Shown piece after piece: positions 1 to 64,000 of a stretch of 64,000 bases of DNA. Positions within the stretch are counted from its first letter, which is position 1; every line of letters starts with the position of its first letter. The notes beneath the pieces are model-generated. The model was not told the DNA's origin, did no database searches, and worked only from the letters and a program-made list of their open reading frames with translations. The DNA comes from a virus: the IMG/VR virus record IMGVR_UViG_3300023294_000015, positions 1-64,000 of that record. One strand, 5' to 3'. The position numbers and the translations under genes are program-made.

Positions 1-1
1 C

Positions 2-1129
2 AGTAAAATAAGAGCGTATCAAAAGAATTTCTCTGAAGATTCCAAAGAATTTAAGGATTGTCAAAAAGTAATTGATGGTAATTGTAAACTAGAAGATTTA
101 CCTCCTATTTGCAATCAAAAAGAAGATGTTCCCAAAGTACCTGATAATATGAAACTCGTTAGAACTCATATTACAGCAAATGGTAAACAAGGGTTTTCTT
201 ATGCACTTGATAAAACTGAAGTACAAGATAATGATGTAATTGAATCTTTACAAAAAATTATTGAAGATGGTGTAACTCCTTTTGGTGTACGTGCTTCAAG
301 AAGTAAGAACGATAAAATGATTTCTATCTTTTCATCAGACAAACATATCGGTGCTATGACTGCTAGAAATAGTATTTACAGTAATGATTATGATAGAGAT
401 GAAATATTTATCAGACATGAGAAATTAGTAGATAATATTCTTGATGAACATGATACTTTTGGACAATTTAAAAAACTTGTATTTTATGACCTAGGAGATG
501 CTTTAGATGGTAATAATGGTCAAACTACTAGAGGTGGACATAATTTACCTCAAAATATGGATTCTCGTGAGCAAATAGACACTTTTATTGAAGTTACTAT
601 TAAAACTATGGAAACCCTTATTAATGCTGATATAGCAGAGGAAATTTGGTTTATTGCTACTACTAACTGCAATCACTCAGGTAGCTTTGGTCATGGTGCA
701 GTAAGAGCAATTCAAATGTATTTACAAGCGAAATATCCACAAATTAAGACTTTGGTTACTGCTAAGATGTTAGAGCATATTACTTTTGGAGAACATACAT
801 ATATCTTTGGACATGGTAAAGATGATTCTGATATGAAGTTTGGAATGCCAGTAGTATTGAATGATAAGACAGAAGGATTTATTAATGATTATATTGACCG
901 TAAAAAAATACGTTCTAAATATATTCATGTAGTAACAGGTGATTTACATCAATCAGCAGAAACATTTGCTAAACGATTTAGATATAAAAAAGTAATGAGT
1001 ATGTATGGTTCTTCTAAATGGATTCATACTAACTTTGGTAGTGGAGAAGCAGGTGTTGATTATGAAGTATCAGAACTTAACTCACCTAAAGTATATAAAA
1101 CTAGAATGACATACGGACATGACTCTTAA
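2..1129 (+). CDS. Metallophosphoesterase-like protein, 5'-truncated by window edge
   Basis: The reading frame is open from base 2, so the true start lies before the window; the first ATG at 149 is probably internal. From that ATG, an Asp-Lys-His-Ile-Gly segment near residue 64, a Gly-Asp-Ala-Leu-Asp segment near 114, an Asn-Cys-Asn-His segment and a late Gly-Asp-Leu-His match the ordered metal ligands of calcineurin-like phosphoesterases. Substrate is unknown. It is the first gene of the virion block and overlaps the next gene by 11 bases, so it may be a structural or morphogenesis enzyme. A second, unrelated-looking phosphoesterase sits at 54332-55036. Confidence 0.7.
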   Translation, partial: SKIRAYQKNFSEDSKEFKDCQKVIDGNCKLEDLPPICNQKEDVPKVPDNMKLVRTHITANGKQGFSYALDKTEVQDNDVIESLQKIIEDGVTPFGVRASRSKNDKMISIFSSDKHIGAMTARNSIYSNDYDRDEIFIRHEKLVDNILDEHDTFGQFKKLVFYDLGDALDGNNGQTTRGGHNLPQNMDSREQIDTFIEVTIKTMETLINADIAEEIWFIATTNCNHSGSFGHGAVRAIQMYLQAKYPQIKTLVTAKMLEHITFGEHTYIFGHGKDDSDMKFGMPVVLNDKTEGFINDYIDRKKIRSKYIHVVTGDLHQSAETFAKRFRYKKVMSMYGSSKWIHTNFGSGEAGVDYEVSELNSPKVYKTRMTYGHDS

Positions 1130-1811
1130 CGAACTTACATATCAAATAGTAGAAGCTGTAAGACCTGAATTTCACGATGATGACGTTCTTGACTTACGTT
1201 ATATTAAAGACCTTATACACAACCAAAGAGCTTTATGGATACGTAATGAGCTTAATAAAGATAGAGACATCCCTGAGTCTATTATACAAGACTTAGGGTG
1301 TGTAGAAATGGAATTAGCTTCTACAACTGAATGTTGTGACTTTAGTTCTGATTGTCAAATACTACGTACTGTAAATAAAATACCAGTACCTATTGTATTA
1401 CATCATAGAGAATCTATTGAGCGTGTAGGACCATCTGACTTTACAAGTAAACCATATTCACTTAAAGATTACAAAGAAGCTATATTCTTTGGTAATGGTA
1501 GATTTAACCATAACATGACTGTAGCTTACTATAGAAACGATAGAATATATTTATCTTCTAAAGGTTCTCTAGCAGACCTTACAGAGTTTATTAATATTAG
1601 AATGGTAGCTAGTGACCCTACTTCAGCAGCAGTATTTAATACATGTGCTGGAGATCCTTGTTATACAGACGATACTGAATATCCTTTATCAGATTACATG
1701 TGGAACTATATGAAAGAACATATCATTAAGCAGATACTATTAAAGTATCAATTAGCTAATGATACTACGAATGATGCAAACAATACTGTAAGTGGCGAGA
1801 AACAAAATTGA
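1119..1811 (+). CDS. Tail/ring adaptor-like structural protein
   Basis: 230 aa. No catalytic motif is visible. Its position at the head of the tail module, its size, and a mixed helix/strand pattern fit the small head-to-tail connector or ring proteins of podovirus-like crAss phages (P22 gp4 / T7 gp11 class). This is inferred from synteny and general resemblance, not from a diagnostic motif. It overlaps its upstream neighbour by 11 bases and its downstream neighbour by 20, indicating translational coupling. Confidence 0.55.
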   Translation: MTLNELTYQIVEAVRPEFHDDDVLDLRYIKDLIHNQRALWIRNELNKDRDIPESIIQDLGCVEMELASTTECCDFSSDCQILRTVNKIPVPIVLHHRESIERVGPSDFTSKPYSLKDYKEAIFFGNGRFNHNMTVAYYRNDRIYLSSKGSLADLTEFINIRMVASDPTSAAVFNTCAGDPCYTDDTEYPLSDYMWNYMKEHIIKQILLKYQLANDTTNDANNTVSGEKQN

Positions 1812-2316
1812 TATAAGTTCTGCTGAACTGCATAGACGTTACGTTAAAGACTTAGATAACATCGAAAGGAATGATGGTTTTAATTTAGGTTTAGGTGTTA
1901 TTAATAATGCTGTAGCAGATGTTAATAAAGAAATTATGACGGAAATGATACTCCATAATAGATTCTTTAAACTACCATTTAGATTAGGTACTATTATGAT
2001 ATTAAAACTTAAACCTGAACCTAAATTTAAAAAGAATGGTACATTATCATTACCAATAGATTATAAAGCAACTAATAAGCTTTGGAAAGATGATGCTGTA
2101 GCTAAAGAAAATAGAAAATTTGTATATCATAGAAACTTACATACAGGAGGTTATTTAATGCACTTTAAATGGGTTAAATCAGGTACAAATGTACGTAACA
2201 TTAAAGGATACCGTTTTAGTCCTGTAAAAGGTGCTAAACGAGAGTTAGTAGCTGCATTAAAAGATACATCGGTAAAAGTAGACTTTTATGAAAAAGTAAT
2301 AACTAAAAAAATATAA
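1792..2316 (+). CDS. Conserved-looking basic protein of the tail module, unknown
   Basis: 174 aa, GTG start inside the end of the preceding gene. Lysine/arginine rich, with a C-terminal half of alternating aromatic and basic residues. I do not recognise a family. Placement between two adaptor-like genes suggests a small structural or assembly protein. The stop overlaps the next ATG by one base. Confidence 0.6.
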   Translation: MARNKIDISSAELHRRYVKDLDNIERNDGFNLGLGVINNAVADVNKEIMTEMILHNRFFKLPFRLGTIMILKLKPEPKFKKNGTLSLPIDYKATNKLWKDDAVAKENRKFVYHRNLHTGGYLMHFKWVKSGTNVRNIKGYRFSPVKGAKRELVAALKDTSVKVDFYEKVITKKI

Positions 2317-2597
2317 TGTACGAACTAAAATCAATAAGAACAATGGATAAAAACAAACATTGGTCAATTACCGAAGAAAAAGACGGAGTTACCAAATCAC
2401 TTAAAGTAGAAGAAGCAGAAAATGGTTTTATTATAACCAAAAATAAATATGGGTATGTAGAAGATGAAGATAAACATATTGATGAAACTAAAAAATATAT
2501 TTCTACTAAAAATCCTTTAGAAGGTAAAAAAGAAAACATAAAATCACCAATGTCCAAAGAAGAAATGTTTAGTTTTCTTGATGGAGATATTGTATAA
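2316..2597 (+). CDS. Hypothetical small charged protein
   Basis: 93 aa, highly charged (Lys/Glu rich), no membrane segment or recognisable motif. It begins on the last base of the previous stop codon, so it belongs to the same operon. Reading on the opposite strand over the same bases is considered a shadow. Confidence 0.6.
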   Translation: MYELKSIRTMDKNKHWSITEEKDGVTKSLKVEEAENGFIITKNKYGYVEDEDKHIDETKKYISTKNPLEGKKENIKSPMSKEEMFSFLDGDIV

Positions 2598-2619
2598 ATA
2601 ATTTAAAAACCCTCTATAA

Positions 2620-3375
2620 ATGCTCTCAGGTAAAAGCGTAAGTTTAGAAACAATTGTTGAACGTGTACACAGAGACTATGGTTTTACCGTAGATACTGAT
2701 TGGACAGATATTGCTGAATGGATTGGTAGTGTCATTGATCTTATTAACGCTCCTATGCAGTATACTGAACGTATTACTGATGGACATGATAAGCCTTATA
2801 TAGAGATTATTAATGGTAGAGGAGAGCTACCATGTGATCTTATAATTATTGTACAAACACGTACATGTGAAGGTACACCTATGAGATATTCTACGGATAG
2901 TTTTCATAAACGTATGCATTCGGCACAATGCCCAGACTTAATATGTAGTTCTGATTTGACTTATAAAGTTAATGATAATTACATATGGACTAACTTTAAA
3001 GAAGGTAAACTTGAAATGGCTTACATGGCATTTCCTACTGATGAAAGGGGTTACCCAACAGTACCTGATGATGAAAAGTTTAAACAAGCTGCTACAGCTT
3101 ATGTAGCTGAACGTATAGCAATGAAACTCAGGATTAGAGGTAAAATGGCTAAAGATGTATACGATGATATAAAAACAGAAAGAATGTATTATATTGGTGC
3201 TGCACAAAATAAAGCATTAATACCCAATAGAGATAAAACTAGAAGTATTGCTAACCAATTTAGACGTATAGTATCTTTTGAAGATGAACATGCTGGAGGA
3301 CATGCTAATTCAGGTAAGATGCAAGTATTGAGAAATCAAACAAATTTTAGAAATAATACAAACTCCAGAAGATAA
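2620..3375 (+). CDS. Tail tubular / adaptor-like protein
   Basis: 251 aa. The segment around residues 140-155 (aromatic residues, then Pro-Thr-Asp-Glu-Arg-Gly-Tyr-Pro and Val-Pro-Asp) resembles the signature I associate with T7 gp11-like tail tubular or crAss ring proteins, which form a dodecameric ring below the portal. The C-terminus is Asn/Arg rich and probably disordered. The gene ends exactly where the 1396-aa tail protein starts (shared base), supporting a tail-assembly role. Confidence 0.6.
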   Translation: MLSGKSVSLETIVERVHRDYGFTVDTDWTDIAEWIGSVIDLINAPMQYTERITDGHDKPYIEIINGRGELPCDLIIIVQTRTCEGTPMRYSTDSFHKRMHSAQCPDLICSSDLTYKVNDNYIWTNFKEGKLEMAYMAFPTDERGYPTVPDDEKFKQAATAYVAERIAMKLRIRGKMAKDVYDDIKTERMYYIGAAQNKALIPNRDKTRSIANQFRRIVSFEDEHAGGHANSGKMQVLRNQTNFRNNTNSRR

Positions 3376-6300
3376 TGGCTGAACGTATTGAAAATGGGTT
3401 TTTTAAAGGTATGGTAAAAGATCTTTCTGATAAAATGAAAGAACCTTCTACTTATGAAGATGCTCTAGATGTTAGATTAAATTCTAATAGTTCAGATTCT
3501 GATAATGTTATAGTAAATATTAAAGGTAATAAATTTTCTTTTAGTGTACCTGATATTCCTAACATATTAACTATTACGCCTGATACAATACCTACTAGCT
3601 GGGCAACAAACATAATTGTAGGGCATACTGGAGGTAACAGCTTTGGTAACTCTATTAATGGCAGTACAAATAGTCCTGATGGATTAATGGATGCTATTGA
3701 AAATGAATTACGTACAGGTAATGCATTCGTACCATTACAGCTTAATGTAGCTCGTAGTGGTAATACTATTAGAATATGGTCTGTTACAACAGACATACTT
3801 ACTTTTAATACTAGTGCTACACTTACAACTACTGCATTACAAATTAATCAAGCTGCTCAAATACCTATTGGTTGGACACGTATTGATGACGATATATATA
3901 TTATTTCTACAAATAACGATACTGCTATAGGAGGTATTGCAGCTTTTTACAAAGTAACATACGATAAGGTATCATTAGTACCTAATATAACACTTATATA
4001 CTCAGATGACCTTAGTATGTCAACTAGATTTCCAGTAGCTAATCCTGGAGGTATTGAGTCTGTTAAAGAAAATGATGAATTTGTACGTACATATTGGACA
4101 GATGGTTTAGATGCTAATGATTTTAGGTCTATGAATCTTGCTGACCCTAATATAATGGCTGTACCACCTTTACAATTAGGTATTAAACCTATTGTAGATT
4201 TAAAAAAACCAGTATTAAAAAGTATACAAAATGGAGGTTCTATTACATTAGGGCATTATGAAGTTTCTTATGCTTTAAGAACTGCTGGTGGAGGAATAAC
4301 TAATTACGCACATGCATCTAATAGTATATATATAAATGAAGATTCTTTATCGAGTGGGTATCCAGAGTACCAAGGTGGAGAAAGTGGTATTATTACTTCT
4401 AAATCGTTTACTATAACGATACCAGATGTAGATACATCATTTAATAGTATTGATATAGTAATAATAAAAACTGAAGGAGCTGATGCAAGTCCTTTAATAG
4501 CAAAAGTAGCAGAACTTACTATTACTAGCTCTACAGTTGAATACACTTATACAGGAAGTGAACCTGCTGTAATCATTACAGAAGATGCTTTTAATAGACG
4601 TAATAACTTATTTGATAAATGTCATGCGATAGCTCAAAAAGATAATATCTTATTTGCAGCTAACACTAAAAGAGACCCTTTTAACTTAAATTTTGATGCT
4701 AGAGCTTATAGATTTGATAATACACAAGAAGTAATTTTAAATGATGTAAGTGCTACTCCTAGCGCACCATATAATTCTGTATTAGATTTAACAGGTCTTG
4801 ATGAAACTTCTGATGCTATTAATCCTAATCAAAAGATTTACAAATACCAAGCTGATGGTGTTACTTTAGGTGGTGAGGGTCCAAATATTAAATATAAATT
4901 TGTTAATCAAAAATTATTAGCAGATGCAAGAACAGACCCAGGTTATGTATACCCTTATAGATTACCTTGGAGAGGTAATGCTACTGTTAATTTAGGAGAT
5001 GGTACATTATATACGGAAGGTAACTATTTTACTGATTTTAAATCTCCTTATATAGATCATACCTATAAAGGATACCGTAGAGGAGAAACGTATAGATTTT
5101 CATTAGTACCTACAAAAGCCAGTAATGAAGGTTATGCTAAGTGGATAGGAGATATTCGTATGCCCGATATATTTGAAGATTTTCAAAGTGGATTTGCAGT
5201 AGATGCTGCTGAAAATGAAGGTAAAGTATTTCCACTTATGTCAAAAGCAAATAACGTATGGTATGTAAATACATTAGGTGTAGAATTTACTGTAAATATT
5301 CCTGCCAATATTGCAGATCAAATAGATAGTTGGGTTATTAAACGTGTCAAATTAGAGCCTGAAGATAGAACTGTTTTGGCACAAGGTATTATTCATATGT
5401 GTGTAAGAGATAATTCGCATATTCCCGCTACTTATCATCCTACTTTAGGTGAAAATCATTATCTTAATAATATAAGTAGTTTGCCAGATTCTACATTGAA
5501 TCCTAGTAATTCTTTTTCTGGTAATTTAGAATCATATCCGATAGTAACATTTCATTCTCCAGATTTATTATTTGGTAGAGACATTAATAAAAAAACCAAT
5601 GATAAAATAAGGATTGTACAAGGATTAGGTACTTATCAAACCACAAAAGATAATGCTTTACAGCCAGCAATTAAAACCGTATACTCTAAAATATATCATA
5701 ATATACCTTATGAAGACCCAGCAGGAACCAGTAATACGTTTGATGTTAAAGAGATTAGAAATGCTGCTTTTGATGATGATTTTTTAATAGATACTTATCA
5801 ATTTGAGAATCGTAGTCCTTTTATAACAAGTCCTGATGGTAGACGTTCAAGAGGTACAGATACTGCTGCTGTTGTATTAGACAGAGGAATACCTTATGAT
5901 TTCTATATAAATATGATGGGTTCTACAAGTAATTTTTATCCTAGAGGTGGCGATGTTGATTTCCATGCTGATAAATACCTAGTAAATTACGAGCGTGAAA
6001 ACGATGGACAATACGGAGGTCCAGGATATTCAGCACGTTCTCAAAATGTTTATATTAACACAGGAGCACATGTTATTTTAAATAGCAATACTTTACAACA
6101 TACAGTTAAGGTTTACGGTGGAGATACTTATGTCAATGTATTTGACACTTTAAAAATGACCAAAAGTTTTGATGATTTTACTGGAAACAATGAACCCAAG
6201 GGAAACGGGGATAAAAGAATAGCAGTAGGATTATACTACCCATGCGAATCATTTGTTAATACTGATATGAGACATGGTTATTCAATTAATGGGACTCAAA

Positions 6301-7565
6301 ATCCTATCGGATATATGTATGGTACTGACGACCAAGCACCTGATGCGGAACAGTACCCATTAGATTACGGAGAAGATTTTAAATACAATTATGTATTTTC
6401 TGAACAAATGGACACACAACGTTCATTTCCAATACCATTAAATACTACTGAAGTTTTAAGACATCCTGTAAGAATATGGGCTTCAGCTCCTAAAGTATAT
6501 GGTGAACTTGCTGATGCTTGGAGAATATTTGATTCTGAAAAATATATTGATATACAAGGTGATTTAGGTGAAATACGTCAACTTATGAAAGCAAGTGATA
6601 ATATAGTAGCTTGGCAACAAAGAGGTTTTGGTGTAGCATCTGTTAATGAACGATCTGTAGTAAATGATAATACTGGTGGAGGTATTGTATTAGGTCAATC
6701 AGGTGTATTACCTAGATTTAATTATATATCAGAAAGTATAGGTTCATGGCATCAGTTTTCATTTATAAAATCTCCTAATGGGATTATGTTTTGGGATTCT
6801 AAAGATGCAGGACTTTATGTATATAATTCTGAAGGATTAAAGGATATCTCTGCCGATAAGATTAAAGGATGGTTATACTCTAATACAAGAGGTAACATAC
6901 TAAAAGTAGATAGTCCTGCACAAAGTGGTAATATAACTCCTATGGGTGTCTGTGGTACGTATGACATACGTAATAAAGAATACCTCATTACTTTCTATGA
7001 TAATGATAGTAACATTAATAACAATGGATTATTTGATATGGTTGGACGTTCCTTTACAATAGCCTACAATGACACTAAGGATCGTTTTGTGAGCTATAGA
7101 AGCTTTAAGCCTACTACTTATATCAATGATGGAAGATATGTCCTTACAGCTAATCCTAGCGACTTAAATGATTTATATCTACACGATATAGGCGAGAGAG
7201 GTGTATTTTATGATAATGTTCCTACGGAATCTAGTATAACAATTACAGTTAACCCTATGGCTACTATAACTAAGATATTTGATAATACTGAATTTCTTAC
7301 TGATGTTATAGATACTAATGGTGTAGAAGTTACGGATGAAACATTTGATAGTGTTACATCTAGTAATTCTTATCAAACAACTGGCATACGTGCTGATATT
7401 AAACGTACTTTACGTAATTGGAGACATGCTATTACTTATGAATTTGGTACACGTAATAGAATACGTTCCCATTGGATGAAACAAAAGTTTTCATTCCTTA
7501 ATAATAACAATAAAGAGTTCAAGCTTTATCACATAATAAACTATTTTAGAAAAGGTGATAAATAA
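3375..7565 (+). CDS. Large tail stabilisation / muzzle-like protein
   Basis: 1396 aa. Repetitive beta-rich sequence with many Gly, Asn, Thr and aromatic residues and no transmembrane segments. Length and placement directly after the adaptor genes match the large crAss tail protein (P22 gp10-like 'tail stabilisation' family, called muzzle in the structure of a crAss-like virion). Residues about 1090-1190 contain Trp-Gln-Gln-Arg-Gly and Gly-Ile-Met-Phe-Trp-Asp segments typical of beta-propeller blades. Function is inferred. The only clear internal promoter of the left arm follows it. Confidence 0.65.
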   Translation: MAERIENGFFKGMVKDLSDKMKEPSTYEDALDVRLNSNSSDSDNVIVNIKGNKFSFSVPDIPNILTITPDTIPTSWATNIIVGHTGGNSFGNSINGSTNSPDGLMDAIENELRTGNAFVPLQLNVARSGNTIRIWSVTTDILTFNTSATLTTTALQINQAAQIPIGWTRIDDDIYIISTNNDTAIGGIAAFYKVTYDKVSLVPNITLIYSDDLSMSTRFPVANPGGIESVKENDEFVRTYWTDGLDANDFRSMNLADPNIMAVPPLQLGIKPIVDLKKPVLKSIQNGGSITLGHYEVSYALRTAGGGITNYAHASNSIYINEDSLSSGYPEYQGGESGIITSKSFTITIPDVDTSFNSIDIVIIKTEGADASPLIAKVAELTITSSTVEYTYTGSEPAVIITEDAFNRRNNLFDKCHAIAQKDNILFAANTKRDPFNLNFDARAYRFDNTQEVILNDVSATPSAPYNSVLDLTGLDETSDAINPNQKIYKYQADGVTLGGEGPNIKYKFVNQKLLADARTDPGYVYPYRLPWRGNATVNLGDGTLYTEGNYFTDFKSPYIDHTYKGYRRGETYRFSLVPTKASNEGYAKWIGDIRMPDIFEDFQSGFAVDAAENEGKVFPLMSKANNVWYVNTLGVEFTVNIPANIADQIDSWVIKRVKLEPEDRTVLAQGIIHMCVRDNSHIPATYHPTLGENHYLNNISSLPDSTLNPSNSFSGNLESYPIVTFHSPDLLFGRDINKKTNDKIRIVQGLGTYQTTKDNALQPAIKTVYSKIYHNIPYEDPAGTSNTFDVKEIRNAAFDDDFLIDTYQFENRSPFITSPDGRRSRGTDTAAVVLDRGIPYDFYINMMGSTSNFYPRGGDVDFHADKYLVNYERENDGQYGGPGYSARSQNVYINTGAHVILNSNTLQHTVKVYGGDTYVNVFDTLKMTKSFDDFTGNNEPKGNGDKRIAVGLYYPCESFVNTDMRHGYSINGTQNPIGYMYGTDDQAPDAEQYPLDYGEDFKYNYVFSEQMDTQRSFPIPLNTTEVLRHPVRIWASAPKVYGELADAWRIFDSEKYIDIQGDLGEIRQLMKASDNIVAWQQRGFGVASVNERSVVNDNTGGGIVLGQSGVLPRFNYISESIGSWHQFSFIKSPNGIMFWDSKDAGLYVYNSEGLKDISADKIKGWLYSNTRGNILKVDSPAQSGNITPMGVCGTYDIRNKEYLITFYDNDSNINNNGLFDMVGRSFTIAYNDTKDRFVSYRSFKPTTYINDGRYVLTANPSDLNDLYLHDIGERGVFYDNVPTESSITITVNPMATITKIFDNTEFLTDVIDTNGVEVTDETFDSVTSSNSYQTTGIRADIKRTLRNWRHAITYEFGTRNRIRSHWMKQKFSFLNNNNKEFKLYHIINYFRKGDK

Positions 7566-7581
7566 TATTAGAAAATAATAC

Positions 7582-7612
7582 TTGACAAATGACTTTAAAT
7601 AATGTATCTTTG
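7582..7612 (+). promoter_or_regulatory. Bacteroidota-type promoter
   Basis: TTG at 7582-7584, a 20-nt spacer, then TATCTTTG at 7605-7612, matching the Bacteroidota housekeeping consensus (TTTG / 19-21 nt / TAnnTTTG). It lies in the 56-base gap before the gene at 7622, so the expected transcript has a very short leader. It would give the host RNA polymerase access to the cargo-protein and RNA polymerase genes independently of upstream transcription. Confidence 0.85.
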
Positions 7613-7621
7613 TAAATCAAT

Positions 7622-9685
7622 ATGGGAACTTTCAATAAACAAACACGAATAAAAGACTTTGAGGGATTACCTCATGCGTTAAAAGGATTAGATTATACTG
7701 ATGATGCTGAAGTAGAAGGTGGTGAAAAAGCTTATACTCCTAGAGGTTCTAAGAATGAATTTATATTTCGTAAAATATCTAAGCACATTAAGGAACTTAA
7801 AGCTGAAGATAATAAACGTCAAAATAGACCTGTAGGAGATAGAATTTCAGATATATCATTTGATGCTGCTGCTACAGAGATTATACTTAAAGAAGTTAAT
7901 GATTTAGTCTCTGAAGGTATAGATCCTTTTAATGTAGAAGGTAATCAAGACCAAAATGAGTTTAAAACTGGTGGTGTTAATTATGCTACTGGCGGTACTA
8001 ATAGACCTAGATACAGCACACCTACTATAAGTGACGATGCTAATACTAATAATATAGACCCTAATTACGCAAATGAAAACATAGGATTTACTCCTACATC
8101 AAGCCCAACAACGATAAACCCAGGATCTAATCTTAACACCAATACTAATAATGTTGGTCTTGGTACAACACAAGAAAATCCCACACAGCTTAATAATTTT
8201 TTTAGTGCTCCAAAGCAATTTGGAAACGAATCATTCAATGCTGGCGAAGATTTTACAAATGAAAATTCGTTTTTGCCTAATGAAGATCCTTTATTTGCAG
8301 ACCCTCAAAGATATAATGAAGCTTCTGTAATGCCTAATACGTCTGCACCTATAAAATCCGATACAGCAGTACCTTCGACTACAGCAAAAGCATCAACTGG
8401 TTTCAATACGGCTACTGCAGCAATTAATGCGGCTAGTACTATGTATGACACATTCAAAAAACCAAATACTGTAAATCAAGATGCAATGCAAAATAAAGAT
8501 TACATCGACACAATGGCTAAGATTGCAAAAAAAAGAAAAGACCTTACTACAGGAACTGCTATAGCAGGTACAACAGCAGTAGCATTAAACGCAGTGCCCG
8601 TATTTGGACAAATTGCATCTGCCGTTGTAGGCGCAGGTACAGCTATTGCAGGGGGTGTAGGTACAGCAGCATTAGATAAAGAAGAAAAAACAGCATTATC
8701 AGATGCAAATGCTTTTATAAAAAACGAAAAAAGTAGGGCTGCTAGAGGTAGATTTCAAGGTGAAGCTGAAGTTCCTAGAACAAGATATAATGATACAACA
8801 GAATTTAAGAATGGTGGTATGAAAAAGAAATATGCAGGTAACTATGGTTCTGTAAGACCTACTGATCCTAATGACCCATCTAACGACCCTTGGAGTACTG
8901 AATTTGATAGTACACCTACTATGAATCCTCTATATAATACTACTGGTGTAGAAGGATTATCAGGAGATGAACTTCAAACAGCTTTTTTAGATAGATTAAA
9001 AGTTAGTGGTGGTACAGGGCAAGATAGACTTTCTACTAATAAATTACCACAAGTAGATTATAAATCTATGTTTGATAATGCTAATAATGCTGTTAATTTA
9101 GATGAATACTCTAATATACCTACAGATGAAGCTGCTATACCTCCACCTAAAAAAGAAGGTATGACTCCTGAACAAATTAAACAATTGTATCAAGGAGTAT
9201 TAAGTTTTGGAGGTAATGCAGCAAGTTCATTGGCTTATTTAGCAAAAGAACCTAAAGATGGTGATCCAGTAAATTACCCTACATTTAAAAGTGGTAGAAT
9301 GTCTGCACAACATCAATTAAGAGCAGCTAGAGATATGGGAGCTACTGCAATGGAAGTAGCTAGACAATCAGGTAGAGCTGACCCTAGTACATTAGCAACT
9401 TTAGCTACAAGTGGTTCTCAAAATGTTGCAGGTATACGTGAAAGTGTAGCTAATACTAATATATCACTTCAAGCACAAGAAGATCAAATTAACAATGGTA
9501 CTATAATGAGAGCTATGCAAGATGAAGCTGCTAATAAAGGTGTAGCACAATCTAATTATTATGAAGCTATTGATGGTTTAGGTAGAGCAGGTGCTGGTAC
9601 AACAAGACAAATGAATACTATGGATACTAACGCAATGCTTAGAGAGATGTATGAAAATACATTTGGAGTAGCTAAAACAGCATAG
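7622..9685 (+). CDS. Virion cargo / internal protein, low complexity
   Basis: 687 aa. The first half is Asn/Thr/Pro rich and likely disordered. A Gly/Ala-rich hydrophobic stretch near residues 310-350 could insert in a membrane. The last 200 residues are helical, Ala/Gln/Met rich. This mosaic is typical of podovirus proteins packaged in the capsid and ejected with DNA. It is the first gene after the promoter at 7582-7612 and ends in TAG one base before the next ATG. Confidence 0.55.
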   Translation: MGTFNKQTRIKDFEGLPHALKGLDYTDDAEVEGGEKAYTPRGSKNEFIFRKISKHIKELKAEDNKRQNRPVGDRISDISFDAAATEIILKEVNDLVSEGIDPFNVEGNQDQNEFKTGGVNYATGGTNRPRYSTPTISDDANTNNIDPNYANENIGFTPTSSPTTINPGSNLNTNTNNVGLGTTQENPTQLNNFFSAPKQFGNESFNAGEDFTNENSFLPNEDPLFADPQRYNEASVMPNTSAPIKSDTAVPSTTAKASTGFNTATAAINAASTMYDTFKKPNTVNQDAMQNKDYIDTMAKIAKKRKDLTTGTAIAGTTAVALNAVPVFGQIASAVVGAGTAIAGGVGTAALDKEEKTALSDANAFIKNEKSRAARGRFQGEAEVPRTRYNDTTEFKNGGMKKKYAGNYGSVRPTDPNDPSNDPWSTEFDSTPTMNPLYNTTGVEGLSGDELQTAFLDRLKVSGGTGQDRLSTNKLPQVDYKSMFDNANNAVNLDEYSNIPTDEAAIPPPKKEGMTPEQIKQLYQGVLSFGGNAASSLAYLAKEPKDGDPVNYPTFKSGRMSAQHQLRAARDMGATAMEVARQSGRADPSTLATLATSGSQNVAGIRESVANTNISLQAQEDQINNGTIMRAMQDEAANKGVAQSNYYEAIDGLGRAGAGTTRQMNTMDTNAMLREMYENTFGVAKTA

Positions 9686-9686
9686 T

Positions 9687-11453
9687 ATGCCAGATCCTAC
9701 TAAAAAGCCTTTAGGTGGTGAGGAAGATACTAAAGATGTCTCTAAGGTCTATTCTCCTACTATCGAAGAAGGGACTAACATTCGTGTTCTACAAAAATTT
9801 TTAAACGAATCTTATCCTGAATTGGGTAAATTAGGAGAGGCTATTGCTGAAGACGGTAAGTGGGGAGAAAATACCCATAATCTCTATCAAAAATTTAAAA
9901 GTGATAATCCTAAAAGTGACGGAGAAAACAGAAGAAATATAAGAGAGGGCGCACCAGTTACAGGGTTTTTAGAGGCTGCTTTTCCTGGAGCAATGACTAC
10001 TATATCTGCCATTACTGATGATATTTTCAGAAAGCAATTTATGGATTATGGTTCTAATGATAAAAATCCAATTAGAACCGAAGGAGATTTTACAGAAGAT
10101 CAAGTTGGTGTTTTACGGGATATAACTAGAAAAAATTTAGCTGCTGGAAAATCATACATAGATTATAAAGATTATGAAACGGTTAGACCAAGTAAAGCCT
10201 ACAGTTCAAATTCTGGAGTAAAAACTGCGGTATCATTACTTACAGACCCTGCATTTCAAACTCAATCTGTATTAGGTAGAGCATCTATAGTGACAACACC
10301 TCAAACATTTACATCTGAACCAGATACTTTAGTTCTCGATAATTATGATTTTAACAATGATGCATACACACATTTGAATAGAAATGGAACATCTACTGAT
10401 AAAATAAAAGAATCGGTTGGAAAAGCAAGTAGTCCATATGGCTTTGTAAGAAATGTGGCTCAATTATTTGGTAGCCAAGAAGGTGATACTTCAGCTAAAA
10501 AATATGCAGTAAAAACTAGTTTTGAAGATGGTGGGTTAAGAAGTGATCCTACAGATCCTACTAAACCGTTAAACAATGGAAATACAGGTATTAATAATTT
10601 AGGGGTTTTACCTGATAATTATTTAAATAACATTATTAATGAAGATTTATTAATACAAGAAAATAATAGATTAGCATCTAATTATGCTAAAGCTAATCCT
10701 AATAGTGTTGTACAACAACCTATTAATAATGACAAAATAGATTTTCCTAATACAGATAATAGATCAGCTAATTATGTAGGTAATCCTAATTGGGCATTTG
10801 CAGCACCTAATATGACTGGTAAGCAAAGAGCTGATGCTGAAGCTTATCATAGAGATATTATAGGTGGTGAACTATTAGGTTTAGGTGTTATGAAAGGTAT
10901 TGAAAAATTACCTCAAATAAAAAATACAGTACAACAAGCTGGTAAATATCTGACAGAAGAAACTCCCTTAAAAAATACTTATAAATATAATCCTTTAGCT
11001 TTTAAACCAGATTCAGAATCTTATTATAGAATGCTTGGAAATACTGGTTATAAAGATGCTGCTGAGAGTGGTGTTTTAAGGGCTGCACCCAAAGGAACAA
11101 GTAATAATTGGATGATGGATAATACTGATAATGCTAATAAAGTATGGTTCAATAAAGGTATTCCTATGAATGAAAGGATTGATAAATCTTTATATATGGG
11201 TTATAAAGGACCTGATTTTGTAGAATATAAAGGTTCATTATTAGAAAGCCCAAGTAAAAAAAGAATTTATGGATATTCAGAATCTCCAATTCCTATAGAT
11301 AATAATTCTAAATTCTATACTGAAGATTGGTTACAAGGATATAAACAAATAGAGAAACCTAACTTCCATAACGGAGGTATACACAATATAAATAGAGCTA
11401 ACATATCAGAAACATTTGATGAGATGATGCTTAAACCTTACTTAAACAAATAA
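9687..11453 (+). CDS. Virion protein with peptidoglycan-binding-like N-terminus
   Basis: 588 aa. Residues about 28-75 (Val-Leu-Gln-Lys-Phe-Leu, later Asp-Gly-Lys-Trp-Gly-Glu-Asn-Thr and Tyr-Gln-Lys-Phe) follow the pattern of PG_binding_1 domains, which anchor proteins to the cell wall. The rest is Asn rich without a clear catalytic motif. Lying between a putative cargo protein and a protein with a lysozyme-like end, it may help the ejected complex engage peptidoglycan. The binding domain is a motif-level call only. Confidence 0.55.
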   Translation: MPDPTKKPLGGEEDTKDVSKVYSPTIEEGTNIRVLQKFLNESYPELGKLGEAIAEDGKWGENTHNLYQKFKSDNPKSDGENRRNIREGAPVTGFLEAAFPGAMTTISAITDDIFRKQFMDYGSNDKNPIRTEGDFTEDQVGVLRDITRKNLAAGKSYIDYKDYETVRPSKAYSSNSGVKTAVSLLTDPAFQTQSVLGRASIVTTPQTFTSEPDTLVLDNYDFNNDAYTHLNRNGTSTDKIKESVGKASSPYGFVRNVAQLFGSQEGDTSAKKYAVKTSFEDGGLRSDPTDPTKPLNNGNTGINNLGVLPDNYLNNIINEDLLIQENNRLASNYAKANPNSVVQQPINNDKIDFPNTDNRSANYVGNPNWAFAAPNMTGKQRADAEAYHRDIIGGELLGLGVMKGIEKLPQIKNTVQQAGKYLTEETPLKNTYKYNPLAFKPDSESYYRMLGNTGYKDAAESGVLRAAPKGTSNNWMMDNTDNANKVWFNKGIPMNERIDKSLYMGYKGPDFVEYKGSLLESPSKKRIYGYSESPIPIDNNSKFYTEDWLQGYKQIEKPNFHNGGIHNINRANISETFDEMMLKPYLNK

Positions 11454-11456
11454 CAA

Positions 11457-14429
11457 GTGGCTAACAGATTTACTCAATTTTCAGCAAAAGAATTTCAAGA
11501 TACAATAGACCCATTACCTATTGGAGCTATGATGCAAATGGGTCAAATAAATCAAGGACGTAATGATGCTATGAATATAGCCTTAGGTAAAGCTGAAGCT
11601 GGTTTAGGTTTAAATGCAGGTTATGCTACACAAGGAGAGTATGCTAACAAAGTTGAACAAGACTATCAAACAAAATTTAATGCTATATCTGATGCATATG
11701 CTACAGATGGAAATTATAGAGCTGCCGCAAGAGGATTATCTAAGTTTTCTCAAGAAAGAGCTGCTGACCCTAGAATCAAACTAATACAGTCTGATTATGA
11801 TACAAAGAAATTTGTTGATGACCGTATAAATGCAAAAGGTTATGGTGTTAGCAGTCGTTTTGGTGCTCATGATGATAAAACTGGACAATGGAATGTTGGT
11901 GATTTAGAAGCTATGGCTGGTAGAAACGAAATGATTACTGGTGCTCATTATAATTTTCAAGAAAACGTATCAGACCTTAAAACATACTCTCCTTATATTG
12001 AAAAAATAAAACCTATTATAGATGATCAATATACTTTAGTAAATAATCCTGAAACTGGTAAACCTGAGTATAGACATAAACAAACAGATAAAATATTAGA
12101 TTATGAAGGTGTAAAGAACCACTCTATAAAGTTTCTTAGTTCATTTAGGAATGATGATGGTACTATTAATATGGAAGCATTAACTGCTTTAGATCCTGAA
12201 ATGGCTCAAAATGCAGCTTGGAAAATGGAGTCTTTAAAAAGAGAAGGTAGAGAAGGGCAATATAAATGGGATTCTTTATTTGATAATTATATGAATATTG
12301 CAGAATTATCATTCTTTACAGAAGGTAAGCAAAATCTTACTGGTGCTGGTGCTGATGGGTCTAGTGAATACGGACAAGAATCATCAATACCACTTAGACC
12401 TATCGGGGAAATAGATTATAATGTTGTTAACGCTACAAATACACCTGCTGGAGAAATTACTAATATAGCCAATATGTCAAAAGCCATTGGTACAAACGCA
12501 CTTACAGGTATAGATTCGGAAACTGGATATTCATTGAATGATATGAGTTATGCTCCAAGTAGAACATTTAATCCTCAAGAACGTAGAGATTATGATACAA
12601 CATTTATAGAAAAACAAAGAAATATATATGCAAGTACTTTTGATGTTATTCATAATAAATTAAAAGAAAATAATAAACCTGTTCAAATGCCTGACGGAAA
12701 TTGGCAATATAAAACAGAGCCTTCAGAAGTTGAAGAACAAGCTCGTCAAGATACAGATGCTATGCTGTTAAAAAGACGTAAAGCTTCAAAATCAACTAAT
12801 GATGCCGCACTTAAAACTCTTTCTGAAGGGGATGAAGTACCTACCGAGGAAAAAATAAAAGAAGAATTAAATAAGTTAACTCCTGGAATAAGAGCTGTTT
12901 ATGATGCTACTATTGATTATAAAAACCTTTTGGATGAAACTAAAGATTTTACTGATAAACATGGTGGTTTTTATATTTCAGAAAAAAGTAATGGAATTTC
13001 TTATAAAAAATGGGCTGAAGAAACTACAAGATTAAGCGATGAAATGGATAGAGCTTCTAGAGTCAAGCTTGTTAAACATAAGTTGAGAGATGATTTTATT
13101 ATTCAAAATGATCAACTCATTCCTAAAAAATACGAAAAGTATTATTCTAATTTAAACGAAGCTATTGAGTCTAACTTTGGACAAGAAGAGTTTACTACTA
13201 CAGGATATTTATTGACAAAGACAGATGGAGATCTTACATCTAAGGAAATACCAATGTCTCATAAAATTATCAACGATGCTGCGATTGCTCGTATGCAAGG
13301 AGGTACAGGTGTTTACTATAAAGGCTCACCTTTGAATGCTATGACACAACCTGATGGGGAAGACGGTCAAAATATAAAAAGTTTATACGTAGCAGGTACT
13401 GATAATGACACTCATGATTTTAGTAATGGTAATTACGTTCCTAGAAGTTTTTACTTTGATAATATTAACGATAAGTGGATGGTAAGAGGGTTATTCTCTA
13501 CAACTAAAGATGGAGAAATAATTAAAAGTTCCGAATATGATGTTGATGTTACAGATAATATGCGGCAATTTATGACAAATCCTCAAATGAAAGAAGTTAT
13601 TGCGACAGACAGAGCCGTTGATATTATCGAAGGTACTTACAAAGGTACTTCTACAGTGGCTAAATTTGGAAGACCCGATGATGTTACAGGATCATATGGA
13701 GATATTGTTGTATCTGTAACACCTACTGGAAGTTATTCAATATCAGGAAAAGTATTTGACCCTGAAAAAGGTACTGTAAGGAGTATTACTGAAATGCTAG
13801 TAGAGGCAGGAGAAAACCCTTTAAAAATGAATAAAGTAGATGCTAAAGAACATTTATCTTCTATATTTAAAAATCAAATGTATTATGGTGAACAAGAAAA
13901 AGTAGGTACTACATCTTTAAACATCCCAAAAGAATTTAAAGCAGATGTCGATTATGCATTCAATACTATAGGTAATTATGAAAGTGAGGGTAACACAGGT
14001 GAGTACAATGCAATGAACCAAGGAGGTGCTGATGAGGGACGTGAGGTTTTCAATGGGGGAAATAGTTATAACATTATTGGTAAACGTGTCGTAGACATGA
14101 CTATATCAGACGTAATGAAACGTCAAAACATACCAAAAGACAGTAAGGATAGTGGAGATAGGATTCATGCGGTTGGTAAATTTCAATTTACAAAAGATAC
14201 TTTCAAAGAGTATGCTGATAAATTGAACATTCCTTATGATTCAAAAGTAACTCCTGAAGTACAACAAAGAATGGCATTAGAGCTTATAAAAGATGAAGCC
14301 AAACGTACTACATCAAGGAGTAAACTAAAAGAACGTCTTAAAATTAGATGGGTTGGATTAGAAAAAGCTTCTGATGCTGAATTAGAAAAGCTTATTGATA
14401 GTGCATTTGCAATAGGTAATAACCTATAA
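11457..14429 (+). CDS. Virion protein with C-terminal lysozyme-like domain
   Basis: 990 aa, GTG start 3 bases after the previous stop. Most of the protein is helical and charged. Residues about 845-975 have a Glu-containing Asn-Tyr-Glu-Ser-Glu-Gly segment, Tyr-Asn-Ala-Met-Asn, then Gly-Lys-Phe-Gln-Phe and a Thr-Phe-Lys-Glu helix, the layout of phage lysozyme / transglycosylase domains in virion proteins. Expected role: local peptidoglycan cleavage during DNA entry. The catalytic glutamate assignment is inferred. Confidence 0.6.
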   Translation: MANRFTQFSAKEFQDTIDPLPIGAMMQMGQINQGRNDAMNIALGKAEAGLGLNAGYATQGEYANKVEQDYQTKFNAISDAYATDGNYRAAARGLSKFSQERAADPRIKLIQSDYDTKKFVDDRINAKGYGVSSRFGAHDDKTGQWNVGDLEAMAGRNEMITGAHYNFQENVSDLKTYSPYIEKIKPIIDDQYTLVNNPETGKPEYRHKQTDKILDYEGVKNHSIKFLSSFRNDDGTINMEALTALDPEMAQNAAWKMESLKREGREGQYKWDSLFDNYMNIAELSFFTEGKQNLTGAGADGSSEYGQESSIPLRPIGEIDYNVVNATNTPAGEITNIANMSKAIGTNALTGIDSETGYSLNDMSYAPSRTFNPQERRDYDTTFIEKQRNIYASTFDVIHNKLKENNKPVQMPDGNWQYKTEPSEVEEQARQDTDAMLLKRRKASKSTNDAALKTLSEGDEVPTEEKIKEELNKLTPGIRAVYDATIDYKNLLDETKDFTDKHGGFYISEKSNGISYKKWAEETTRLSDEMDRASRVKLVKHKLRDDFIIQNDQLIPKKYEKYYSNLNEAIESNFGQEEFTTTGYLLTKTDGDLTSKEIPMSHKIINDAAIARMQGGTGVYYKGSPLNAMTQPDGEDGQNIKSLYVAGTDNDTHDFSNGNYVPRSFYFDNINDKWMVRGLFSTTKDGEIIKSSEYDVDVTDNMRQFMTNPQMKEVIATDRAVDIIEGTYKGTSTVAKFGRPDDVTGSYGDIVVSVTPTGSYSISGKVFDPEKGTVRSITEMLVEAGENPLKMNKVDAKEHLSSIFKNQMYYGEQEKVGTTSLNIPKEFKADVDYAFNTIGNYESEGNTGEYNAMNQGGADEGREVFNGGNSYNIIGKRVVDMTISDVMKRQNIPKDSKDSGDRIHAVGKFQFTKDTFKEYADKLNIPYDSKVTPEVQQRMALELIKDEAKRTTSRSKLKERLKIRWVGLEKASDAELEKLIDSAFAIGNNL

Positions 14430-14447
14430 TAACATAAAAATAATTTA

Positions 14448-17400
14448 ATGGGTATATTTGATCCTATAGTAGAGAATGGGGAGTTAGATCGTAATAATCA
14501 ACCTATAAAGAGAAGAAAATCATCTAATGATATATTTCAAGTCCCTAATGAGCAAATAGGCAGTGCTGTTTCAGGTGGACGTATAGATACATTTTCAAAT
14601 TACGAAACATCATTTGATGATGCTATACAATTTTCTCCAGGACAAAATAGAGAAGCTGTATTATCTGCCACACAATCAGGATGGCAACAAACCGCTAATG
14701 CTTTAGCACAAGGAGCTTCTACAGTTGTTTTAGGAGGTTTAGAAGGATTATCTTATTTTGTTGATGCTGACCAAGCAATAGGTATAGTTAAAGGTACTGA
14801 ACAAGAGTATACTAACTGGTTTGCTGAATCTATGAAGCAAGCTCAAGAATCTGTTAAAGAGTTTGCACCTATATATCGTAGTGAAGCTGCACAAACAGGT
14901 TTTGCACCTGGAGATGCTAGTTGGTGGGCTTATAATGCAGAAAGTATAGCAACAAGTTTATCATTGATGATTCCTGCTTATGGTATGACTGCATTAGCTT
15001 CTGGAGCTAGTAAGCTAATGAAAATAAATAAAGCATTAAAGACTATAGCTACACCTGCTCGTATAAAAGGTATTTCGAGTGCTGTATTTTCACGATATGC
15101 TGAAAACACTATGGAAGCTAATGAAACCTTTAATAGTTCATATCAGCAATTATTACAGCAAGGTGTAGGTGATGAAGAAGCTCGTATGAGAGCAGGTGAA
15201 GCAGCTTCTAAAGCGTGGAATACCAATTGGGTAAACTTAGCAACAGACGTTATACAATATAACGTACTTAGCAAAGGTTCTAATATGGCTACACAAGCTT
15301 CTAAAGAGTTTCGTGAAGGTTTAGGAGATAGAGCATTTAAGTTTGCTAGAGATGTAACTGCTGAAGGTCTTGAAGAAGGTGGTCAATTTACAATATCTAA
15401 AGAAGCAGAACGTACAGCATTAGATAAAAAAGCTAGTTACTTTGAATTAGAAGGTTTAGGAGGTCGTTTAAGTGATTATATTGAAGACCCAGAATTTAAA
15501 GCTGCTGTAACACTTGGTGCAGTTGGTGGAGGTTTCTTTTCAGGCGCACAACAAATATCAGATACTGTTGGTGACAGAACAGAAAGATTACAAGATGCTG
15601 CATTAGCTATATATGCAGGTATAGATAAGCATGACTTAAATACTGTAGCAAAAGCAAAAGGTGGTTTACTTTTAAACGAAATATATAAATATGCAAGTGA
15701 AGGTAAATTAAATGACCTTAAAGAACATTACAAACAAGTTGCTGAAGTATCTGATGCAGACCTTGAAGCTGATGGTTGGACTAAAGAAGCTATAGCAGAT
15801 AAAAAAGTAGCAGATAAACAAATAGCAGAAGACCTTGAATATATTGGAGAACAGTATGTAAATATATTTAGTGATAAAACTACTTCTGAAGCTGTTAAAA
15901 AAGAACAACTTGCAAGTTTTTATACTAAACGTCTTTTAGGACGAACTATGAAAGATATTGAAGCTAGAACTTCAAAACTTAAAACAGAAGCTTCTATAGG
16001 AACAGATTCTTTACATATAGATCTTATGGAGCAATTAGCTCTTAATAAGCATTATATTGAAGGAAAAAGACAATATAACGATACAGAAGACAGTTCTGAA
16101 AATGATGCTTTAAACACGGAACTTAATTTTAAGATTAAAGATAGTTCTAAAAAGATAGCAGAAATAAAAAAATCACTTACTGACATAGGTAAATTACCAA
16201 TAGCTCCATCATTTGCTGAAGAATCAGAACTTGATAAACAAGTTATGCAAAAGGTTGAAAATGAAGTACAGATAGGTATGACGGATAATATCCTTAATAA
16301 ACTATCTACTAAAAAAGGACAAGAAGTTTTTGATGCTGATGAACCATTAAGAAAAGCAGAAGCTTTTAAAAATAGAGTACTTGCTACTGTAAATAATGAA
16401 ACATCTTTAGAAGAACAAGAAAAACTTCTTAATGATGAAACTGTAGGTGCTGCTGTTAAAGCTAAACTTACAATATTAGCTAATGCTGCTAGTAAAGGAG
16501 TAATAACAAATCCTACTACAACAGAAGACTTCTTAGAAAGGTATGCTAGTAAACCATTACTTAAACGTGAATTAGCAGCATTTGCTAAAAAAGGACTTAA
16601 TGTAAGTGGTATTACTGATGCACAATCTTTTGTAGATAAGTATAATAGTAATAAAAATTTTAAAGATATTGTAGATAGGTATTTTGAAAATAAAATACTT
16701 GAATCTTTTAATCAAGAACCATTACCAGATATTGATGTTGAAGCTAATCAAGCTTCTCCAACTCCAGATAACGGTAATAATAATCAAGCTAGAGAGATTA
16801 GTTTTGCTAATAAATTAAATGTACAAAGTAATCCTTATGTAATGTATACAATGAAGGATGGAAAAATTAAATTCCTTCAAACAAAAGATGTATCTATTAC
16901 TAAAGCTGACCCAAGTACATTTGAAAATCTTGAAGAAGGTGGTCCCCATGTACTATACGATAATGATGGAGAACCTATTAGAAGTGAGCTTAATACTATT
17001 GAAATTGAAGGAACTGACAATACAAGTGCTAAAACTAATATTGAGAAAAGAAGAACAGAAGAATTAGATAAATTAAGTAAGAGAGACCGTTTTCAAATAG
17101 AAGAATCTTTTCAAAAAGATGCGACTTCTAATGTTGAAGTTGTGAAAATGATTGGTAAAAAACATTCCAAAGGAAATCAGTATAAAGCTTCTTTTCAAGA
17201 CCATACGTCAAAAGGATTTGAAGAAGACCCTTACATGATGATAATAAATGTCAGAAAACCACAGATAAATACTGATGGTGTAATGACACAAGGAGCTGAA
17301 GTTTTAGTTGGGCATTTTGATTCTAAGGAAGCTGGTGAAAAATATCTTAAAAACCTCAAAGAACAAGTAAAACAAAAAGAAAGTAAAATTAACTCTAAAT

Positions 17401-20400
17401 ACGATACTGAATTAGCTGCTTTAAATGAATCAACTTCTGAAACTATAGAACTTGTATCTGATGAAACTTTTCTAGCATTAGATGATGTAAATACTAAACT
17501 TATTGGTAATCCAATTACATTTACAATGTTTTTAGATTCTACATACTCACCTACTAAAGTAAGTAAAGATGATTTTACTATTATTACTAATACTGTTATT
17601 GATGGTAAATTAGTACGTATAGGTACTCTTAGGACTACTAAAAATACAAATGATAGTTCTGATAATCAAGATGCTAAACGATTAAGACAAGCTGTTTATG
17701 ATGATTGGAAAGCTAGTGGAGAAACTACTGGTGAATATACTTCTGGTGTAACTGATGTTATTATACACAGTAGAGAAGTAGGTGACTTTGCTATTACTCA
17801 AAATTGGCAGTCACCCCACACTATTCTTAATGAAGGAGAACCTTTGTTTTTTGGTGCTGTAGATACTACTGAAAAAGGTGAAGTAGATATACACACTAAT
17901 AGTGGAGAAGTTAAATTTAGAATACCTCGTGAAAATATACTTTATAGAGGAGAATCAGAACTTGCAGATAGAAAAGGTGCTATTGTAATGTTTGTTAAGA
18001 TGGTGAGTGGTATGTATCATGCTGTTAAGTTATATACAACTAACCTTAGTGAGCATCCTAAAGAACAAGCTGAAGTATATGACATCTTAGATAAGTTAGA
18101 TGAGAAAATTACTTCTACTACTAATGTTGATGAAATAGCTAAACTTATTGCTGATGCAGAAATTAAAGTTTCAAAGAATATTTACTTAAAATTTAAATAT
18201 GAAAAAGGTAAATATCATACATTAGATATTGATAAAAAAACTGGTGAAGTAAGAGTTGTATCTGAAGCTATGACTTTAGAAGAGTTTAAAACTAAACTTG
18301 AAACTAAGGTTATGAATATTGACCTTGACCAACTTAACACTGGAAATTATAATGAAAAAGTATCACAAAACGGTTGGTTAAAAAGTAACTTACCTAAAGG
18401 TAATCATACTTATGCTTCTATGGTACATCTTAAAGTACCTAAAGTATTTAAAAATACTAAAGTTACTTCTGAAAAAGTTACTAAAACAGAAGCTGCTTCT
18501 GTAAGTGAGGTGAAGGATATTGAGTATAATAATTTTATTGATAAAGGCGAAGTAACTAAAGAACGTATTAATTCTTTAGTTCAAAAAGTAAAAAATAACG
18601 CAACTTTATCTTCTAGAGAGATGGAAATGTTTACTGATAAAACATCAGAAATAAATGCTATTATAGCTGCTGAACCTCAAAAAGAAGAAATAGAAGTATC
18701 ACCTACACCTACAGAAAGACCTAAAAGAGGACGTTCTACACTTAGAAGAAATCGAGAAGTAACTGAAGACGTTTATGAAGTTTGGGATGAAAAGACTGAA
18801 ACTAAATGGTTTAAAGAAACTTATCCTAATACACCACTTACAGTATTAGATGATATGAAATCTATTGGTGTAGCTGGTGGAGTTGATTTATGGGGTTTAT
18901 TTACAAACAGTTCTGTATATATCTCTAAAAATGCTAAAACAGGTACAGCATACCACGAAGCATTTCACGTAGTATTTAACACTTTATTAACACCAAATGA
19001 ACGTAAAGATATTCTTACTAATACTAAAGATAAAACTAAAGGTCTTATTAATAAAGAAGAAGAGCTGGCAGATCTTTTTATGGAATACAAACTTACAGAA
19101 GGTAATGCTACTGAGGGTCTTACAGCTAAAGTATTGGACTTCTTTAAAAGGTTATATCATCTTATCCAAATTGCAGCAGAAAGAGTAGGTCTTAAAAATG
19201 CTCCTTCATTAAATAGTTATTTTTATCGTATTGATAGAGGTAGTTATGGTAAATTTAAAGTTCCTGCATTTACTAAAAATGTAACTAGATTTAGCGTTAA
19301 ACCTACACAAAAACAAGGTTACTTAAACCCTAGAGAAAAGACTTTATCTATAGCATTACTAAATGGTATATTATTAAATGATGTTCTTAATGAGTATCGT
19401 GATGAACTTAATATACCTAATGCTGATGATTTAACTGTTATTAAGAAAGTTATAGCACACGGTAAGAATACTAAATATAATGATTATAGTCTTGAAGGTA
19501 TGTACTCAAGAGTATATGATTTTGTCAAAGAAGAACATGAAGTTCTTACGGAAGAACTTGCTGATGAAAATACTATAAAAGAACTTGATAAATTATTACT
19601 TACTTTAGGAAAACCTAATGCTACTACTAGTATGATAGAATTTACTCCTTTTATGGAAAGAGTAGTAAATGGTCTTAAAATACATGGTATTAAAATTACA
19701 TCTGAAAACAAAGCTGTTGATTCATTTGAAAGTATTGAAGATGACACTCAAGCAGAAGAAGAAAGTACAGTTCGTGAAGGTTGGCAAGATAAAGGTAGAT
19801 TTGATTCTGCGATAGATAAATTTTCTCAAAAGTTTAAAGCATTACTTGCTAAGATACCTACTAAAGAAGGAAAATTTGGTGGGTTCGCAACATATGAACC
19901 TACAAATACTACAAGAAATACTTTACTTACTGTATTGCCAGGTTCTAAAACTGAAGCTGAAATGCTTCAACGAGTAAAAGACCTTGTAGTTAAATTTCCT
20001 AATTATGAAATACTTCAATCTGAACTTGAGAATGATAAAGGTATGTTGCGTGAAGTTTGGAGAGCTATTGGACAACGAAGTAATACATCATTTGTTACTG
20101 CACAAATTAAAAGGTACACTAATACAAATAAAACAACTGGTGAAAAAACTTTTAATGTAGAAAGTTCTGTATTTGAATCTAACAGACAATCTATACATAA
20201 AGATATTATTGCTCAATGGCAAAATCAATTATATACTTCTAAAGACTTTAATGCAGAAAGTAATACAGTAAGTATAAAACATCTTGATAAAGCAATTGAA
20301 AAACTAACAGCTATACAAAAGGATTATAATAAAGCATCTAACACTTCTGATGCTTTTGAAAATGCTGAAGAGAGTGCTATAAAAACTGTATCAAATATAA

Positions 20401-23400
20401 TGAATTATATTCATATACCTATTACAGAAGCTGAATTATCTCATATGTTTGCTGAAGGTACATCTGGACGTAGTAAATTAGCTGTGTTCTTAGGTAATCC
20501 TAATAGTTTAGGGCTTATTAATGTAGTAAGTACTATGCAAAGAGGTGTTGATCCTTATGCACAAGGTAGTCAGAATGATCGTAACGCACTTACTACTATA
20601 GCTAAAGCAATAGCTGAGTTTCAACCTTCAATGTCTCAAGTAGCTTTTGTTAGCAGTGAAGGTAAAATGGTATATCCTACTTTACAAGCTAGGTTTGCTA
20701 CAGATCATTTAAATCGTATGAAAGGTATTGCAAATAAAGAAACCATAGCTTTCTTTAAAGAATACAAAAGTGATCCTTACTTTAAGTATTCATCATTTTT
20801 AGATGATATGGCTAATAACCCCAGTATAAATCTTAAAACTCGTATTGCTATATTTGACGGTGTTAACGAAGATGGTAAGAAAAAAGCAAGTGTATATTCA
20901 GAAATGAGTAAACAACAGCTAGAATCTACTAAAATGAATTTGTGGTTTAATCGACATCCTGATAGAAAAGTAGAAGACCCATATGGTTATTATCAATTTC
21001 CTGTATTAGCAGATGTTGGTACTATGATGACATTATATCATAAGAAATTTACTATGGAAGAAGTTACAGAACGTCTTAGATCTTCTGCTAAACAAGAACG
21101 TAGTATGATACAATGGGTTAACAAACAAATAGAACCTGTTCAAGAAAAGTTTGATAATTGGTTAAAAGATGTACTTGATGAAAAAGTTGATGTTAAAGAC
21201 ATTAGACCTTTACCTATAGAACTTCAAAAAATACCTACTCAATTACTTATTAACGGTAGAAAGTATAATACATTTACTATCTTTAACGAAGAAACATTTG
21301 ATGATGAAGATGGATTTAATGATTTAGTAGATAAGTTTACTAAGCAAAAATATGAAGAAGAGTTACAATCTATGTTTGATGAAAATATATTAAGTAAAAA
21401 CGATAAAGGTTTTATTACTGATACATCTAATACAGTTGATAGTAGATTCTTTAAAAATACTAATAATCTTGAAAAATATATATACAATAGTATGTATATG
21501 AACTTTCAATTAATGACTGTTTTTACAGGTGATATTGCTTATTACAAAGGTAAAGGTAATGTTAATATGGAAGATGTATTTAAACGTGTTAAACAAATAT
21601 ATTCACCTGGTGAGCGTTTAGGTGTTGATATTAATAATACATTTAATGGAGTAAATGTAAGACCTGAATACCATATTGCTTATGTAAGAGATGCTACTGA
21701 ACAAAATAAAATAGTTACTGAACATAAAGCTATTATTGAAAAAACATTTCCTGGAGAAGCTAATAAAAATGTAAGAGCTGCTTTTGGTCTTGGTACTAAA
21801 GGTGATGGTCTTAATAATACTGATGCGGCTACTTGGATTGATATATTCAGACTTAGAGAGATATATTTAGGTACTGAACAATGGACAGATGCTCATAATG
21901 ATATTTATAACAGTATTATGGAAGGTAAGTCAATACCTGCTAATGCTGCTATAATTATGAATCCTATTAAACCTTTTGTATATGGACATACTAAAGTTAA
22001 TATCAATAAAGATAATAACTTAATAATACCATTTCAACATAAGAATGCTGAATTTTTACTTTTACCACAAATGGCTAAAGGTAATCCTCAAATGCAAGCT
22101 ATTCTTGAAAAAATGGGTTATACATTTAAGAAAGATGGTAGTTTTACATTTGATACTAAAAAGCGTGTAATTGATGCTTTAATGTACACTTCTGCTGTTA
22201 AAGTAGGGCAATATGATGTACTTGGTAATATCAATGAAGTAACTAATCTTAATAAACATACATTCTCTAATGCTGATTACAGTATTCAGATGGCTACTCC
22301 ACAACACCATTTAGATGCTAAGAATTTATATGGCAGTCAATTTAGAAAACTATTAATGCAAGGTATTGAAATGGATAAAGATTATTTTTATCCAGATGGT
22401 ACAAGTATTACAGGTAAAGATTTATTTAATCAATATCAAGAATATATACAACTTAACTTACAAGCATCTGCTGATAAACTTAAAGCTGAATGGCACGATG
22501 AAAGTGGTACATTTAATAAAGAAAAGTTTGTAAATCGTCTTAGAGAAGAAATTAAAGATAAAGAATATGGTGATTATTTATTAGAAGCACTTGATTGGTT
22601 AGATGATTCTAAAACTAAAACTGTATTACCATTGTGGCATCCTACAATTGTTGATATGGTTGAGAAGATGTTTAATTCATTCTATAAGAATGGTATAACT
22701 AAACAACCTATCAATGGAGCTTCATTATATAATGCTTCATCTCATGGACTTGAAAAAACTAACGATAAAGGTCTTAGAAAGCCTGAAATAAAGTTTAACG
22801 AAGATAAAAGTATTAATTACTTTGAGGCAATTATGCCTATAACATCTAAACGTGTTATTCAAAAGTATATGAATAGTGATGGTACTATAGATATTGAAAG
22901 ACTTAATAAAGTAGATCAAAAACTACTTATGGGTATATTTTATCGTATTCCTACAGAAAGTTATTATTCAATGTTTCACATTAAAGTAATAGGTTATACA
23001 CCTTCAGGAATGATTATTCTACCTGATGAAATTACTACTATTGCAGGATTGGATTTTGATATTGATAAACTTTATGGATTACTATATAATCTTGAAAAAG
23101 CTGAAGGTGAATTATTACCTGATGAATATGCTAAGTGGGAAACTGCTGATAATACTCCTCAAATAAATACTAAAACTGGTAGAACTTTTACTAAGTCTAA
23201 TATATCTGGTTATGATCCTGAGAGAGGGCGTATTGATTATGCTAAACGTAATGAATTAGAGTGGGATGATGAAGCTGGTAGTTTTAGAAAAGAAACTGAA
23301 ATTAAAGCTGTAGTATCTGGACCAGAAACTAAAGAATCTCGTGATAATATGATAATTGATATTGCTTGGGCTGTATTATCAAGTGAATATACTATGCAAC

Positions 23401-26207
23401 AACAATTATCAGTTGGTAACTTTGATACTTACAAAAGTGCTAAAGATGCTGTATTATTTAATCAACCAAGTAATACTAAAAAAGATCTTAATATTCTTAG
23501 ATTATCTACAGGTAGAGAAGTATTTGAACGTAATATGACAGGTTTAAAACTTATTGGTATAACAGCTAATCACACATCTAATCACTCTTTAATGATACAT
23601 GGAGATTTCTATTTTAGAGATTCTATTAAGATTAATGGTTATAATGAATCATCATTGTCTAATGAGAAAAACAAAGATGGAGCTAGAATAGGTAAAAACT
23701 TAGCAGAAGGTTCTGCTTTTACAGTAGATAATGCTAAAGACCCATTATCATCATTTTTAAATATAACTACTGTTACGATAGATGTAGTAATAGCTATGCA
23801 ACGTACAGGTGTTGATATTGATACATCAGTAGCTTTTATAGCTAATCCTATATTACGTAAGTTTACACGATATGAACAAGCTCTTACAGGTAAAGACAGT
23901 AAAAAGGAAGCTGTAATTAGACTTAAAGCTGAATTACGTGAAGAAATGTCTAAACGTAAATTTAATGAGTTTAACGCATTTCACGAAAAAGGTGCTCAAA
24001 ATACATTAACTTTAAATGTAAGTTTTAATAAAGATGGTGCTAAACGATATACAGGTTCATTAGGAGATTCTATTAAAACTGAAGGTAAGAAGTTATCTGA
24101 ACTTACAGAAAATGAATTGTACGTACAAAATGAAGTATTAATACTCTTTAGTGAGACTTTAGAGAAAGCTAACGCACTTGCTAAAACTATGGGAGGTATG
24201 CGTTATGATTCACTTACTAATGCTCCTACAGGCTCTATAGCACATACTGAAGTACTTGCTAGAAAAGTAGAAATAGCTGAATCTTATTCAGATGTTATTA
24301 TAGGTTTTAAAGAGTTTTTTGAGGGAGGTAAAATACCTTATGTAGCTGGCTTTTATAACTTAGGTGTTAAACCAGTTAAAAATGATTATTTGAAAGCTAC
24401 AGGTTCACCTTATGCTAAAGATAATGGTATATTTAAAGAAATTATAGATTTATTTAATAGTTATTCAGAAGACGGATTAACTCCTGAAGAAATGAATGAT
24501 CTTTATAGAATGACTATGACATCATTTGCTACTGACTTTCAAACATACACACATTCTGAAATGAAACGTGTAATGTCTGAATTACCTAGTAGAATTACAG
24601 CTTATAATAAAGCTAATCCTGAAGGAGCTTTTTCAATATTTATGAGAAATTTTATAGTTGTAAATGTAAAATACGATAAAGAAACTGGTGAAATTAAAGG
24701 TGATAAAAGAGTAGCAAGTATATTATTTAATCGTTTAGGTAAAGATAGAGATCATCAAGACGAATTAAGAAATGTATGGCAAGAAATGTTATATTCTAGT
24801 AAACCAGAAGAAGTTCAAATTGCTAAAGATTTAGATAAGTATGCATTCTTTAGTACAGGATTTACATTTGGTAAATCTACATTTAAAGACCTTGTACCAA
24901 TAACATATATGTCTGAACTTGTAGATGATAAAGGTGTTACTTTTACAGGTCACTTACAAAAAAACTTTGATAGTGAAACTTTTACTCCAGAGCAAAAGAT
25001 GGAAATTGTAACCCAAATAGTAAGAAATAAGTATAGGACTATGTATTCAGTACCAATGCTTAGATTAGATGAAATACAAGAATATGAGCTATTAGGTGAA
25101 AAAGGCAATAGATCATTAACTGTTGGAGATTTACCACAATTAATGATGAAAAGTACAAACCCTATTTATACAGCATCTGCTAAAAACCCAAAAGAATTAG
25201 CTCTTATGAATAAAAACCCTAGTCTTAAACGAGTAGATTTTATTAAAGTACCTATTCAAGAAGGTAATAAAACTGAAATGATACTCATGAAGAAGAGTCA
25301 GTTTATAGAAGGTATTAAAAATCAAATAGTATATCGTGAGATACAAAGATTAGGTGTACATAATGAGACTATAGAAATGTCATTACCGCATGCTGTTAAA
25401 GGTGTATTCTTAGAATCATTTTATAATGAACTTATAAAACAAACACTATTAGATTTGACTAAAGTAGCTGCAAGTAATGTTGATGTAAGTGACTATACTG
25501 ATGATATTAATTTTGGAGGAGTAGTTAAACCTGTTGTTAAACCTATTGTAATAAATAATAAAATAGATATATCTGTTAAAAATATATTCACAGTAAAACC
25601 AATACAATCCGTTGATACTAAAGCCGTACATAAAGCAAGTATAGCTACACAATATATTGGATTTGCAGAAGGTATTGAAGGTAGCTCAACAGGTTTATAT
25701 GCTAAACAAGCTGGTAAATTTGCTAATACTGGTAATTATAATCCTAATGATATAATATTTGTATCTGTAGGTGGTAAAAGAGGTAATGAAACTTTAAGAG
25801 CTGAACAGCAAACTAAAACTATTAAAGAAGCTATTAAAGCTATAGAAGCAGGTGCTAGTATTATCACTGATAATAAAGATTATGTTGATAGTAATTCTTA
25901 TAATGAAGGAGAAAAACGACTTAAATCTAATTTAGAGACTAAAGGATATAAATATTCTGAAATTACTGTAGAAGGTCATAAAATAGGAGTTTGGAATAAA
26001 GTTAAACAAGAAACCACACAACCTACATCTACTGTAACTAGTAAAGAAGGAATTATAACTGATAGTGGAGTAAATATTACTAAAGAACAATTAAATACTA
26101 TTAATAATAACTTTAAACAGTTTGATATACCTAGGATTACAGAAGATTGGTTTAATGCTAGACCTAAAGAAGAACAAGATAAAATTATAGAGTGCTATGG
26201 CAAATAA
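14448..26207 (+). CDS. Giant crAss-type virion RNA polymerase polyprotein
   Basis: 3919 aa. Residues 2869-2873 are Asp-Phe-Asp-Ile-Asp in a Gly-Leu...Lys-Leu-Tyr-Gly context, the DxDxD metal-binding motif of the single-chain crAss RNA polymerase, which is packaged in the virion and transcribes early genes after injection. The N-terminal 450 residues contain hydrophobic Gly/Ala/Leu segments (about 85-110 and 165-185) that could aid membrane passage. Residues 1503-1507 form a zincin-type His-Glu-Ala-Phe-His. Residues about 3735-3830 resemble a Rossmann-type nucleotide-binding module (Ser-Ser-Thr-Gly, later Asp-Ile-Ile-Phe-Val-Ser). It is longer than the roughly 2200-residue enzyme of phage phi14:2, so it is a fusion. 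It overlaps the next gene by 11 bases. Confidence 0.85.
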   Translation: MGIFDPIVENGELDRNNQPIKRRKSSNDIFQVPNEQIGSAVSGGRIDTFSNYETSFDDAIQFSPGQNREAVLSATQSGWQQTANALAQGASTVVLGGLEGLSYFVDADQAIGIVKGTEQEYTNWFAESMKQAQESVKEFAPIYRSEAAQTGFAPGDASWWAYNAESIATSLSLMIPAYGMTALASGASKLMKINKALKTIATPARIKGISSAVFSRYAENTMEANETFNSSYQQLLQQGVGDEEARMRAGEAASKAWNTNWVNLATDVIQYNVLSKGSNMATQASKEFREGLGDRAFKFARDVTAEGLEEGGQFTISKEAERTALDKKASYFELEGLGGRLSDYIEDPEFKAAVTLGAVGGGFFSGAQQISDTVGDRTERLQDAALAIYAGIDKHDLNTVAKAKGGLLLNEIYKYASEGKLNDLKEHYKQVAEVSDADLEADGWTKEAIADKKVADKQIAEDLEYIGEQYVNIFSDKTTSEAVKKEQLASFYTKRLLGRTMKDIEARTSKLKTEASIGTDSLHIDLMEQLALNKHYIEGKRQYNDTEDSSENDALNTELNFKIKDSSKKIAEIKKSLTDIGKLPIAPSFAEESELDKQVMQKVENEVQIGMTDNILNKLSTKKGQEVFDADEPLRKAEAFKNRVLATVNNETSLEEQEKLLNDETVGAAVKAKLTILANAASKGVITNPTTTEDFLERYASKPLLKRELAAFAKKGLNVSGITDAQSFVDKYNSNKNFKDIVDRYFENKILESFNQEPLPDIDVEANQASPTPDNGNNNQAREISFANKLNVQSNPYVMYTMKDGKIKFLQTKDVSITKADPSTFENLEEGGPHVLYDNDGEPIRSELNTIEIEGTDNTSAKTNIEKRRTEELDKLSKRDRFQIEESFQKDATSNVEVVKMIGKKHSKGNQYKASFQDHTSKGFEEDPYMMIINVRKPQINTDGVMTQGAEVLVGHFDSKEAGEKYLKNLKEQVKQKESKINSKYDTELAALNESTSETIELVSDETFLALDDVNTKLIGNPITFTMFLDSTYSPTKVSKDDFTIITNTVIDGKLVRIGTLRTTKNTNDSSDNQDAKRLRQAVYDDWKASGETTGEYTSGVTDVIIHSREVGDFAITQNWQSPHTILNEGEPLFFGAVDTTEKGEVDIHTNSGEVKFRIPRENILYRGESELADRKGAIVMFVKMVSGMYHAVKLYTTNLSEHPKEQAEVYDILDKLDEKITSTTNVDEIAKLIADAEIKVSKNIYLKFKYEKGKYHTLDIDKKTGEVRVVSEAMTLEEFKTKLETKVMNIDLDQLNTGNYNEKVSQNGWLKSNLPKGNHTYASMVHLKVPKVFKNTKVTSEKVTKTEAASVSEVKDIEYNNFIDKGEVTKERINSLVQKVKNNATLSSREMEMFTDKTSEINAIIAAEPQKEEIEVSPTPTERPKRGRSTLRRNREVTEDVYEVWDEKTETKWFKETYPNTPLTVLDDMKSIGVAGGVDLWGLFTNSSVYISKNAKTGTAYHEAFHVVFNTLLTPNERKDILTNTKDKTKGLINKEEELADLFMEYKLTEGNATEGLTAKVLDFFKRLYHLIQIAAERVGLKNAPSLNSYFYRIDRGSYGKFKVPAFTKNVTRFSVKPTQKQGYLNPREKTLSIALLNGILLNDVLNEYRDELNIPNADDLTVIKKVIAHGKNTKYNDYSLEGMYSRVYDFVKEEHEVLTEELADENTIKELDKLLLTLGKPNATTSMIEFTPFMERVVNGLKIHGIKITSENKAVDSFESIEDDTQAEEESTVREGWQDKGRFDSAIDKFSQKFKALLAKIPTKEGKFGGFATYEPTNTTRNTLLTVLPGSKTEAEMLQRVKDLVVKFPNYEILQSELENDKGMLREVWRAIGQRSNTSFVTAQIKRYTNTNKTTGEKTFNVESSVFESNRQSIHKDIIAQWQNQLYTSKDFNAESNTVSIKHLDKAIEKLTAIQKDYNKASNTSDAFENAEESAIKTVSNIMNYIHIPITEAELSHMFAEGTSGRSKLAVFLGNPNSLGLINVVSTMQRGVDPYAQGSQNDRNALTTIAKAIAEFQPSMSQVAFVSSEGKMVYPTLQARFATDHLNRMKGIANKETIAFFKEYKSDPYFKYSSFLDDMANNPSINLKTRIAIFDGVNEDGKKKASVYSEMSKQQLESTKMNLWFNRHPDRKVEDPYGYYQFPVLADVGTMMTLYHKKFTMEEVTERLRSSAKQERSMIQWVNKQIEPVQEKFDNWLKDVLDEKVDVKDIRPLPIELQKIPTQLLINGRKYNTFTIFNEETFDDEDGFNDLVDKFTKQKYEEELQSMFDENILSKNDKGFITDTSNTVDSRFFKNTNNLEKYIYNSMYMNFQLMTVFTGDIAYYKGKGNVNMEDVFKRVKQIYSPGERLGVDINNTFNGVNVRPEYHIAYVRDATEQNKIVTEHKAIIEKTFPGEANKNVRAAFGLGTKGDGLNNTDAATWIDIFRLREIYLGTEQWTDAHNDIYNSIMEGKSIPANAAIIMNPIKPFVYGHTKVNINKDNNLIIPFQHKNAEFLLLPQMAKGNPQMQAILEKMGYTFKKDGSFTFDTKKRVIDALMYTSAVKVGQYDVLGNINEVTNLNKHTFSNADYSIQMATPQHHLDAKNLYGSQFRKLLMQGIEMDKDYFYPDGTSITGKDLFNQYQEYIQLNLQASADKLKAEWHDESGTFNKEKFVNRLREEIKDKEYGDYLLEALDWLDDSKTKTVLPLWHPTIVDMVEKMFNSFYKNGITKQPINGASLYNASSHGLEKTNDKGLRKPEIKFNEDKSINYFEAIMPITSKRVIQKYMNSDGTIDIERLNKVDQKLLMGIFYRIPTESYYSMFHIKVIGYTPSGMIILPDEITTIAGLDFDIDKLYGLLYNLEKAEGELLPDEYAKWETADNTPQINTKTGRTFTKSNISGYDPERGRIDYAKRNELEWDDEAGSFRKETEIKAVVSGPETKESRDNMIIDIAWAVLSSEYTMQQQLSVGNFDTYKSAKDAVLFNQPSNTKKDLNILRLSTGREVFERNMTGLKLIGITANHTSNHSLMIHGDFYFRDSIKINGYNESSLSNEKNKDGARIGKNLAEGSAFTVDNAKDPLSSFLNITTVTIDVVIAMQRTGVDIDTSVAFIANPILRKFTRYEQALTGKDSKKEAVIRLKAELREEMSKRKFNEFNAFHEKGAQNTLTLNVSFNKDGAKRYTGSLGDSIKTEGKKLSELTENELYVQNEVLILFSETLEKANALAKTMGGMRYDSLTNAPTGSIAHTEVLARKVEIAESYSDVIIGFKEFFEGGKIPYVAGFYNLGVKPVKNDYLKATGSPYAKDNGIFKEIIDLFNSYSEDGLTPEEMNDLYRMTMTSFATDFQTYTHSEMKRVMSELPSRITAYNKANPEGAFSIFMRNFIVVNVKYDKETGEIKGDKRVASILFNRLGKDRDHQDELRNVWQEMLYSSKPEEVQIAKDLDKYAFFSTGFTFGKSTFKDLVPITYMSELVDDKGVTFTGHLQKNFDSETFTPEQKMEIVTQIVRNKYRTMYSVPMLRLDEIQEYELLGEKGNRSLTVGDLPQLMMKSTNPIYTASAKNPKELALMNKNPSLKRVDFIKVPIQEGNKTEMILMKKSQFIEGIKNQIVYREIQRLGVHNETIEMSLPHAVKGVFLESFYNELIKQTLLDLTKVAASNVDVSDYTDDINFGGVVKPVVKPIVINNKIDISVKNIFTVKPIQSVDTKAVHKASIATQYIGFAEGIEGSSTGLYAKQAGKFANTGNYNPNDIIFVSVGGKRGNETLRAEQQTKTIKEAIKAIEAGASIITDNKDYVDSNSYNEGEKRLKSNLETKGYKYSEITVEGHKIGVWNKVKQETTQPTSTVTSKEGIITDSGVNITKEQLNTINNNFKQFDIPRITEDWFNARPKEEQDKIIECYGK

Positions 26208-29200
26208 TTGTGTAAACATTAAAAGTAGAGAATTTAAGAAACTTGTTGTAGATACAAGCTTACATCCTGTAGTTTTATCAGGTAAAGTTTCTTTATGGCA
26301 AGATAAAAATGGTGTAGAGAATTACCCTACTAAAGAAGATATTATTGACTCTTTTAGTGATGAAAATGTGATGTTTAATATTCCTGATAATCCTATAAAG
26401 AAATTAAGTAAAGCTGAAAAACTTAAAAATCTTACAGAAACTTTTAGTATAGGTACTACGGGTTATTTTGGTAAAATGTTAATGGTTGATATTATAAAAC
26501 CTAAACTTAAAGAGCTTGGATATACTTTAAAACCTACATCTAATGCTAATGGATATTATATAGTAAATGATAAAGGTAGAAGATATATACCAGCTAAAAA
26601 AATCAAATACACAGCTCCTAAATGGTTTAAAGCACCTGATTATAGTAAACCTGCTGTAAAAGAAACTCCTAAAGTTAATAAAGATTTATTTGGTAATGAT
26701 GTAATGTTTCAATTAGACAATAAAGTAAATTATACAATCTCAGAAAATAAAAGTAGTTATATTTTAGAAGAGGAAGGTGCTGAATACTTTATAATGAGAA
26801 TAGATAAATTTGAAGATGTAAACAATGGTGTTTTATATTTAGATGATATATCTACTCCAACTCTTTATAGTCTAGGATTACTCACGAAAAAAACTTTTAA
26901 TTATTCTACTGGGAATAAAATAATAATTACTTCTGCAATATACAAGTCCAAATCTCCAATTAAAGCATTAGCTAAAGTAACAGAATTTTTAGCTAGTAAA
27001 AACATAAATACATTATCGTATAATTTTAACGATTATGTAAAAAACAAACCTATAATAGATAATATTTATAAAAGTTTTATAAATAATACAAAGGTAAATA
27101 AAACTTTACAGGAAGTATTAAGAGATAGAAATACTACATCTGAAACATCTGATTATTTAAACGGTTTAATTCAAGAAATACAAGATAATTTAGTTGATAA
27201 ATTAGGAGTTTCGTTAAGTCTTGTAGAAGTAATTCCTTTTATAAATATTTCTTATGAAAATGATAAGTTGTTTTTAAATGTAAACTTGGAAAAATTACAA
27301 GTATTATTTAATAAAAGTAATACGTTTTTTCAAAAAGAATCTACTGAGCAACCAGTAGATCCTAAAATTGATGATGCTATGACACGATTGATATCTGAAC
27401 TAGGTATTGATTTAATTAATTATAATGAGTATGCTGAATACTACGAGCAAAAAGAAGGTAAAAAACTTACTGCCGTAGCTGTAGCTGATATGTTTAATAA
27501 AGTTATAGCAGTTAAAGAAGGTCATGCTGATAAAAGTACTCTAGCACACGAAGTAGGTCATTTTATTGAATTTGCATTACATAATGATAAACGTATTATG
27601 TTTGCTATTGAAAATGTACACTTAACAGAGCTTTGGCAACAAAAGTCTGAGCAGTATATGCAGGAGTATAATAATGATGAAAACAAAGTACGTAGAGAGA
27701 TTGTAGGGCAATTAATAGGATTATCTTTAAGTGATAATGTAAAAAATGAAAAACCTTCTTGGAAACGTCTTATGTTACAAGTATGGAATAAGTTCTTAGA
27801 CTTCTTTACGTTTGGTTCTAAAGCTAAAACAACACGTATAAGGAACTCTATTGATGCTATAGCTAAAGAAACACTTAAAGATAGTAGTAATGTCAAGAAA
27901 GGCTTAGAATCACAAGTATCTAATAAAAATAATGTATTATTTGAATTAGACCCTAAAGACTTTAAGAATAGTAGAATACTTGAAGGTGAACTTAAAACTT
28001 TAAAATCAGCATTAAGTATTATTGTAAATAAAATTAATGTATATAAAAAAGCAGGAACTGAAGAAATTACAACTACAGAAAGGGATCTTCGTGATGTATT
28101 GTCAAAAGCTATAAGAGATGTTGATGATAGAGATGTTGATGATTATAACAAGAATTATGTTACTATGGGATTAATCAACTTTATAGCTAGAATGGAAGAA
28201 GAAGCACAATTTATAATTGAACGTGTTGATATTATAGAAGAAGCTATACAAGACGGTGTATATAATAATGAATTAGATCAACTTTCTAAACTTCTTAAAC
28301 AGATGAATGATTATATGCTAGTATATGAACCTTTACTGGAAGATTTAATGCCTACTGTTAAAAAGCTAAAACGTAATTCTACTGAAGATGTTGAATTGTA
28401 TGATAAAATACTAAAGGCTTTTGATACTATTGATACAGGTATTAAAACTATGAAAAAAGATTATGTAAAGCATACTAAGTTTATACTTATGTCAGTAGCT
28501 AAAGATATTTTTAACGGAATGGAAAATTTAGCAAATAATCCTGTAAAATTAAAAAGAGAATTAGATTTATTTGAAGCTCAATTAAGTGAAAAAGTAGGAG
28601 ATCTTAGTTTTGCACAAACTTATATTGATGCCGCAGGTACTTCTCATGATGCAGTAATAAAACTTATAGATAGATTATATAAAGAAACCAAAGAAGATAC
28701 AAATAAAGAAGTTCTTGATATTAATAGAGATATTATTGATCTTCATGAAAACTTTGTAGAAGCAGGAGGAAGAACTACTAAATTTATGGCTGAATTAGAT
28801 AAAGATGGTAATGTTACTGGTAATATTGTAGGAGAGTATAACGAAGCTCAATTTAATGAAGCTAAGAAAGTATTTACAAGTAAGTTAGATAAAGAATATG
28901 GATTGCCAGAAGCTAATACAAGAGATGAGTATATAACTCGTGATAAAAAATGGTATGCTCTTACTGAAAGTCAAAGATCATCTTATTGGGGAGCTGTGGA
29001 AGTATGGGAAACTAATAATACAGAAACATCACCAAAGTTAAAAGAACTTCTTAATACTAAATATAATAATATAATAAAATCAATAATACCTCTTAAACAT
29101 GATAGAGATATTTTATATGCTTTACTTGATAAGTACCCAAACAATAAAACAGATCATAGAGTCGATAAAAAAATGATGGATGAGCTTAAAGAGTCTAATA

Positions 29201-31224
29201 AAGCTCTTTATAATAATTTTACTAAAGTACGGCTTACATTTCGAGAATGGAGAAGTAAACGTGAATATGCTGATTTTGCAGGAAATATAACATATAAGAA
29301 AGAATTAGCTATACCTAAATTATCAATTTATGGTAATAAGCAATATACAGCTATTATGAGTAATCCTACCGAAAAGAAATATTACGAAGGTATGATGAAA
29401 ATACGTAAAGATTTATTAAAATCTCTTCCAGAGGAGATTGTAAATTCTATGCTTATGGTTCAAATACGTAAAGACTTTATAGAACGTATTAAAACTGATC
29501 CTAAACGAACTATGCAAGAATCTTACAAAGATGCTGTTGAAAAGCGTGAAACTGACTACGATTATGGTGTAAAGACGTTTAATGAAGATAAAACTCAAAT
29601 GAAACATATTCCTATATTGCATTATAGGAAACTTGATAATATGAAAGATCTTTCGTTAGACTTTACAGCAGGAATGATGATACTTGCTGATATGGCTATT
29701 AATTACAAAAACAATAATAAAGTAATTAATATTGTGAATATTACAAGCGATGTACTTAAAGTAAGAAAAGTATTCAAAGCTACAACTGGAATAGAAGGTG
29801 GTATAAATAAAATAACTGATAAATTTATGCTCAATAATACTACAGCATTAGAAACTGTTGGCGGTAGAGGTCATCTTAGATTTCAAGAATATATAAACAC
29901 AGTTTTTTATAACGAACTTAAAGATGATGACCAAGGTACTACTTTTGGTTTTGATACTTCTAAATTAGCAGATGCTCTTATTAAGTATACAGCTATGAAC
30001 TCTTTAGCATTAAATATCTATGCAGGATTTAATAACGTAATGCTTGGTAATATAATGCTACGTGAAGAAGCTTTTGTAAAAGAATATATTAAACATAAAG
30101 ATTTATTATTTGCTACTAAAACTTATTGGAGAGAATTGCCATCATTAATGATTGATATGTTAAAATTACGTTCTAATAATAAAATGAGATTAGTCTTTGA
30201 AGAACTAGATGTTTTTCAAGATCATGGGCAACGAATACAAGAAGTAAATGCTGATAGAACTAACTTTGGTAGAATGTTTAGTTTAAGTAATATGTTTATT
30301 ATTAACAAAGGAGGTGAGCATCAAATTCAAGGTCGTTTAGCTTTAGGAATGATGAGTAATTTAAAACTTAAAGATAAGAACGGAAATGAAATTAATTTTT
30401 ATGATGCTTATGAAGTAGATAATTATCGTCTTAAACTTATGGAAGGTTTGACTAAAGAAAATGGTAAACCTTTTACTGAAAAGGATATTAAATCTTTTAA
30501 AATAAAACTTAAAAAAGTTAATAATGATCTTCATGGTATTTATAACTTAACAGATAGAGCACTTATACAGAAATATTGGCAAGGTAGAGCTGCTATGTTA
30601 TTTCGTAAGTGGTTACGTCCAGGTTGGAATAGAAGATTTCAAAGTCATGATTATGATTTTAGTCTTGATAAAGATATAGAAGGTATGTATGTTACAAGTA
30701 CTAAGTTTGTAGTATCTCTTTATAAAGAATTACAAGCTGCTAAATTAACTTTTGCAACAGCAGGAGAAGCATACGATAAATTAGAAGATTGGCAAAAAGC
30801 TAATATCAAACGTAATATAGCAGAAGTAGGTTATTTTGTAGCATTAATGGTTGCTGGTACACTACTCGCATCAATTGCAGGAGATGATGATGATGATTGG
30901 TTACTTAATATGACAGCTTATCAAGCTAATCGTTTAAGTACTGAAATAGGTTTTTTTGTGCCAGGATATAACGCTACACAAATTACTACCTTGATACAAT
31001 CACCATCTGCTACTATTAATCAAATTGATAAAATAATGGATCTTGTAAAAGTAATAGACCCATTTATAATAGGTAATAACGATCCTTTCCTTAGAGAATA
31101 TCAATCAGGTAGACATAAAGGACAAACTAGACTTAAAATATGGTCTAAAAGAACTATACCTATGTGGGATTCAGTAGATAGTTGGTTTTATCCAGAAGAA
31201 AAATTAAAATTCTTTACTAACTAA
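26197..31224 (+). CDS. Giant virion protein with zincin motif
   Basis: 1675 aa. Residues 451-455 are His-Glu-Val-Gly-His with nearby helix-forming residues, matching a zincin metalloprotease active site. The middle 800 residues are long charged helices and probable coiled coil. Near residues 1545-1560 an Ala/Val/Leu-rich stretch could be one membrane segment. Overlap with the RNA polymerase gene and shared HExxH architecture suggest the two act together, perhaps in processing or ejection of the cargo. It is the last + strand gene. Confidence 0.6.
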   Translation: MANNCVNIKSREFKKLVVDTSLHPVVLSGKVSLWQDKNGVENYPTKEDIIDSFSDENVMFNIPDNPIKKLSKAEKLKNLTETFSIGTTGYFGKMLMVDIIKPKLKELGYTLKPTSNANGYYIVNDKGRRYIPAKKIKYTAPKWFKAPDYSKPAVKETPKVNKDLFGNDVMFQLDNKVNYTISENKSSYILEEEGAEYFIMRIDKFEDVNNGVLYLDDISTPTLYSLGLLTKKTFNYSTGNKIIITSAIYKSKSPIKALAKVTEFLASKNINTLSYNFNDYVKNKPIIDNIYKSFINNTKVNKTLQEVLRDRNTTSETSDYLNGLIQEIQDNLVDKLGVSLSLVEVIPFINISYENDKLFLNVNLEKLQVLFNKSNTFFQKESTEQPVDPKIDDAMTRLISELGIDLINYNEYAEYYEQKEGKKLTAVAVADMFNKVIAVKEGHADKSTLAHEVGHFIEFALHNDKRIMFAIENVHLTELWQQKSEQYMQEYNNDENKVRREIVGQLIGLSLSDNVKNEKPSWKRLMLQVWNKFLDFFTFGSKAKTTRIRNSIDAIAKETLKDSSNVKKGLESQVSNKNNVLFELDPKDFKNSRILEGELKTLKSALSIIVNKINVYKKAGTEEITTTERDLRDVLSKAIRDVDDRDVDDYNKNYVTMGLINFIARMEEEAQFIIERVDIIEEAIQDGVYNNELDQLSKLLKQMNDYMLVYEPLLEDLMPTVKKLKRNSTEDVELYDKILKAFDTIDTGIKTMKKDYVKHTKFILMSVAKDIFNGMENLANNPVKLKRELDLFEAQLSEKVGDLSFAQTYIDAAGTSHDAVIKLIDRLYKETKEDTNKEVLDINRDIIDLHENFVEAGGRTTKFMAELDKDGNVTGNIVGEYNEAQFNEAKKVFTSKLDKEYGLPEANTRDEYITRDKKWYALTESQRSSYWGAVEVWETNNTETSPKLKELLNTKYNNIIKSIIPLKHDRDILYALLDKYPNNKTDHRVDKKMMDELKESNKALYNNFTKVRLTFREWRSKREYADFAGNITYKKELAIPKLSIYGNKQYTAIMSNPTEKKYYEGMMKIRKDLLKSLPEEIVNSMLMVQIRKDFIERIKTDPKRTMQESYKDAVEKRETDYDYGVKTFNEDKTQMKHIPILHYRKLDNMKDLSLDFTAGMMILADMAINYKNNNKVINIVNITSDVLKVRKVFKATTGIEGGINKITDKFMLNNTTALETVGGRGHLRFQEYINTVFYNELKDDDQGTTFGFDTSKLADALIKYTAMNSLALNIYAGFNNVMLGNIMLREEAFVKEYIKHKDLLFATKTYWRELPSLMIDMLKLRSNNKMRLVFEELDVFQDHGQRIQEVNADRTNFGRMFSLSNMFIINKGGEHQIQGRLALGMMSNLKLKDKNGNEINFYDAYEVDNYRLKLMEGLTKENGKPFTEKDIKSFKIKLKKVNNDLHGIYNLTDRALIQKYWQGRAAMLFRKWLRPGWNRRFQSHDYDFSLDKDIEGMYVTSTKFVVSLYKELQAAKLTFATAGEAYDKLEDWQKANIKRNIAEVGYFVALMVAGTLLASIAGDDDDDWLLNMTAYQANRLSTEIGFFVPGYNATQITTLIQSPSATINQIDKIMDLVKVIDPFIIGNNDPFLREYQSGRHKGQTRLKIWSKRTIPMWDSVDSWFYPEEKLKFFTN

Positions 31225-31241
31225 CAAAATAATAGAACAAC

Positions 31242-31276
31242 AAAAAAGGGAGATACAATTAAGTATCTCCTTTTTT
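31242..31276. terminator. Bidirectional intrinsic terminator
   Basis: A perfect 8-bp stem (31249-31256 with 31263-31270) with a 6-nt loop is flanked by six A before and six T after, so it can stop transcription from both directions. It lies between the convergent virion and early operons. The stop codon of the small - strand gene at 31259-31426 falls inside the loop. Confidence 0.9.
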
Positions 31277-31426
31277 ATGATTTATACATTCATATACACT
31301 AGATAATCTTCCATCATATCTTAAAGTATATCTCCACATTGTAGTACCTTTAGGAAATTTATTATTACAAAAAAAACAATCATGTGGTACTTTTACTTTA
31401 GACAATCTTGTTGAGATTATTTTCAT
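31259..31426 (-). CDS. Small putative zinc-binding protein
   Basis: 55 aa. Cys17-x2-Cys20 and Cys47-x2-His50 make a plausible zinc site; the protein is basic and aromatic. ATG at 31426. Its stop codon lies in the loop of the terminator hairpin, an economical end to the - strand operon. No family recognised. Confidence 0.6.
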   Translation of the reverse strand: MKIISTRLSKVKVPHDCFFCNNKFPKGTTMWRYTLRYDGRLSSVYECINHKKGDT

Positions 31427-31446
31427 CCTAATATTATTTTATAAAT

Positions 31447-32292
31447 TTAAAAACCTAACTTTTTATCTTTAGAAATATTATAAGAATCAATATTCATTAT
31501 TTTATCAATAGCAAATTGTTTAATTGTATCTAAAGTTTTACCTTTTAATTCTTTAGAAAATTCAATAATTTCATTTTCAGAATGTAATTTATTTATCATA
31601 GCGTAAAGTATTTTGTATACATCATCTTCAGATTGAATACCTTCTATTTTGATACAGTATTTAAATCTTGATGGTCTATTTTTAATAGCATCTGGTATCA
31701 TACTAATGTAATTAGTAGTACCAAATACAATACAATTATCAATTGATAAATTACCATCAAGCATCATTTTTAAACGACTTTCTAGATCTTGTTTAATTAA
31801 CACATCCATTTCTTCAAATACAATAACAATTGGATTATCTTGAATAGCTCTAACTTTACTTATAAATTCCCAGCAGTCTTTAATTTTGTAATTTTGAGAA
31901 TTAATATGAAATACTAAAACATTATTACTTTCAATGTATTCAGAATACAGTTTTTTTATAATAGTAGATTTACCAGTACCTTCATCTCCATAAAGTAAAA
32001 TGCCAACTTTGTGATAAAACCCCAAACTTGAAATTTCTTTTTTGACATCTTTGTTAAAAAATGTTTTTAATAGTAATTCTATTTTATCTCTATCAGGATA
32101 ATTATGCTCTTTAGGTTTTTCTATATTAGTGTTTAATTCAACTAAAACTCTATTGTCAGGATGCTCTAAATATGATATATCATATACACCAGCTTCAAGT
32201 GTTTTAGTAGATTTAACAGTATCTAAACTAGAAAATCCTATTTCATTATTTTCATAGTAATGAAATGATTTTAGTTCTGTTGTATTACTCAT
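31447..32292 (-). CDS. AAA+ ATPase, BCS1-like
   Basis: 281 aa. Walker A Gly-Asp-Glu-Gly-Thr-Gly-Lys-Ser-Thr at about 102-110, Walker B Ile-Val-Phe-Glu-Glu-Met-Asp at about 157-163, a sensor-1 Gly-Thr-Thr-Asn and an Arg-Pro-Ser-Arg-Phe arginine-finger region all look intact. Members of this group remodel protein complexes by ATP hydrolysis. The partner is unknown. It overlaps the next upstream gene by 4 bases (ATGA type). Confidence 0.85.
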   Translation of the reverse strand: MSNTTELKSFHYYENNEIGFSSLDTVKSTKTLEAGVYDISYLEHPDNRVLVELNTNIEKPKEHNYPDRDKIELLLKTFFNKDVKKEISSLGFYHKVGILLYGDEGTGKSTIIKKLYSEYIESNNVLVFHINSQNYKIKDCWEFISKVRAIQDNPIVIVFEEMDVLIKQDLESRLKMMLDGNLSIDNCIVFGTTNYISMIPDAIKNRPSRFKYCIKIEGIQSEDDVYKILYAMINKLHSENEIIEFSKELKGKTLDTIKQFAIDKIMNIDSYNISKDKKLGF

Positions 32293-32516
32293 TTTATATT
32301 ATCTAAATTGTAAGCGTTTTCAATTCTACGTTGTGCAGTACTATTAACAACATACCGATCTTTTGCTGCAATCTCTAAGGCTGCTTTTACGTGTTGTGTA
32401 GCAAACTTAATCATACTTTCTTCACTTATATCGTAAGTACATTCATCATCTATTTCAAAACCTTCATTAATATGATTATCTTGTAATAGTTTTCTAGCTG
32501 TTATTATTTCACTCAT
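32289..32516 (-). CDS. Hypothetical protein
   Basis: 75 aa, acidic N-terminal half and a helical C-terminus with an Ala-rich stretch. Four-base overlaps on both sides place it in an operon between the phosphatase-like and AAA+ genes. No family recognised. Confidence 0.6.
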   Translation of the reverse strand: MSEIITARKLLQDNHINEGFEIDDECTYDISEESMIKFATQHVKAALEIAAKDRYVVNSTAQRRIENAYNLDNIK

Positions 32517-32902
32517 TTATTTAAACTTTCTTCGTATTGTACTTTAATAATCTTTAATAATTCAGGATTATTAAAGTTATACATATCTGGTATATCTAAT
32601 ACTGTAATTTTATCTTCGGGAATACCTAACTTATGAAGTTCTAATTTTACAGTATTGTAATTTTCCTTATTTACAAATATAATTTTATCTGCCCATAATA
32701 CTAATGCTTCTGAAATAGGTATTAAAGCATAACTTTCTTCAGTACCGCAATTTCTTACATTATAACCATATTCTTTAATAAGAAAGTTCTGTAATGTAGC
32801 TGACCTTAGTAACCCTGCTGAACATACTGTTAATATTTTCTTAGTATCTCCTTGAGAATGATTAGTTATATTGTAAAGTTGATTTTTAGTTCCTTTTATC
32901 AT
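32513..32902 (-). CDS. Low-molecular-weight protein tyrosine phosphatase-like
   Basis: 129 aa. Cys27-Ser-Ala-Gly-Leu-Leu-Arg33 is a full CX5R phosphate-binding loop followed by Ser, and a late Ile-Pro-Asp could supply the general acid. The size matches the short phage members of the LMW-PTP/SSU72-like fold. Substrate may be a phosphoprotein or a nucleotide-linked phosphate; that is not decidable here. Confidence 0.75.
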   Translation of the reverse strand: MIKGTKNQLYNITNHSQGDTKKILTVCSAGLLRSATLQNFLIKEYGYNVRNCGTEESYALIPISEALVLWADKIIFVNKENYNTVKLELHKLGIPEDKITVLDIPDMYNFNNPELLKIIKVQYEESLNK

Positions 32903-32929
32903 TTATTTATTTATTTAATTTAATTAAAA

Positions 32930-33095
32930 TCAACAGAAGTAAGATTCGATACTTACATTATAGTGTTATATTCAACTCTCTTCACGGTTGCCGCAGAGAT
33001 GTGTGGCTCTATACTATATTACCAATTTAACGTCTATTTATCATATTTGCTATAGAGCTTAATTCAGCACAAATACGCTTCCGTCACTCTGTTGA
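32930..33095 (-). ncRNA. tRNA-like structured RNA, oversized core
   Basis: The 206-base gap holds an 8-bp terminal pairing (32930-32937 with 33088-33095), a T-arm-like hairpin at 32939-32956 (5-bp stem, 8-nt loop containing TCGAA on the - strand) and an inner 8-bp pairing (33006-33013 with 33051-33058). On the - strand the 5' part resembles a leucine tRNA D-arm and the start of an anticodon arm. The 166-nt length is about twice a tRNA and I could not complete a cloverleaf, so it may be an interrupted tRNA or another RNA. Confidence 0.4.
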
Positions 33096-33108
33096 AATTA
33101 ATTAATTA

Positions 33109-35733
33109 TTATCCTCCGCACTTACTACTTCCACAGCTTTTACAACTAAGACAACCTTCTTCCATTACTATATTAGAGCTATCACCACAGTTTTCACACT
33201 TGGCTTTTTCAATAATACGCTCTGTACGTGCATATTTCTTTAAAGTACGGCTCAACGCCTTACCAAAAGAAGTTATGTCACCAGAAGTCTTCTCAAGCTG
33301 TTCTACAAGGAACGTTACGTCACTTCCATGTCTTAAAGAAGTGCTGCAAAGTCTCGTTATAATAGCTTCTTCACCTGTCATTTCAGAAGTTATATTTTCA
33401 GAATATAATTCTCCATTTGTATAAAGATCATATCTACCTTCTTTAAGTTTAAGCAATTCACCATTTTTAATATCTGTAAAATGATGTAATGCAAATACTT
33501 CATAAGGTTTACCATCATACAATCCTATAATAACATTCCATTTAGTACCTTTAGATACAGTAGTGTATATTTCAACTTCTAGTGAATCTGGTCTTTTAAG
33601 AGCATCTTTATACTCAAATGTATCAGTTTTCTTTTCATTATTGCTTACTAATACACCTGTACGACTTCCTTCTACATAAACTGTAACACCTTTAAGTTTA
33701 AGTTCATATGATTTCATATAGATATTTTGAACCTCTTCTAATGTAACTGTTTCAGGTAAATTAAGTGTACTGCTAATTGCATTTGTAGTATATTTTTGGA
33801 GTATAGATTGCATTTCTACTCTTTTTACCCAATCAATATCATTAGCTGTACTACCATACCAAGGAGATTCTTCAAAGCATTGTTGTAAATCTTCATTTGA
33901 CATTGTTGGTATATCACCTTCTACAAAATGAGGATGTCCAATATTAATCCAATCTTTAAATTTACTATGTAACACAGGAAATTCTTGCCATGAATCTTTG
34001 TTTTGATCGACAAAATCTACTCTTACATCTTTATCAGATGGATTAACTTTCTTTCTACGCATATAAAATGGCATAAATAGTGGTTCACAACCTGATGATG
34101 TACCTGTAAGAATCGAAACACTTCCTGTAGGAGCAATTGTTGAAAAGCTGACGTTACGTCTACCATATTTAGCCATACGTACTGATTGTTCATGAAAATC
34201 AGCTCTTAAATAAAAATAAAAACTATTAGCTGGTTTGTAAAATCCTTCTTCATTTAAAGCAATACCTTCTTTTATTGCATCAAATCCTTCAAATGAACCT
34301 CTCAATATAGATAAATCAATTGTACAATCTAATTCTCCACGCATTTTAGTAGACATTACTAACTCTACAATTTTTAAAGCTTGATCAGAATCATACTTTA
34401 GATTTAATGCGGCTAACATATCAGCTAAAGCAGTAATACCACTACCAGTACGTCTACCTGCTTTTGCAGCTTTCAATATATTCTGCCATAAAGTAAGTTC
34501 TGTAGCTTTAACTTCTACAGGTTGATTATCAGATTCTATCTTACATATAATATCTTCAACATTTTCAATTTCAAGATCTACTAAATCATCCATCAATCGT
34601 TGTTGTTCATAAGCAATTTTATACACTAACTCAAAATCAACTTCTGCTGTATCTGTAAATGGATTCTTAACCATTGAAAACAAATTCATACACATTAGTC
34701 GGCAAGAATCGTATGGTTGTAAAAATTGTTCACCACATGGATTACTGCTTACAGGTGTAAACTCTGGATACACACTATCAGGTGACATATCAAGAACATT
34801 ATCCCAAAACATTAAACCTGGCTCTGCATTTTCTTTAGCTTGAGTTACAATAGTATTCCAAAGTTCTTTAGCTTTGATTTTTTTAAATGATGAACCTACT
34901 ACAAATCCAGTTTTTAATGTGTTATATTCTGCATCAATTAAAGCTTCTTTGGATGTATAATCAAAACCAAATAAATCTTCCTCTATAATATCACATGGAA
35001 ATCTAAGAGTGTAATCAGTATCATTCTTAACAGCTTCCATAAACTCATCATTAAGACGAATTGATATATTAGCTCCTGTTACTTTACTTCTATCAGATTT
35101 GATTGTAGCAAACTTCTCTACATCTGGATGATTAATATCAATAGATAGCATTAAAGCACCTCTTCTGCCGTTTTGAGCTACTTCTCTTGTACCATTAGAA
35201 AACCTTTCCATAAATGACACAACGCCAGTAGAAGTTCCCGCAGAATTAGTTACTGACGTTCCTTCTGGACGTAAATTAGAAATGTCTTGTCCAACACCTC
35301 CTCTACGTTTCATCAGTTGCACTTGTTCTTGTTCTGCTTTAAATATACCACCATAGCTATCTAAAGCTGATGGTATTACAAAACAATTACTTAAACTAAT
35401 AAACTTATCTTTTCTACCAAGACCATACATAATAGAACCTTGCGGTATAATGTATTTAAAATCTTTGAATAATTCATATATAGTTTCTTGCGTTAAAGAA
35501 CTTCTTTCAATTCCATAATCACTTAAAGAATCTATTAATCTATCTGGATTTCTTACTGTTTGTAAAAGAGTATATTCTTTGTCTGAATAACTACTTTCAA
35601 TTCTAGCAAATTCTTTTGCTAATCTTTTATGCATTTGGTCGTAATGAACTTCTCCTTCTGCTGCATACTTACCTTGCCAAACCGATATTGCGAGTTCATC
35701 CCCCCCAAACATTTCTTTTTTCACCTCTTCCAT
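33109..35733 (-). CDS. nrdJ: Class II (adenosylcobalamin-dependent) ribonucleoside-diphosphate/triphosphate reductase
   Basis: 874 aa. Makes deoxyribonucleotides for phage DNA. The substrate-site Leu-Ser-Asn-Cys-Phe-Val-Ile-Pro-Ser, the catalytic Asn-Pro-Cys-Gly-Glu-Gln and a Cys-rich tail (two CxxC pairs and a final Cys-Gly-Gly) are the hallmarks of NrdJ. No ATP-cone and no small-subunit gene are seen nearby, which favours class II over class I. Its first 13 bases overlap the HNH gene upstream. A downstream structured RNA lies 13 bases beyond the stop. Confidence 0.92.
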   Translation of the reverse strand: MEEVKKEMFGGDELAISVWQGKYAAEGEVHYDQMHKRLAKEFARIESSYSDKEYTLLQTVRNPDRLIDSLSDYGIERSSLTQETIYELFKDFKYIIPQGSIMYGLGRKDKFISLSNCFVIPSALDSYGGIFKAEQEQVQLMKRRGGVGQDISNLRPEGTSVTNSAGTSTGVVSFMERFSNGTREVAQNGRRGALMLSIDINHPDVEKFATIKSDRSKVTGANISIRLNDEFMEAVKNDTDYTLRFPCDIIEEDLFGFDYTSKEALIDAEYNTLKTGFVVGSSFKKIKAKELWNTIVTQAKENAEPGLMFWDNVLDMSPDSVYPEFTPVSSNPCGEQFLQPYDSCRLMCMNLFSMVKNPFTDTAEVDFELVYKIAYEQQRLMDDLVDLEIENVEDIICKIESDNQPVEVKATELTLWQNILKAAKAGRRTGSGITALADMLAALNLKYDSDQALKIVELVMSTKMRGELDCTIDLSILRGSFEGFDAIKEGIALNEEGFYKPANSFYFYLRADFHEQSVRMAKYGRRNVSFSTIAPTGSVSILTGTSSGCEPLFMPFYMRRKKVNPSDKDVRVDFVDQNKDSWQEFPVLHSKFKDWINIGHPHFVEGDIPTMSNEDLQQCFEESPWYGSTANDIDWVKRVEMQSILQKYTTNAISSTLNLPETVTLEEVQNIYMKSYELKLKGVTVYVEGSRTGVLVSNNEKKTDTFEYKDALKRPDSLEVEIYTTVSKGTKWNVIIGLYDGKPYEVFALHHFTDIKNGELLKLKEGRYDLYTNGELYSENITSEMTGEEAIITRLCSTSLRHGSDVTFLVEQLEKTSGDITSFGKALSRTLKKYARTERIIEKAKCENCGDSSNIVMEEGCLSCKSCGSSKCGG

Positions 35734-36248
35734 TGTTCTCCTCTTATTATCTTATTTATTTGTGATTTACCCACATTAAAATGATTAGAAAGTTTTTCAG
35801 TAGATATTCCCTCCTTGTTAAATTTCCTAATGTTATCTACTTTATCCCAAGTTAATTTAGCACTTCCGCTTAGTTCTCCTACAGCGCCTTTGTTTAAATT
35901 AGTATCATATGCATGTTTTACATTTTGAGAACGTGTACACCATTCTAAATTGGAGTAATGATTATTTGCTTTATTTCCATCTTTATGATTTACTTCTGTG
36001 TAATTAAATGGATTATCTACAAATTCACTAGCTACAAGTCTATGAATTAAATGATTATTAAAAGTTATATAGTATGTATTAGCACTCAATCTTGCTTTTA
36101 ATAAAAATGGTTCAACCGTACCTTTTCTATTTCTATAGCCAACCTTGTGTAAAGTCCCTATATTAGCTATGTCCCCAAAATTAGATACTGCATGTTTTCC
36201 ATTTTCTAATAATTTCCAATCTTTACCAACTTCACTTATTTTATCCAT
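35721..36248 (-). CDS. NUMOD4-HNH homing endonuclease
   Basis: 175 aa. An N-terminal NUMOD4-like segment (Asp-Trp-Lys...Val-Ser-Asn-Phe-Gly) precedes an HNH core near residues 85-112 (His-Arg-Leu-Val-Ala, Val-Asn-His-Lys-Asp-Gly, Asn-Asn, Leu-Glu-Trp-Cys-Thr), and a C-terminal helix-turn-helix-like tail. Free-standing endonucleases of this type cut a cognate site and spread into phages lacking them. It sits against the ribonucleotide reductase start, a common target gene. Confidence 0.9.
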   Translation of the reverse strand: MDKISEVGKDWKLLENGKHAVSNFGDIANIGTLHKVGYRNRKGTVEPFLLKARLSANTYYITFNNHLIHRLVASEFVDNPFNYTEVNHKDGNKANNHYSNLEWCTRSQNVKHAYDTNLNKGAVGELSGSAKLTWDKVDNIRKFNKEGISTEKLSNHFNVGKSQINKIIRGEQWKR

Positions 36249-36384
36249 GTTCCATTTTATATGTTATGTCGAAATTACTCCTAGTTTCTTGAGTAGCACT
36301 ATACCATCTTTCTCTAAGATACATTAAATCAACTATTTCTGCTTTCTCAATGTCTTTATAACCATCAGAAAGGCTATCCTTCAA
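36241..36384 (-). CDS. Small hypothetical protein, TTG start
   Basis: 47 aa predicted from a TTG at 36384 preceded by an AGGAG on the - strand, one of few good Shine-Dalgarno matches here. It overlaps the end of the MazG-like gene by 11 bases and the HNH start by 8. The sequence is helical and charged. It could be an authentic gene or a remnant of one displaced by the HNH gene. Confidence 0.45.
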   Translation of the reverse strand: MKDSLSDGYKDIEKAEIVDLMYLRERWYSATQETRSNFDITYKMEHG

Positions 36385-36913
36385 TATTTGCTCCTTGTGT
36401 TGTTTCTTTGACATCTGTTCTTCTATTAATTATAAAACTAAAATCTGGTTCTTTAAAGTTAATTGATTTCATAACTTTACCGTCTGACATCCTTTTAACT
36501 ACATATAATTCACCCACTAATTCAAATGTGGTAGCCATATGTACTCCCATTTTATTAGGATGTTTACCTAATTCATAAGCAATAACTGTATCAAGAGCTT
36601 CTTGTCTAGTTTTACAAAACTTACTCATATTGCTAATATAACCAGCTCTAGTGATATCATTTACATTTAAACCATGCATTAACGCAAGTTGTGTAATTGT
36701 ATGTAATGAATCATATATACCATCACATATTTCTGTAAGGTCATTAGCAGCTATTGCACTATACAACTCATTAGTTTCTTCTTTAGTTATATCAGTATAT
36801 AACTTTCTAAGACTTATATCCATCAATTGTGGTTGATTTGGTTTTTCTTGACCGATAGTTTTTAACCACATTGCTACACATGAATGCATAGGTACTATTT
36901 TTGTTTCTTTCAT
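36374..36913 (-). CDS. MazG/HisE-like all-alpha NTP pyrophosphohydrolase
   Basis: 179 aa. An Glu-Glu-x2-Glu helix (near residue 46) followed by an Ile-x-Asp-x2-x-Asp helix (near 62-68) matches the metal-binding layout of all-alpha NTP pyrophosphatases, common in phages and thought to clean nucleotide pools or lower alarmone levels. The C-terminal part, rich in beta-forming residues, is extra. Neighbouring nucleotide reductase supports a nucleotide-metabolism role. Confidence 0.7.
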   Translation of the reverse strand: MKETKIVPMHSCVAMWLKTIGQEKPNQPQLMDISLRKLYTDITKEETNELYSAIAANDLTEICDGIYDSLHTITQLALMHGLNVNDITRAGYISNMSKFCKTRQEALDTVIAYELGKHPNKMGVHMATTFELVGELYVVKRMSDGKVMKSINFKEPDFSFIINRRTDVKETTQGANIEG

Positions 36914-36916
36914 AAT

Positions 36917-37321
36917 TTAATCTTTAATTAATATCTTATTTTTTTTACGGTATTCTACTTCTTGTCTGTAGTATTTAAGGTATTTATTATCAGGTCTTAA
37001 TAGTTTTTCATAACTAATACATTTTTCAACCCAATTATTACTCATTTCATTAAGAGGTACATACTTCAATTCTTCAGTACCATTTTTACCTCTACCACCT
37101 CTATACAGCACTTCTCTAATTTCTTCATAAGAAGCATCTGAGTATATTGATAAATCTTTTGAAGGATATTCATTATCAATAGAATATCTTTGATATGAGT
37201 TACCCCCATCAACCATTGCTTTACCACAAGAACAAGTAACATAATCATGTACATGATGAGAAATTATTATTTCATTACAGTTAGTACACTGTCTTTGGTT
37301 TATTATTAAATGTTTTTCCAT
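36917..37321 (-). CDS. Zinc-ribbon-like phage protein
   Basis: 134 aa. The first 45 residues carry Cys-x2-Cys, His-x2-His-Asp, Cys-x-Cys-Gly and Val-Asp-Gly-Gly, a layout I recognise from short phage proteins of unknown role that bind zinc. The remaining 90 residues are charged helix. A shorter relative lacking the cysteine pairs lies at 38358-38492. Confidence 0.65.
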   Translation of the reverse strand: MEKHLIINQRQCTNCNEIIISHHVHDYVTCSCGKAMVDGGNSYQRYSIDNEYPSKDLSIYSDASYEEIREVLYRGGRGKNGTEELKYVPLNEMSNNWVEKCISYEKLLRPDNKYLKYYRQEVEYRKKNKILIKD

Positions 37322-37326
37322 TTTTA

Positions 37327-38139
37327 TTATTTAAATTTTTCTTTTTTTCTTGCTAAGAACATTTCACAATCAGAATATATATAATTATAAAACAGTTCTA
37401 TGTACTTTTTTTTGTAAAATACAATATTAAACAATCCCTTTTCGTTTTGATAAACTTTCGGGTCAATATTTAATTCTTGTTTCAACAATAGAATTAACCA
37501 ATTTTTAAATAATAATGAATTAGTAAAAAATAATACTTTTTTACCTGAATTGTTTTTACCTATAGACCCATCTCCTTCAAATACTCCTCTAATAAAATGT
37601 CTAATAAATTTATTAGGAATTTTAATTTCACCAATTGTATTACTCTTATTATTAGTAACTCCTAAATTTAATAAGTCGTAACACATTTTTTTATTATCTA
37701 TTGAAAATCTATATAATGGTTTACAATAATAATTTGTACCTTTTTTATATCTTGCTTTTCTATAATTTAAAGGTTTAAACCCGTTAAATATTTTAATATT
37801 AAAGTAATCTAAGATGTGTCTATCATTTTCAACTATCGTTAAAGAAATTGTGTGTTTTCTAGAACCTAAATAAACATTACCATCAGAGGCTATCCAACCT
37901 AAAAAATAGGCTTTCCATTCACAGTCTACATTGACAAATAAATTACTATCTATTTTATATTTTATAGCAGCTTCTGATGGAGATCTTAACAAGCCTAACT
38001 TACTCAAAAACTTTTGAACACTGATAGTTTTTAAATTGTATTTCTCGGCAATCTTCCTTGATGATATACCATTATTATAATTCTCTATTATTTCTTTTTT
38101 AAAATTAGTTGGTATTCTTCTTACATTAAAATTCTCCAT
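37327..38139 (-). CDS. LAGLIDADG homing endonuclease
   Basis: 270 aa. Two LAGLIDADG helices are visible: Tyr-Phe-Leu-Gly-Trp-Ile-Ala-Ser-Asp-Gly near residue 83 and Phe-Ile-Arg-Gly-Val-Phe-Glu-Gly-Asp-Gly near 187, each ending in the catalytic acidic residue. An N-terminal helix-turn-helix (residues 8-40) would bind DNA. It is free-standing, between a zinc-ribbon gene and a ribbon-helix-helix gene. Confidence 0.9.
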   Translation of the reverse strand: MENFNVRRIPTNFKKEIIENYNNGISSRKIAEKYNLKTISVQKFLSKLGLLRSPSEAAIKYKIDSNLFVNVDCEWKAYFLGWIASDGNVYLGSRKHTISLTIVENDRHILDYFNIKIFNGFKPLNYRKARYKKGTNYYCKPLYRFSIDNKKMCYDLLNLGVTNNKSNTIGEIKIPNKFIRHFIRGVFEGDGSIGKNNSGKKVLFFTNSLLFKNWLILLLKQELNIDPKVYQNEKGLFNIVFYKKKYIELFYNYIYSDCEMFLARKKEKFK

Positions 38140-38140
38140 T

Positions 38141-38269
38141 TCAAACTTCTTTTATAATAATCATTCTTACAAAAGAAGATACTGATAACCCTAACTGGTC
38201 AGCTTTTTTTTTGATTTTTTGTTTTAATTCTGAATTAACTCTAATTAGAATGTCTTTTTCTTTTATCAT
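38141..38269 (-). CDS. Ribbon-helix-helix DNA-binding protein
   Basis: 42 aa, ATG at 38269. The sequence has the Arc/CopG pattern: a short polar beta strand (Ile-Leu-Ile-Arg-Val), a Lys-rich helix, a Gly turn, and a second helix beginning Ser-Val-Ser-Ser-Phe-Val-Arg. It would dimerise to bind DNA as a repressor. It lies one base upstream of the LAGLIDADG gene and directly after a promoter-like element, so it may control its own operon. Confidence 0.75.
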   Translation of the reverse strand: MIKEKDILIRVNSELKQKIKKKADQLGLSVSSFVRMIIIKEV

Positions 38270-38288
38270 ATCTCTATATTTTATACTA

Positions 38289-38296
38289 CAAAGATA
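38289..38296 (-). promoter_or_regulatory. Candidate Bacteroidota -7 element
   Basis: TATCTTTG on the - strand, identical to the -7 box of the promoter at 7605-7612, lies 20 bases upstream of the ribbon-helix-helix start. The -33 region is weak (TTAGG-like near 38316-38320), so the promoter may be weak or regulated. Confidence 0.55.
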
Positions 38297-38357
38297 CTAC
38301 ATTTTTACATCACTTCCTAATTTTTAATGTTAAGAAATTGTTAACATTTTATCTTTT

Positions 38358-38492
38358 TCATGGTAATACACCTCCGTCAACCATATATTCATACCCGTTT
38401 TTATCAACATAACTTTTAAAATCATGTCTATCATGAGATGTAAGTATAGTACCATCTGGCGTTTGTATTCTATTGCATAATATTTCTTTCAT
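38358..38492 (-). CDS. Short relative of the 36917 zinc-ribbon protein
   Basis: 44 aa, ATG at 38492. Ile-Leu-Cys-Asn, Thr-Ser-His-Asp-Arg-His-Asp-Phe and Val-Asp-Gly-Gly occur in the same order as in the N-terminus of the protein at 36917-37321, but only one cysteine remains, so zinc binding is doubtful. Probably a diverged paralogue. Confidence 0.6.
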   Translation of the reverse strand: MKEILCNRIQTPDGTILTSHDRHDFKSYVDKNGYEYMVDGGVLP

Positions 38493-38502
38493 AATTTATT
38501 GT

Positions 38503-38778
38503 TTAATCTACTTCTATTAATTCACCTTCTTTAAAAGGTACTTCACAATAATAATGTTCTAATCTGTTTACAAAATGATAATCGTTAATTATTGTACAAT
38601 CTCCATCACCATCTATAAGTGTCCATATTTTACGGTCTTTAGTAGCTTGATTAAAATCTTCAATAGTCATATTATCACCTCTAGGGTCTACATCCATTAA
38701 ACCACCACCATCATATTCTTTTGGTTTATATTTTTCTATCCAATCAAAATCATCTATTATTGTATATTCTTTACTCAT
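38503..38778 (-). CDS. Hypothetical acidic protein
   Basis: 91 aa, strongly acidic (many Asp/Glu), no recognisable domain. Overlaps the uracil-DNA glycosylase-like gene by 4 bases, so the two are probably translated together. A DNA-mimic role is conceivable from the charge but unsupported. Confidence 0.6.
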   Translation of the reverse strand: MSKEYTIIDDFDWIEKYKPKEYDGGGLMDVDPRGDNMTIEDFNQATKDRKIWTLIDGDGDCTIINDYHFVNRLEHYYCEVPFKEGELIEVD

Positions 38779-39389
38779 TCTTTATTTTTAATATTCCAAT
38801 TAATTTCTTCTTTTTCAAGCATCCATAAATGTGCGTTAGCAAATGTAAATACTCCATTTGGAGGATTACTATCTTTAGACATATCTATATACATATACCC
38901 AAATTTCTTTAGTTTACTCAACACAACATCCATAAAAGGTTTCCACAATTTAACATGTTTATCTACATCTTTACTATCAGCAGTCAATCCTAAGTTTAAT
39001 AATAAAACTCCTTGTTCTGCTAATCCTTCTAATGTATAATCAAAGTCTACATTTAATACACCTAAATCAGATTCTATACTTTTATGTATATTTTTAATAC
39101 TTCTTGTTAATCTATCAGTCACATTCAGATCGACACCGAAAGCTAAGCCTGTAGCTGAACTTTCTGATTTGTAAGGGTGTAACCCAATCAAAACCACCTT
39201 TACTTCATCAAATGGTGTCTTTCTGAACGCTTTGAAGATGTCTGCTTGCGCTGGACATACTTCTACCTCTTTACGTCTTTGTAATAGCTTTTGACCGATA
39301 GTATTAAACTCTTCAGAATGTAGAAAATCTTTTAATTGATTATACCAACTTATTCCAAATAGTTCAATAAATCTTTCTTGTTGTGTCAT
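38775..39389 (-). CDS. Uracil-DNA glycosylase family 1-like, catalytic residues lost
   Basis: 204 aa. The order of segments follows Ung: Cys-Pro...Ile-Phe-Lys-Ala-Phe, Val-Lys-Val-Val-Leu-Ile-Gly, Gly-Leu-Ala-Phe, Leu-Leu-Leu-Asn. Ung removes uracil from DNA. Here the water-activating loop, normally Gly-Gln-Asp-Pro-Tyr-His, reads Gly-Leu-His-Pro-Tyr-Lys at 69-74, so the catalytic Asp is gone, and the late His-Pro-Ser-Pro-Leu loop is absent. It may bind DNA or uracil without cleavage, or act on another substrate. Confidence 0.75.
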   Translation of the reverse strand: MTQQERFIELFGISWYNQLKDFLHSEEFNTIGQKLLQRRKEVEVCPAQADIFKAFRKTPFDEVKVVLIGLHPYKSESSATGLAFGVDLNVTDRLTRSIKNIHKSIESDLGVLNVDFDYTLEGLAEQGVLLLNLGLTADSKDVDKHVKLWKPFMDVVLSKLKKFGYMYIDMSKDSNPPNGVFTFANAHLWMLEKEEINWNIKNKE

Positions 39390-39748
39390 TATTGTTGTTT
39401 ATTATACCAGTTAATAAACTCTACAACTGCTAAATAACAATCTTTTTGATTATTTAATCCATCTGAAACCATTACTATATCGCAATCATCATTAGTAAAA
39501 TAAAATAAAGATTCTCTATTATCTATATAACTCCATATTTTCTCAACTACTGGCATTAACCAATCCCAAGATAAATGAAATTGGTAATCATTTTCGTCTG
39601 CTGGATAACAATGACATGAATCATTTAACATTGGTATATCATTTATATGATAATATTTATCTCCGCTACTGCCCGTTTTATAAAGTATCTCTTTATACTC
39701 TATCTGAACATATTCAGCAATAAGCTTATTATTTTCTTCTATATTCAT
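39389..39748 (-). CDS. Small phage protein, paralogue of 41743-42105
   Basis: 119 aa. N-terminal Asn-Asn-x-Leu-Ile-Ala, a central Trp-Asp-Trp-Leu-Met-Pro-Val-Val-Glu-Lys-Ile and a C-terminal Val-Glu-Phe-Ile-Asn-Trp-Tyr are shared with the 120-aa protein at 41743. Function unknown. Adjacent stops and starts overlap by 1-4 bases. Confidence 0.65.
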   Translation of the reverse strand: MNIEENNKLIAEYVQIEYKEILYKTGSSGDKYYHINDIPMLNDSCHCYPADENDYQFHLSWDWLMPVVEKIWSYIDNRESLFYFTNDDCDIVMVSDGLNNQKDCYLAVVEFINWYNKQQ

Positions 39749-40506
39749 CTTATATCTTCTGTTATATAACTCATTCTGAAAGTTTCTCTTTCATCATCAA
39801 TAGTACTTCTAAGCTCTGCATCTCTATGTATTGTTTCTCCTATCTTCTTTTCAAGATAAGCTTTATACACTAGACTTTTAGATAATTGTAATCTTAATTG
39901 ATGGTCTGGTTGACCTAAGTAACCATGAAATTTATATATTGAATGTTTAGCTTCTTCAGATAACTTAGAAAATTTACTTAATGTAAGCATTGTGTAATCT
40001 CTTACAAAATCATCATCTAACTTCATAGTAAATAATGTAAAAGTATTAGTTAATTGTTCTTCTTTTACACATCTAGTAGAGGTTCTAAATTTATCAATTA
40101 ATCTGGTATATCTAATATCAATCTTTAATGGTTTTTTTATTAACATCCATATAATACCTTCTTGATTACCATGTTCTTCATGATATAAAAAAGCATTCAT
40201 AAAGAAATCCGAATAACACATTTCTAATTCATTACTACCAAACAAAGGCACTAACATCATTGATGTATCAGTACGTTCCATACAAGTAGATTTATAGTTA
40301 TTTGGTCCCACACGTTTAATCATATTAATACGATGCCATCCTAAATCTTCTGTGTATAAATCATCACCTTTCCATAATAATCTTTTATCATTATGTAAAA
40401 TACCTTTTAACAGTCCTTCTTTTTCAGTACAATTAACTTCTGTAATACCTTTATAATTAAGCAAATTAATATCAATTGTACGTCCTGTTTTTCCTACGAT
40501 TTTCAT
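39745..40506 (-). CDS. Hypothetical protein
   Basis: 253 aa, beta-rich first half and helical second half, no signal peptide or catalytic motif that I can name. Four-base overlaps with both neighbours (nuclease-like gene and 119-aa gene) place it in the replication and recombination operon. Confidence 0.65.
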   Translation of the reverse strand: MKIVGKTGRTIDINLLNYKGITEVNCTEKEGLLKGILHNDKRLLWKGDDLYTEDLGWHRINMIKRVGPNNYKSTCMERTDTSMMLVPLFGSNELEMCYSDFFMNAFLYHEEHGNQEGIIWMLIKKPLKIDIRYTRLIDKFRTSTRCVKEEQLTNTFTLFTMKLDDDFVRDYTMLTLSKFSKLSEEAKHSIYKFHGYLGQPDHQLRLQLSKSLVYKAYLEKKIGETIHRDAELRSTIDDERETFRMSYITEDIR

Positions 40507-41567
40507 TCTAATTGATTTACTTCATTGTAAGCTTTACTAAATATATCAGAAATAATAAAACCCTTAGTTGCATAAACAAGTCTACTGTATTCCCATTTGT
40601 CAGTTTCTTGATGCCACTTGAGTTGTTCTATTAAATTTAATATGCCAGAATGATACTTGCCAAATTTATCAGTACCACCATAAATAGCAGCATTCAAATC
40701 AGTATCACTAGCTATCATTTCAATAGGAGCAAAAGTAACACTCTTCTCCGCAAATATAAAGCTAAAATTAGAAACTGTATAATCAGGGTAATTATTATCC
40801 CTCCAATTAGACACACCAAGATGATACATACCAGCTTGATAAATATAATCATATTTAATAATCGTTGGTTGTACGTCATGATTTTTTACTGATGTTGTTT
40901 TAAGGTCGATAGGTTTAATTGTTTTGGTTTCATGATTAATATATACAATATCTAACATTACTTTACAATCATCCCAGAGTACTACTAATTGATAAATTAC
41001 TTCTTCATGCTCACTAATTTTATAACGCATTTGGTCTTTAACCAAATCATTTACAAAATACTTACCGAAATTAGGATCACTACGTAATATACGTTGCATC
41101 AATACTAACTTATCATGTTCTTCTCTTTCTAATACAATTTTACCAATAGATTTACCATATTCATCTAAGTATCTTTCACCTACTGAATCTGTAAATTCTT
41201 CAATAAATGTATCTTTTTTAGGATTTTTAATGCCAGCTTCATCATAAGCAAAGCTATACAAATCAGAATAACTAATTTGATCTATTACAATACCTTGTAT
41301 ATTATCAATACATACATTTATAAATTTACCTAAATTAGTAGCACCATTAGTATGTGGGTTAGTTAATTGCATTATATGAAATCTTTCATCTACAATCTCT
41401 TGAGAATCAAACATCATACAATCAAATGCATCACCTAATCGTAATGCATCACTTTCTTCATTCATACCAAATTCAATCATTTTTTTTGCTAACAACGGAT
41501 GCTTACGTAGCTCCATAAGGAGACTACGCGATATAGCACTTGTTGCAAAATATTCTTTTCTATTCAT
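40503..41567 (-). CDS. PD-(D/E)XK exonuclease-like (RecE/Cas4-type)
   Basis: 354 aa. A Ser-Ala-Ile-Ser-Arg-Ser-Leu-Leu-Met-Glu-Leu helix, a Leu-Arg-Leu-Gly-Asp-Ala-Phe-Asp segment near residue 43, then Met-Leu-Asp-Ile-Val and Pro-Ile-Asp-Leu-Lys-Thr-Thr near 205-222 give the His-poor phage version of the Asp...Asp-x-Lys nuclease core. Such enzymes degrade one DNA strand for recombination. The neighbours fit DNA processing. Confidence 0.7.
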   Translation of the reverse strand: MNRKEYFATSAISRSLLMELRKHPLLAKKMIEFGMNEESDALRLGDAFDCMMFDSQEIVDERFHIMQLTNPHTNGATNLGKFINVCIDNIQGIVIDQISYSDLYSFAYDEAGIKNPKKDTFIEEFTDSVGERYLDEYGKSIGKIVLEREEHDKLVLMQRILRSDPNFGKYFVNDLVKDQMRYKISEHEEVIYQLVVLWDDCKVMLDIVYINHETKTIKPIDLKTTSVKNHDVQPTIIKYDYIYQAGMYHLGVSNWRDNNYPDYTVSNFSFIFAEKSVTFAPIEMIASDTDLNAAIYGGTDKFGKYHSGILNLIEQLKWHQETDKWEYSRLVYATKGFIISDIFSKAYNEVNQLE

Positions 41568-41742
41568 TTTTTATTTCTTTTAATTCAAGTTGGTATTTCT
41601 TACCATCTTTAGTTTCAATAATACCATCATTACTAATAGTTTTTACAGTTTTATAAACATCTCTAAAAGGAATATTTAAACTTTTAGTAATTGCCCTACC
41701 ATAATGGGAGCTTGCTGTTGAGTTAAATCTCCAAGAGTTCAT
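41560..41742 (-). CDS. Small hypothetical protein
   Basis: 60 aa, basic, with a short central segment that could be a winged-helix fragment (Ile-Pro-Phe-Arg-Asp-Val-Tyr-Lys-Thr-Val). Eight-base overlap with the nuclease gene. No family recognised. Confidence 0.5.
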   Translation of the reverse strand: MNSWRFNSTASSHYGRAITKSLNIPFRDVYKTVKTISNDGIIETKDGKKYQLELKEIKNE

Positions 41743-42105
41743 TTATTTATTATTTTCATTATGCCACTGTATAAAATTTATTATTGCTTTGTATACAGGA
41801 GTAAAATCTTTTTCAAATTGATAATTAAAATTATAATCGTATCCTTGACCAAAATTATGTATACAACAATTTTTATTAGATATTAACTGTACAGCAACGT
41901 CTAATCTTTTTATTTTATCAACAACCTCCATTAACCAATTCCAATCAGTGTCAAATTTTAAATTATATTTAAAATTTAACTGGTTATTTAATGCCCAAAA
42001 ATCTTCAGAAACCCATACAGTAACATTATTTAATTGTGGGTGCTTAGATAATGTAGCACCCATAAATTTAGCAATTAACATATTGTTTTCATAATTACTC
42101 ATCAC
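41743..42105 (-). CDS. Small phage protein, paralogue of 39389-39748
   Basis: 120 aa. Shares Asn-Asn-x-Leu-Ile-Ala at the N-terminus, a Trp-Asn-Trp-Leu-Met-Glu-Val-Val core and an Asn-Phe-Ile-Gln-Trp-His end with the 119-aa protein. It is the last gene read through from the ubiquitin-like cassette (4-base overlap). Confidence 0.65.
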   Translation of the reverse strand: MMSNYENNMLIAKFMGATLSKHPQLNNVTVWVSEDFWALNNQLNFKYNLKFDTDWNWLMEVVDKIKRLDVAVQLISNKNCCIHNFGQGYDYNFNYQFEKDFTPVYKAIINFIQWHNENNK

Positions 42106-42581
42106 ACTAATTTTAAATTATTAATCTCTAACTGTTTTTTAACATACAATTGTTCTTCAATCATATCACCTATTACTGTAGGCATTATATTTTGTAGATA
42201 ATTCTGTTCTTGAAAACCTAAAGATACATTTTTTAACTGGTAAGTTATTTTTTTAGTATCTTTAGTTTTAATATCTATTGTGTAATCTCCATTAATAACA
42301 GCTTCATCATGTAATTTTTTATAATGCTCTACAACATCAATATAAATCATTGTGTAAGTTACTAAAGGAGAAATGTATGTCCCCTTTAAATATCTAATTT
42401 TTTTGCATATTACACCTGATTGTGCTCTAACACCATTTCTATAATTTTTCATAATATTAGTACCAGATAAAGCCATATACAAAGGAACCATAGTTTGATG
42501 TTCTATAATAGGTAATTTAATAAAACAATCATGTTCTTTTAAGTATTCTTTTTCAGAATTACTTACTACTTTAAATCTCAT
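42102..42581 (-). CDS. Unknown protein coupled to the E1-like gene
   Basis: 159 aa, no cysteine motif or known fold recognisable; mixed beta/helix with a C-terminal charged helix. ATG overlaps the E1-like stop by 4 bases, so it is probably translationally coupled and belongs to the ubiquitin-like conjugation cassette. It could be an adaptor or substrate. Confidence 0.6.
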   Translation of the reverse strand: MRFKVVSNSEKEYLKEHDCFIKLPIIEHQTMVPLYMALSGTNIMKNYRNGVRAQSGVICKKIRYLKGTYISPLVTYTMIYIDVVEHYKKLHDEAVINGDYTIDIKTKDTKKITYQLKNVSLGFQEQNYLQNIMPTVIGDMIEEQLYVKKQLEINNLKLV

Positions 42582-43258
42582 TCTTCTATAGTTATAAGAT
42601 TAATTTCCATATCTTCTCTGAATTTAAAAGGTATAGTTCTCATGGGTAATCCCATTTTAATATTAGCTAAATGATTAGTAAACATTACTGTCATTCTAGC
42701 ACCTATTAAAGCACCTGTGTGAGATGTATTTTTTAAAGAACATATCTGTGGTGGAATTTCAGAATCATCAAAGAGAGTTTCTCTATAGCGGTCTTCATTA
42801 CCTTTAGTTACAGTATATACTTCATAATTCTCAATAGTCATACGACCATCAATAAATAACTCCCTATCTTCACGTTTGAACCATTGTTCAAACATAGCTT
42901 TACGTGCTATCATATTATCAAAGCATGAAAAGCATACAGTACTTACATACGTACCTTCTACAAGCTTTTGATTTACTGGGAATAGCTTATCATCATCAGC
43001 TTCTGTATAAGCCTTTATAAGGTCTATAACAGCTTCTGTTTTATTTTTACCTATTGCACTTTTAGGAAATAATTGACCTGAAAGATTTATTATTTCTACT
43101 ATATCATCATCATACATAATTAATGTATGGTCACCTGCTCTGGCAATATCTAATGAAAGATGAGTACCGATAGTCCCTAGACCACCGATACTTACCTCTC
43201 TTAGTTCACCAAACCAATCAACACTTGAATAACGTGCTCTTGATTCTTTAATTTTCAT
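42578..43258 (-). CDS. ThiF/E1-like ubiquitin-activating enzyme
   Basis: 226 aa. Gly25-Gly-Leu-Gly-Thr-Ile-Gly31 begins a nucleotide-binding Rossmann fold; Asp50-Asp-Asp-x2-x-x2-Asn-Leu and Gln62 follow, then Lys71/73 and Ser-Cys-Phe-Asp-Asn near 111-115. Cys173 (in Ile-Cys-Ser-Leu) is the best candidate for the thioester cysteine. E1 enzymes adenylate the C-terminus of a ubiquitin-like protein. The arginine normally before Gln62 is Gly here. It follows the JAB gene after 2 bases. No thiamine or molybdopterin genes are nearby, which favours protein conjugation. Confidence 0.85.
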   Translation of the reverse strand: MKIKESRARYSSVDWFGELREVSIGGLGTIGTHLSLDIARAGDHTLIMYDDDIVEIINLSGQLFPKSAIGKNKTEAVIDLIKAYTEADDDKLFPVNQKLVEGTYVSTVCFSCFDNMIARKAMFEQWFKREDRELFIDGRMTIENYEVYTVTKGNEDRYRETLFDDSEIPPQICSLKNTSHTGALIGARMTVMFTNHLANIKMGLPMRTIPFKFREDMEINLITIEE

Positions 43259-43260
43259 AA

Positions 43261-44409
43261 TTATTCCATTATTATTTCACCATTAATTTCATAAGCTACT
43301 AAATCTTCTGCACAGTTTTCAAATACTTCTACTAAATGCTCTACTTCAGATTTCCATTTTGGAACACCTAAGTAAGTTTTAAGAATACTTTTACATTTGT
43401 TAATACCTTCAGACATACAATCTTCACCAAACTCATCATATGAATTAGTGATAAGATATTGTCCAATGTCATCTAAACGAGTATCAAAATCATCAGGACT
43501 TAATTTAGTAAGTTCCATTAGTATTTGACCAATTTCTTTAGTTGGTTTATCACTACATGACAAAGCCATTTTAAGAAATGTGGCGTACTCTCTATTAAGT
43601 TTTTTATCGTTATTAGCAAGCTTTAAAGCTATTTGTTTACCGTAACCATATCCATATTCATTCCAATCTCTGTATGCTGTAATACCTGCTCTACCATAAG
43701 ATAATTGTTTAGCTGCTGCTTTAGCCTCATTAGCTACAACTTCTGCTTTAAGTTCATCAATACGAGTTTGCATTACATCATCATTCCATATAATGTTTTC
43801 TTCAATTTTAACATCAAGGTCAAACATAATCATAACTTTTTCTGCTGGAAATTCCATAGTATGCTCCGTACCAGTTTCATTGTAAACTGCTTTATTAGCG
43901 GGAATGTCTACAAGTTTAACTACTTTACATGAATTTACTTTTGCAAAGTTTACAATTAAAGATAAATAATATGAATCTCCATCATACTTATCTACATTAT
44001 TATGTAATTCTTGTAAATCAGTTCCAGAAAAGAAAGTTTTCATATCATGATGAGTATGGCAAAATCCTGTTCTACTCATAAAGTAAGAAGGTATTCTCTG
44101 GTCCATTTTACTTAATTCAGAAGCATGATTATCACTTTCTGTATAAGTTTCTGAACCAATACCCATAGGGTAAATATCAGCAATTTTAACTATAAAATTA
44201 GCTGGATCATTAATACTACCAGATACTTTATCATAAGTAATAAAAGCACACCATTCTGTACTTCCGATTTGCTCATGAAGCATGTTAATACGCTTTTGTA
44301 CATAATCAGTAATTATTACTGTACCCCTACCTTTAAGTTCAATTACTGGGTATTTAATTACTGGTGTTGGTTTTGTTGTTACTGGACTTTTTGTTATTGT
44401 TTTATTCAT
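43261..44409 (-). CDS. JAB/JAMM metalloprotease (deubiquitinase-like)
   Basis: 382 aa. Glu52 and His118-x-His120-x7-Ser128-x2-Asp131 form an exact JAMM zinc-protease signature. JAB proteins trim ubiquitin-like precursors or remove them from targets. Residues 200-382 form a separate Ala-rich and helical domain of unknown role, absent from minimal JAB proteins. Located between the E2-like and E1-like genes, with gaps of 7 and 2 bases, as in PRTRC-type cassettes. Confidence 0.9.
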   Translation of the reverse strand: MNKTITKSPVTTKPTPVIKYPVIELKGRGTVIITDYVQKRINMLHEQIGSTEWCAFITYDKVSGSINDPANFIVKIADIYPMGIGSETYTESDNHASELSKMDQRIPSYFMSRTGFCHTHHDMKTFFSGTDLQELHNNVDKYDGDSYYLSLIVNFAKVNSCKVVKLVDIPANKAVYNETGTEHTMEFPAEKVMIMFDLDVKIEENIIWNDDVMQTRIDELKAEVVANEAKAAAKQLSYGRAGITAYRDWNEYGYGYGKQIALKLANNDKKLNREYATFLKMALSCSDKPTKEIGQILMELTKLSPDDFDTRLDDIGQYLITNSYDEFGEDCMSEGINKCKSILKTYLGVPKWKSEVEHLVEVFENCAEDLVAYEINGEIIME

Positions 44410-44416
44410 AATTTGT

Positions 44417-45505
44417 TTAATTTACAATTTCGTATTCTTCTTCAAATTTATATACAGATAGTAAATCATTTATATGGTTTGTTAATGTATATACTATGTT
44501 ATTATCTACATGTTTAAATATAGTAGAAATATATTGTTCATACTTATTAACATCTGTAGGTTTACAATTTACAACTACATATTTATCATTAAAATAAACT
44601 TCTGATATTTTTGATGATGATTGTAGTTTTGAATAATATTCTAATTTACTGGGGTCGTATTTTTTACTGTCTCTATTAAAATCATTTTTTTGTACTATTA
44701 CTTTATTACATACATTAACTAAAGAATCATGTTCGATTTTTATATTATTATTTGTATCTAACCAAGTTTTAATACCCGACTGTCTTAAAATGTTAAGAAT
44801 TATAGGCTCATAACCTATTATATTACTGGTTGAGTTTATACCTAATGAGTTACCATAAATATTAAACATATAACAATAAGGTATTCCTTCAATACTTTCC
44901 CACCTAATAAAACTATCAATTATTAAAAATAAATCAGTAAAATCAATGTTTTTTAAAAATTTGTAAGTATCTGTAATATGAGCTAGTTCAGAAGAACCTA
45001 AACACATATCTTGAAATTTACAATGGGTATTTGCTATATAAATCATATCTTCTATAACACTACTTTCATTTGGTATACAATGACTAAACAAATAACCTTC
45101 TTTTAATTCAAAAGCAGTGTAATTATCTCTAAACATTTTAAAATGTTTAAGATAATATTTATTATCAATTTTATGATAATTTAAAGTAAATTTAGTATAT
45201 ACACCTTTAATAAAATGTTTTTCATCTTTACTATTAAAAACCTCCACATCTCCATAATAAGTAAGTACGTGATACTGACCAGTTAATGTAAATTGAATAT
45301 CAATATTATCTACATTTTCATACGCAAAATGATACTCATTAAATACTTTGTTAAGTACTTTGTATAACTCTTTATATTTACCAGTTTGACTGTATACTTT
45401 TTTAGTAGGTATTACATCAGATTTAGCATCTTTAGTAAAATAACCTGTATTACTTTTAAATGAGAAGTATAACTCATTTTCTTCAATGTTAAGTTTAAAT
45501 ATCAT
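44417..45505 (-). CDS. E2-like ubiquitin-conjugating protein (PRTRC B-like)
   Basis: 362 aa from ATG 45505; an ATG at 45574 is in frame but lies upstream of a terminator hairpin and is rejected. Residues 158-170 read Ala-Asn-Thr-His-Cys-Lys-Phe-Gln-Asp-Met-Cys-Leu-Gly; the Cys168-Leu-Gly with upstream Asn resembles the catalytic cysteine region of E2 folds and of PRTRC protein B. Phe-x-Asp-Ser-Phe-Ile near 195 continues the pattern. The flanking domains are unknown. The E2 call rests mainly on this motif and on the Ubl-JAB-E1 neighbours. Confidence 0.55.
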   Translation of the reverse strand: MIFKLNIEENELYFSFKSNTGYFTKDAKSDVIPTKKVYSQTGKYKELYKVLNKVFNEYHFAYENVDNIDIQFTLTGQYHVLTYYGDVEVFNSKDEKHFIKGVYTKFTLNYHKIDNKYYLKHFKMFRDNYTAFELKEGYLFSHCIPNESSVIEDMIYIANTHCKFQDMCLGSSELAHITDTYKFLKNIDFTDLFLIIDSFIRWESIEGIPYCYMFNIYGNSLGINSTSNIIGYEPIILNILRQSGIKTWLDTNNNIKIEHDSLVNVCNKVIVQKNDFNRDSKKYDPSKLEYYSKLQSSSKISEVYFNDKYVVVNCKPTDVNKYEQYISTIFKHVDNNIVYTLTNHINDLLSVYKFEEEYEIVN

Positions 45506-45532
45506 ATGATGTTTAGTTATGAAGAAATATAA

Positions 45533-45563
45533 AGAGAAGTGTAACTTTATGTCACACCTCTCT
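45533..45563 (-). terminator. Intrinsic terminator after the ubiquitin-like gene
   Basis: A 10-bp stem (45533-45542 with 45554-45563, one G-T wobble) with an 11-nt loop, followed on the - strand by a U-rich run. It lies in the 72-base gap between the ubiquitin-like gene and the E2-like gene and should reduce read-through. Confidence 0.75.
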
Positions 45564-45577
45564 CTATTCCTCAATTA

Positions 45578-46123
45578 TTATTTACCGCAAAGAGTTTTTG
45601 TCTTTACAACAAGAGCATCAAACTCAGCATTCAATTGTGTAAGACTTACACCACCAATTACAGCAAGTGATTGATTACTCAAAGCATCTACCAATACGTC
45701 TAATGCTGCATAAACTCCATCAAGAGCATCTCCTAATGTAGACACTTCATCGTCTGATTTTTCTTGAAAGCTATTTACAAGCTCTGCAAGTACATCAGCA
45801 CTTTGAGAATTGTATTTTGCAAAATGTGCAGCACCTTCATCAGAAGTATGATACTGTTCTTTTGCATAAGCTAAGTTTGCTGCATACTCAGAAGCACCAG
45901 CATTCATTTTAGCAGGTGTTACAAAGATATAAACATCATCTGCATCGTTAGGAATAAGTGCATCCCCATCTACGAGGTCTGTCTGTGTACCACGGATTAC
46001 TACTCTACATCCTGCATAATTTACAGTAGGTGTAGCTGCTTTTAAATCATCAAAAGTTCTACCAGTCCAGCTTTCGAGTGTTACAGGTGCTCCTCCATTT
46101 GCTTTAATATGTACGTTACTCAT
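45578..46123 (-). CDS. Ubiquitin-like beta-grasp protein with C-terminal helical extension
   Basis: 181 aa. Residues 1-75 show the beta-beta-helix-beta-beta order of ubiquitin folds: Val-His-Ile-Lys, Val-Thr-Leu, helix Thr-Phe-Asp-Asp-Leu-Lys, Arg-Val-Val-Ile-Arg, and Asp-Val-Tyr-Ile-Phe-Val-Thr-Pro, then Asn-Ala-Gly near 73-75. Residues 78-181 are an Ala-rich helical tail. The JAB enzyme could cleave after the Ala-Gly to expose a conjugatable end; that is inferred. Ala-rich composition and a following terminator suggest strong expression. Confidence 0.6.
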   Translation of the reverse strand: MSNVHIKANGGAPVTLESWTGRTFDDLKAATPTVNYAGCRVVIRGTQTDLVDGDALIPNDADDVYIFVTPAKMNAGASEYAANLAYAKEQYHTSDEGAAHFAKYNSQSADVLAELVNSFQEKSDDEVSTLGDALDGVYAALDVLVDALSNQSLAVIGGVSLTQLNAEFDALVVKTKTLCGK

Positions 46124-46148
46124 TTGTTTTTATATTTAATTGTTATTG

Positions 46149-46406
46149 TTATTTGTCAAGAAAACTTGTGTATTCTTGCATAAAATTATTGTATCCATCT
46201 TGTATATCAGAAAAGAAATCTACTTCTTCTTCCAATACACTAAGGTTCATTGCTCCTCCCAAAATATTGGATTCACCCATATCATACAGAGCTTCAATTT
46301 CTAATCTTATTTGTTTTACATTTGACGTTTCGAGTCTTTCTCGTGTCAATGATAAAACTTTCTCAAGACTATCGAGTGTTTCCTCTGATAAATCATTACC
46401 AAACAT
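46149..46406 (-). CDS. Hypothetical acidic helical protein
   Basis: 85 aa, very acidic, predicted helical with Leu repeats compatible with coiled coil. Immediately upstream of the ubiquitin-like gene by 25 bases, so it may belong to that cassette, for example as a target or adaptor. No family recognised. Confidence 0.6.
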   Translation of the reverse strand: MFGNDLSEETLDSLEKVLSLTRERLETSNVKQIRLEIEALYDMGESNILGGAMNLSVLEEEVDFFSDIQDGYNNFMQEYTSFLDK

Positions 46407-46780
46407 TATAGTTTTGTTATTTGTACGTTTTCAAATTTATCTATATAAGAATCATGATTAACAAGAAAGTCAATTTTATTTGCCCATCTCTTATTCATTC
46501 TATCAGCGATAATCCATTTACCATCATATACATTAGTACCTTCTATCAAAACAGAATCTCCACCTTTAAAGTGTAATTCTAAATCTCGACTTACTGCTAT
46601 ATATTTATGTGCTAATGCATCATCAGAGTTAATTTTATACCCAAACGCGGTAGTGAGGTAATCCTCATTACATTGTGCAGGTGTTGCCTGATATACCGTT
46701 GCTGTTACAGTCACAGGTTTAGACATTTTATTAACTCTATGAAATGATAAAATCATCATTACCATTACTATTTTAAACAT
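46406..46780 (-). CDS. 3D-domain (double-psi beta-barrel) protein, possible wall hydrolase
   Basis: 124 aa. Tyr-Ile-Ala-Val-Ser-Arg-Asp-Leu, Gly-Asp-Ser-Val-Leu-Ile and Trp-Ile-Ile-Ala-Asp-Arg-Met-Asn...Lys-Ile-Asp-Phe-Leu follow the 3D-domain pattern with its three aspartates, as in MltA/RlpA-like transglycosylases. The first 13 residues are hydrophobic and could be a signal; an alternative ATG at 46726 removes them. Possible role: peptidoglycan cleavage at lysis. Confidence 0.65.
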   Translation of the reverse strand: MFKIVMVMMILSFHRVNKMSKPVTVTATVYQATPAQCNEDYLTTAFGYKINSDDALAHKYIAVSRDLELHFKGGDSVLIEGTNVYDGKWIIADRMNKRWANKIDFLVNHDSYIDKFENVQITKL

Positions 46781-47136
46781 GTTTTACGTATTAGTTCTAA
46801 AAAATCTTCCAAATGCATGTGTACATATTCTCCCCGTTTCATAAATCTACCATTGTCTGCTTTTCTGGTCTGTCTGTCAAATATGACATTCATTTGACCC
46901 TCTTCGATTGGCATTTCATCTATAATTTCAGGATACTTTAGTATCTTAGAATAATTTTTACATTGTACATTCAAGAAACCTGTATAACATAAATCAACCT
47001 TTTGGTTATCTCTATTTCTACTTTCTGCTCTTGAAGTTACACATTTAGGATAAAACTCTTTAAGTAATTTCCCACAATAGAGTTCAAAATTATTACCAGC
47101 CGAACGATTGCGTGAACCACCTCTCTTTATTGTCAT
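46768..47136 (-). CDS. PD-(D/E)XK nuclease-like (resolvase-like)
   Basis: 122 aa. A Glu-containing N-terminal helix, Ser-Arg-x2-Ser-Arg-x2-Asp-x3-Val-Asp-Leu, and Val-Gln-Cys-Lys-Asn around residues 33-60 form the Asp...Gln-x-Lys core of small phage nucleases related to VRR-NUC and Holliday-junction resolvases. Expected role: cutting branched replication intermediates. It overlaps the 3D-domain gene by 13 bases and follows the primase gene. Confidence 0.7.
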   Translation of the reverse strand: MTIKRGGSRNRSAGNNFELYCGKLLKEFYPKCVTSRAESRNRDNQKVDLCYTGFLNVQCKNYSKILKYPEIIDEMPIEEGQMNVIFDRQTRKADNGRFMKRGEYVHMHLEDFLELIRKTCLK

Positions 47137-47148
47137 ATCTCTCTCCTC

Positions 47149-48093
47149 TCATCTACTTAAAGATCTAATTATTAATTCATTTGTACTCTCTTTACCATAT
47201 TTTTTACAATGGTCTGTCACATCTTTAGTATCATCATCGTTGAATATCCCACTTATTCCATACTTATCGCTGTGACGTTGTACAAAAGCTTCTCCTGAAG
47301 CATCAGGGTCACCCCATATTAGTACACGATTAAAACGACTTAATATATCTTCCATTATAGGTTCTGGTACATCAATTGATTCTGCTTGTGGTGCAAACGC
47401 TGTTATATTAAATTCATTCAGTAACATTACGTCTTTATAAGACTTTTGTATGATACATAATTCACCTTTTTCAGGTAATAAATCATACCCTTGTAATGTC
47501 ATACCTCCTGATATGAACCTCATTTCCTCTTCATGGGGTCTGTATATCTTCCATTCGTTAAGTAAATTGTATGCATAGCTTGGTGTATTACACGTCCACC
47601 ATCCATAATTACTCATATGAAATCTTGATATAGGTACAACTCGAAATTTATTTAAAGTTCCAGTAGATATTCCCCATGATTGCCACCATTGTACGTCTTC
47701 AGTATTAGCTTTCCTACGTTGTATTTTTATTTCAGGAAACGCACGTTGTTTACGTACTATATGTTTCTTAGGTATATATAGTGATGGAATGGACTGACAA
47801 TTCATATCAGCCCAAACCATCTCTAACATACTTTCAAAATCTAACATAGGAAACATTAGAAGTACAAAATTAAAAACTTCACCTTTAATACCTGTACCGT
47901 AGTCAATAAATTTTAAATTCCCGTTATTGCCGTAATATAGTCTAAATGATGGCGTTCTGTCATCACCTCTTAGAGGAGACTGAATCATCTCTCTGATACT
48001 TATATTATCGCCTATGTAACGTTTATAAATTTCTAATTCACTTACTTTAGACAGAATGATGTCCGTACTAATACATGCTCTTACGTTCATCAT
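47149..48093 (-). CDS. DNA primase, Toprim type
   Basis: 314 aa. Ser-Pro-Leu-Arg-x3-Arg-Thr-Pro-Ser-Phe near residue 39 corresponds to the DnaG zinc-domain segment with cysteines missing, and Phe-Ile-Asp-Tyr-Gly-Thr-Gly follows. A Toprim core appears late: Glu-Leu-Cys-Ile-Ile-Gln-Lys near 212 and Trp-Gly-Asp-Pro-Asp-Ala-Ser-Gly near 262. It makes RNA primers for the neighbouring polymerase and helicase. Lack of the zinc ligands is normal in some phage members. Confidence 0.8.
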   Translation of the reverse strand: MMNVRACISTDIILSKVSELEIYKRYIGDNISIREMIQSPLRGDDRTPSFRLYYGNNGNLKFIDYGTGIKGEVFNFVLLMFPMLDFESMLEMVWADMNCQSIPSLYIPKKHIVRKQRAFPEIKIQRRKANTEDVQWWQSWGISTGTLNKFRVVPISRFHMSNYGWWTCNTPSYAYNLLNEWKIYRPHEEEMRFISGGMTLQGYDLLPEKGELCIIQKSYKDVMLLNEFNITAFAPQAESIDVPEPIMEDILSRFNRVLIWGDPDASGEAFVQRHSDKYGISGIFNDDDTKDVTDHCKKYGKESTNELIIRSLSR

Positions 48094-48116
48094 TATTAAA
48101 GACTGTTTTTATTTAT

Positions 48117-48932
48117 TTACCAAGCATTAGCTGTAGTAGCAGTTGTAGTTCCTACTGCTTCACCAGTATCAGGAGTTCCTCCTACAGTCCATTTTTGCCA
48201 TACAAAGCTATTTTGGTAATCATCTTTAAATTCATTACCATCTTTAGCAAATTCAGTAGTAAATGCTTTATTCATATCTTGATAGCTACGAGTAACTAGT
48301 TTGCGATAGAATGATTGATAGTAACGATCTGCTTTACCATCTTCACCTTCTACAGTACGTACTCCCACTAACAAACCTACTCGGTTGCCAGTCTTTTGAG
48401 CAGCTCTCATATATCCTTGAAGCTCACTAAAATCTCCATTAAAGATAGCATCCCAATCTTTTAAACCAAATTTATCACCAGTTTTACCACCTTTATGATT
48501 CAAGTAAGCTTGCATAAATTGAATAAACTCTTCTTCTCCTTGATAAGCAGGACGTACACCTTCTGTATTATACCATGAGGTATAATTTGAAGGAATTGTT
48601 TCTCCTTCTTTCCACCAACCTGTTTGTGCAACAGAATTAATGTGTTGCGTAGTCCCTGTATTTGTTGAAACACGCTTTGCTCTTGTAATAAAGAATGATT
48701 TTTTCTCGGTCACTTCAGCTTCAGGCTGTCTCAACCAAAAGTCAATACGTACTCGTACATTACCATCATCATCTGCTCCTACAGGAATTGTTGGTGCTTT
48801 AGGCTCTTTAAAACCTAGTACACTAGACATTTCCTCAACTGTAGGTGCAATAGCTACTACTTCAAAAGTATTAGCACCAGTAAAGAGTTCCTTCTCACCA
48901 ATTACATTCTCACTTCCATCTCTTACTTGCAT
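48117..48932 (-). CDS. Probable single-stranded DNA-binding protein
   Basis: 271 aa. No catalytic motif; beta-rich with aromatic residues, Gly/Thr-rich C-terminus and composition typical of an abundant protein. It lies between the primase and the ATPase genes in a replication operon, the position where crAss-like phages carry their SSB. The assignment is by context and general character, so it is tentative. Confidence 0.5.
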   Translation of the reverse strand: MQVRDGSENVIGEKELFTGANTFEVVAIAPTVEEMSSVLGFKEPKAPTIPVGADDDGNVRVRIDFWLRQPEAEVTEKKSFFITRAKRVSTNTGTTQHINSVAQTGWWKEGETIPSNYTSWYNTEGVRPAYQGEEEFIQFMQAYLNHKGGKTGDKFGLKDWDAIFNGDFSELQGYMRAAQKTGNRVGLLVGVRTVEGEDGKADRYYQSFYRKLVTRSYQDMNKAFTTEFAKDGNEFKDDYQNSFVWQKWTVGGTPDTGEAVGTTTATTANAW

Positions 48933-48970
48933 TCTTTTCTATTTTAAATTAATTATTGTACTATCGTTTA

Positions 48971-49306
48971 TTAAAATTCTACTTCTTCTGTTTCAAAAAT
49001 ACCTTCTACTAATTCTTCAGTAGCAGTTACTGTTGTAGAAATTGTTGTATTATTCATTCTTGGTAAAGTTTCAATTGTACGTTCTCCTTCATCAAGTACA
49101 AACATTGGCATTGCTACTTTCTTAAATCGAATACCTTTCAATCGTTCATCTCTAAATGCTAAAGTTATTTGGTCAGCACTTAAATTATAATGTTCTTGAA
49201 TTGACCCAAGTTCTGCATTATAATTTTTATCATCAATTTTTCGTGTCATTCCATTAGATAACATAAATCTAATGTCTTCAATGTTTAAAGTTTTTTGTTC
49301 GTTCAT
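48971..49306 (-). CDS. Hypothetical protein
   Basis: 111 aa, helical first half with a repeated Thr/Ile region and a very acidic last 20 residues. Found between the SSB-like and ATPase genes. The acidic tail is like that of proteins that bind replication partners, but no family is recognised. Confidence 0.6.
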   Translation of the reverse strand: MNEQKTLNIEDIRFMLSNGMTRKIDDKNYNAELGSIQEHYNLSADQITLAFRDERLKGIRFKKVAMPMFVLDEGERTIETLPRMNNTTISTTVTATEELVEGIFETEEVEF

Positions 49307-49341
49307 TTTTATTTATTTAATTGTTATTGTTTACTATTTTA

Positions 49342-50034
49342 TTAATACGATAATAGTTTTTCAACTATCAAGTTATAATCGTTTGGTATCATACCTTCTA
49401 ATAAACCTTCATTACTTCTTGCCGTATTCATACCACTATTCTGTGTTTCAAGAAGGTATTCTGGATCACCAGATTCTTCGTTTCTAGTCACTTTAGTATA
49501 TAATACCATTTCAAGCTTACCTTCAATTTGCATTTTACTGTTGGCTAACTTACCTAGAGTTTTCAATCTAACTTTAGATTCATTACCTTCTTTATAAGTT
49601 TCTGTATGCCCTGTAATAAATGCAATCTTATCGTCTTCAAACATACCTTTATCAATACCCATTTTAATATGACTAATGATATCTTTATATTCTTTAGGTA
49701 CTACATGATAAGGCATTTTAGGGGTATTTTTTTTACCATAAACTTCTCTGCCACCTTTCCAAGTTGGATTTTTATTGTCTGCATTGAACCATATATTAGT
49801 ATCTGTAGGTAATGTTTTCATACCAAATGATTTTCCAGTACCAGGACTTCCAAGTATTAAAACAGTCTCAAAACCTAAATTTTGAAGCTGTGTCATAAAA
49901 TCAAATATTGAAATTCCGTAATCGAACCATTGGTCATGCCCAGGTTTCTTTTTATCACTAGCGTATTGATTATCTTGCAACGCAGTCAACGTATCTACAC
50001 AAATAGTTCTTATCTTCTTTTTCTCTTCACTCAT
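49342..50034 (-). CDS. RecA/Sak4-like ATPase with permuted Walker motifs
   Basis: 230 aa. Walker A Gly-Ser-Pro-Gly-Thr-Gly-Lys-Ser is at 62-69, but the Walker B-type Ile-Cys-Val-Asp-Thr-Leu-Thr lies before it at 11-17. Thr-Gly-His-Thr-Glu at 141-145 and a C-terminal Thr-x-Asn-Ser-Gly-Met-Asn-Thr-Ala-Arg-Ser segment match single-domain Sak4 recombinases, in which Walker B normally follows Walker A. The order indicates a circular permutation. Role: annealing or recombination during replication. Contiguous with the helicase gene. Confidence 0.75.
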   Translation of the reverse strand: MSEEKKKIRTICVDTLTALQDNQYASDKKKPGHDQWFDYGISIFDFMTQLQNLGFETVLILGSPGTGKSFGMKTLPTDTNIWFNADNKNPTWKGGREVYGKKNTPKMPYHVVPKEYKDIISHIKMGIDKGMFEDDKIAFITGHTETYKEGNESKVRLKTLGKLANSKMQIEGKLEMVLYTKVTRNEESGDPEYLLETQNSGMNTARSNEGLLEGMIPNDYNLIVEKLLSY

Positions 50035-50037
50035 TCT

Positions 50038-51210
50038 TTAATTGTTATATATTTCTTTTACTCTATTGTAAACATGAATCATTTCTGGGTCATTTGATGA
50101 TGGTAATTCCTTAAAAATATTACAAGCACCGTCAAAATACAATGGTGTTCTAATGTTAGATTCACCATCTCTACCTTTTAATTTAAGTAATAACCTAAAA
50201 TGATCTTGTAATCTAGTAATATCATAACCTTCACATTCTTCTATTTGATACCTATCAGGAGCAAATAATCCAAATACATCATCAGCATCTCTAGCAGTTA
50301 ATTTATTATCTCCTAAACCAGCTAATGAAGGTAACAACTTTTCATCAATAGAACCTCCTTTAAATGTAAACTGTTTTTTCTCAGACTCAGCCGATTGTTG
50401 TTGAACTACAACTATAATATTATTATATTTATCACGTAATTCTAAAGCATATCTACTACTAAACAAACTAATTGTTTGATGTAAATTAAGCATTTGACCA
50501 TCTTGTTTTTCTGTATGTAACAGACTTATGTGGTCAATAATGCACATTATATATAGCTCTGGATCATCTGGTATAAATATATCTTTAACAGAAGTTATTA
50601 CTTCAGATATTAATACTTTTTTATAAGTCCAATGTCCTTTACGTTCATTATAATCTTTCATTATTTTGAAAATACCCGTAGGATTTTTCACATTGTCGAT
50701 TATAGTAACATACTTTTCAAGGTCTGCAAAATATTCTTCTCCTTGTTTAATTAATTCTAATATCTCTTGGGATAAAAATGAACCTACTTTACCAACAGAT
50801 CTTAATTGTTTAATAGAGACTCTCCTGTGGTGTTTTGTATATAACCAATAGGATATAATTGACATCATAAACTTTTCTTTATTTTCTTCAAGAGAAAAAA
50901 AGAATATTTTTAATCTAACATCAGTTTCTGGATTATTCTTAATAAACTCATATGAATTTATTACATATAGAAATCTAGTAAACTTTGATTTAGCTACTCC
51001 TGATGATGCTGTAATTATTGCATAAGTACCTTTTTCAACTCCTGGATGAAATTGAGCAGTTCGGTCAAATGGTAGAGGTATACAATTTACATTACCTAAA
51101 GCAGCACGTTCTTGACGATGCTCAATTTCTTTAAGTGCTTTATAAAATACTCCTTCCCCATTTAACTTCTTCTGTTCCTCCATTTTTACTATCTTCTTCG
51201 TATGCATCAC
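50038..51210 (-). CDS. DnaB-like replicative helicase
   Basis: 390 aa. A P-loop Ala-Ser-Ser-Gly-Val-Ala-Lys-Ser-Lys near residues 68-76, a Ser-Leu-Glu-Glu near 108, Walker B Cys-Ile-Ile-Asp-His-Ile-Ser-Leu-Leu near 232 and a Val-Val-Gln-Gln-Gln-Ser-Ala-Glu segment near 273 follow the SF4 helicase order. It unwinds DNA at the fork. The P-loop is unusual (Val-Ala before Lys-Ser). The N-terminal domain of DnaB is missing. An alternative ATG is 9 codons in. Confidence 0.8.
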   Translation of the reverse strand: MMHTKKIVKMEEQKKLNGEGVFYKALKEIEHRQERAALGNVNCIPLPFDRTAQFHPGVEKGTYAIITASSGVAKSKFTRFLYVINSYEFIKNNPETDVRLKIFFFSLEENKEKFMMSIISYWLYTKHHRRVSIKQLRSVGKVGSFLSQEILELIKQGEEYFADLEKYVTIIDNVKNPTGIFKIMKDYNERKGHWTYKKVLISEVITSVKDIFIPDDPELYIMCIIDHISLLHTEKQDGQMLNLHQTISLFSSRYALELRDKYNNIIVVVQQQSAESEKKQFTFKGGSIDEKLLPSLAGLGDNKLTARDADDVFGLFAPDRYQIEECEGYDITRLQDHFRLLLKLKGRDGESNIRTPLYFDGACNIFKELPSSNDPEMIHVYNRVKEIYNN

Positions 51211-51706
51211 ATAATGTTGCTAGTAGTGATGTACTGTTTTTACTAATCATATACTCAGCAGTACTCATAAAAGCGTATCCTTCTTTTCGTTTACTTTCAA
51301 CATACTTAGCTGTTGCAGCTAGTATAATTTCATCAGTTATTTTAGGATGTTTACTTTTAAAAGTTATCATCTTAGCTATAAGATTATCTAAGTTACTCTT
51401 TACAGGTATACCACCAGACTTTATTTTTGCTGGGAATAACTCTCTAAATTTCTCTGTTAAATCTTTAACATCAGATTGTGTTACTGTTTTCTTAATTGTA
51501 ATTTTCATAAAAGTTTCACTAAGAAACTTTATACTCTTTTCTGTAAGTACTCCTTCAGAATCTAAATAATCAAATTCTTTTAAAAAACTTATATTGGACA
51601 TTTTACCTAATGGTATATTTTCTATATTCTTTAGTGAATATAAATAAAATGCTTCATTTGGTGTAACTCCCTCTCCTCTCAATCTTTCTTCATCTACACC
51701 TATCAT
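51140..51706 (-). CDS. Hypothetical protein upstream of helicase, possible loader
   Basis: 188 aa, helical, with Phe-Asp-Tyr-Leu-Asp...Leu-Thr-Glu-Lys near residues 49-60 that could be a small winged helix, and an acidic C-terminus. It overlaps the helicase start by 71 bases, implying coupling. A helicase loader or primase partner is a guess from this position. Confidence 0.6.
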   Translation of the reverse strand: MIGVDEERLRGEGVTPNEAFYLYSLKNIENIPLGKMSNISFLKEFDYLDSEGVLTEKSIKFLSETFMKITIKKTVTQSDVKDLTEKFRELFPAKIKSGGIPVKSNLDNLIAKMITFKSKHPKITDEIILAATAKYVESKRKEGYAFMSTAEYMISKNSTSLLATLCDAYEEDSKNGGTEEVKWGRSIL

Positions 51707-51709
51707 TTT

Positions 51710-51886
51710 TTATTGTTTTACTTTAATTTCATCTAAAATAAATTTAAGACTTATTAATAATAAAACTATTGGTAAATAAATTTCCCAATTGTCTGTTTTT
51801 CTTATCCATAAAGAACCAGCTATAGCTCCTGCTGCTACAGCAACAAACTTATTTATAATTCTATTTATACTTGTTAAATATTTCAT
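51710..51886 (-). CDS. Small two-pass membrane protein
   Basis: 58 aa, ATG at 51886. Hydrophobic segments at about 13-27 (Ala/Gly rich) and 36-52 (Leu/Ile rich) are separated by a polar turn Arg-Lys-Thr-Asp-Asn, with charged ends. The layout fits a small holin or an inner-membrane effector, but no family is recognised. It sits between a helicase partner and an RNA ligase gene. Confidence 0.6.
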   Translation of the reverse strand: MKYLTSINRIINKFVAVAAGAIAGSLWIRKTDNWEIYLPIVLLLISLKFILDEIKVKQ

Positions 51887-51896
51887 TTTTTTTAAT

Positions 51897-52505
51897 TTAT
51901 TGTTTACTCATTGATTTAGGAATCTCATCATCTTTAATAGTAACTTTAAACCCAACATTACCTGCTGTGTGAAATACTACTATACCTTCAGGATTCATAA
52001 AACCTTCTACAGCATAACTACCTGTTATTTTAAGTATATCTAATGTATTATCAATAGCTAAACTATTAAACATTCCTTTATATAATATAGGAACTGTATT
52101 AATACCTTCTGGTAATACATCTTGATATTTTATAACACGTAAATCTGCTTTAGGTACTAACAAAGGAGTTTTACCATGTTCACACCATCTTACAGTATTA
52201 AACAAAGAAAGTCTTTTTTCACCTTTAGACAATCCGTAACCTCTTTGTATTCCGCTTCCCCACCATTCACCAAAATGACGACCTACACCTAATTGTAGTA
52301 TAGTATCTTTATTACCTTCTACCCATTTTGCAAAACCATGATTATCATCTTGTGGTGTAATCCAACGTGTTCTACTACCAGCAATAATATCACCATCTTC
52401 TGTAATAAGTATTTGAGCGTTAGTACCATCTATTTTTTCAGTAATGATAATATCTCTATTTAATCTTCCCATTTTAGGAAAACCGTGAAATTCTAATTCT
52501 TTCAT
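51897..52505 (-). CDS. RNA ligase-like nucleotidyltransferase
   Basis: 202 aa. Motif I Glu-Lys24-Ile-Asp-Gly-Thr-Asn (Lys24 accepts AMP), motif III Phe-Gly-Glu-Trp near 93, motif IV Glu-Gly-Ile-Val-Val near 175 and motif V Gly-Phe-Lys-Val-Thr-Ile-Lys near 187 are all present. Such phage ligases mend tRNAs cut by host anticodon nucleases. Shorter than T4 Rnl2 since the C-terminal domain is lacking. Confidence 0.85.
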   Translation of the reverse strand: MKELEFHGFPKMGRLNRDIIITEKIDGTNAQILITEDGDIIAGSRTRWITPQDDNHGFAKWVEGNKDTILQLGVGRHFGEWWGSGIQRGYGLSKGEKRLSLFNTVRWCEHGKTPLLVPKADLRVIKYQDVLPEGINTVPILYKGMFNSLAIDNTLDILKITGSYAVEGFMNPEGIVVFHTAGNVGFKVTIKDDEIPKSMSKQ

Positions 52506-52508
52506 ACT

Positions 52509-52697
52509 TTAATATATTAATCCTAAGTTATTTGCAATATACTCTGCTTCTTTATCATGCATTCTTCTTAATTCACACAAATATGCAGCAATCTCTTCGT
52601 TAGTTTCAAATATGAGGTCTTTTTGAAGAATACCACTTGACCTACTGTAAACTATTAATTTAACTTTCTTCTTAGCTTTTCTTTTAAATTTTCCCAT
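52509..52697 (-). CDS. Small basic hypothetical protein
   Basis: 62 aa with a Lys-rich N-terminus (Lys/Arg in 8 of the first 14 residues) and a helical Glu-rich C-terminus. Possibly nucleic-acid binding. Three bases separate it from the RNA ligase gene. Confidence 0.6.
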   Translation of the reverse strand: MGKFKRKAKKKVKLIVYSRSSGILQKDLIFETNEEIAAYLCELRRMHDKEAEYIANNLGLIY

Positions 52698-52714
52698 ATT
52701 TGTTTATTTTATTA

Positions 52715-52885
52715 TTAAGTATTTGCTTTTCTACCACCTGTACTAGCACCATGTACACTAGGTGCTGTTAATATAACTTTTTTCATAGCACTATCACAAC
52801 ACACATAACTTGGTGTATCATGTATACCATGAATCTTCTCTACTTCTTTACCACATTTAAGGCATTTATAATCGTATGTTGGCAT
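52715..52885 (-). CDS. FmdB-family zinc ribbon protein
   Basis: 56 aa, ATG at 52885. Begins Met-Pro-Thr-Tyr-Asp-Tyr-Lys-Cys-x2-Cys-Gly and later has Cys29-Cys30, matching the FmdB/CxxC regulatory-protein zinc ribbon N-terminus; the second cysteine pair is contiguous instead of CxxC, so zinc binding may be altered. Role unknown. Confidence 0.7.
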   Translation of the reverse strand: MPTYDYKCLKCGKEVEKIHGIHDTPSYVCCDSAMKKVILTAPSVHGASTGGRKANT

Positions 52886-52888
52886 TAT

Positions 52889-53140
52889 TTATTTAATTAA
52901 ATTATCTGGTAATTTATCAACAATTTCATACCACTCGTCTAATATTTCAAGTCCTGATATACAATTACTAGTGTGATGAAAATGTGTATTTCCTTGAGAA
53001 ATAAAGTGTTTACTGTTAAATTTATAATCACCATCTTCAAATTCTAAGGTAAAAATACCATCTTTACAAATATAATAAGAATATGAATATATTTCTTTAG
53101 TATATTTATATCGTGTTCTAACTATAGTTTCTATATCCAT
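52889..53140 (-). CDS. Hypothetical protein
   Basis: 83 aa, Tyr-rich, beta-rich first half; contains a His-Phe-His-His cluster near residues 52-56. It starts on the last base of the helicase stop and ends 3 bases before the FmdB-like gene, so it is part of the same operon. No family recognised. Confidence 0.6.
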   Translation of the reverse strand: MDIETIVRTRYKYTKEIYSYSYYICKDGIFTLEFEDGDYKFNSKHFISQGNTHFHHTSNCISGLEILDEWYEIVDKLPDNLIK

Positions 53141-54339
53141 TATTCAAATTTTATTTCATTAATATTATTATAATACATTACATTAAACTCTTCCATAGGT
53201 ATTTGTGAACTAAATGATTCATACCATGATTCTTCTTGAGTATCATTAGTTACAATTATATACACATTACCTATTTTATTATCGTTCTTACGTAATCTAC
53301 CTGCTTGTTGAATAAATCTACCATGCTCTGAGTAATAACTCATAAGTATTACATTATCAACTTTATTTAAATTAGCTCCTTGAACTAACATATTAAAGGA
53401 TGCTATTACATCTATCTTGTCATTATCAAAATCTTCACGTATTTGATTATTTAAAGCATCTCTAAGCTTCTTACTTTCTTTAGCTCTATTAGACCTTACA
53501 ACATTAGGAGTAATTAGCTCTAAGCTATCTATATGATTACCAAAGAGAATTGATTTACCTTTTACTTTTGTAAGTAAATCTTTAGTAAGTTTTATTTTAG
53601 AAGGTAAGCTATAAAGCATATTAGCTCTTTTAGCTATAAACATACGTCCTAACTTAAACTTACCACCTAATTGACATTCAGTACATTTATCATTGATATA
53701 TCTATACTGTAATGCTTCTGTAGTGTAGAAAGGTTTCTTTTTAGTACCTGATAATATACTTCTAGTAACCTTATCAAGATTATGATATATTATATGTATG
53801 TTTAATTCTCTACTAGCTTTATCTTGCTGTGCATCACCTATATCATACACATAGCATACAGGAGCAATTTGATTTAACAAACTCATCTTAGTATATTCTT
53901 CTGTACCAATAAGGTATTTCTTTTTAGAACGCAATGTAGCACTTAAACCTAGTAATTTATCATAAGTATTGTTGTAAAAAAATATACCATATGTTAAAGT
54001 ACATGCTGAATGTATTTCATCTGCAATTACTAAATTAAAATGTCTATTAGACCATCTAAACGCAGATTGATAACATGCAAACTCAAGTTCTACATGATTT
54101 AATATATCAGTACCAAATATTTCATCATACTTAGCTATATCATCATATAAATCTTTCTCACGTTGAGTTGTCTCAGCAAGAAAAAGAACTTTACATCCTT
54201 TTTCTTGCTTTAACATTGCATCTAATGAAATCCATGTTTTACCGATGCTAGTCGCAATTTCGACAGTTGATAAACAACCACTATCTTCCCAATGTTGACC
54301 AGCTATTAGTTGGACTTCTCTTCTGCGATTATCAAACAT
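53140..54339 (-). CDS. SF2 DNA/RNA helicase, UvsW-like
   Basis: 399 aa. Walker A Ala-Thr-Ser-Ile-Gly-Lys-Thr-Trp at 29-36, an Asp-Glu-Ile-His box (motif II), Ser-Ala-Thr (motif III) and a late Gln-Gln-Ala-Gly-Arg-Leu-Arg (motif VI) show two RecA-like domains. A Cys-x2-Cys sits near residue 210. Phage homologues act on branched DNA at forks. It overlaps the phosphoesterase gene by 8 bases. Confidence 0.9.
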   Translation of the reverse strand: MFDNRRREVQLIAGQHWEDSGCLSTVEIATSIGKTWISLDAMLKQEKGCKVLFLAETTQREKDLYDDIAKYDEIFGTDILNHVELEFACYQSAFRWSNRHFNLVIADEIHSACTLTYGIFFYNNTYDKLLGLSATLRSKKKYLIGTEEYTKMSLLNQIAPVCYVYDIGDAQQDKASRELNIHIIYHNLDKVTRSILSGTKKKPFYTTEALQYRYINDKCTECQLGGKFKLGRMFIAKRANMLYSLPSKIKLTKDLLTKVKGKSILFGNHIDSLELITPNVVRSNRAKESKKLRDALNNQIREDFDNDKIDVIASFNMLVQGANLNKVDNVILMSYYSEHGRFIQQAGRLRKNDNKIGNVYIIVTNDTQEESWYESFSSQIPMEEFNVMYYNNINEIKFE

Positions 54340-55036
54340 GATGATCTACTTCTAATTCAACATTACGAGTTTGCATCAAATCTTTTATTTCATCATACGA
54401 GTAAGGTCTAAACTCTTTATGAGTATCAAAACCTACATCCATAGTTCTAAAGTTCTTAACATAATACTGATCTCCAATCCATTGAGGATTAGATATTTCT
54501 GGTGTCATAGCATCTAAAGTACCATGTGAATGCCCATAAAGCATCCAAGCACCTTTATGGCTGTTGTGCCACACCCGCATTGCGTAATGAGACATTACTA
54601 CCAATTGCTTAATAGGTTTAATACCACGTTCTTTAGGAGATTCTTCAGTTATATATATTTCAAGATATTCTTGTACTGAACTAAATATATCTCTTACATT
54701 ACTAGCGTTCTTACGAATTTCTTGGTCATGATTACCTAGAATCAAGTGAACATTTTTACATTTGATATTATCTCTAAACTCAAAAATCTTACTAACATGC
54801 TCACCTGTTTTATAGTTTCCAAATGACCAATCACCAAGGCAGAATAAAACATCGTCTTTAGCAACAGACTTATTAATGTTGTCTATTAATACTTTGTTGT
54901 GTTCTTCGACAGTATCAAAAGGTCTGCATTTAGAAGTGTTTTCCCAACCAGAAGTTCCTCTAACTAATCCTGCGTGATGATAATGAGGATCACTACAGAA
55001 GAATATGTTTTTATTTTTATTTATCTGTATTTTCAT
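54332..55036 (-). CDS. Calcineurin-like metallophosphoesterase
   Basis: 234 aa. Ser-Asp-Pro-His-Tyr-His near residue 15, Gly-Asp-Trp-Ser near 66, Gly-Asn-His-Asp near 98, Ser-His-Tyr near 145 and Gly-His-Ser-His-Gly near 167 give the complete set of metal ligands. Possible targets are nucleotides, RNA 2',3' ends or a signalling molecule. Close placement to the RNA ligase gene would suit end repair, but this is inference. Confidence 0.9.
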   Translation of the reverse strand: MKIQINKNKNIFFCSDPHYHHAGLVRGTSGWENTSKCRPFDTVEEHNKVLIDNINKSVAKDDVLFCLGDWSFGNYKTGEHVSKIFEFRDNIKCKNVHLILGNHDQEIRKNASNVRDIFSSVQEYLEIYITEESPKERGIKPIKQLVVMSHYAMRVWHNSHKGAWMLYGHSHGTLDAMTPEISNPQWIGDQYYVKNFRTMDVGFDTHKEFRPYSYDEIKDLMQTRNVELEVDHHV

Positions 55037-55053
55037 CAGTTATTCTATATTTT

Positions 55054-55451
55054 TTAGTTTACAAATTCAACATTATCTTCTATCCAATCAGCAATTTGCT
55101 CAAAAGAATATCTCATATCATCATTTAACTGTACTAATTCGCTAACAAGAGTATTAGCAGAAGCAGAGCCTTTTAATTCTTTTGGTATTTTGCTTAATAT
55201 AACTTTTGTAAAATCACGATCTTTTGTTTCTTCATTTTCAGAAGCCAAAACCATCCCATAATCGTTATGATGATTTTTAAGATAATGTAATGGGTATTCC
55301 ATTTTAACACAAACACCTATACAACAATAACCATTTGTAGTTGTATCATATAAAGTTTCTGTTGTTTGTTGGTATTTTCCACTACGTAATTCAGCTACCC
55401 ATTTTTCAGCAAAAACTTTTGGTAATTTATACTTTTTTTTTCTTTTTTCAT
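55054..55451 (-). CDS. Phage protein with homopolymer -1 frameshift near the start
   Basis: ATG at 55451 (4-base ATGA overlap with the polymerase stop). After six codons the frame meets nine consecutive A; reading on in the -1 frame gives an unbroken 132-residue protein that includes a Leu-Pro-Lys-Val-Phe-Ala-Glu-Lys-Trp-Val-Ala and Tyr-Cys-Cys-Ile-Gly-Val motif characteristic of a widespread small phage protein. Without a shift the protein ends after 18 residues. Programmed -1 slippage, transcriptional slippage or a base-count error would all fit. Without the shift only the last 82 residues, from ATG 55302, form an intact ORF. Confidence 0.6.
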
Positions 55452-57409
55452 AATTTATTTAGTATTTTGTTAGCTTCTTGTATGTAATATTTAATATTTA
55501 AATCGTAATCATCTTCATAATATCTATTAAACATGTTAACTTTTTGACCAGCTTCAACTTGAGATACTCGTTCTTTACGTACTATTACATCTTCATCAAA
55601 CATAAATAAATCTAGTTGATTAGGATATTTTTCTCTGTGTTCTGCAATACAGTCTTTAGCATTCATATTGGGTGGTAATACTTTAAGTAATTCTACACCT
55701 TGGTTAGCTACAAAGTATCTATTAGTCTTCGGCAAATCGTTTATAACGTACTCTCCTTGAGTCCAATGTCTAGTTTTATACTTAGCATCACCTCTGGCTC
55801 TTACGGATGCACAGAAGTCATATATACCATAAGCTTTAACATTTATATCTTCATATTCAGTTACATGCATATGATTTGTTATCGTTTCTTCTGGAGATAT
55901 ATCAAATAAGCATTTACGAGCAATCGCTATTGATACTATTCTATTAGAATGATTTTTATGATACTGTTTATCAATTTCATAAAAACCTTTATACTTAGCT
56001 TTTCCATCTGTTGTAACTGCTATATAGTTATTTACATTAGATATAAACATAGCTTTATATTCGACTTCTTCTAATTCTAAAGATGTGAGTTCTTCCCATT
56101 TTTTCATAAGCTGTTTAACAGCATTATATTCTGTACGTGGTACTTTGATACTAATACCGTCTGTATTAGCTTGTAATAACTCTGCTTTAGTTCCTAATAA
56201 TATATTCTCAGTAAGTAATGATAATAGTAGTTGTCCATTTACTGTAATAAACATTGTAAATTTAGGATCATATAAAAATGAATATACATCATTACTTTTT
56301 CCATAAGCAGAATTAAGAGCTATCTTCATTCCATAATTTTCAGGAGTTCCTTTAGCAAATGTTTTACGTGTTTCAAACATATCTTCATATACCTCACAAA
56401 AGTCTTTACCTAAATGTTCTGGGTATTGTTTATTACGAATTGCTATATTCGGATAATAGCTGATTACATCAATGTCTAGTATCATCCAATGGTCGTTATT
56501 CTTATAAGTACCACTATTTATACAAGCATGTAATCCTCCTGTACCATAATCATATTTAATTCCTCTGAACACAGTAGAATGTTCTAAATCTCCTTTAGTA
56601 TCTTTAACTATAGTTCTTTGAAATTTATCTAATACTTTATTAAATTCTACAGTTTTAAATTTTATATAAGGTAATATGATATTTAATATATTTATTCCTT
56701 TTCTAAAAGTTCTTAATTTATTTACTTCCCACTTAGGTTTATTAAGTTTTTCCGATATAGCTTTTAAAATTATGTCAGAACCTATTTTCATATCAGGAGC
56801 ATCATATAAGTCAAGATTGTATGTTTCAGATAATCCTTTACGTAAATCTCTTTCTCCTTGTATTTCATTATAAAAAAGTTTTGTTGCTTTTACATCATGA
56901 TGACAATATGCTGTAACTTCTAAAGATTGTTCTTTATTAATGTGCATATCTGGTGAATATGGTAAGTCTTCTATATTCTCCATACGCATAGCAACTTCTA
57001 CTGCCTTGAGTGAAGTTCTACGTGCTGCGTTCGTAAACCCCATTAACTTATAAAGGTCTAATTGGGGTACTAAGATGTTTTTAGGTGGTATCCATACTTT
57101 CTCATCAGACTCAATTAATTCATTCTTAGAGTACAAGTAAATCATTGCGCATACCTCTTCAGCATTTAATAAGGTAATTACTCTTTTATTATTTAAGATG
57201 TAATGTATGACAGGATAATCATAACCAGAGTTATTAAATCCTATCATAGCAATACCATCTTTCATTCTGTCTATAAACTCTCTTATTGTATTCTTTGAAT
57301 CTGAAGAATGTAGCGAATATTCATATTTTCCTTCTCCTTCAGCGTCATGTCCTACATATAAGAAAAAATTAGGATATACTTCTATATCCGCTACTTCTTT
57401 TTTGTACAT
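55448..57409 (-). CDS. Family B DNA polymerase
   Basis: 653 aa. Proofreading exonuclease motifs: Asp8-x-Glu10, Phe-Asn-Asn-Ser-Gly-Tyr-Asp near 80, and Tyr-Cys-His-His-Asp near 190. Polymerase motifs: Asp-Ile-Asp-Val-Ile-Ser-Tyr-Tyr-Pro (A), Lys-x3-Asn-Ser-Ala-Tyr-Gly (B) and Asn-Thr-Asp-Gly (C). It copies the genome. Motif A has Ile-Ser instead of Ser-Leu. Size is normal for short crAss-type PolB. Confidence 0.92.
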   Translation of the reverse strand: MYKKEVADIEVYPNFFLYVGHDAEGEGKYEYSLHSSDSKNTIREFIDRMKDGIAMIGFNNSGYDYPVIHYILNNKRVITLLNAEEVCAMIYLYSKNELIESDEKVWIPPKNILVPQLDLYKLMGFTNAARRTSLKAVEVAMRMENIEDLPYSPDMHINKEQSLEVTAYCHHDVKATKLFYNEIQGERDLRKGLSETYNLDLYDAPDMKIGSDIILKAISEKLNKPKWEVNKLRTFRKGINILNIILPYIKFKTVEFNKVLDKFQRTIVKDTKGDLEHSTVFRGIKYDYGTGGLHACINSGTYKNNDHWMILDIDVISYYPNIAIRNKQYPEHLGKDFCEVYEDMFETRKTFAKGTPENYGMKIALNSAYGKSNDVYSFLYDPKFTMFITVNGQLLLSLLTENILLGTKAELLQANTDGISIKVPRTEYNAVKQLMKKWEELTSLELEEVEYKAMFISNVNNYIAVTTDGKAKYKGFYEIDKQYHKNHSNRIVSIAIARKCLFDISPEETITNHMHVTEYEDINVKAYGIYDFCASVRARGDAKYKTRHWTQGEYVINDLPKTNRYFVANQGVELLKVLPPNMNAKDCIAEHREKYPNQLDLFMFDEDVIVRKERVSQVEAGQKVNMFNRYYEDDYDLNIKYYIQEANKILNKL

Positions 57410-57804
57410 TATTTTATTAATTTAAGTGCTTCTTGTAATGCTAATTCTAAACATTCCTCGTAAGTACCGAATGTTTCATTTAGTTCAAAATAATTACTTT
57501 GTGTGTGACGATATTCATAACTTGTTATGATATATCCCCATTCATTAATACTGCCTTTTTTAATATTAGGTAATAAAACTATAATTATATTATGTTCTTC
57601 TTTCAGCCAGCGTTGTAGTAAACTTTGCGAATATACTTTAACCTTATTTTCTATATCCCATCTTGAAATAATCATTTGAAATTTATTTCTTAGTATGACT
57701 CTTCCTGAATTATTAAAATTAGCATAAGCATTATTACTTTTTAAATTACAACCCTTCTTTTTAGCTAAAATAGCTGTTTCATACGTAATTAATTCTTCAG
57801 TCAT
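57409..57804 (-). CDS. Conserved small phage protein, unknown
   Basis: 131 aa. A Ser-Gln-Ser-Leu-Leu-Gln-Arg-Trp-Leu-Lys-Glu core and a C-terminal Thr-Tyr-Glu-Glu-Cys-Leu-Glu-Leu-Ala-Leu helix resemble a group of Bacteroides phage proteins of unknown function. It shares one base with the polymerase start and overlaps the Rieske-motif gene by 4 bases. Confidence 0.65.
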   Translation of the reverse strand: MTEELITYETAILAKKKGCNLKSNNAYANFNNSGRVILRNKFQMIISRWDIENKVKVYSQSLLQRWLKEEHNIIIVLLPNIKKGSINEWGYIITSYEYRHTQSNYFELNETFGTYEECLELALQEALKLIK

Positions 57805-58295
57805 TTTATTAATTTTTTAGTTTTAGCATTAAATTGTAAACTATGTAAAGGACAAGTTATTACTCCATTTACAGGTTTTACTTGTGATAAATCATAACCT
57901 CTATGTGGACATTTACCTTTATGAATACATTTATGTTTTAATTTACTTTTTTTTATAAAATTAATAGGTGTACTATATTCAAACCTTTCATCAATAACAG
58001 GTAATACAAAATATTCAATTTTACCATGTACTTTTTCATTAGGTCTTCCTATATTTAAAAACCTATATCTAGTACTTCTATCAGCATCTTTAGAAATAAC
58101 TCCTCCTTGTTTTACAAACCTAGTATCTATATGATAATGATATTCTTTTTGTCCATTTTCAAAATCATTATGTTTTAAATATAATACAGGTGTTATATTA
58201 GGTATTAAATCTTCATCTATAGTTGTGATGCAAGGTACTAAAAAATACTCATCAATTTCTATAGGTCTTTTAACATCTTTAATGTTTTGAATCAT
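57801..58295 (-). CDS. Rieske-motif iron-sulfur protein
   Basis: 164 aa. Cys129-Pro-His131, 16 residues, then Cys148-Pro-Leu-His151 is an exact CxH...CxxH Rieske cluster signature, near a Gly/Asp loop. Rieske domains carry a [2Fe-2S] cluster and usually pass electrons to an oxygenase or reductase. The first 100 residues are beta-rich and could be a partner domain. It is encoded right next to the polymerase block; a redox role with nucleotide modification is possible but unproven. Confidence 0.65.
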   Translation of the reverse strand: MIQNIKDVKRPIEIDEYFLVPCITTIDEDLIPNITPVLYLKHNDFENGQKEYHYHIDTRFVKQGGVISKDADRSTRYRFLNIGRPNEKVHGKIEYFVLPVIDERFEYSTPINFIKKSKLKHKCIHKGKCPHRGYDLSQVKPVNGVITCPLHSLQFNAKTKKLIK

Positions 58296-58318
58296 ATTTT
58301 ATTAATTTTAATTTGTTG

Positions 58319-58433
58319 TGGGAGCAGTAGGAATCGAACCTACATATATCCTTATAATGGTTTTAGCTAACTCTTGTCTACCATGTGATACTACCCCTAT
58401 GTGGGGCTGTGTATGCCATTCCACCATACTCCC
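58319..58433 (-). tRNA. tRNA-like element, leucine-type arms, anticodon unresolved
   Basis: On the - strand, 58433-58427 pairs with 58326-58320 (7-bp acceptor), a Leu-type D-arm (GTG...CAC) follows, and a canonical T-arm (5-bp stem, loop TTCGATT) lies just before the acceptor end. The 115-nt length exceeds a class II tRNA by about 30 nt. The anticodon arm would be a GC-rich hairpin with a 5-nt loop, which is not functional as drawn. It is either an interrupted tRNA or a decoy. CCA is not encoded. Confidence 0.5.
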
Positions 58434-58561
58434 GTGTACAGTCCATTTTTGTTATTCTAATTAAGAGGGCTGTGTCCCTATAACTCAAATCTTCAGGTCG
58501 CTATCCTGCTTCTTCTTAAATATCACAGTAGTTTTAAATTACCCCTAGACTACCAACTATG
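58434..58561 (-). other. Structured noncoding segment downstream of HNH-AP2 gene
   Basis: 128 bases without an open frame. A hairpin at 58528-58553 has a 5-bp stem and a loop including AAATTACCCC; a CAGG...CCTG stem with 7-nt loop follows. The AAATTACCCC is nearly repeated in the hairpin on the other side of the endonuclease gene (59021-59057), suggesting a duplicated insertion site or a split RNA. No known RNA family could be fitted with certainty. Confidence 0.4.
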
Positions 58562-59008
58562 CTAATAATTTATATATGCTAATTCTGCGTCTTTAATTGT
58601 ATCAAATGTACCAATGTATTTAGTTTTTCCATTAATAAATTTTGAAGCAATATATTTATTTAATTTTCTATGTTTATGTACTCCTTTTACTAAAATTTTA
58701 CCAGAAGCTCTTTTGTTTAATTGATTCGCACTTCTAGTTACAAATTTACAATTTTCAGGATAATAACCTAACTCATTATTTTGTCTATCTATTTGTAAAC
58801 CTTCTTTATAATTAGAATTAATAATCCAACTATAAAAATTATCATAATTCAACCATTCTTGACAAATAGTAATGCCTCTACCCCCATAATTCTTATAATC
58901 TAAATTTTTAAGGTTTAAACATCTATTTTTAATAGATTTCCATACTAAATATAATTTAGTATTTTTACCATGTCCATTAGTAGTAGGACTTTTCCATTTT
59001 CTATTCAT
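58562..59008 (-). CDS. HNH-AP2 homing endonuclease
   Basis: 148 aa. A Trp-Lys-Ser-Ile-Lys-Asn-Arg-Cys and Tyr-Gly-Gly-Arg-Gly-Ile region, then Glu-Asn-Cys-Lys-Phe-Val, is the usual core of this HNH subgroup. Residues about 105-148 (Gly-Val-His-Lys-His-Arg, Ala-Ser-Lys-Phe, Tyr-Ile-Gly-Thr-Phe-Asp, Ala-Glu-Leu-Ala-Tyr) form an AP2-like DNA-binding domain. It lies inside a 1-kb noncoding block that also carries a tRNA-like element, as homing genes within introns often do. Confidence 0.85.
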   Translation of the reverse strand: MNRKWKSPTTNGHGKNTKLYLVWKSIKNRCLNLKNLDYKNYGGRGITICQEWLNYDNFYSWIINSNYKEGLQIDRQNNELGYYPENCKFVTRSANQLNKRASGKILVKGVHKHRKLNKYIASKFINGKTKYIGTFDTIKDAELAYINY

Positions 59009-59329
59009 ATCTTTAAAAAACTAGTTTCTATTTAAGATTACCCCATTTGGAAACTAGCAAAGCAAATTGCTAACATACGATTTAGAGGTTTAGTGGTTGA
59101 TAGTTATTACTCATAACCTTAATCAAACTTACCTGTCTTCGATCCTTTACGCTTCAGGCTATTATCATTATATTCAACTTACTACATTTTAATCTCTCCT
59201 TACGGCATGAGCTACGTATGTCCTTCTTCCTTGATACTGATAAATCAGCAATAAACGGTGTTTCCAGATTATACTTGAGCAAGTTCCTTTATTGTTTACA
59301 AAAGGTTTATTAGTTGAATTTATAAATTA
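59009..59329 (-). other. Structured noncoding segment upstream of HNH-AP2 gene
   Basis: 321 bases with no gene seen. A perfect 8-bp inverted repeat (59021-59028 with 59050-59057) has a loop with AAGATTACCCC, near-identical to the loop at 58528-58553. A second hairpin follows at 59055-59072 and further GC-rich stems lie across 59110-59240. Structured-RNA character fits an intron half, though group I core elements could not be assigned with confidence. Confidence 0.4.
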
Positions 59330-59674
59330 TTATGCACTCAAACTAGCTAGAGTTTCCTCTAGGAAAGTAAGTTTATTGTTATGGTCTTTCAAAGCTTTTT
59401 CAGCTAGAAGTACACGATTCTTAGCAGCAACCAATTGTTCTACATAATAATCTCTATCAGCAATTTGATTACCACCATTAACTTTAGCTTTATCAAGCAC
59501 TTCAATTGCGTTTTCTACATCATCTTCTAGTTTAATGACATCCCCTTTTTGAGAAGCAATTTGTACTTTCAATGCTGAATCAGCACTACGAAATGCTTTT
59601 TGAGCTTTTACTCCTGAATCGTCACCTTCTACTAATGCTACGAATTGTTTTACGAATGAATTTAATTTTGACAT
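59330..59674 (-). CDS. Small coiled-coil protein
   Basis: 114 aa, Ala/Lys/Leu-rich, almost entirely helical with heptad-like spacing. Composition suggests an abundant soluble protein. The stop lies at the edge of the noncoding block. No function recognised. Confidence 0.65.
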   Translation of the reverse strand: MSKLNSFVKQFVALVEGDDSGVKAQKAFRSADSALKVQIASQKGDVIKLEDDVENAIEVLDKAKVNGGNQIADRDYYVEQLVAAKNRVLLAEKALKDHNNKLTFLEETLASLSA

Positions 59675-59709
59675 TTTGTTTTTTGTTTTTAATTGTTATT
59701 ATTTATTGT

Positions 59710-62082
59710 TTACTCTTCTAATACTAATAATTGTGTTTTTATTGATGTTACTTTCTTAGGTTTATCAATAAAAATTAATTCATCATCAAATGATAATAAA
59801 TTATTTTCTTTTTCAACCCATGTAGTTTTTGGATTATAAAAAGGACTACAACCTATTCCGTAATTTATTACTAATGGTTTTTCTTGATTATAACTACCAT
59901 TTGCAATATCATACCAATAATTATGACCTTTTAAAGAATCTGTCCAAAAGAAAGCACGATGTAATGCAGAATGTATACCATCAGCTCTTGCATTTAAATT
60001 ATACTTACCTATAGGATGTTTAAAATGATTTGTAAAAGCTGACATACGAATAGGGTCTGGTAACTGTTGTAACCAATAACCTATTGTATTTGTATTAAAT
60101 GAACGACTATAAGCTTCTTTAGCTAATAAAAGTAAACATGAATCTACACCCATTACGTAATCACTTTCTGGAGCACATACAATACCATCTGAAGTTAATT
60201 TGTAATCATCTTTAACCTCTGGCATACTAATTATCTCAGCCCATTTACCATTACTATATACATTAGATACCCAACCATATTCACCTTTTTTAGATTTAAA
60301 AGATAAGTGTTTGGGAAACTCGCTAGGATTTTCTAAATCATGTGACAATACAGTATGTATATCTTCATTGTTTACATGTGCAGGTCTAAATTCACACCCA
60401 ACAGGATAACGTCTTTTAGCTTCAGCTAATAACTTTTCTTTATTCATTGTTTTAGAAGTATTAGGTGAAAAACCAACAGGCATAAGTTCCCATAATGTAC
60501 CTATATCAGAATTTCTGTAAACCCAAGCTCCATAAATATCTTGAATTTTATTATTGTTCTCAGTAATTAATACATATCTCCCTATATCAACCTTTGCACG
60601 GTTAGGTTTATTTACAAGTGCTTTTAAATACCTACCAGTTAAATCTTCTTCATTTGTTTTAATTTTAATTTGATTAATATTAGTTATACCATTTTTATAC
60701 GCTTCTATTTCATCTGTTGTAGCTGCTCTCCATTGAGAAGGTTTACTATAACTAGTGTATCCTTTTTCAGTATATACAAGATTATTGCTGCTAGATTTTA
60801 AAAACACTTTATAGATATCACCATTTTTTCTACAATTAATAACATCTTCAAGGCTAACCACAATAGTACCTATTTCATATTTACCAAATACTAACATCTT
60901 TTCTTCTTTAGGTTTAATTCCTGTAATTGTTTTAGCAAACTCTTCAGCTTCAACTTTAGTAGCAAACCATTTAAGACTATCTCTATATTGATTACAAGGA
61001 ATAGTACCACCTTCAAATCTTAATGAACATGAAATAATATCAGTACCTTTATTTTCAATAGTATCAACAGTTCCTTTAGGATGCCCACCATAATCTTTAA
61101 GAAATACTACATAAGTACCAACAGACCATTCTTCAACAACAGGTGCTGCAATAAAACGTTTTAACTGTTCGTCATATGCGTAATATGCGTCATATGCTGC
61201 TTTTGTAGAAATTTTATAATCTGTAGTATTACCGCTAATAGGGTTTTCAAAATTAATAGATGCAATAATTTTCCCATTTATTACTATACATTGTGTAGCT
61301 TTATCATAACTATCTACTTTATACACAGTACCTACAGTATTATAAGATTTTCCTCCATTACCTTTAATACACTCAACATACTCAGGAATAACATTAACAG
61401 GTTTAGCTTGAGCTTCAAATGCTTCTTGCGTAGATACCTTGTAATAATTTTTCCAATCGCCATGAGAACAACAATGATTATTTCCACCATGAATATCTTC
61501 AAACGTACTCATGATATATTGAACTTTGTAGATAACGCCTAGTTCACAATTACCTGATGTATAATCAACTATAAACTCAATATAACTACCTTTTTGAGGA
61601 ATTGTGTCTTCAATTACAGGTTTAACTATCAAATCTACATGCCCTTCTGGTAAATACTGTTGAATTTCTTCTAAAGATATTTCAGATACTAATTTAACAT
61701 TATTAAATCCTCCTAAACCTCTATGTACACCAATAGATATATACTCAATATTATCAAAGTTATTACTGTTATATTTTATAATGTAAGGAACTCCTGGGTG
61801 ATATGCAAATACATTATACCATTTACCATCTACAAAATCATTATTTTTAGTAGCTTCTACACTAATACGATTCTTTAACTTATACTCAGCTATTTCAGTT
61901 GGCGTTGCAAGTCTGCAATTTTCATGGTGTACACCACAACCATCTTTTATTTCAGCTCTTAAATACCTATGACCTACTTCTTTTACTTGAAATATAGGTC
62001 TATCTTTAGATTTACGATGGTCATTATATTCTTTAGTATCACACCATACCCACTCATCTACTTTAAATTCATTATCTTTCAT
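59710..62082 (-). CDS. Large protein with about seven SH3-like repeats
   Basis: 790 aa. Units of roughly 65-75 residues recur, each with a Gly-x-Tyr/Trp-Val-x-Phe start, a Gly-x-Ile/Val-Tyr-Lys-Val or similar middle, and an end like Ala-Thr/Ser-Thr-x-Glu-Ala. These resemble small beta-barrel modules. No catalytic motif is obvious. It could scaffold partners at a DNA or cell surface. It has no signal peptide. Single-gene transcript flanked by short gaps. Confidence 0.6.
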   Translation of the reverse strand: MKDNEFKVDEWVWCDTKEYNDHRKSKDRPIFQVKEVGHRYLRAEIKDGCGVHHENCRLATPTEIAEYKLKNRISVEATKNNDFVDGKWYNVFAYHPGVPYIIKYNSNNFDNIEYISIGVHRGLGGFNNVKLVSEISLEEIQQYLPEGHVDLIVKPVIEDTIPQKGSYIEFIVDYTSGNCELGVIYKVQYIMSTFEDIHGGNNHCCSHGDWKNYYKVSTQEAFEAQAKPVNVIPEYVECIKGNGGKSYNTVGTVYKVDSYDKATQCIVINGKIIASINFENPISGNTTDYKISTKAAYDAYYAYDEQLKRFIAAPVVEEWSVGTYVVFLKDYGGHPKGTVDTIENKGTDIISCSLRFEGGTIPCNQYRDSLKWFATKVEAEEFAKTITGIKPKEEKMLVFGKYEIGTIVVSLEDVINCRKNGDIYKVFLKSSSNNLVYTEKGYTSYSKPSQWRAATTDEIEAYKNGITNINQIKIKTNEEDLTGRYLKALVNKPNRAKVDIGRYVLITENNNKIQDIYGAWVYRNSDIGTLWELMPVGFSPNTSKTMNKEKLLAEAKRRYPVGCEFRPAHVNNEDIHTVLSHDLENPSEFPKHLSFKSKKGEYGWVSNVYSNGKWAEIISMPEVKDDYKLTSDGIVCAPESDYVMGVDSCLLLLAKEAYSRSFNTNTIGYWLQQLPDPIRMSAFTNHFKHPIGKYNLNARADGIHSALHRAFFWTDSLKGHNYWYDIANGSYNQEKPLVINYGIGCSPFYNPKTTWVEKENNLLSFDDELIFIDKPKKVTSIKTQLLVLEE

Positions 62083-62145
62083 AATTAAATAGTTTATAAA
62101 AGAAGAGTAGTATATTTCAACTACCCTTCTTTAATTAATAACTTA

Positions 62146-62382
62146 CTAAGATATTTTAACTATATCTCTTTTACCATAATTCTCTCTGGTAATGTAATTA
62201 AATACATCACCAATTTTACCATTTAATGTCAACTTACGTAAAGTAGGTTGGTTAGCAATTCTAGGTTTACCAAGTGGTTGACCTCTATCAATAAACTCTT
62301 TACCATGATTAGTAGTTTGTACTATTACTAGTACTGGTTGTCCATTGTAAGGACTTGTAATCATTCCTATTAATTGACTCAT
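62146..62382 (-). CDS. Hypothetical protein
   Basis: 78 aa, beta-rich, with Gly-Gln-Pro near residues 14 and 35. Its start codon overlaps the next upstream gene's stop by 4 bases. No family recognised. Confidence 0.55.
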   Translation of the reverse strand: MSQLIGMITSPYNGQPVLVIVQTTNHGKEFIDRGQPLGKPRIANQPTLRKLTLNGKIGDVFNYITRENYGKRDIVKIS

Positions 62383-62642
62383 ACTGTTATGTCTTTTTTA
62401 GATTTAACTTCGTTTGTCTTGTTTTTAATAACTGTTAATAGTGCATCTTTATAGATACCACCTAAACAACCTTCAGTATACATTTCCTTACAATCATCTA
62501 ATGATAGTTTAGAATATGTTTCTACTTTTTCATTGTAAGCAGCTTCTTTGATTTTTACATCACCTCTAGTCAACCTACGTTGTCCTAGATTACTACCCAT
62601 TGCAACTACTTGTCTGTTTGTTCTCAATTTACTTTTAGGCAT
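62379..62642 (-). CDS. Hypothetical basic protein
   Basis: 87 aa, N-terminal half basic (Arg/Lys), C-terminal half acidic helix with two cysteines (near 49 and 55). No family recognised. It follows a noncoding block with tRNA-like features. Confidence 0.55.
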   Translation of the reverse strand: MPKSKLRTNRQVVAMGSNLGQRRLTRGDVKIKEAAYNEKVETYSKLSLDDCKEMYTEGCLGGIYKDALLTVIKNKTNEVKSKKDITV

Positions 62643-62682
62643 TTGTTAATTGTTTTTAACGGTTTATATTAATTTTAATTGT

Positions 62683-62747
62683 GCATCTCAGATGGACTCG
62701 AACCATCGTTACATATCCCTATGTCTGTTCCTATTAATTATGAGTGC
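62683..62747 (-). ncRNA. tRNA-like 3' half with canonical T-arm
   Basis: The segment at 62691-62707 is a perfect 5-bp T-arm with the loop TTCGAGT on the - strand, next to an acceptor-like end. A hairpin (stem ACATA/TATGT) precedes it, like a class II variable arm. A matching 5' acceptor strand is not present in the expected place (GCACTCA pairs poorly), so this is a fragment or an interrupted tRNA. Confidence 0.4.
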
Positions 62748-62776
62748 TTATTTTTTTAGTCATTTTAAAAGTTTTT

Positions 62777-62847
62777 AAAGATTAGAGTATATGACAAGCG
62801 GTTATTACTGGATATGTAATAACTTTATTCTAGTGACTCTAATCTTT
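62777..62847. repeat. Long inverted repeat with nested hairpin
   Basis: A perfect 12-bp repeat (62777-62788 with 62836-62847) encloses a perfect 8-bp hairpin (62801-62808 with 62816-62823) with a 7-nt loop, separated by 12-nt internal loops on both sides. It is immediately after the stop of the 62846-63052 gene and ahead of the tRNA-like fragment. It lacks a U-tract, so it is not a simple terminator. It may be a structured RNA or a transcript-processing site. Confidence 0.7.
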
Positions 62848-63052
62848 AGTTCATTTGTACTAAAGCTAATAATACATCATCATGTTCTTGTACAAACAGT
62901 TCAGATTCATTAGTATCATTACAGTTAGCTATTGTTTGTATTAAGCTGTCTCTACGATTGATTAACATATCTCTATCGTAATTACTTATAAGCTGTATTA
63001 AAGCGTTATCCTTGGGAGTCAAGCCGACTTGGTAATTCTTTTTCGTTATCAT
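62846..63052 (-). CDS. Small hypothetical protein
   Basis: 68 aa, helical, with a Leu-Ile-Ser-Asn-Tyr-Asp-Arg-Asp-Met segment; the stop abuts the long inverted repeat. Its ATG region overlaps the 63006-63173 gene by 47 bases, so a later start (Met29) is possible. No family recognised. Confidence 0.55.
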   Translation of the reverse strand: MITKKNYQVGLTPKDNALIQLISNYDRDMLINRRDSLIQTIANCNDTNESELFVQEHDDVLLALVQMN

Positions 63053-63173
63053 CTATTGGGTCTTTAAGTGAATGTATATCTTTATTGTATTTAACATCGC
63101 ATTCAACACATTCGTATCTAAAATTCTTTCTGTTGTATTGAAAATCATGTTGTTTGTTGTTTTTACATTTCAT
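63006..63173 (-). CDS. Small CxxC protein
   Basis: 55 aa, ATG at 63173 overlapping the preceding stop (ATGA). Cys3, Cys22-x2-Cys25 and basic residues suggest a zinc-binding fold of one short hairpin. It overlaps the downstream 68-aa gene by 47 bases, an unusual length for this genome, which lowers certainty. Confidence 0.5.
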   Translation of the reverse strand: MKCKNNKQHDFQYNRKNFRYECVECDVKYNKDIHSLKDPIDDNEKELPSRLDSQG

Positions 63174-63388
63174 ATTATTTCGTTTTCATTAATAAATTTA
63201 TTAAGATAACCTTCTTGAAAATGATAACCAGGTATATGTAACATGTCTTTATCATCTTTTTGAACTTGTTCAATATGCTTTTGTTTAGGTTCTTTTGATA
63301 ACCTGTAAGTTAATAATTGTGTTTCAGCATCAAATCCTGTAATAAATATAGAATTTTCTGCTGAAGTAGGTATCATTTGTATAATCAT
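63170..63388 (-). CDS. Hypothetical protein
   Basis: 72 aa, beta-rich start and charged helical middle, no motif. Start and stop each overlap neighbours by 4 bases, supporting a real operon member. Confidence 0.6.
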   Translation of the reverse strand: MIIQMIPTSAENSIFITGFDAETQLLTYRLSKEPKQKHIEQVQKDDKDMLHIPGYHFQEGYLNKFINENEII

Positions 63389-63519
63389 GGTAATTTGTTT
63401 TTATCAGTAGTAAAATAAAATCCTAATATCCAAAATCTCCAGAAATATACTTGATTAAATATATCCCAATACTTTTGAACATAAAATATTCTATTAAAGA
63501 ATATATTGCTTTCATTCAT
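63385..63519 (-). CDS. Very small aromatic-rich protein
   Basis: 44 aa, ATG at 63519; 13 of the residues are Phe, Tyr or Trp. The central and C-terminal stretch (Val-Tyr-Phe-Trp-Arg-Phe-Trp-Ile-Leu-Gly-Phe-Tyr-Phe) could lie in or on a membrane. It overlaps the next gene's ATG by 4 bases. No family recognised. Confidence 0.5.
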   Translation of the reverse strand: MNESNIFFNRIFYVQKYWDIFNQVYFWRFWILGFYFTTDKNKLP

Positions 63520-63684
63520 AATAATTTGTTTTAAATAAATAAAAATATATATGGCTGCTGCATAAGTTGACCATTAAAGATACGATTACAATCTTCACCA
63601 TATATATACCTACTAACCAATCTTCATTGTTTTACTTCATAACAGCTTTTTGCGGCTATTATAAGAGTGTTAGTAGGATTAGTA
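63520..63684 (-). other. Noncoding gap with nested inverted repeats
   Basis: 165 bases without a convincing frame. A 9-bp repeat (63546-63554 with 63598-63606) encloses a 5-bp hairpin (63577-63581 with 63591-63595), giving a compact foldable unit of 61 nt. It is similar in layout to the repeat at 62777-62847. No terminator-like U-tract is seen, so an RNA role is possible. Confidence 0.45.
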
Positions 63685-63876
63685 TCATATTATTTCAAAT
63701 GAATGATAGCCTGTATTACCAGCAATTTGTTGTGCTAATGCAGCCCAATTACCATCAAATCTTTCTTTATCATTACCTTCCATCTTAGGCTTACATACTT
63801 GTGATGATGTTTTTTCAGCATTAAAGTATACAATAATACCTGAAGCTGATGGTTTACTTTTCTTGTTATTTAACAT
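63685..63876 (-). CDS. Small hypothetical protein
   Basis: 63 aa, basic N-terminus, then a polar region with Gly-Asn-Trp-Ala-Ala-Leu-Ala-Gln-Gln. ATG at 63876. No family recognised. Downstream of it is a folded noncoding gap. Confidence 0.55.
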   Translation of the reverse strand: MLNNKKSKPSASGIIVYFNAEKTSSQVCKPKMEGNDKERFDGNWAALAQQIAGNTGYHSFEII

Positions 63877-63913
63877 AATATTTAATTTAATTGTTTATAA
63901 TAATTTAAGAATT

Positions 63914-63994
63914 TTAATCTAAATAGTTAATTTCAATACTCTTTCTACCAGCAGCTTTTAATTTAATTTCTGAAAGATACTGATTGTTTTGCAT
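63914..63994 (-). CDS. Small gene, possibly continuing beyond the window
   Basis: A 26-codon frame from ATG 63994 ends at 63914. The frame stays open from 63994 to the window edge (two further codons), so the true start may lie outside. The sequence is basic (Lys-Ala-Ala-Gly-Arg-Lys). Function unknown. Confidence 0.35.
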   Translation of the reverse strand: MQNNQYLSEIKLKAAGRKSIEINYLD

Positions 63995-64000
63995 TGTTGT

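What the first reader, a model, noticed from the sequence alone, without database searches (positions are those of the whole stretch)
42102..46123. Ubiquitin-like conjugation cassette in a crAss-like phage
Four consecutive - strand genes encode a beta-grasp ubiquitin-like protein, an E2-like protein with a Cys-Leu-Gly motif, a JAB protease with exact His-x-His-x7-Ser-x2-Asp, and a ThiF-like E1 with Gly-x-Gly-x2-Gly and a candidate Cys173. A coupled 159-aa gene follows. Cassettes of Ubl, E2, JAB and E1 exist in PRTRC plasmid systems and in bacterial anti-phage Bil operons, so a phage version may modify host or virion proteins, or counter such defences. I do not know of a described crAss-phage example. 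The E2 and Ubl calls are weaker than JAB and E1.
Basis: partly seen in the sequence, partly recalled or inferred. Interest (0 to 1): 0.93.

Follow-up and report, generated by a model that had tools for sequence, protein, structure and literature searches.

The report
Ubiquitin-like conjugation cassette in crAss-like phages
This bacterial virus and its relatives, including cultured gut crAss-like phages, carry a conserved four-gene set that looks like a complete miniature ubiquitin system (tag, two transfer enzymes, tag-trimming protease), so viruses of bacteria may tag proteins much as our own cells do.

Summary
The four genes are real, adjacent and conserved far beyond chance. An E1 profile pulled 80 IMG/VR loci; with nine more database loci, Ubl–E2–JAB–E1 recurs in that order in all but a few loci, mostly ones truncated there, including cultured Steigviridae (crAss001, DAC15) and Flavobacterium phages.

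E1: ThiF fold; nearest solved structures MccB, PaaA, UBA5; Cys173 invariant. JAB: Glu52…His118-x-His120-x7-Ser128-x2-Asp131 conserved. Ubl: the predicted structure matches ubiquitin; Gly76 ending the domain is invariant (75/75) and always followed by a tail of 1–209 residues, the anatomy of a processed precursor. In compared plasmid and phage systems, Ubls with a masked or fused glycine have a JAB nearby, while most Ubls ending at glycine do not. E2: invariant Cys168-x-Gly and UBC-like order of elements, but no significant PDB fold match: probable, not shown.

Gene order resembles plasmid PRTRC/E2-D systems, yet no curated PRTRC, Bil or CBASS model is convincingly matched. I found no description of the cassette in the open literature searched. 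Target and role remain inference; a core replication-module function seems likelier than optional counter-defence. New variant of a known kind.

The parts
45578..46123 (-). Ubl precursor, 181 aa: N-terminal beta-grasp domain (residues 1-76) plus a helical tail (77-181)
   Evidence: AlphaFold2 pLDDT 92-97 over residues 1-70; the PDB hits shown are nearly all ubiquitin or ubiquitin-like domains; homologues in 86 of 91 loci
45896..45898 (-). Codon of Ubl Gly76, predicted JAB cleavage point and conjugation glycine
   Evidence: Gly in 75 of 75 distinct homologues, never the last residue; tail 1 to 209 residues; sequence read
44417..45505 (-). E2 (UBC)-like protein, 362 aa; candidate catalytic Cys168 with Cys-x-Gly, His142
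   Evidence: H142, C168, G170, E203, S204, G207, P209 invariant in 68 sequences; UBC-like order of elements in the model; profile similarity to plasmid Prok-E2_D
45002..45004 (-). Codon of E2 Cys168
   Evidence: C in all 78 aligned sequences that cover the column; position computed from the ORF start
43261..44409 (-). JAB (JAMM) metalloprotease, 382 aa, with a C-terminal domain of unknown fold
   Evidence: E52, H118, H120, S128, D131 conserved in 95% of 81 sequences, invariant in 35; hhalign prob 92 to plasmid JABs
44017..44058 (-). JAMM motif H118-T-H120-x7-S128-x2-D131
   Evidence: sequence; conservation
42578..43258 (-). E1-like ThiF-fold adenylating enzyme, 226 aa; candidate catalytic Cys173
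   Evidence: Pfam ThiF 5e-11; PDB profile hits MccB 5e-13, UBA5 4e-12; C173, K73, D114, N58, D52 100% conserved
42740..42742 (-). Codon of E1 Cys173
   Evidence: 100% in 80 sequences; position computed from the ORF start
42102..42581 (-). Gene X, 159 aa, overlapping the E1 stop; unknown function, possible partner
   Evidence: homologues directly after E1 in 35 of 91 loci, window E=9e-9; no Pfam match

Best explanation
The cassette encodes a self-contained ubiquitin-like protein conjugation system. (1) JAB cuts the Ubl precursor after Gly76, exposing a C-terminal glycine (inferred, with comparative support). (2) The E1 adenylates that glycine and carries the Ubl as a thioester on Cys173 (inferred from conserved residues). 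(3) The Ubl passes to Cys168 of the E2-like protein and from there to an acceptor, probably lysine, on target proteins (inferred; weakest step). (4) JAB can also remove the Ubl from targets (inferred). Because the cassette sits in the replication and nucleotide-metabolism arm and is kept across whole phage groups, its targets are most likely phage or host proteins engaged in phage DNA replication rather than one particular host defence protein (inference).
For: Order Ubl-E2-JAB-E1 in the great majority of loci, exceptions being mostly contig ends. Ubiquitin fold of the Ubl model. Gly invariant in 75/75 and always masked by 1-209 residues; nine relatives carry a single extra residue (KSGK, KSGF, AAGY). 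In 13 comparison systems (plasmid, Bacillota and jumbo phage) all 7 whose Ubl glycine is masked or fused to JAB have a JAMM motif nearby, against 1 of 6 whose Ubl ends at the glycine (Fisher p about 0.005 by my own arithmetic, post hoc, loci not independent). JAMM residues conserved. E1 Cys173 invariant and UBA5 among the closest solved relatives. E2 Cys-x-Gly invariant with UBC-like order of elements. E2 profile scores 24.0 against plasmid Prok-E2_D (150 column shuffles: mean 10.3, max 20.4), aligning the cysteines, the best of nine profiles tried. Genes overlap or abut.
Against: No significant PDB fold match for the E2. The similarity of the E2 to plasmid E2s rests mainly on Cys-x-Gly: masking it lowers the score to 18.6, and the JAB profile reaches 20.9 through a shared His-Ser-His. 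The E1 lacks the Arg of the usual Asn-Leu-x-Arg-Gln motif (Gly in 70 of 80, Asn in 8, never Arg), so adenylation is not assured. The phage Ubl shows no profile similarity to plasmid Ubls. One plasmid (L104) has a Ubl ending at Gly and still a JAB. No targets are known and nothing here is biochemical.
Confidence: 0.74

Rival explanations
1. Same conjugation chemistry, but the purpose is counter-defence: Ubl, E1/E2 or JAB interfere with bacterial ubiquitin-like defences (Bil, CBASS Cap2/Cap3) or tag defence proteins.
For: E1 and JAB share folds with the defence enzymes; PADLOC gives partial E1-E2 matches and a weak BilD match to the E1.
Against: Four genes are far more than an inhibitor needs. 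The block keeps one place between primase and UDG in the Steigviridae read here, unlike typical variable anti-defence genes.
Confidence: 0.2
2. A sulfur-transfer or small-molecule pathway: the Ubl is a ThiS/MoaD-like sulfur carrier, JAB trims it (as with JAMM-processed sulfur carriers), and the E1 makes a thiocarboxylate for a cofactor or modified nucleotide.
For: ThiF-type E1; JAMM trimming of masked sulfur carriers is known from other bacteria (own knowledge); the genes lie among nucleotide-metabolism genes.
Against: An E2-position protein with an invariant Cys is always present; no rhodanese, ThiG or molybdopterin-type gene appeared among the window proteins scanned (the scan was not complete); nearest solved E1s include UBA5.
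Confidence: 0.13
3. A peptide-modifying E1 like MccB or PaaA: the E1 adenylates a peptide or Ubl to build a small toxic or signalling compound, not a protein tag.
For: MccB and PaaA are the top profile matches of the E1.
Against: Those matches cover only the shared nucleotide-binding core; a ubiquitin-fold protein with a conserved glycine and a JAB belong to the cassette.
Confidence: 0.05
4. The 362-aa protein is not an E2 but a structural or adaptor protein; Ubl transfer goes from the E1 straight to targets, as proposed for some bacterial systems.
For: No significant PDB fold hit; motif similarity partly shared with the JAB profile.
Against: Invariant Cys-x-Gly in 78 of 78 covered sequences, UBC-like order, E2-D-like gene position, similar motif beside the jumbo-phage E1.
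Confidence: 0.2

Closest known systems
PRTRC / Prok-E2_D plasmid systems (resembling Iyer et al. 2006, row 6d; PMC1779556)
   Same: E2-JAB-ThiF in the same order, with the Ubl upstream of the E2 in several (L096, L099, L102, L103); JAB HSH...S..D; E2 Cys-x-Gly; E1 homologous (hhalign prob 98.9); a Ubl with one conserved terminal or masked glycine; on mobile DNA, often beside replication or repair genes.
   Different: No match to PF14460 or TIGR03737; E1 far below the TIGR03736 cut-off; no separate F gene between Ubl and E2; Ubl not similar at profile level; no PRTRC ParB/E genes seen.
Bil (BilABCD) anti-phage operons
   Same: Ubl, E2, E1 and JAB components (own knowledge).
   Different: Only a weak BilD match to the E1 (E=0.007); no other Bil model matched; carried by a phage.
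Type II CBASS Cap2/Cap3 and 6A/6B-type E1-E2 operons
   Same: E1 core similar.
   Different: There E1 and E2 are fused in one protein and act with a nucleotidyltransferase or MBL protein; here they are separate genes, with a stand-alone Ubl.
UFM1 / UBA5 pathway of eukaryotes (analogy)
   Same: A single C-terminal Gly masked by a short tail and a minimal E1 (own knowledge); UBA5 is among the nearest solved E1s.
   Different: UFM1 is trimmed by a cysteine protease, not a JAMM enzyme; no evidence of common descent beyond the shared folds.
Lambda-type tail Ubl/JAB pair (TAPI/TAPK; PMC1779556)
   Same: A phage-borne Ubl with a JAB thought to cleave at its glycine.
   Different: Tail-assembly genes with neither E1 nor E2; here the replication arm.

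Membership tests
Ubiquitin-like conjugation system (generic) | Beta-grasp Ubl with a C-terminal glycine available for activation | tested here: met
   Fold. Gly76 invariant but masked, so processing is needed:
Ubiquitin-like conjugation system (generic) | E1 with nucleotide-binding core and a conserved cysteine | tested here: met
   but the Arg of Asn-x-x-Arg-Gln is missing
Ubiquitin-like conjugation system (generic) | E2 with UBC fold and catalytic cysteine | tested here: inconclusive
   Cys invariant, order UBC-like, fold search not significant
Ubiquitin-like conjugation system (generic) | Covalent Ubl-target adducts | not testable with these tools
   needs biochemistry
JAMM metalloprotease | Glu...His-x-His-x7-Ser-x2-Asp | tested here: met
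   Pfam Prok-JAB match below its cut-off
PRTRC / Prok-E2_D system | E2-JAB-ThiF gene order with an upstream Ubl | tested here: met
PRTRC / Prok-E2_D system | Proteins pass the family models (PF14460, TIGR03737, TIGR03736) | tested here: not met
Bil operon | Matches to the Bil models | tested here: not met
   only BilD at E=0.007
Type II CBASS | E1-E2 fusion (Cap2) with a nucleotidyltransferase | tested here: not met
   E1 is a 226-aa single-domain gene; no nucleotidyltransferase in the adjoining genes scanned
ThiF/MoeB sulfur-carrier activation | Asn-x-x-Arg-Gln and the ThiF/MoeB equivalog cut-offs | tested here: not met
crAss-like phages | Virion genes shared with crAss-like phages | tested here: met
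   stabilization-protein homologue hits 84 records, by name crAss-like isolates and metagenome phages and Cellulophaga #14 phages, with a few unnamed ones

The most novel reading that the evidence does not exclude
A complete, virus-encoded ubiquitin-like system (processed modifier, E1, E2, JAMM protease) is a core gene block of Steigviridae and related crAss-like and Flavobacterium phages, working as a regular part of phage replication by reversible tagging of phage or host proteins.
Probability: 0.58. Interest if true: 0.92.

Novelty: new variant of a known kind. Interest (0 to 1): 0.82.

Why it matters
crAss-like phages are among the most abundant viruses of the human gut and most of their genes are unassigned. 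In the cultured members crAss001 and DAC15 these genes are labelled 'thiamine biosynthesis', 'metalloprotease' or hypothetical. Reading them as one ubiquitin-like system gives a specific hypothesis testable in culture, would put a full ubiquitin-type pathway in a phage core genome, and bears on how such pathways moved between plasmids, phages, bacterial defence and the ancestors of eukaryotes.

Tried and rejected
Direct DNA similarity in the phage collection: none. Pfam and NCBIfam scans of Ubl and E2: nothing usable. PDB sequence searches with Ubl and E2 profiles: nothing meaningful. PDB fold search with the E2: not significant; the highest-probability entry in the list shown is Atg10, an autophagy E2, at 0.21. 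Profile comparison of the phage Ubl with plasmid Ubls: no better than shuffles; the PhiXhv small protein likewise. Idea that the E2 is a degenerate JAB because both hold His-Ser-His: set aside because that alignment covers only 16 columns. Bacterial chromosomes as source: only two small MAG contigs carry the E1, so it looks phage-borne, at the sensitivity of that pattern-based scan. Literature on crAss with ThiF or ubiquitin: nothing relevant seen in titles and abstracts of the papers held; subscription papers and supplements could not be searched. In one search the E1 and gene X positions were printed against the wrong row; one search gives the right E1 numbers. In one search the plasmid genes were sorted by position, and some filed there as 'jab' or 'ubl' are not (corrected).
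Full report
Observation. The five minus-strand ORFs lie exactly where reported. The E1 candidate matches Pfam ThiF at 5e-11 and the JAB matches Prok-JAB only at 0.012; Ubl and E2 match nothing in Pfam. The window is part of a 67,342-base IMG/VR virus record.

The phage. Its 1396-aa virion protein hits 84 phage records, by name cr* metagenome phages, Bacteroides crAss isolates and Cellulophaga #14 phages, plus a few unnamed ones. The minus-strand arm carries a ribonucleotide reductase, exonuclease, primase, DnaB-like helicase and DNA polymerase. The 'crAss-like' label therefore stands.

Conservation. tblastn with the E1 finds 78 phage records: Steigviridae (crAss001, DAC15, cr128_1 and others), Flavobacterium phages, and a few Xanthomonas and Erwinia phages. 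An E1 alignment pulled 80 of 150 confirmed IMG/VR loci. Profiles of the four families then hit 86 (Ubl), 89 (E2), 90 (JAB) and 91 (E1) of 91 loci. The 91 are the 80, nine more database loci, the window, and L003, which is a slice of the window. The loci were chosen through the E1, so its count is by construction; the others are not. The order is Ubl-E2-JAB-E1; the few loci without all four are contig ends, the window slice, or (L026) lack only a recognised Ubl. In annotated Steigviridae the block sits between primase and uracil-DNA glycosylase. E2/JAB overlap in 77 of 82 loci, JAB/E1 in 53 of 83.

Ubl. The N-terminal 70 residues are predicted with pLDDT 92-97 with the strand-strand-helix-strand-strand order of a beta-grasp. 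The PDB matches shown are nearly all ubiquitin or ubiquitin-like domains. In 75 distinct homologues the glycine at window position 76 is invariant, preceded by Ser in 62 and Ala in 10. No homologue ends at that glycine: tails are 1 residue in nine cases, 3-5 in six, 21 in one and 55-209 in the rest. Several whole proteins are only 75-83 residues long. This is what a processed ubiquitin-like precursor looks like.

JAB. Glu52, His118, His120, Ser128 and Asp131 are each conserved in 95% of 81 sequences and invariant in a 35-member alignment. Comparison with plasmid JABs gives probability 92 over HSH...S..D. The reading of JAB as the Ubl processor has comparative support. In 13 other systems read (L094-L105 and PhiXhv-12), a JAMM motif lies nearby in all seven whose Ubl glycine is followed by more residues or fused to the JAB (L095, L096, L097, L099, L102, L103, L105), but in only one (L104) of six whose Ubl ends at the glycine (L094, L098, L100, L101, L104, L107). 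This is a small, post hoc set of related loci, L094 has short flanks, and the L107 Ubl is itself only proposed.

E1. Invariant residues include the glycine loop, D52, N58, K73, D114, R119 and C173. Best solved relatives by profile are MccB, PaaA, UBA5 and UBA6, then ThiF, NEDD8 and SUMO E1s, Cap2 and BubCD. One real departure: the Arg of the usual Asn-x-x-Arg-Gln is never present.

E2. In 68 sequences H142, C168, G170, E203, S204, G207 and P209 are invariant. The predicted structure gives a helix, a four-strand meander, then a loop with the cysteine and helices, the order of a UBC domain; strand-region pLDDT is about 90. Foldseek against the PDB gives nothing significant. Against BFVD it finds phage homologues and, weakly, a phage protein named as a type II CBASS E2 domain. 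The profile matches plasmid Prok-E2_D proteins with a score of 24.0, against a mean of 10.3 and maximum of 20.4 in 150 column shuffles, aligning Cys-x-Gly; much of that signal is the motif itself. In the jumbo Xanthomonas phage PhiXhv-12 an 892-aa protein next to a related E1 holds HPHMAVPSSQESHGSLCLGS, which matches the phage E2 profile above all 100 shuffles; a neighbouring small protein ends SGG and no JAMM motif lies within the 16.6 kb read. I take the E2 call as probable.

Comparison with known systems. PRTRC/E2-D plasmid loci carry E2-JAB-ThiF in the same order, with the Ubl upstream in several and fused to the JAB in some Bacillota. The phage proteins do not pass the PRTRC or Prok-E2_D models, and only partial or weak CBASS-type and BilD matches are seen. 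So it works like such a system without being a tested member of those families. Iyer and colleagues (PMC1779556) described the bacterial operons and the lambda tail Ubl/JAB pair; the passages I read do not mention this cassette.

Mechanism and role. Shown: conserved gene block, predicted ubiquitin fold, masked invariant glycine, JAMM residues, E1 residues, cysteine at the E2 position. Inferred: JAB maturation, E1 and E2 thioesters, transfer to protein targets, removal by JAB. Position and conservation favour a core replication-linked role over optional counter-defence, but this is inference.

Verdict. A real, well-conserved cassette, a new variant of a known kind, not found in the open papers that could be searched, and directly testable with cultured crAss001 and DAC15.

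Noticed in passing
L107:4760-8636 (Xanthomonas jumbo phage PhiXhv-12): A second phage arrangement: small protein ending SGG, 892-aa protein with HPHM...GSLCLGS, then a ThiF-like E1, and no JAMM motif in the 16.6 kb read. It fits the idea that a Ubl already ending in glycine needs no trimming protease.
   Followed up: partly
L095:4042-4980, L097:4112-5056, L105:4197-5570: In Bacillota plasmid systems a Ubl-like stretch ending Lys-Lys-Gly is fused to the N-terminus of the JAB protein, suggesting cleavage in cis.
   Followed up: partly
window 45578-45895: Ubl tails differ by clade (1 to 209 residues); the gut crAss clade has a conserved helical tail, and one member of the family matches the SAP domain at 3e-4, so the released tail may have its own role.
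   Followed up: no
window 42578-43258 and relatives (L001, L002, L006): Several crAss-like E1s carry long, often acidic N-terminal extensions (up to about 200 residues), absent in the window E1.
   Followed up: no
window 35721-36248 and 37327-38139: HNH_3 and LAGLIDADG_3 homing-endonuclease-like genes close to the ribonucleotide reductase gene.
   Followed up: no
window 57801-58295: A Rieske [2Fe-2S] domain protein in a phage genome, close to the DNA polymerase.
   Followed up: no
window 51897-52505: RNA-ligase family protein (Pfam RNA_ligase 2e-12).
   Followed up: no
window 14448-31224: Two giant ORFs (3919 and 1675 aa) without any PHROG match; their size and place recall the giant RNA-polymerase-related proteins of crAss-like phages.
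   Followed up: no
window about 32000: GC skew and coding strand switch together at about 32 kb, dividing the virion arm from the replication arm.
   Followed up: no
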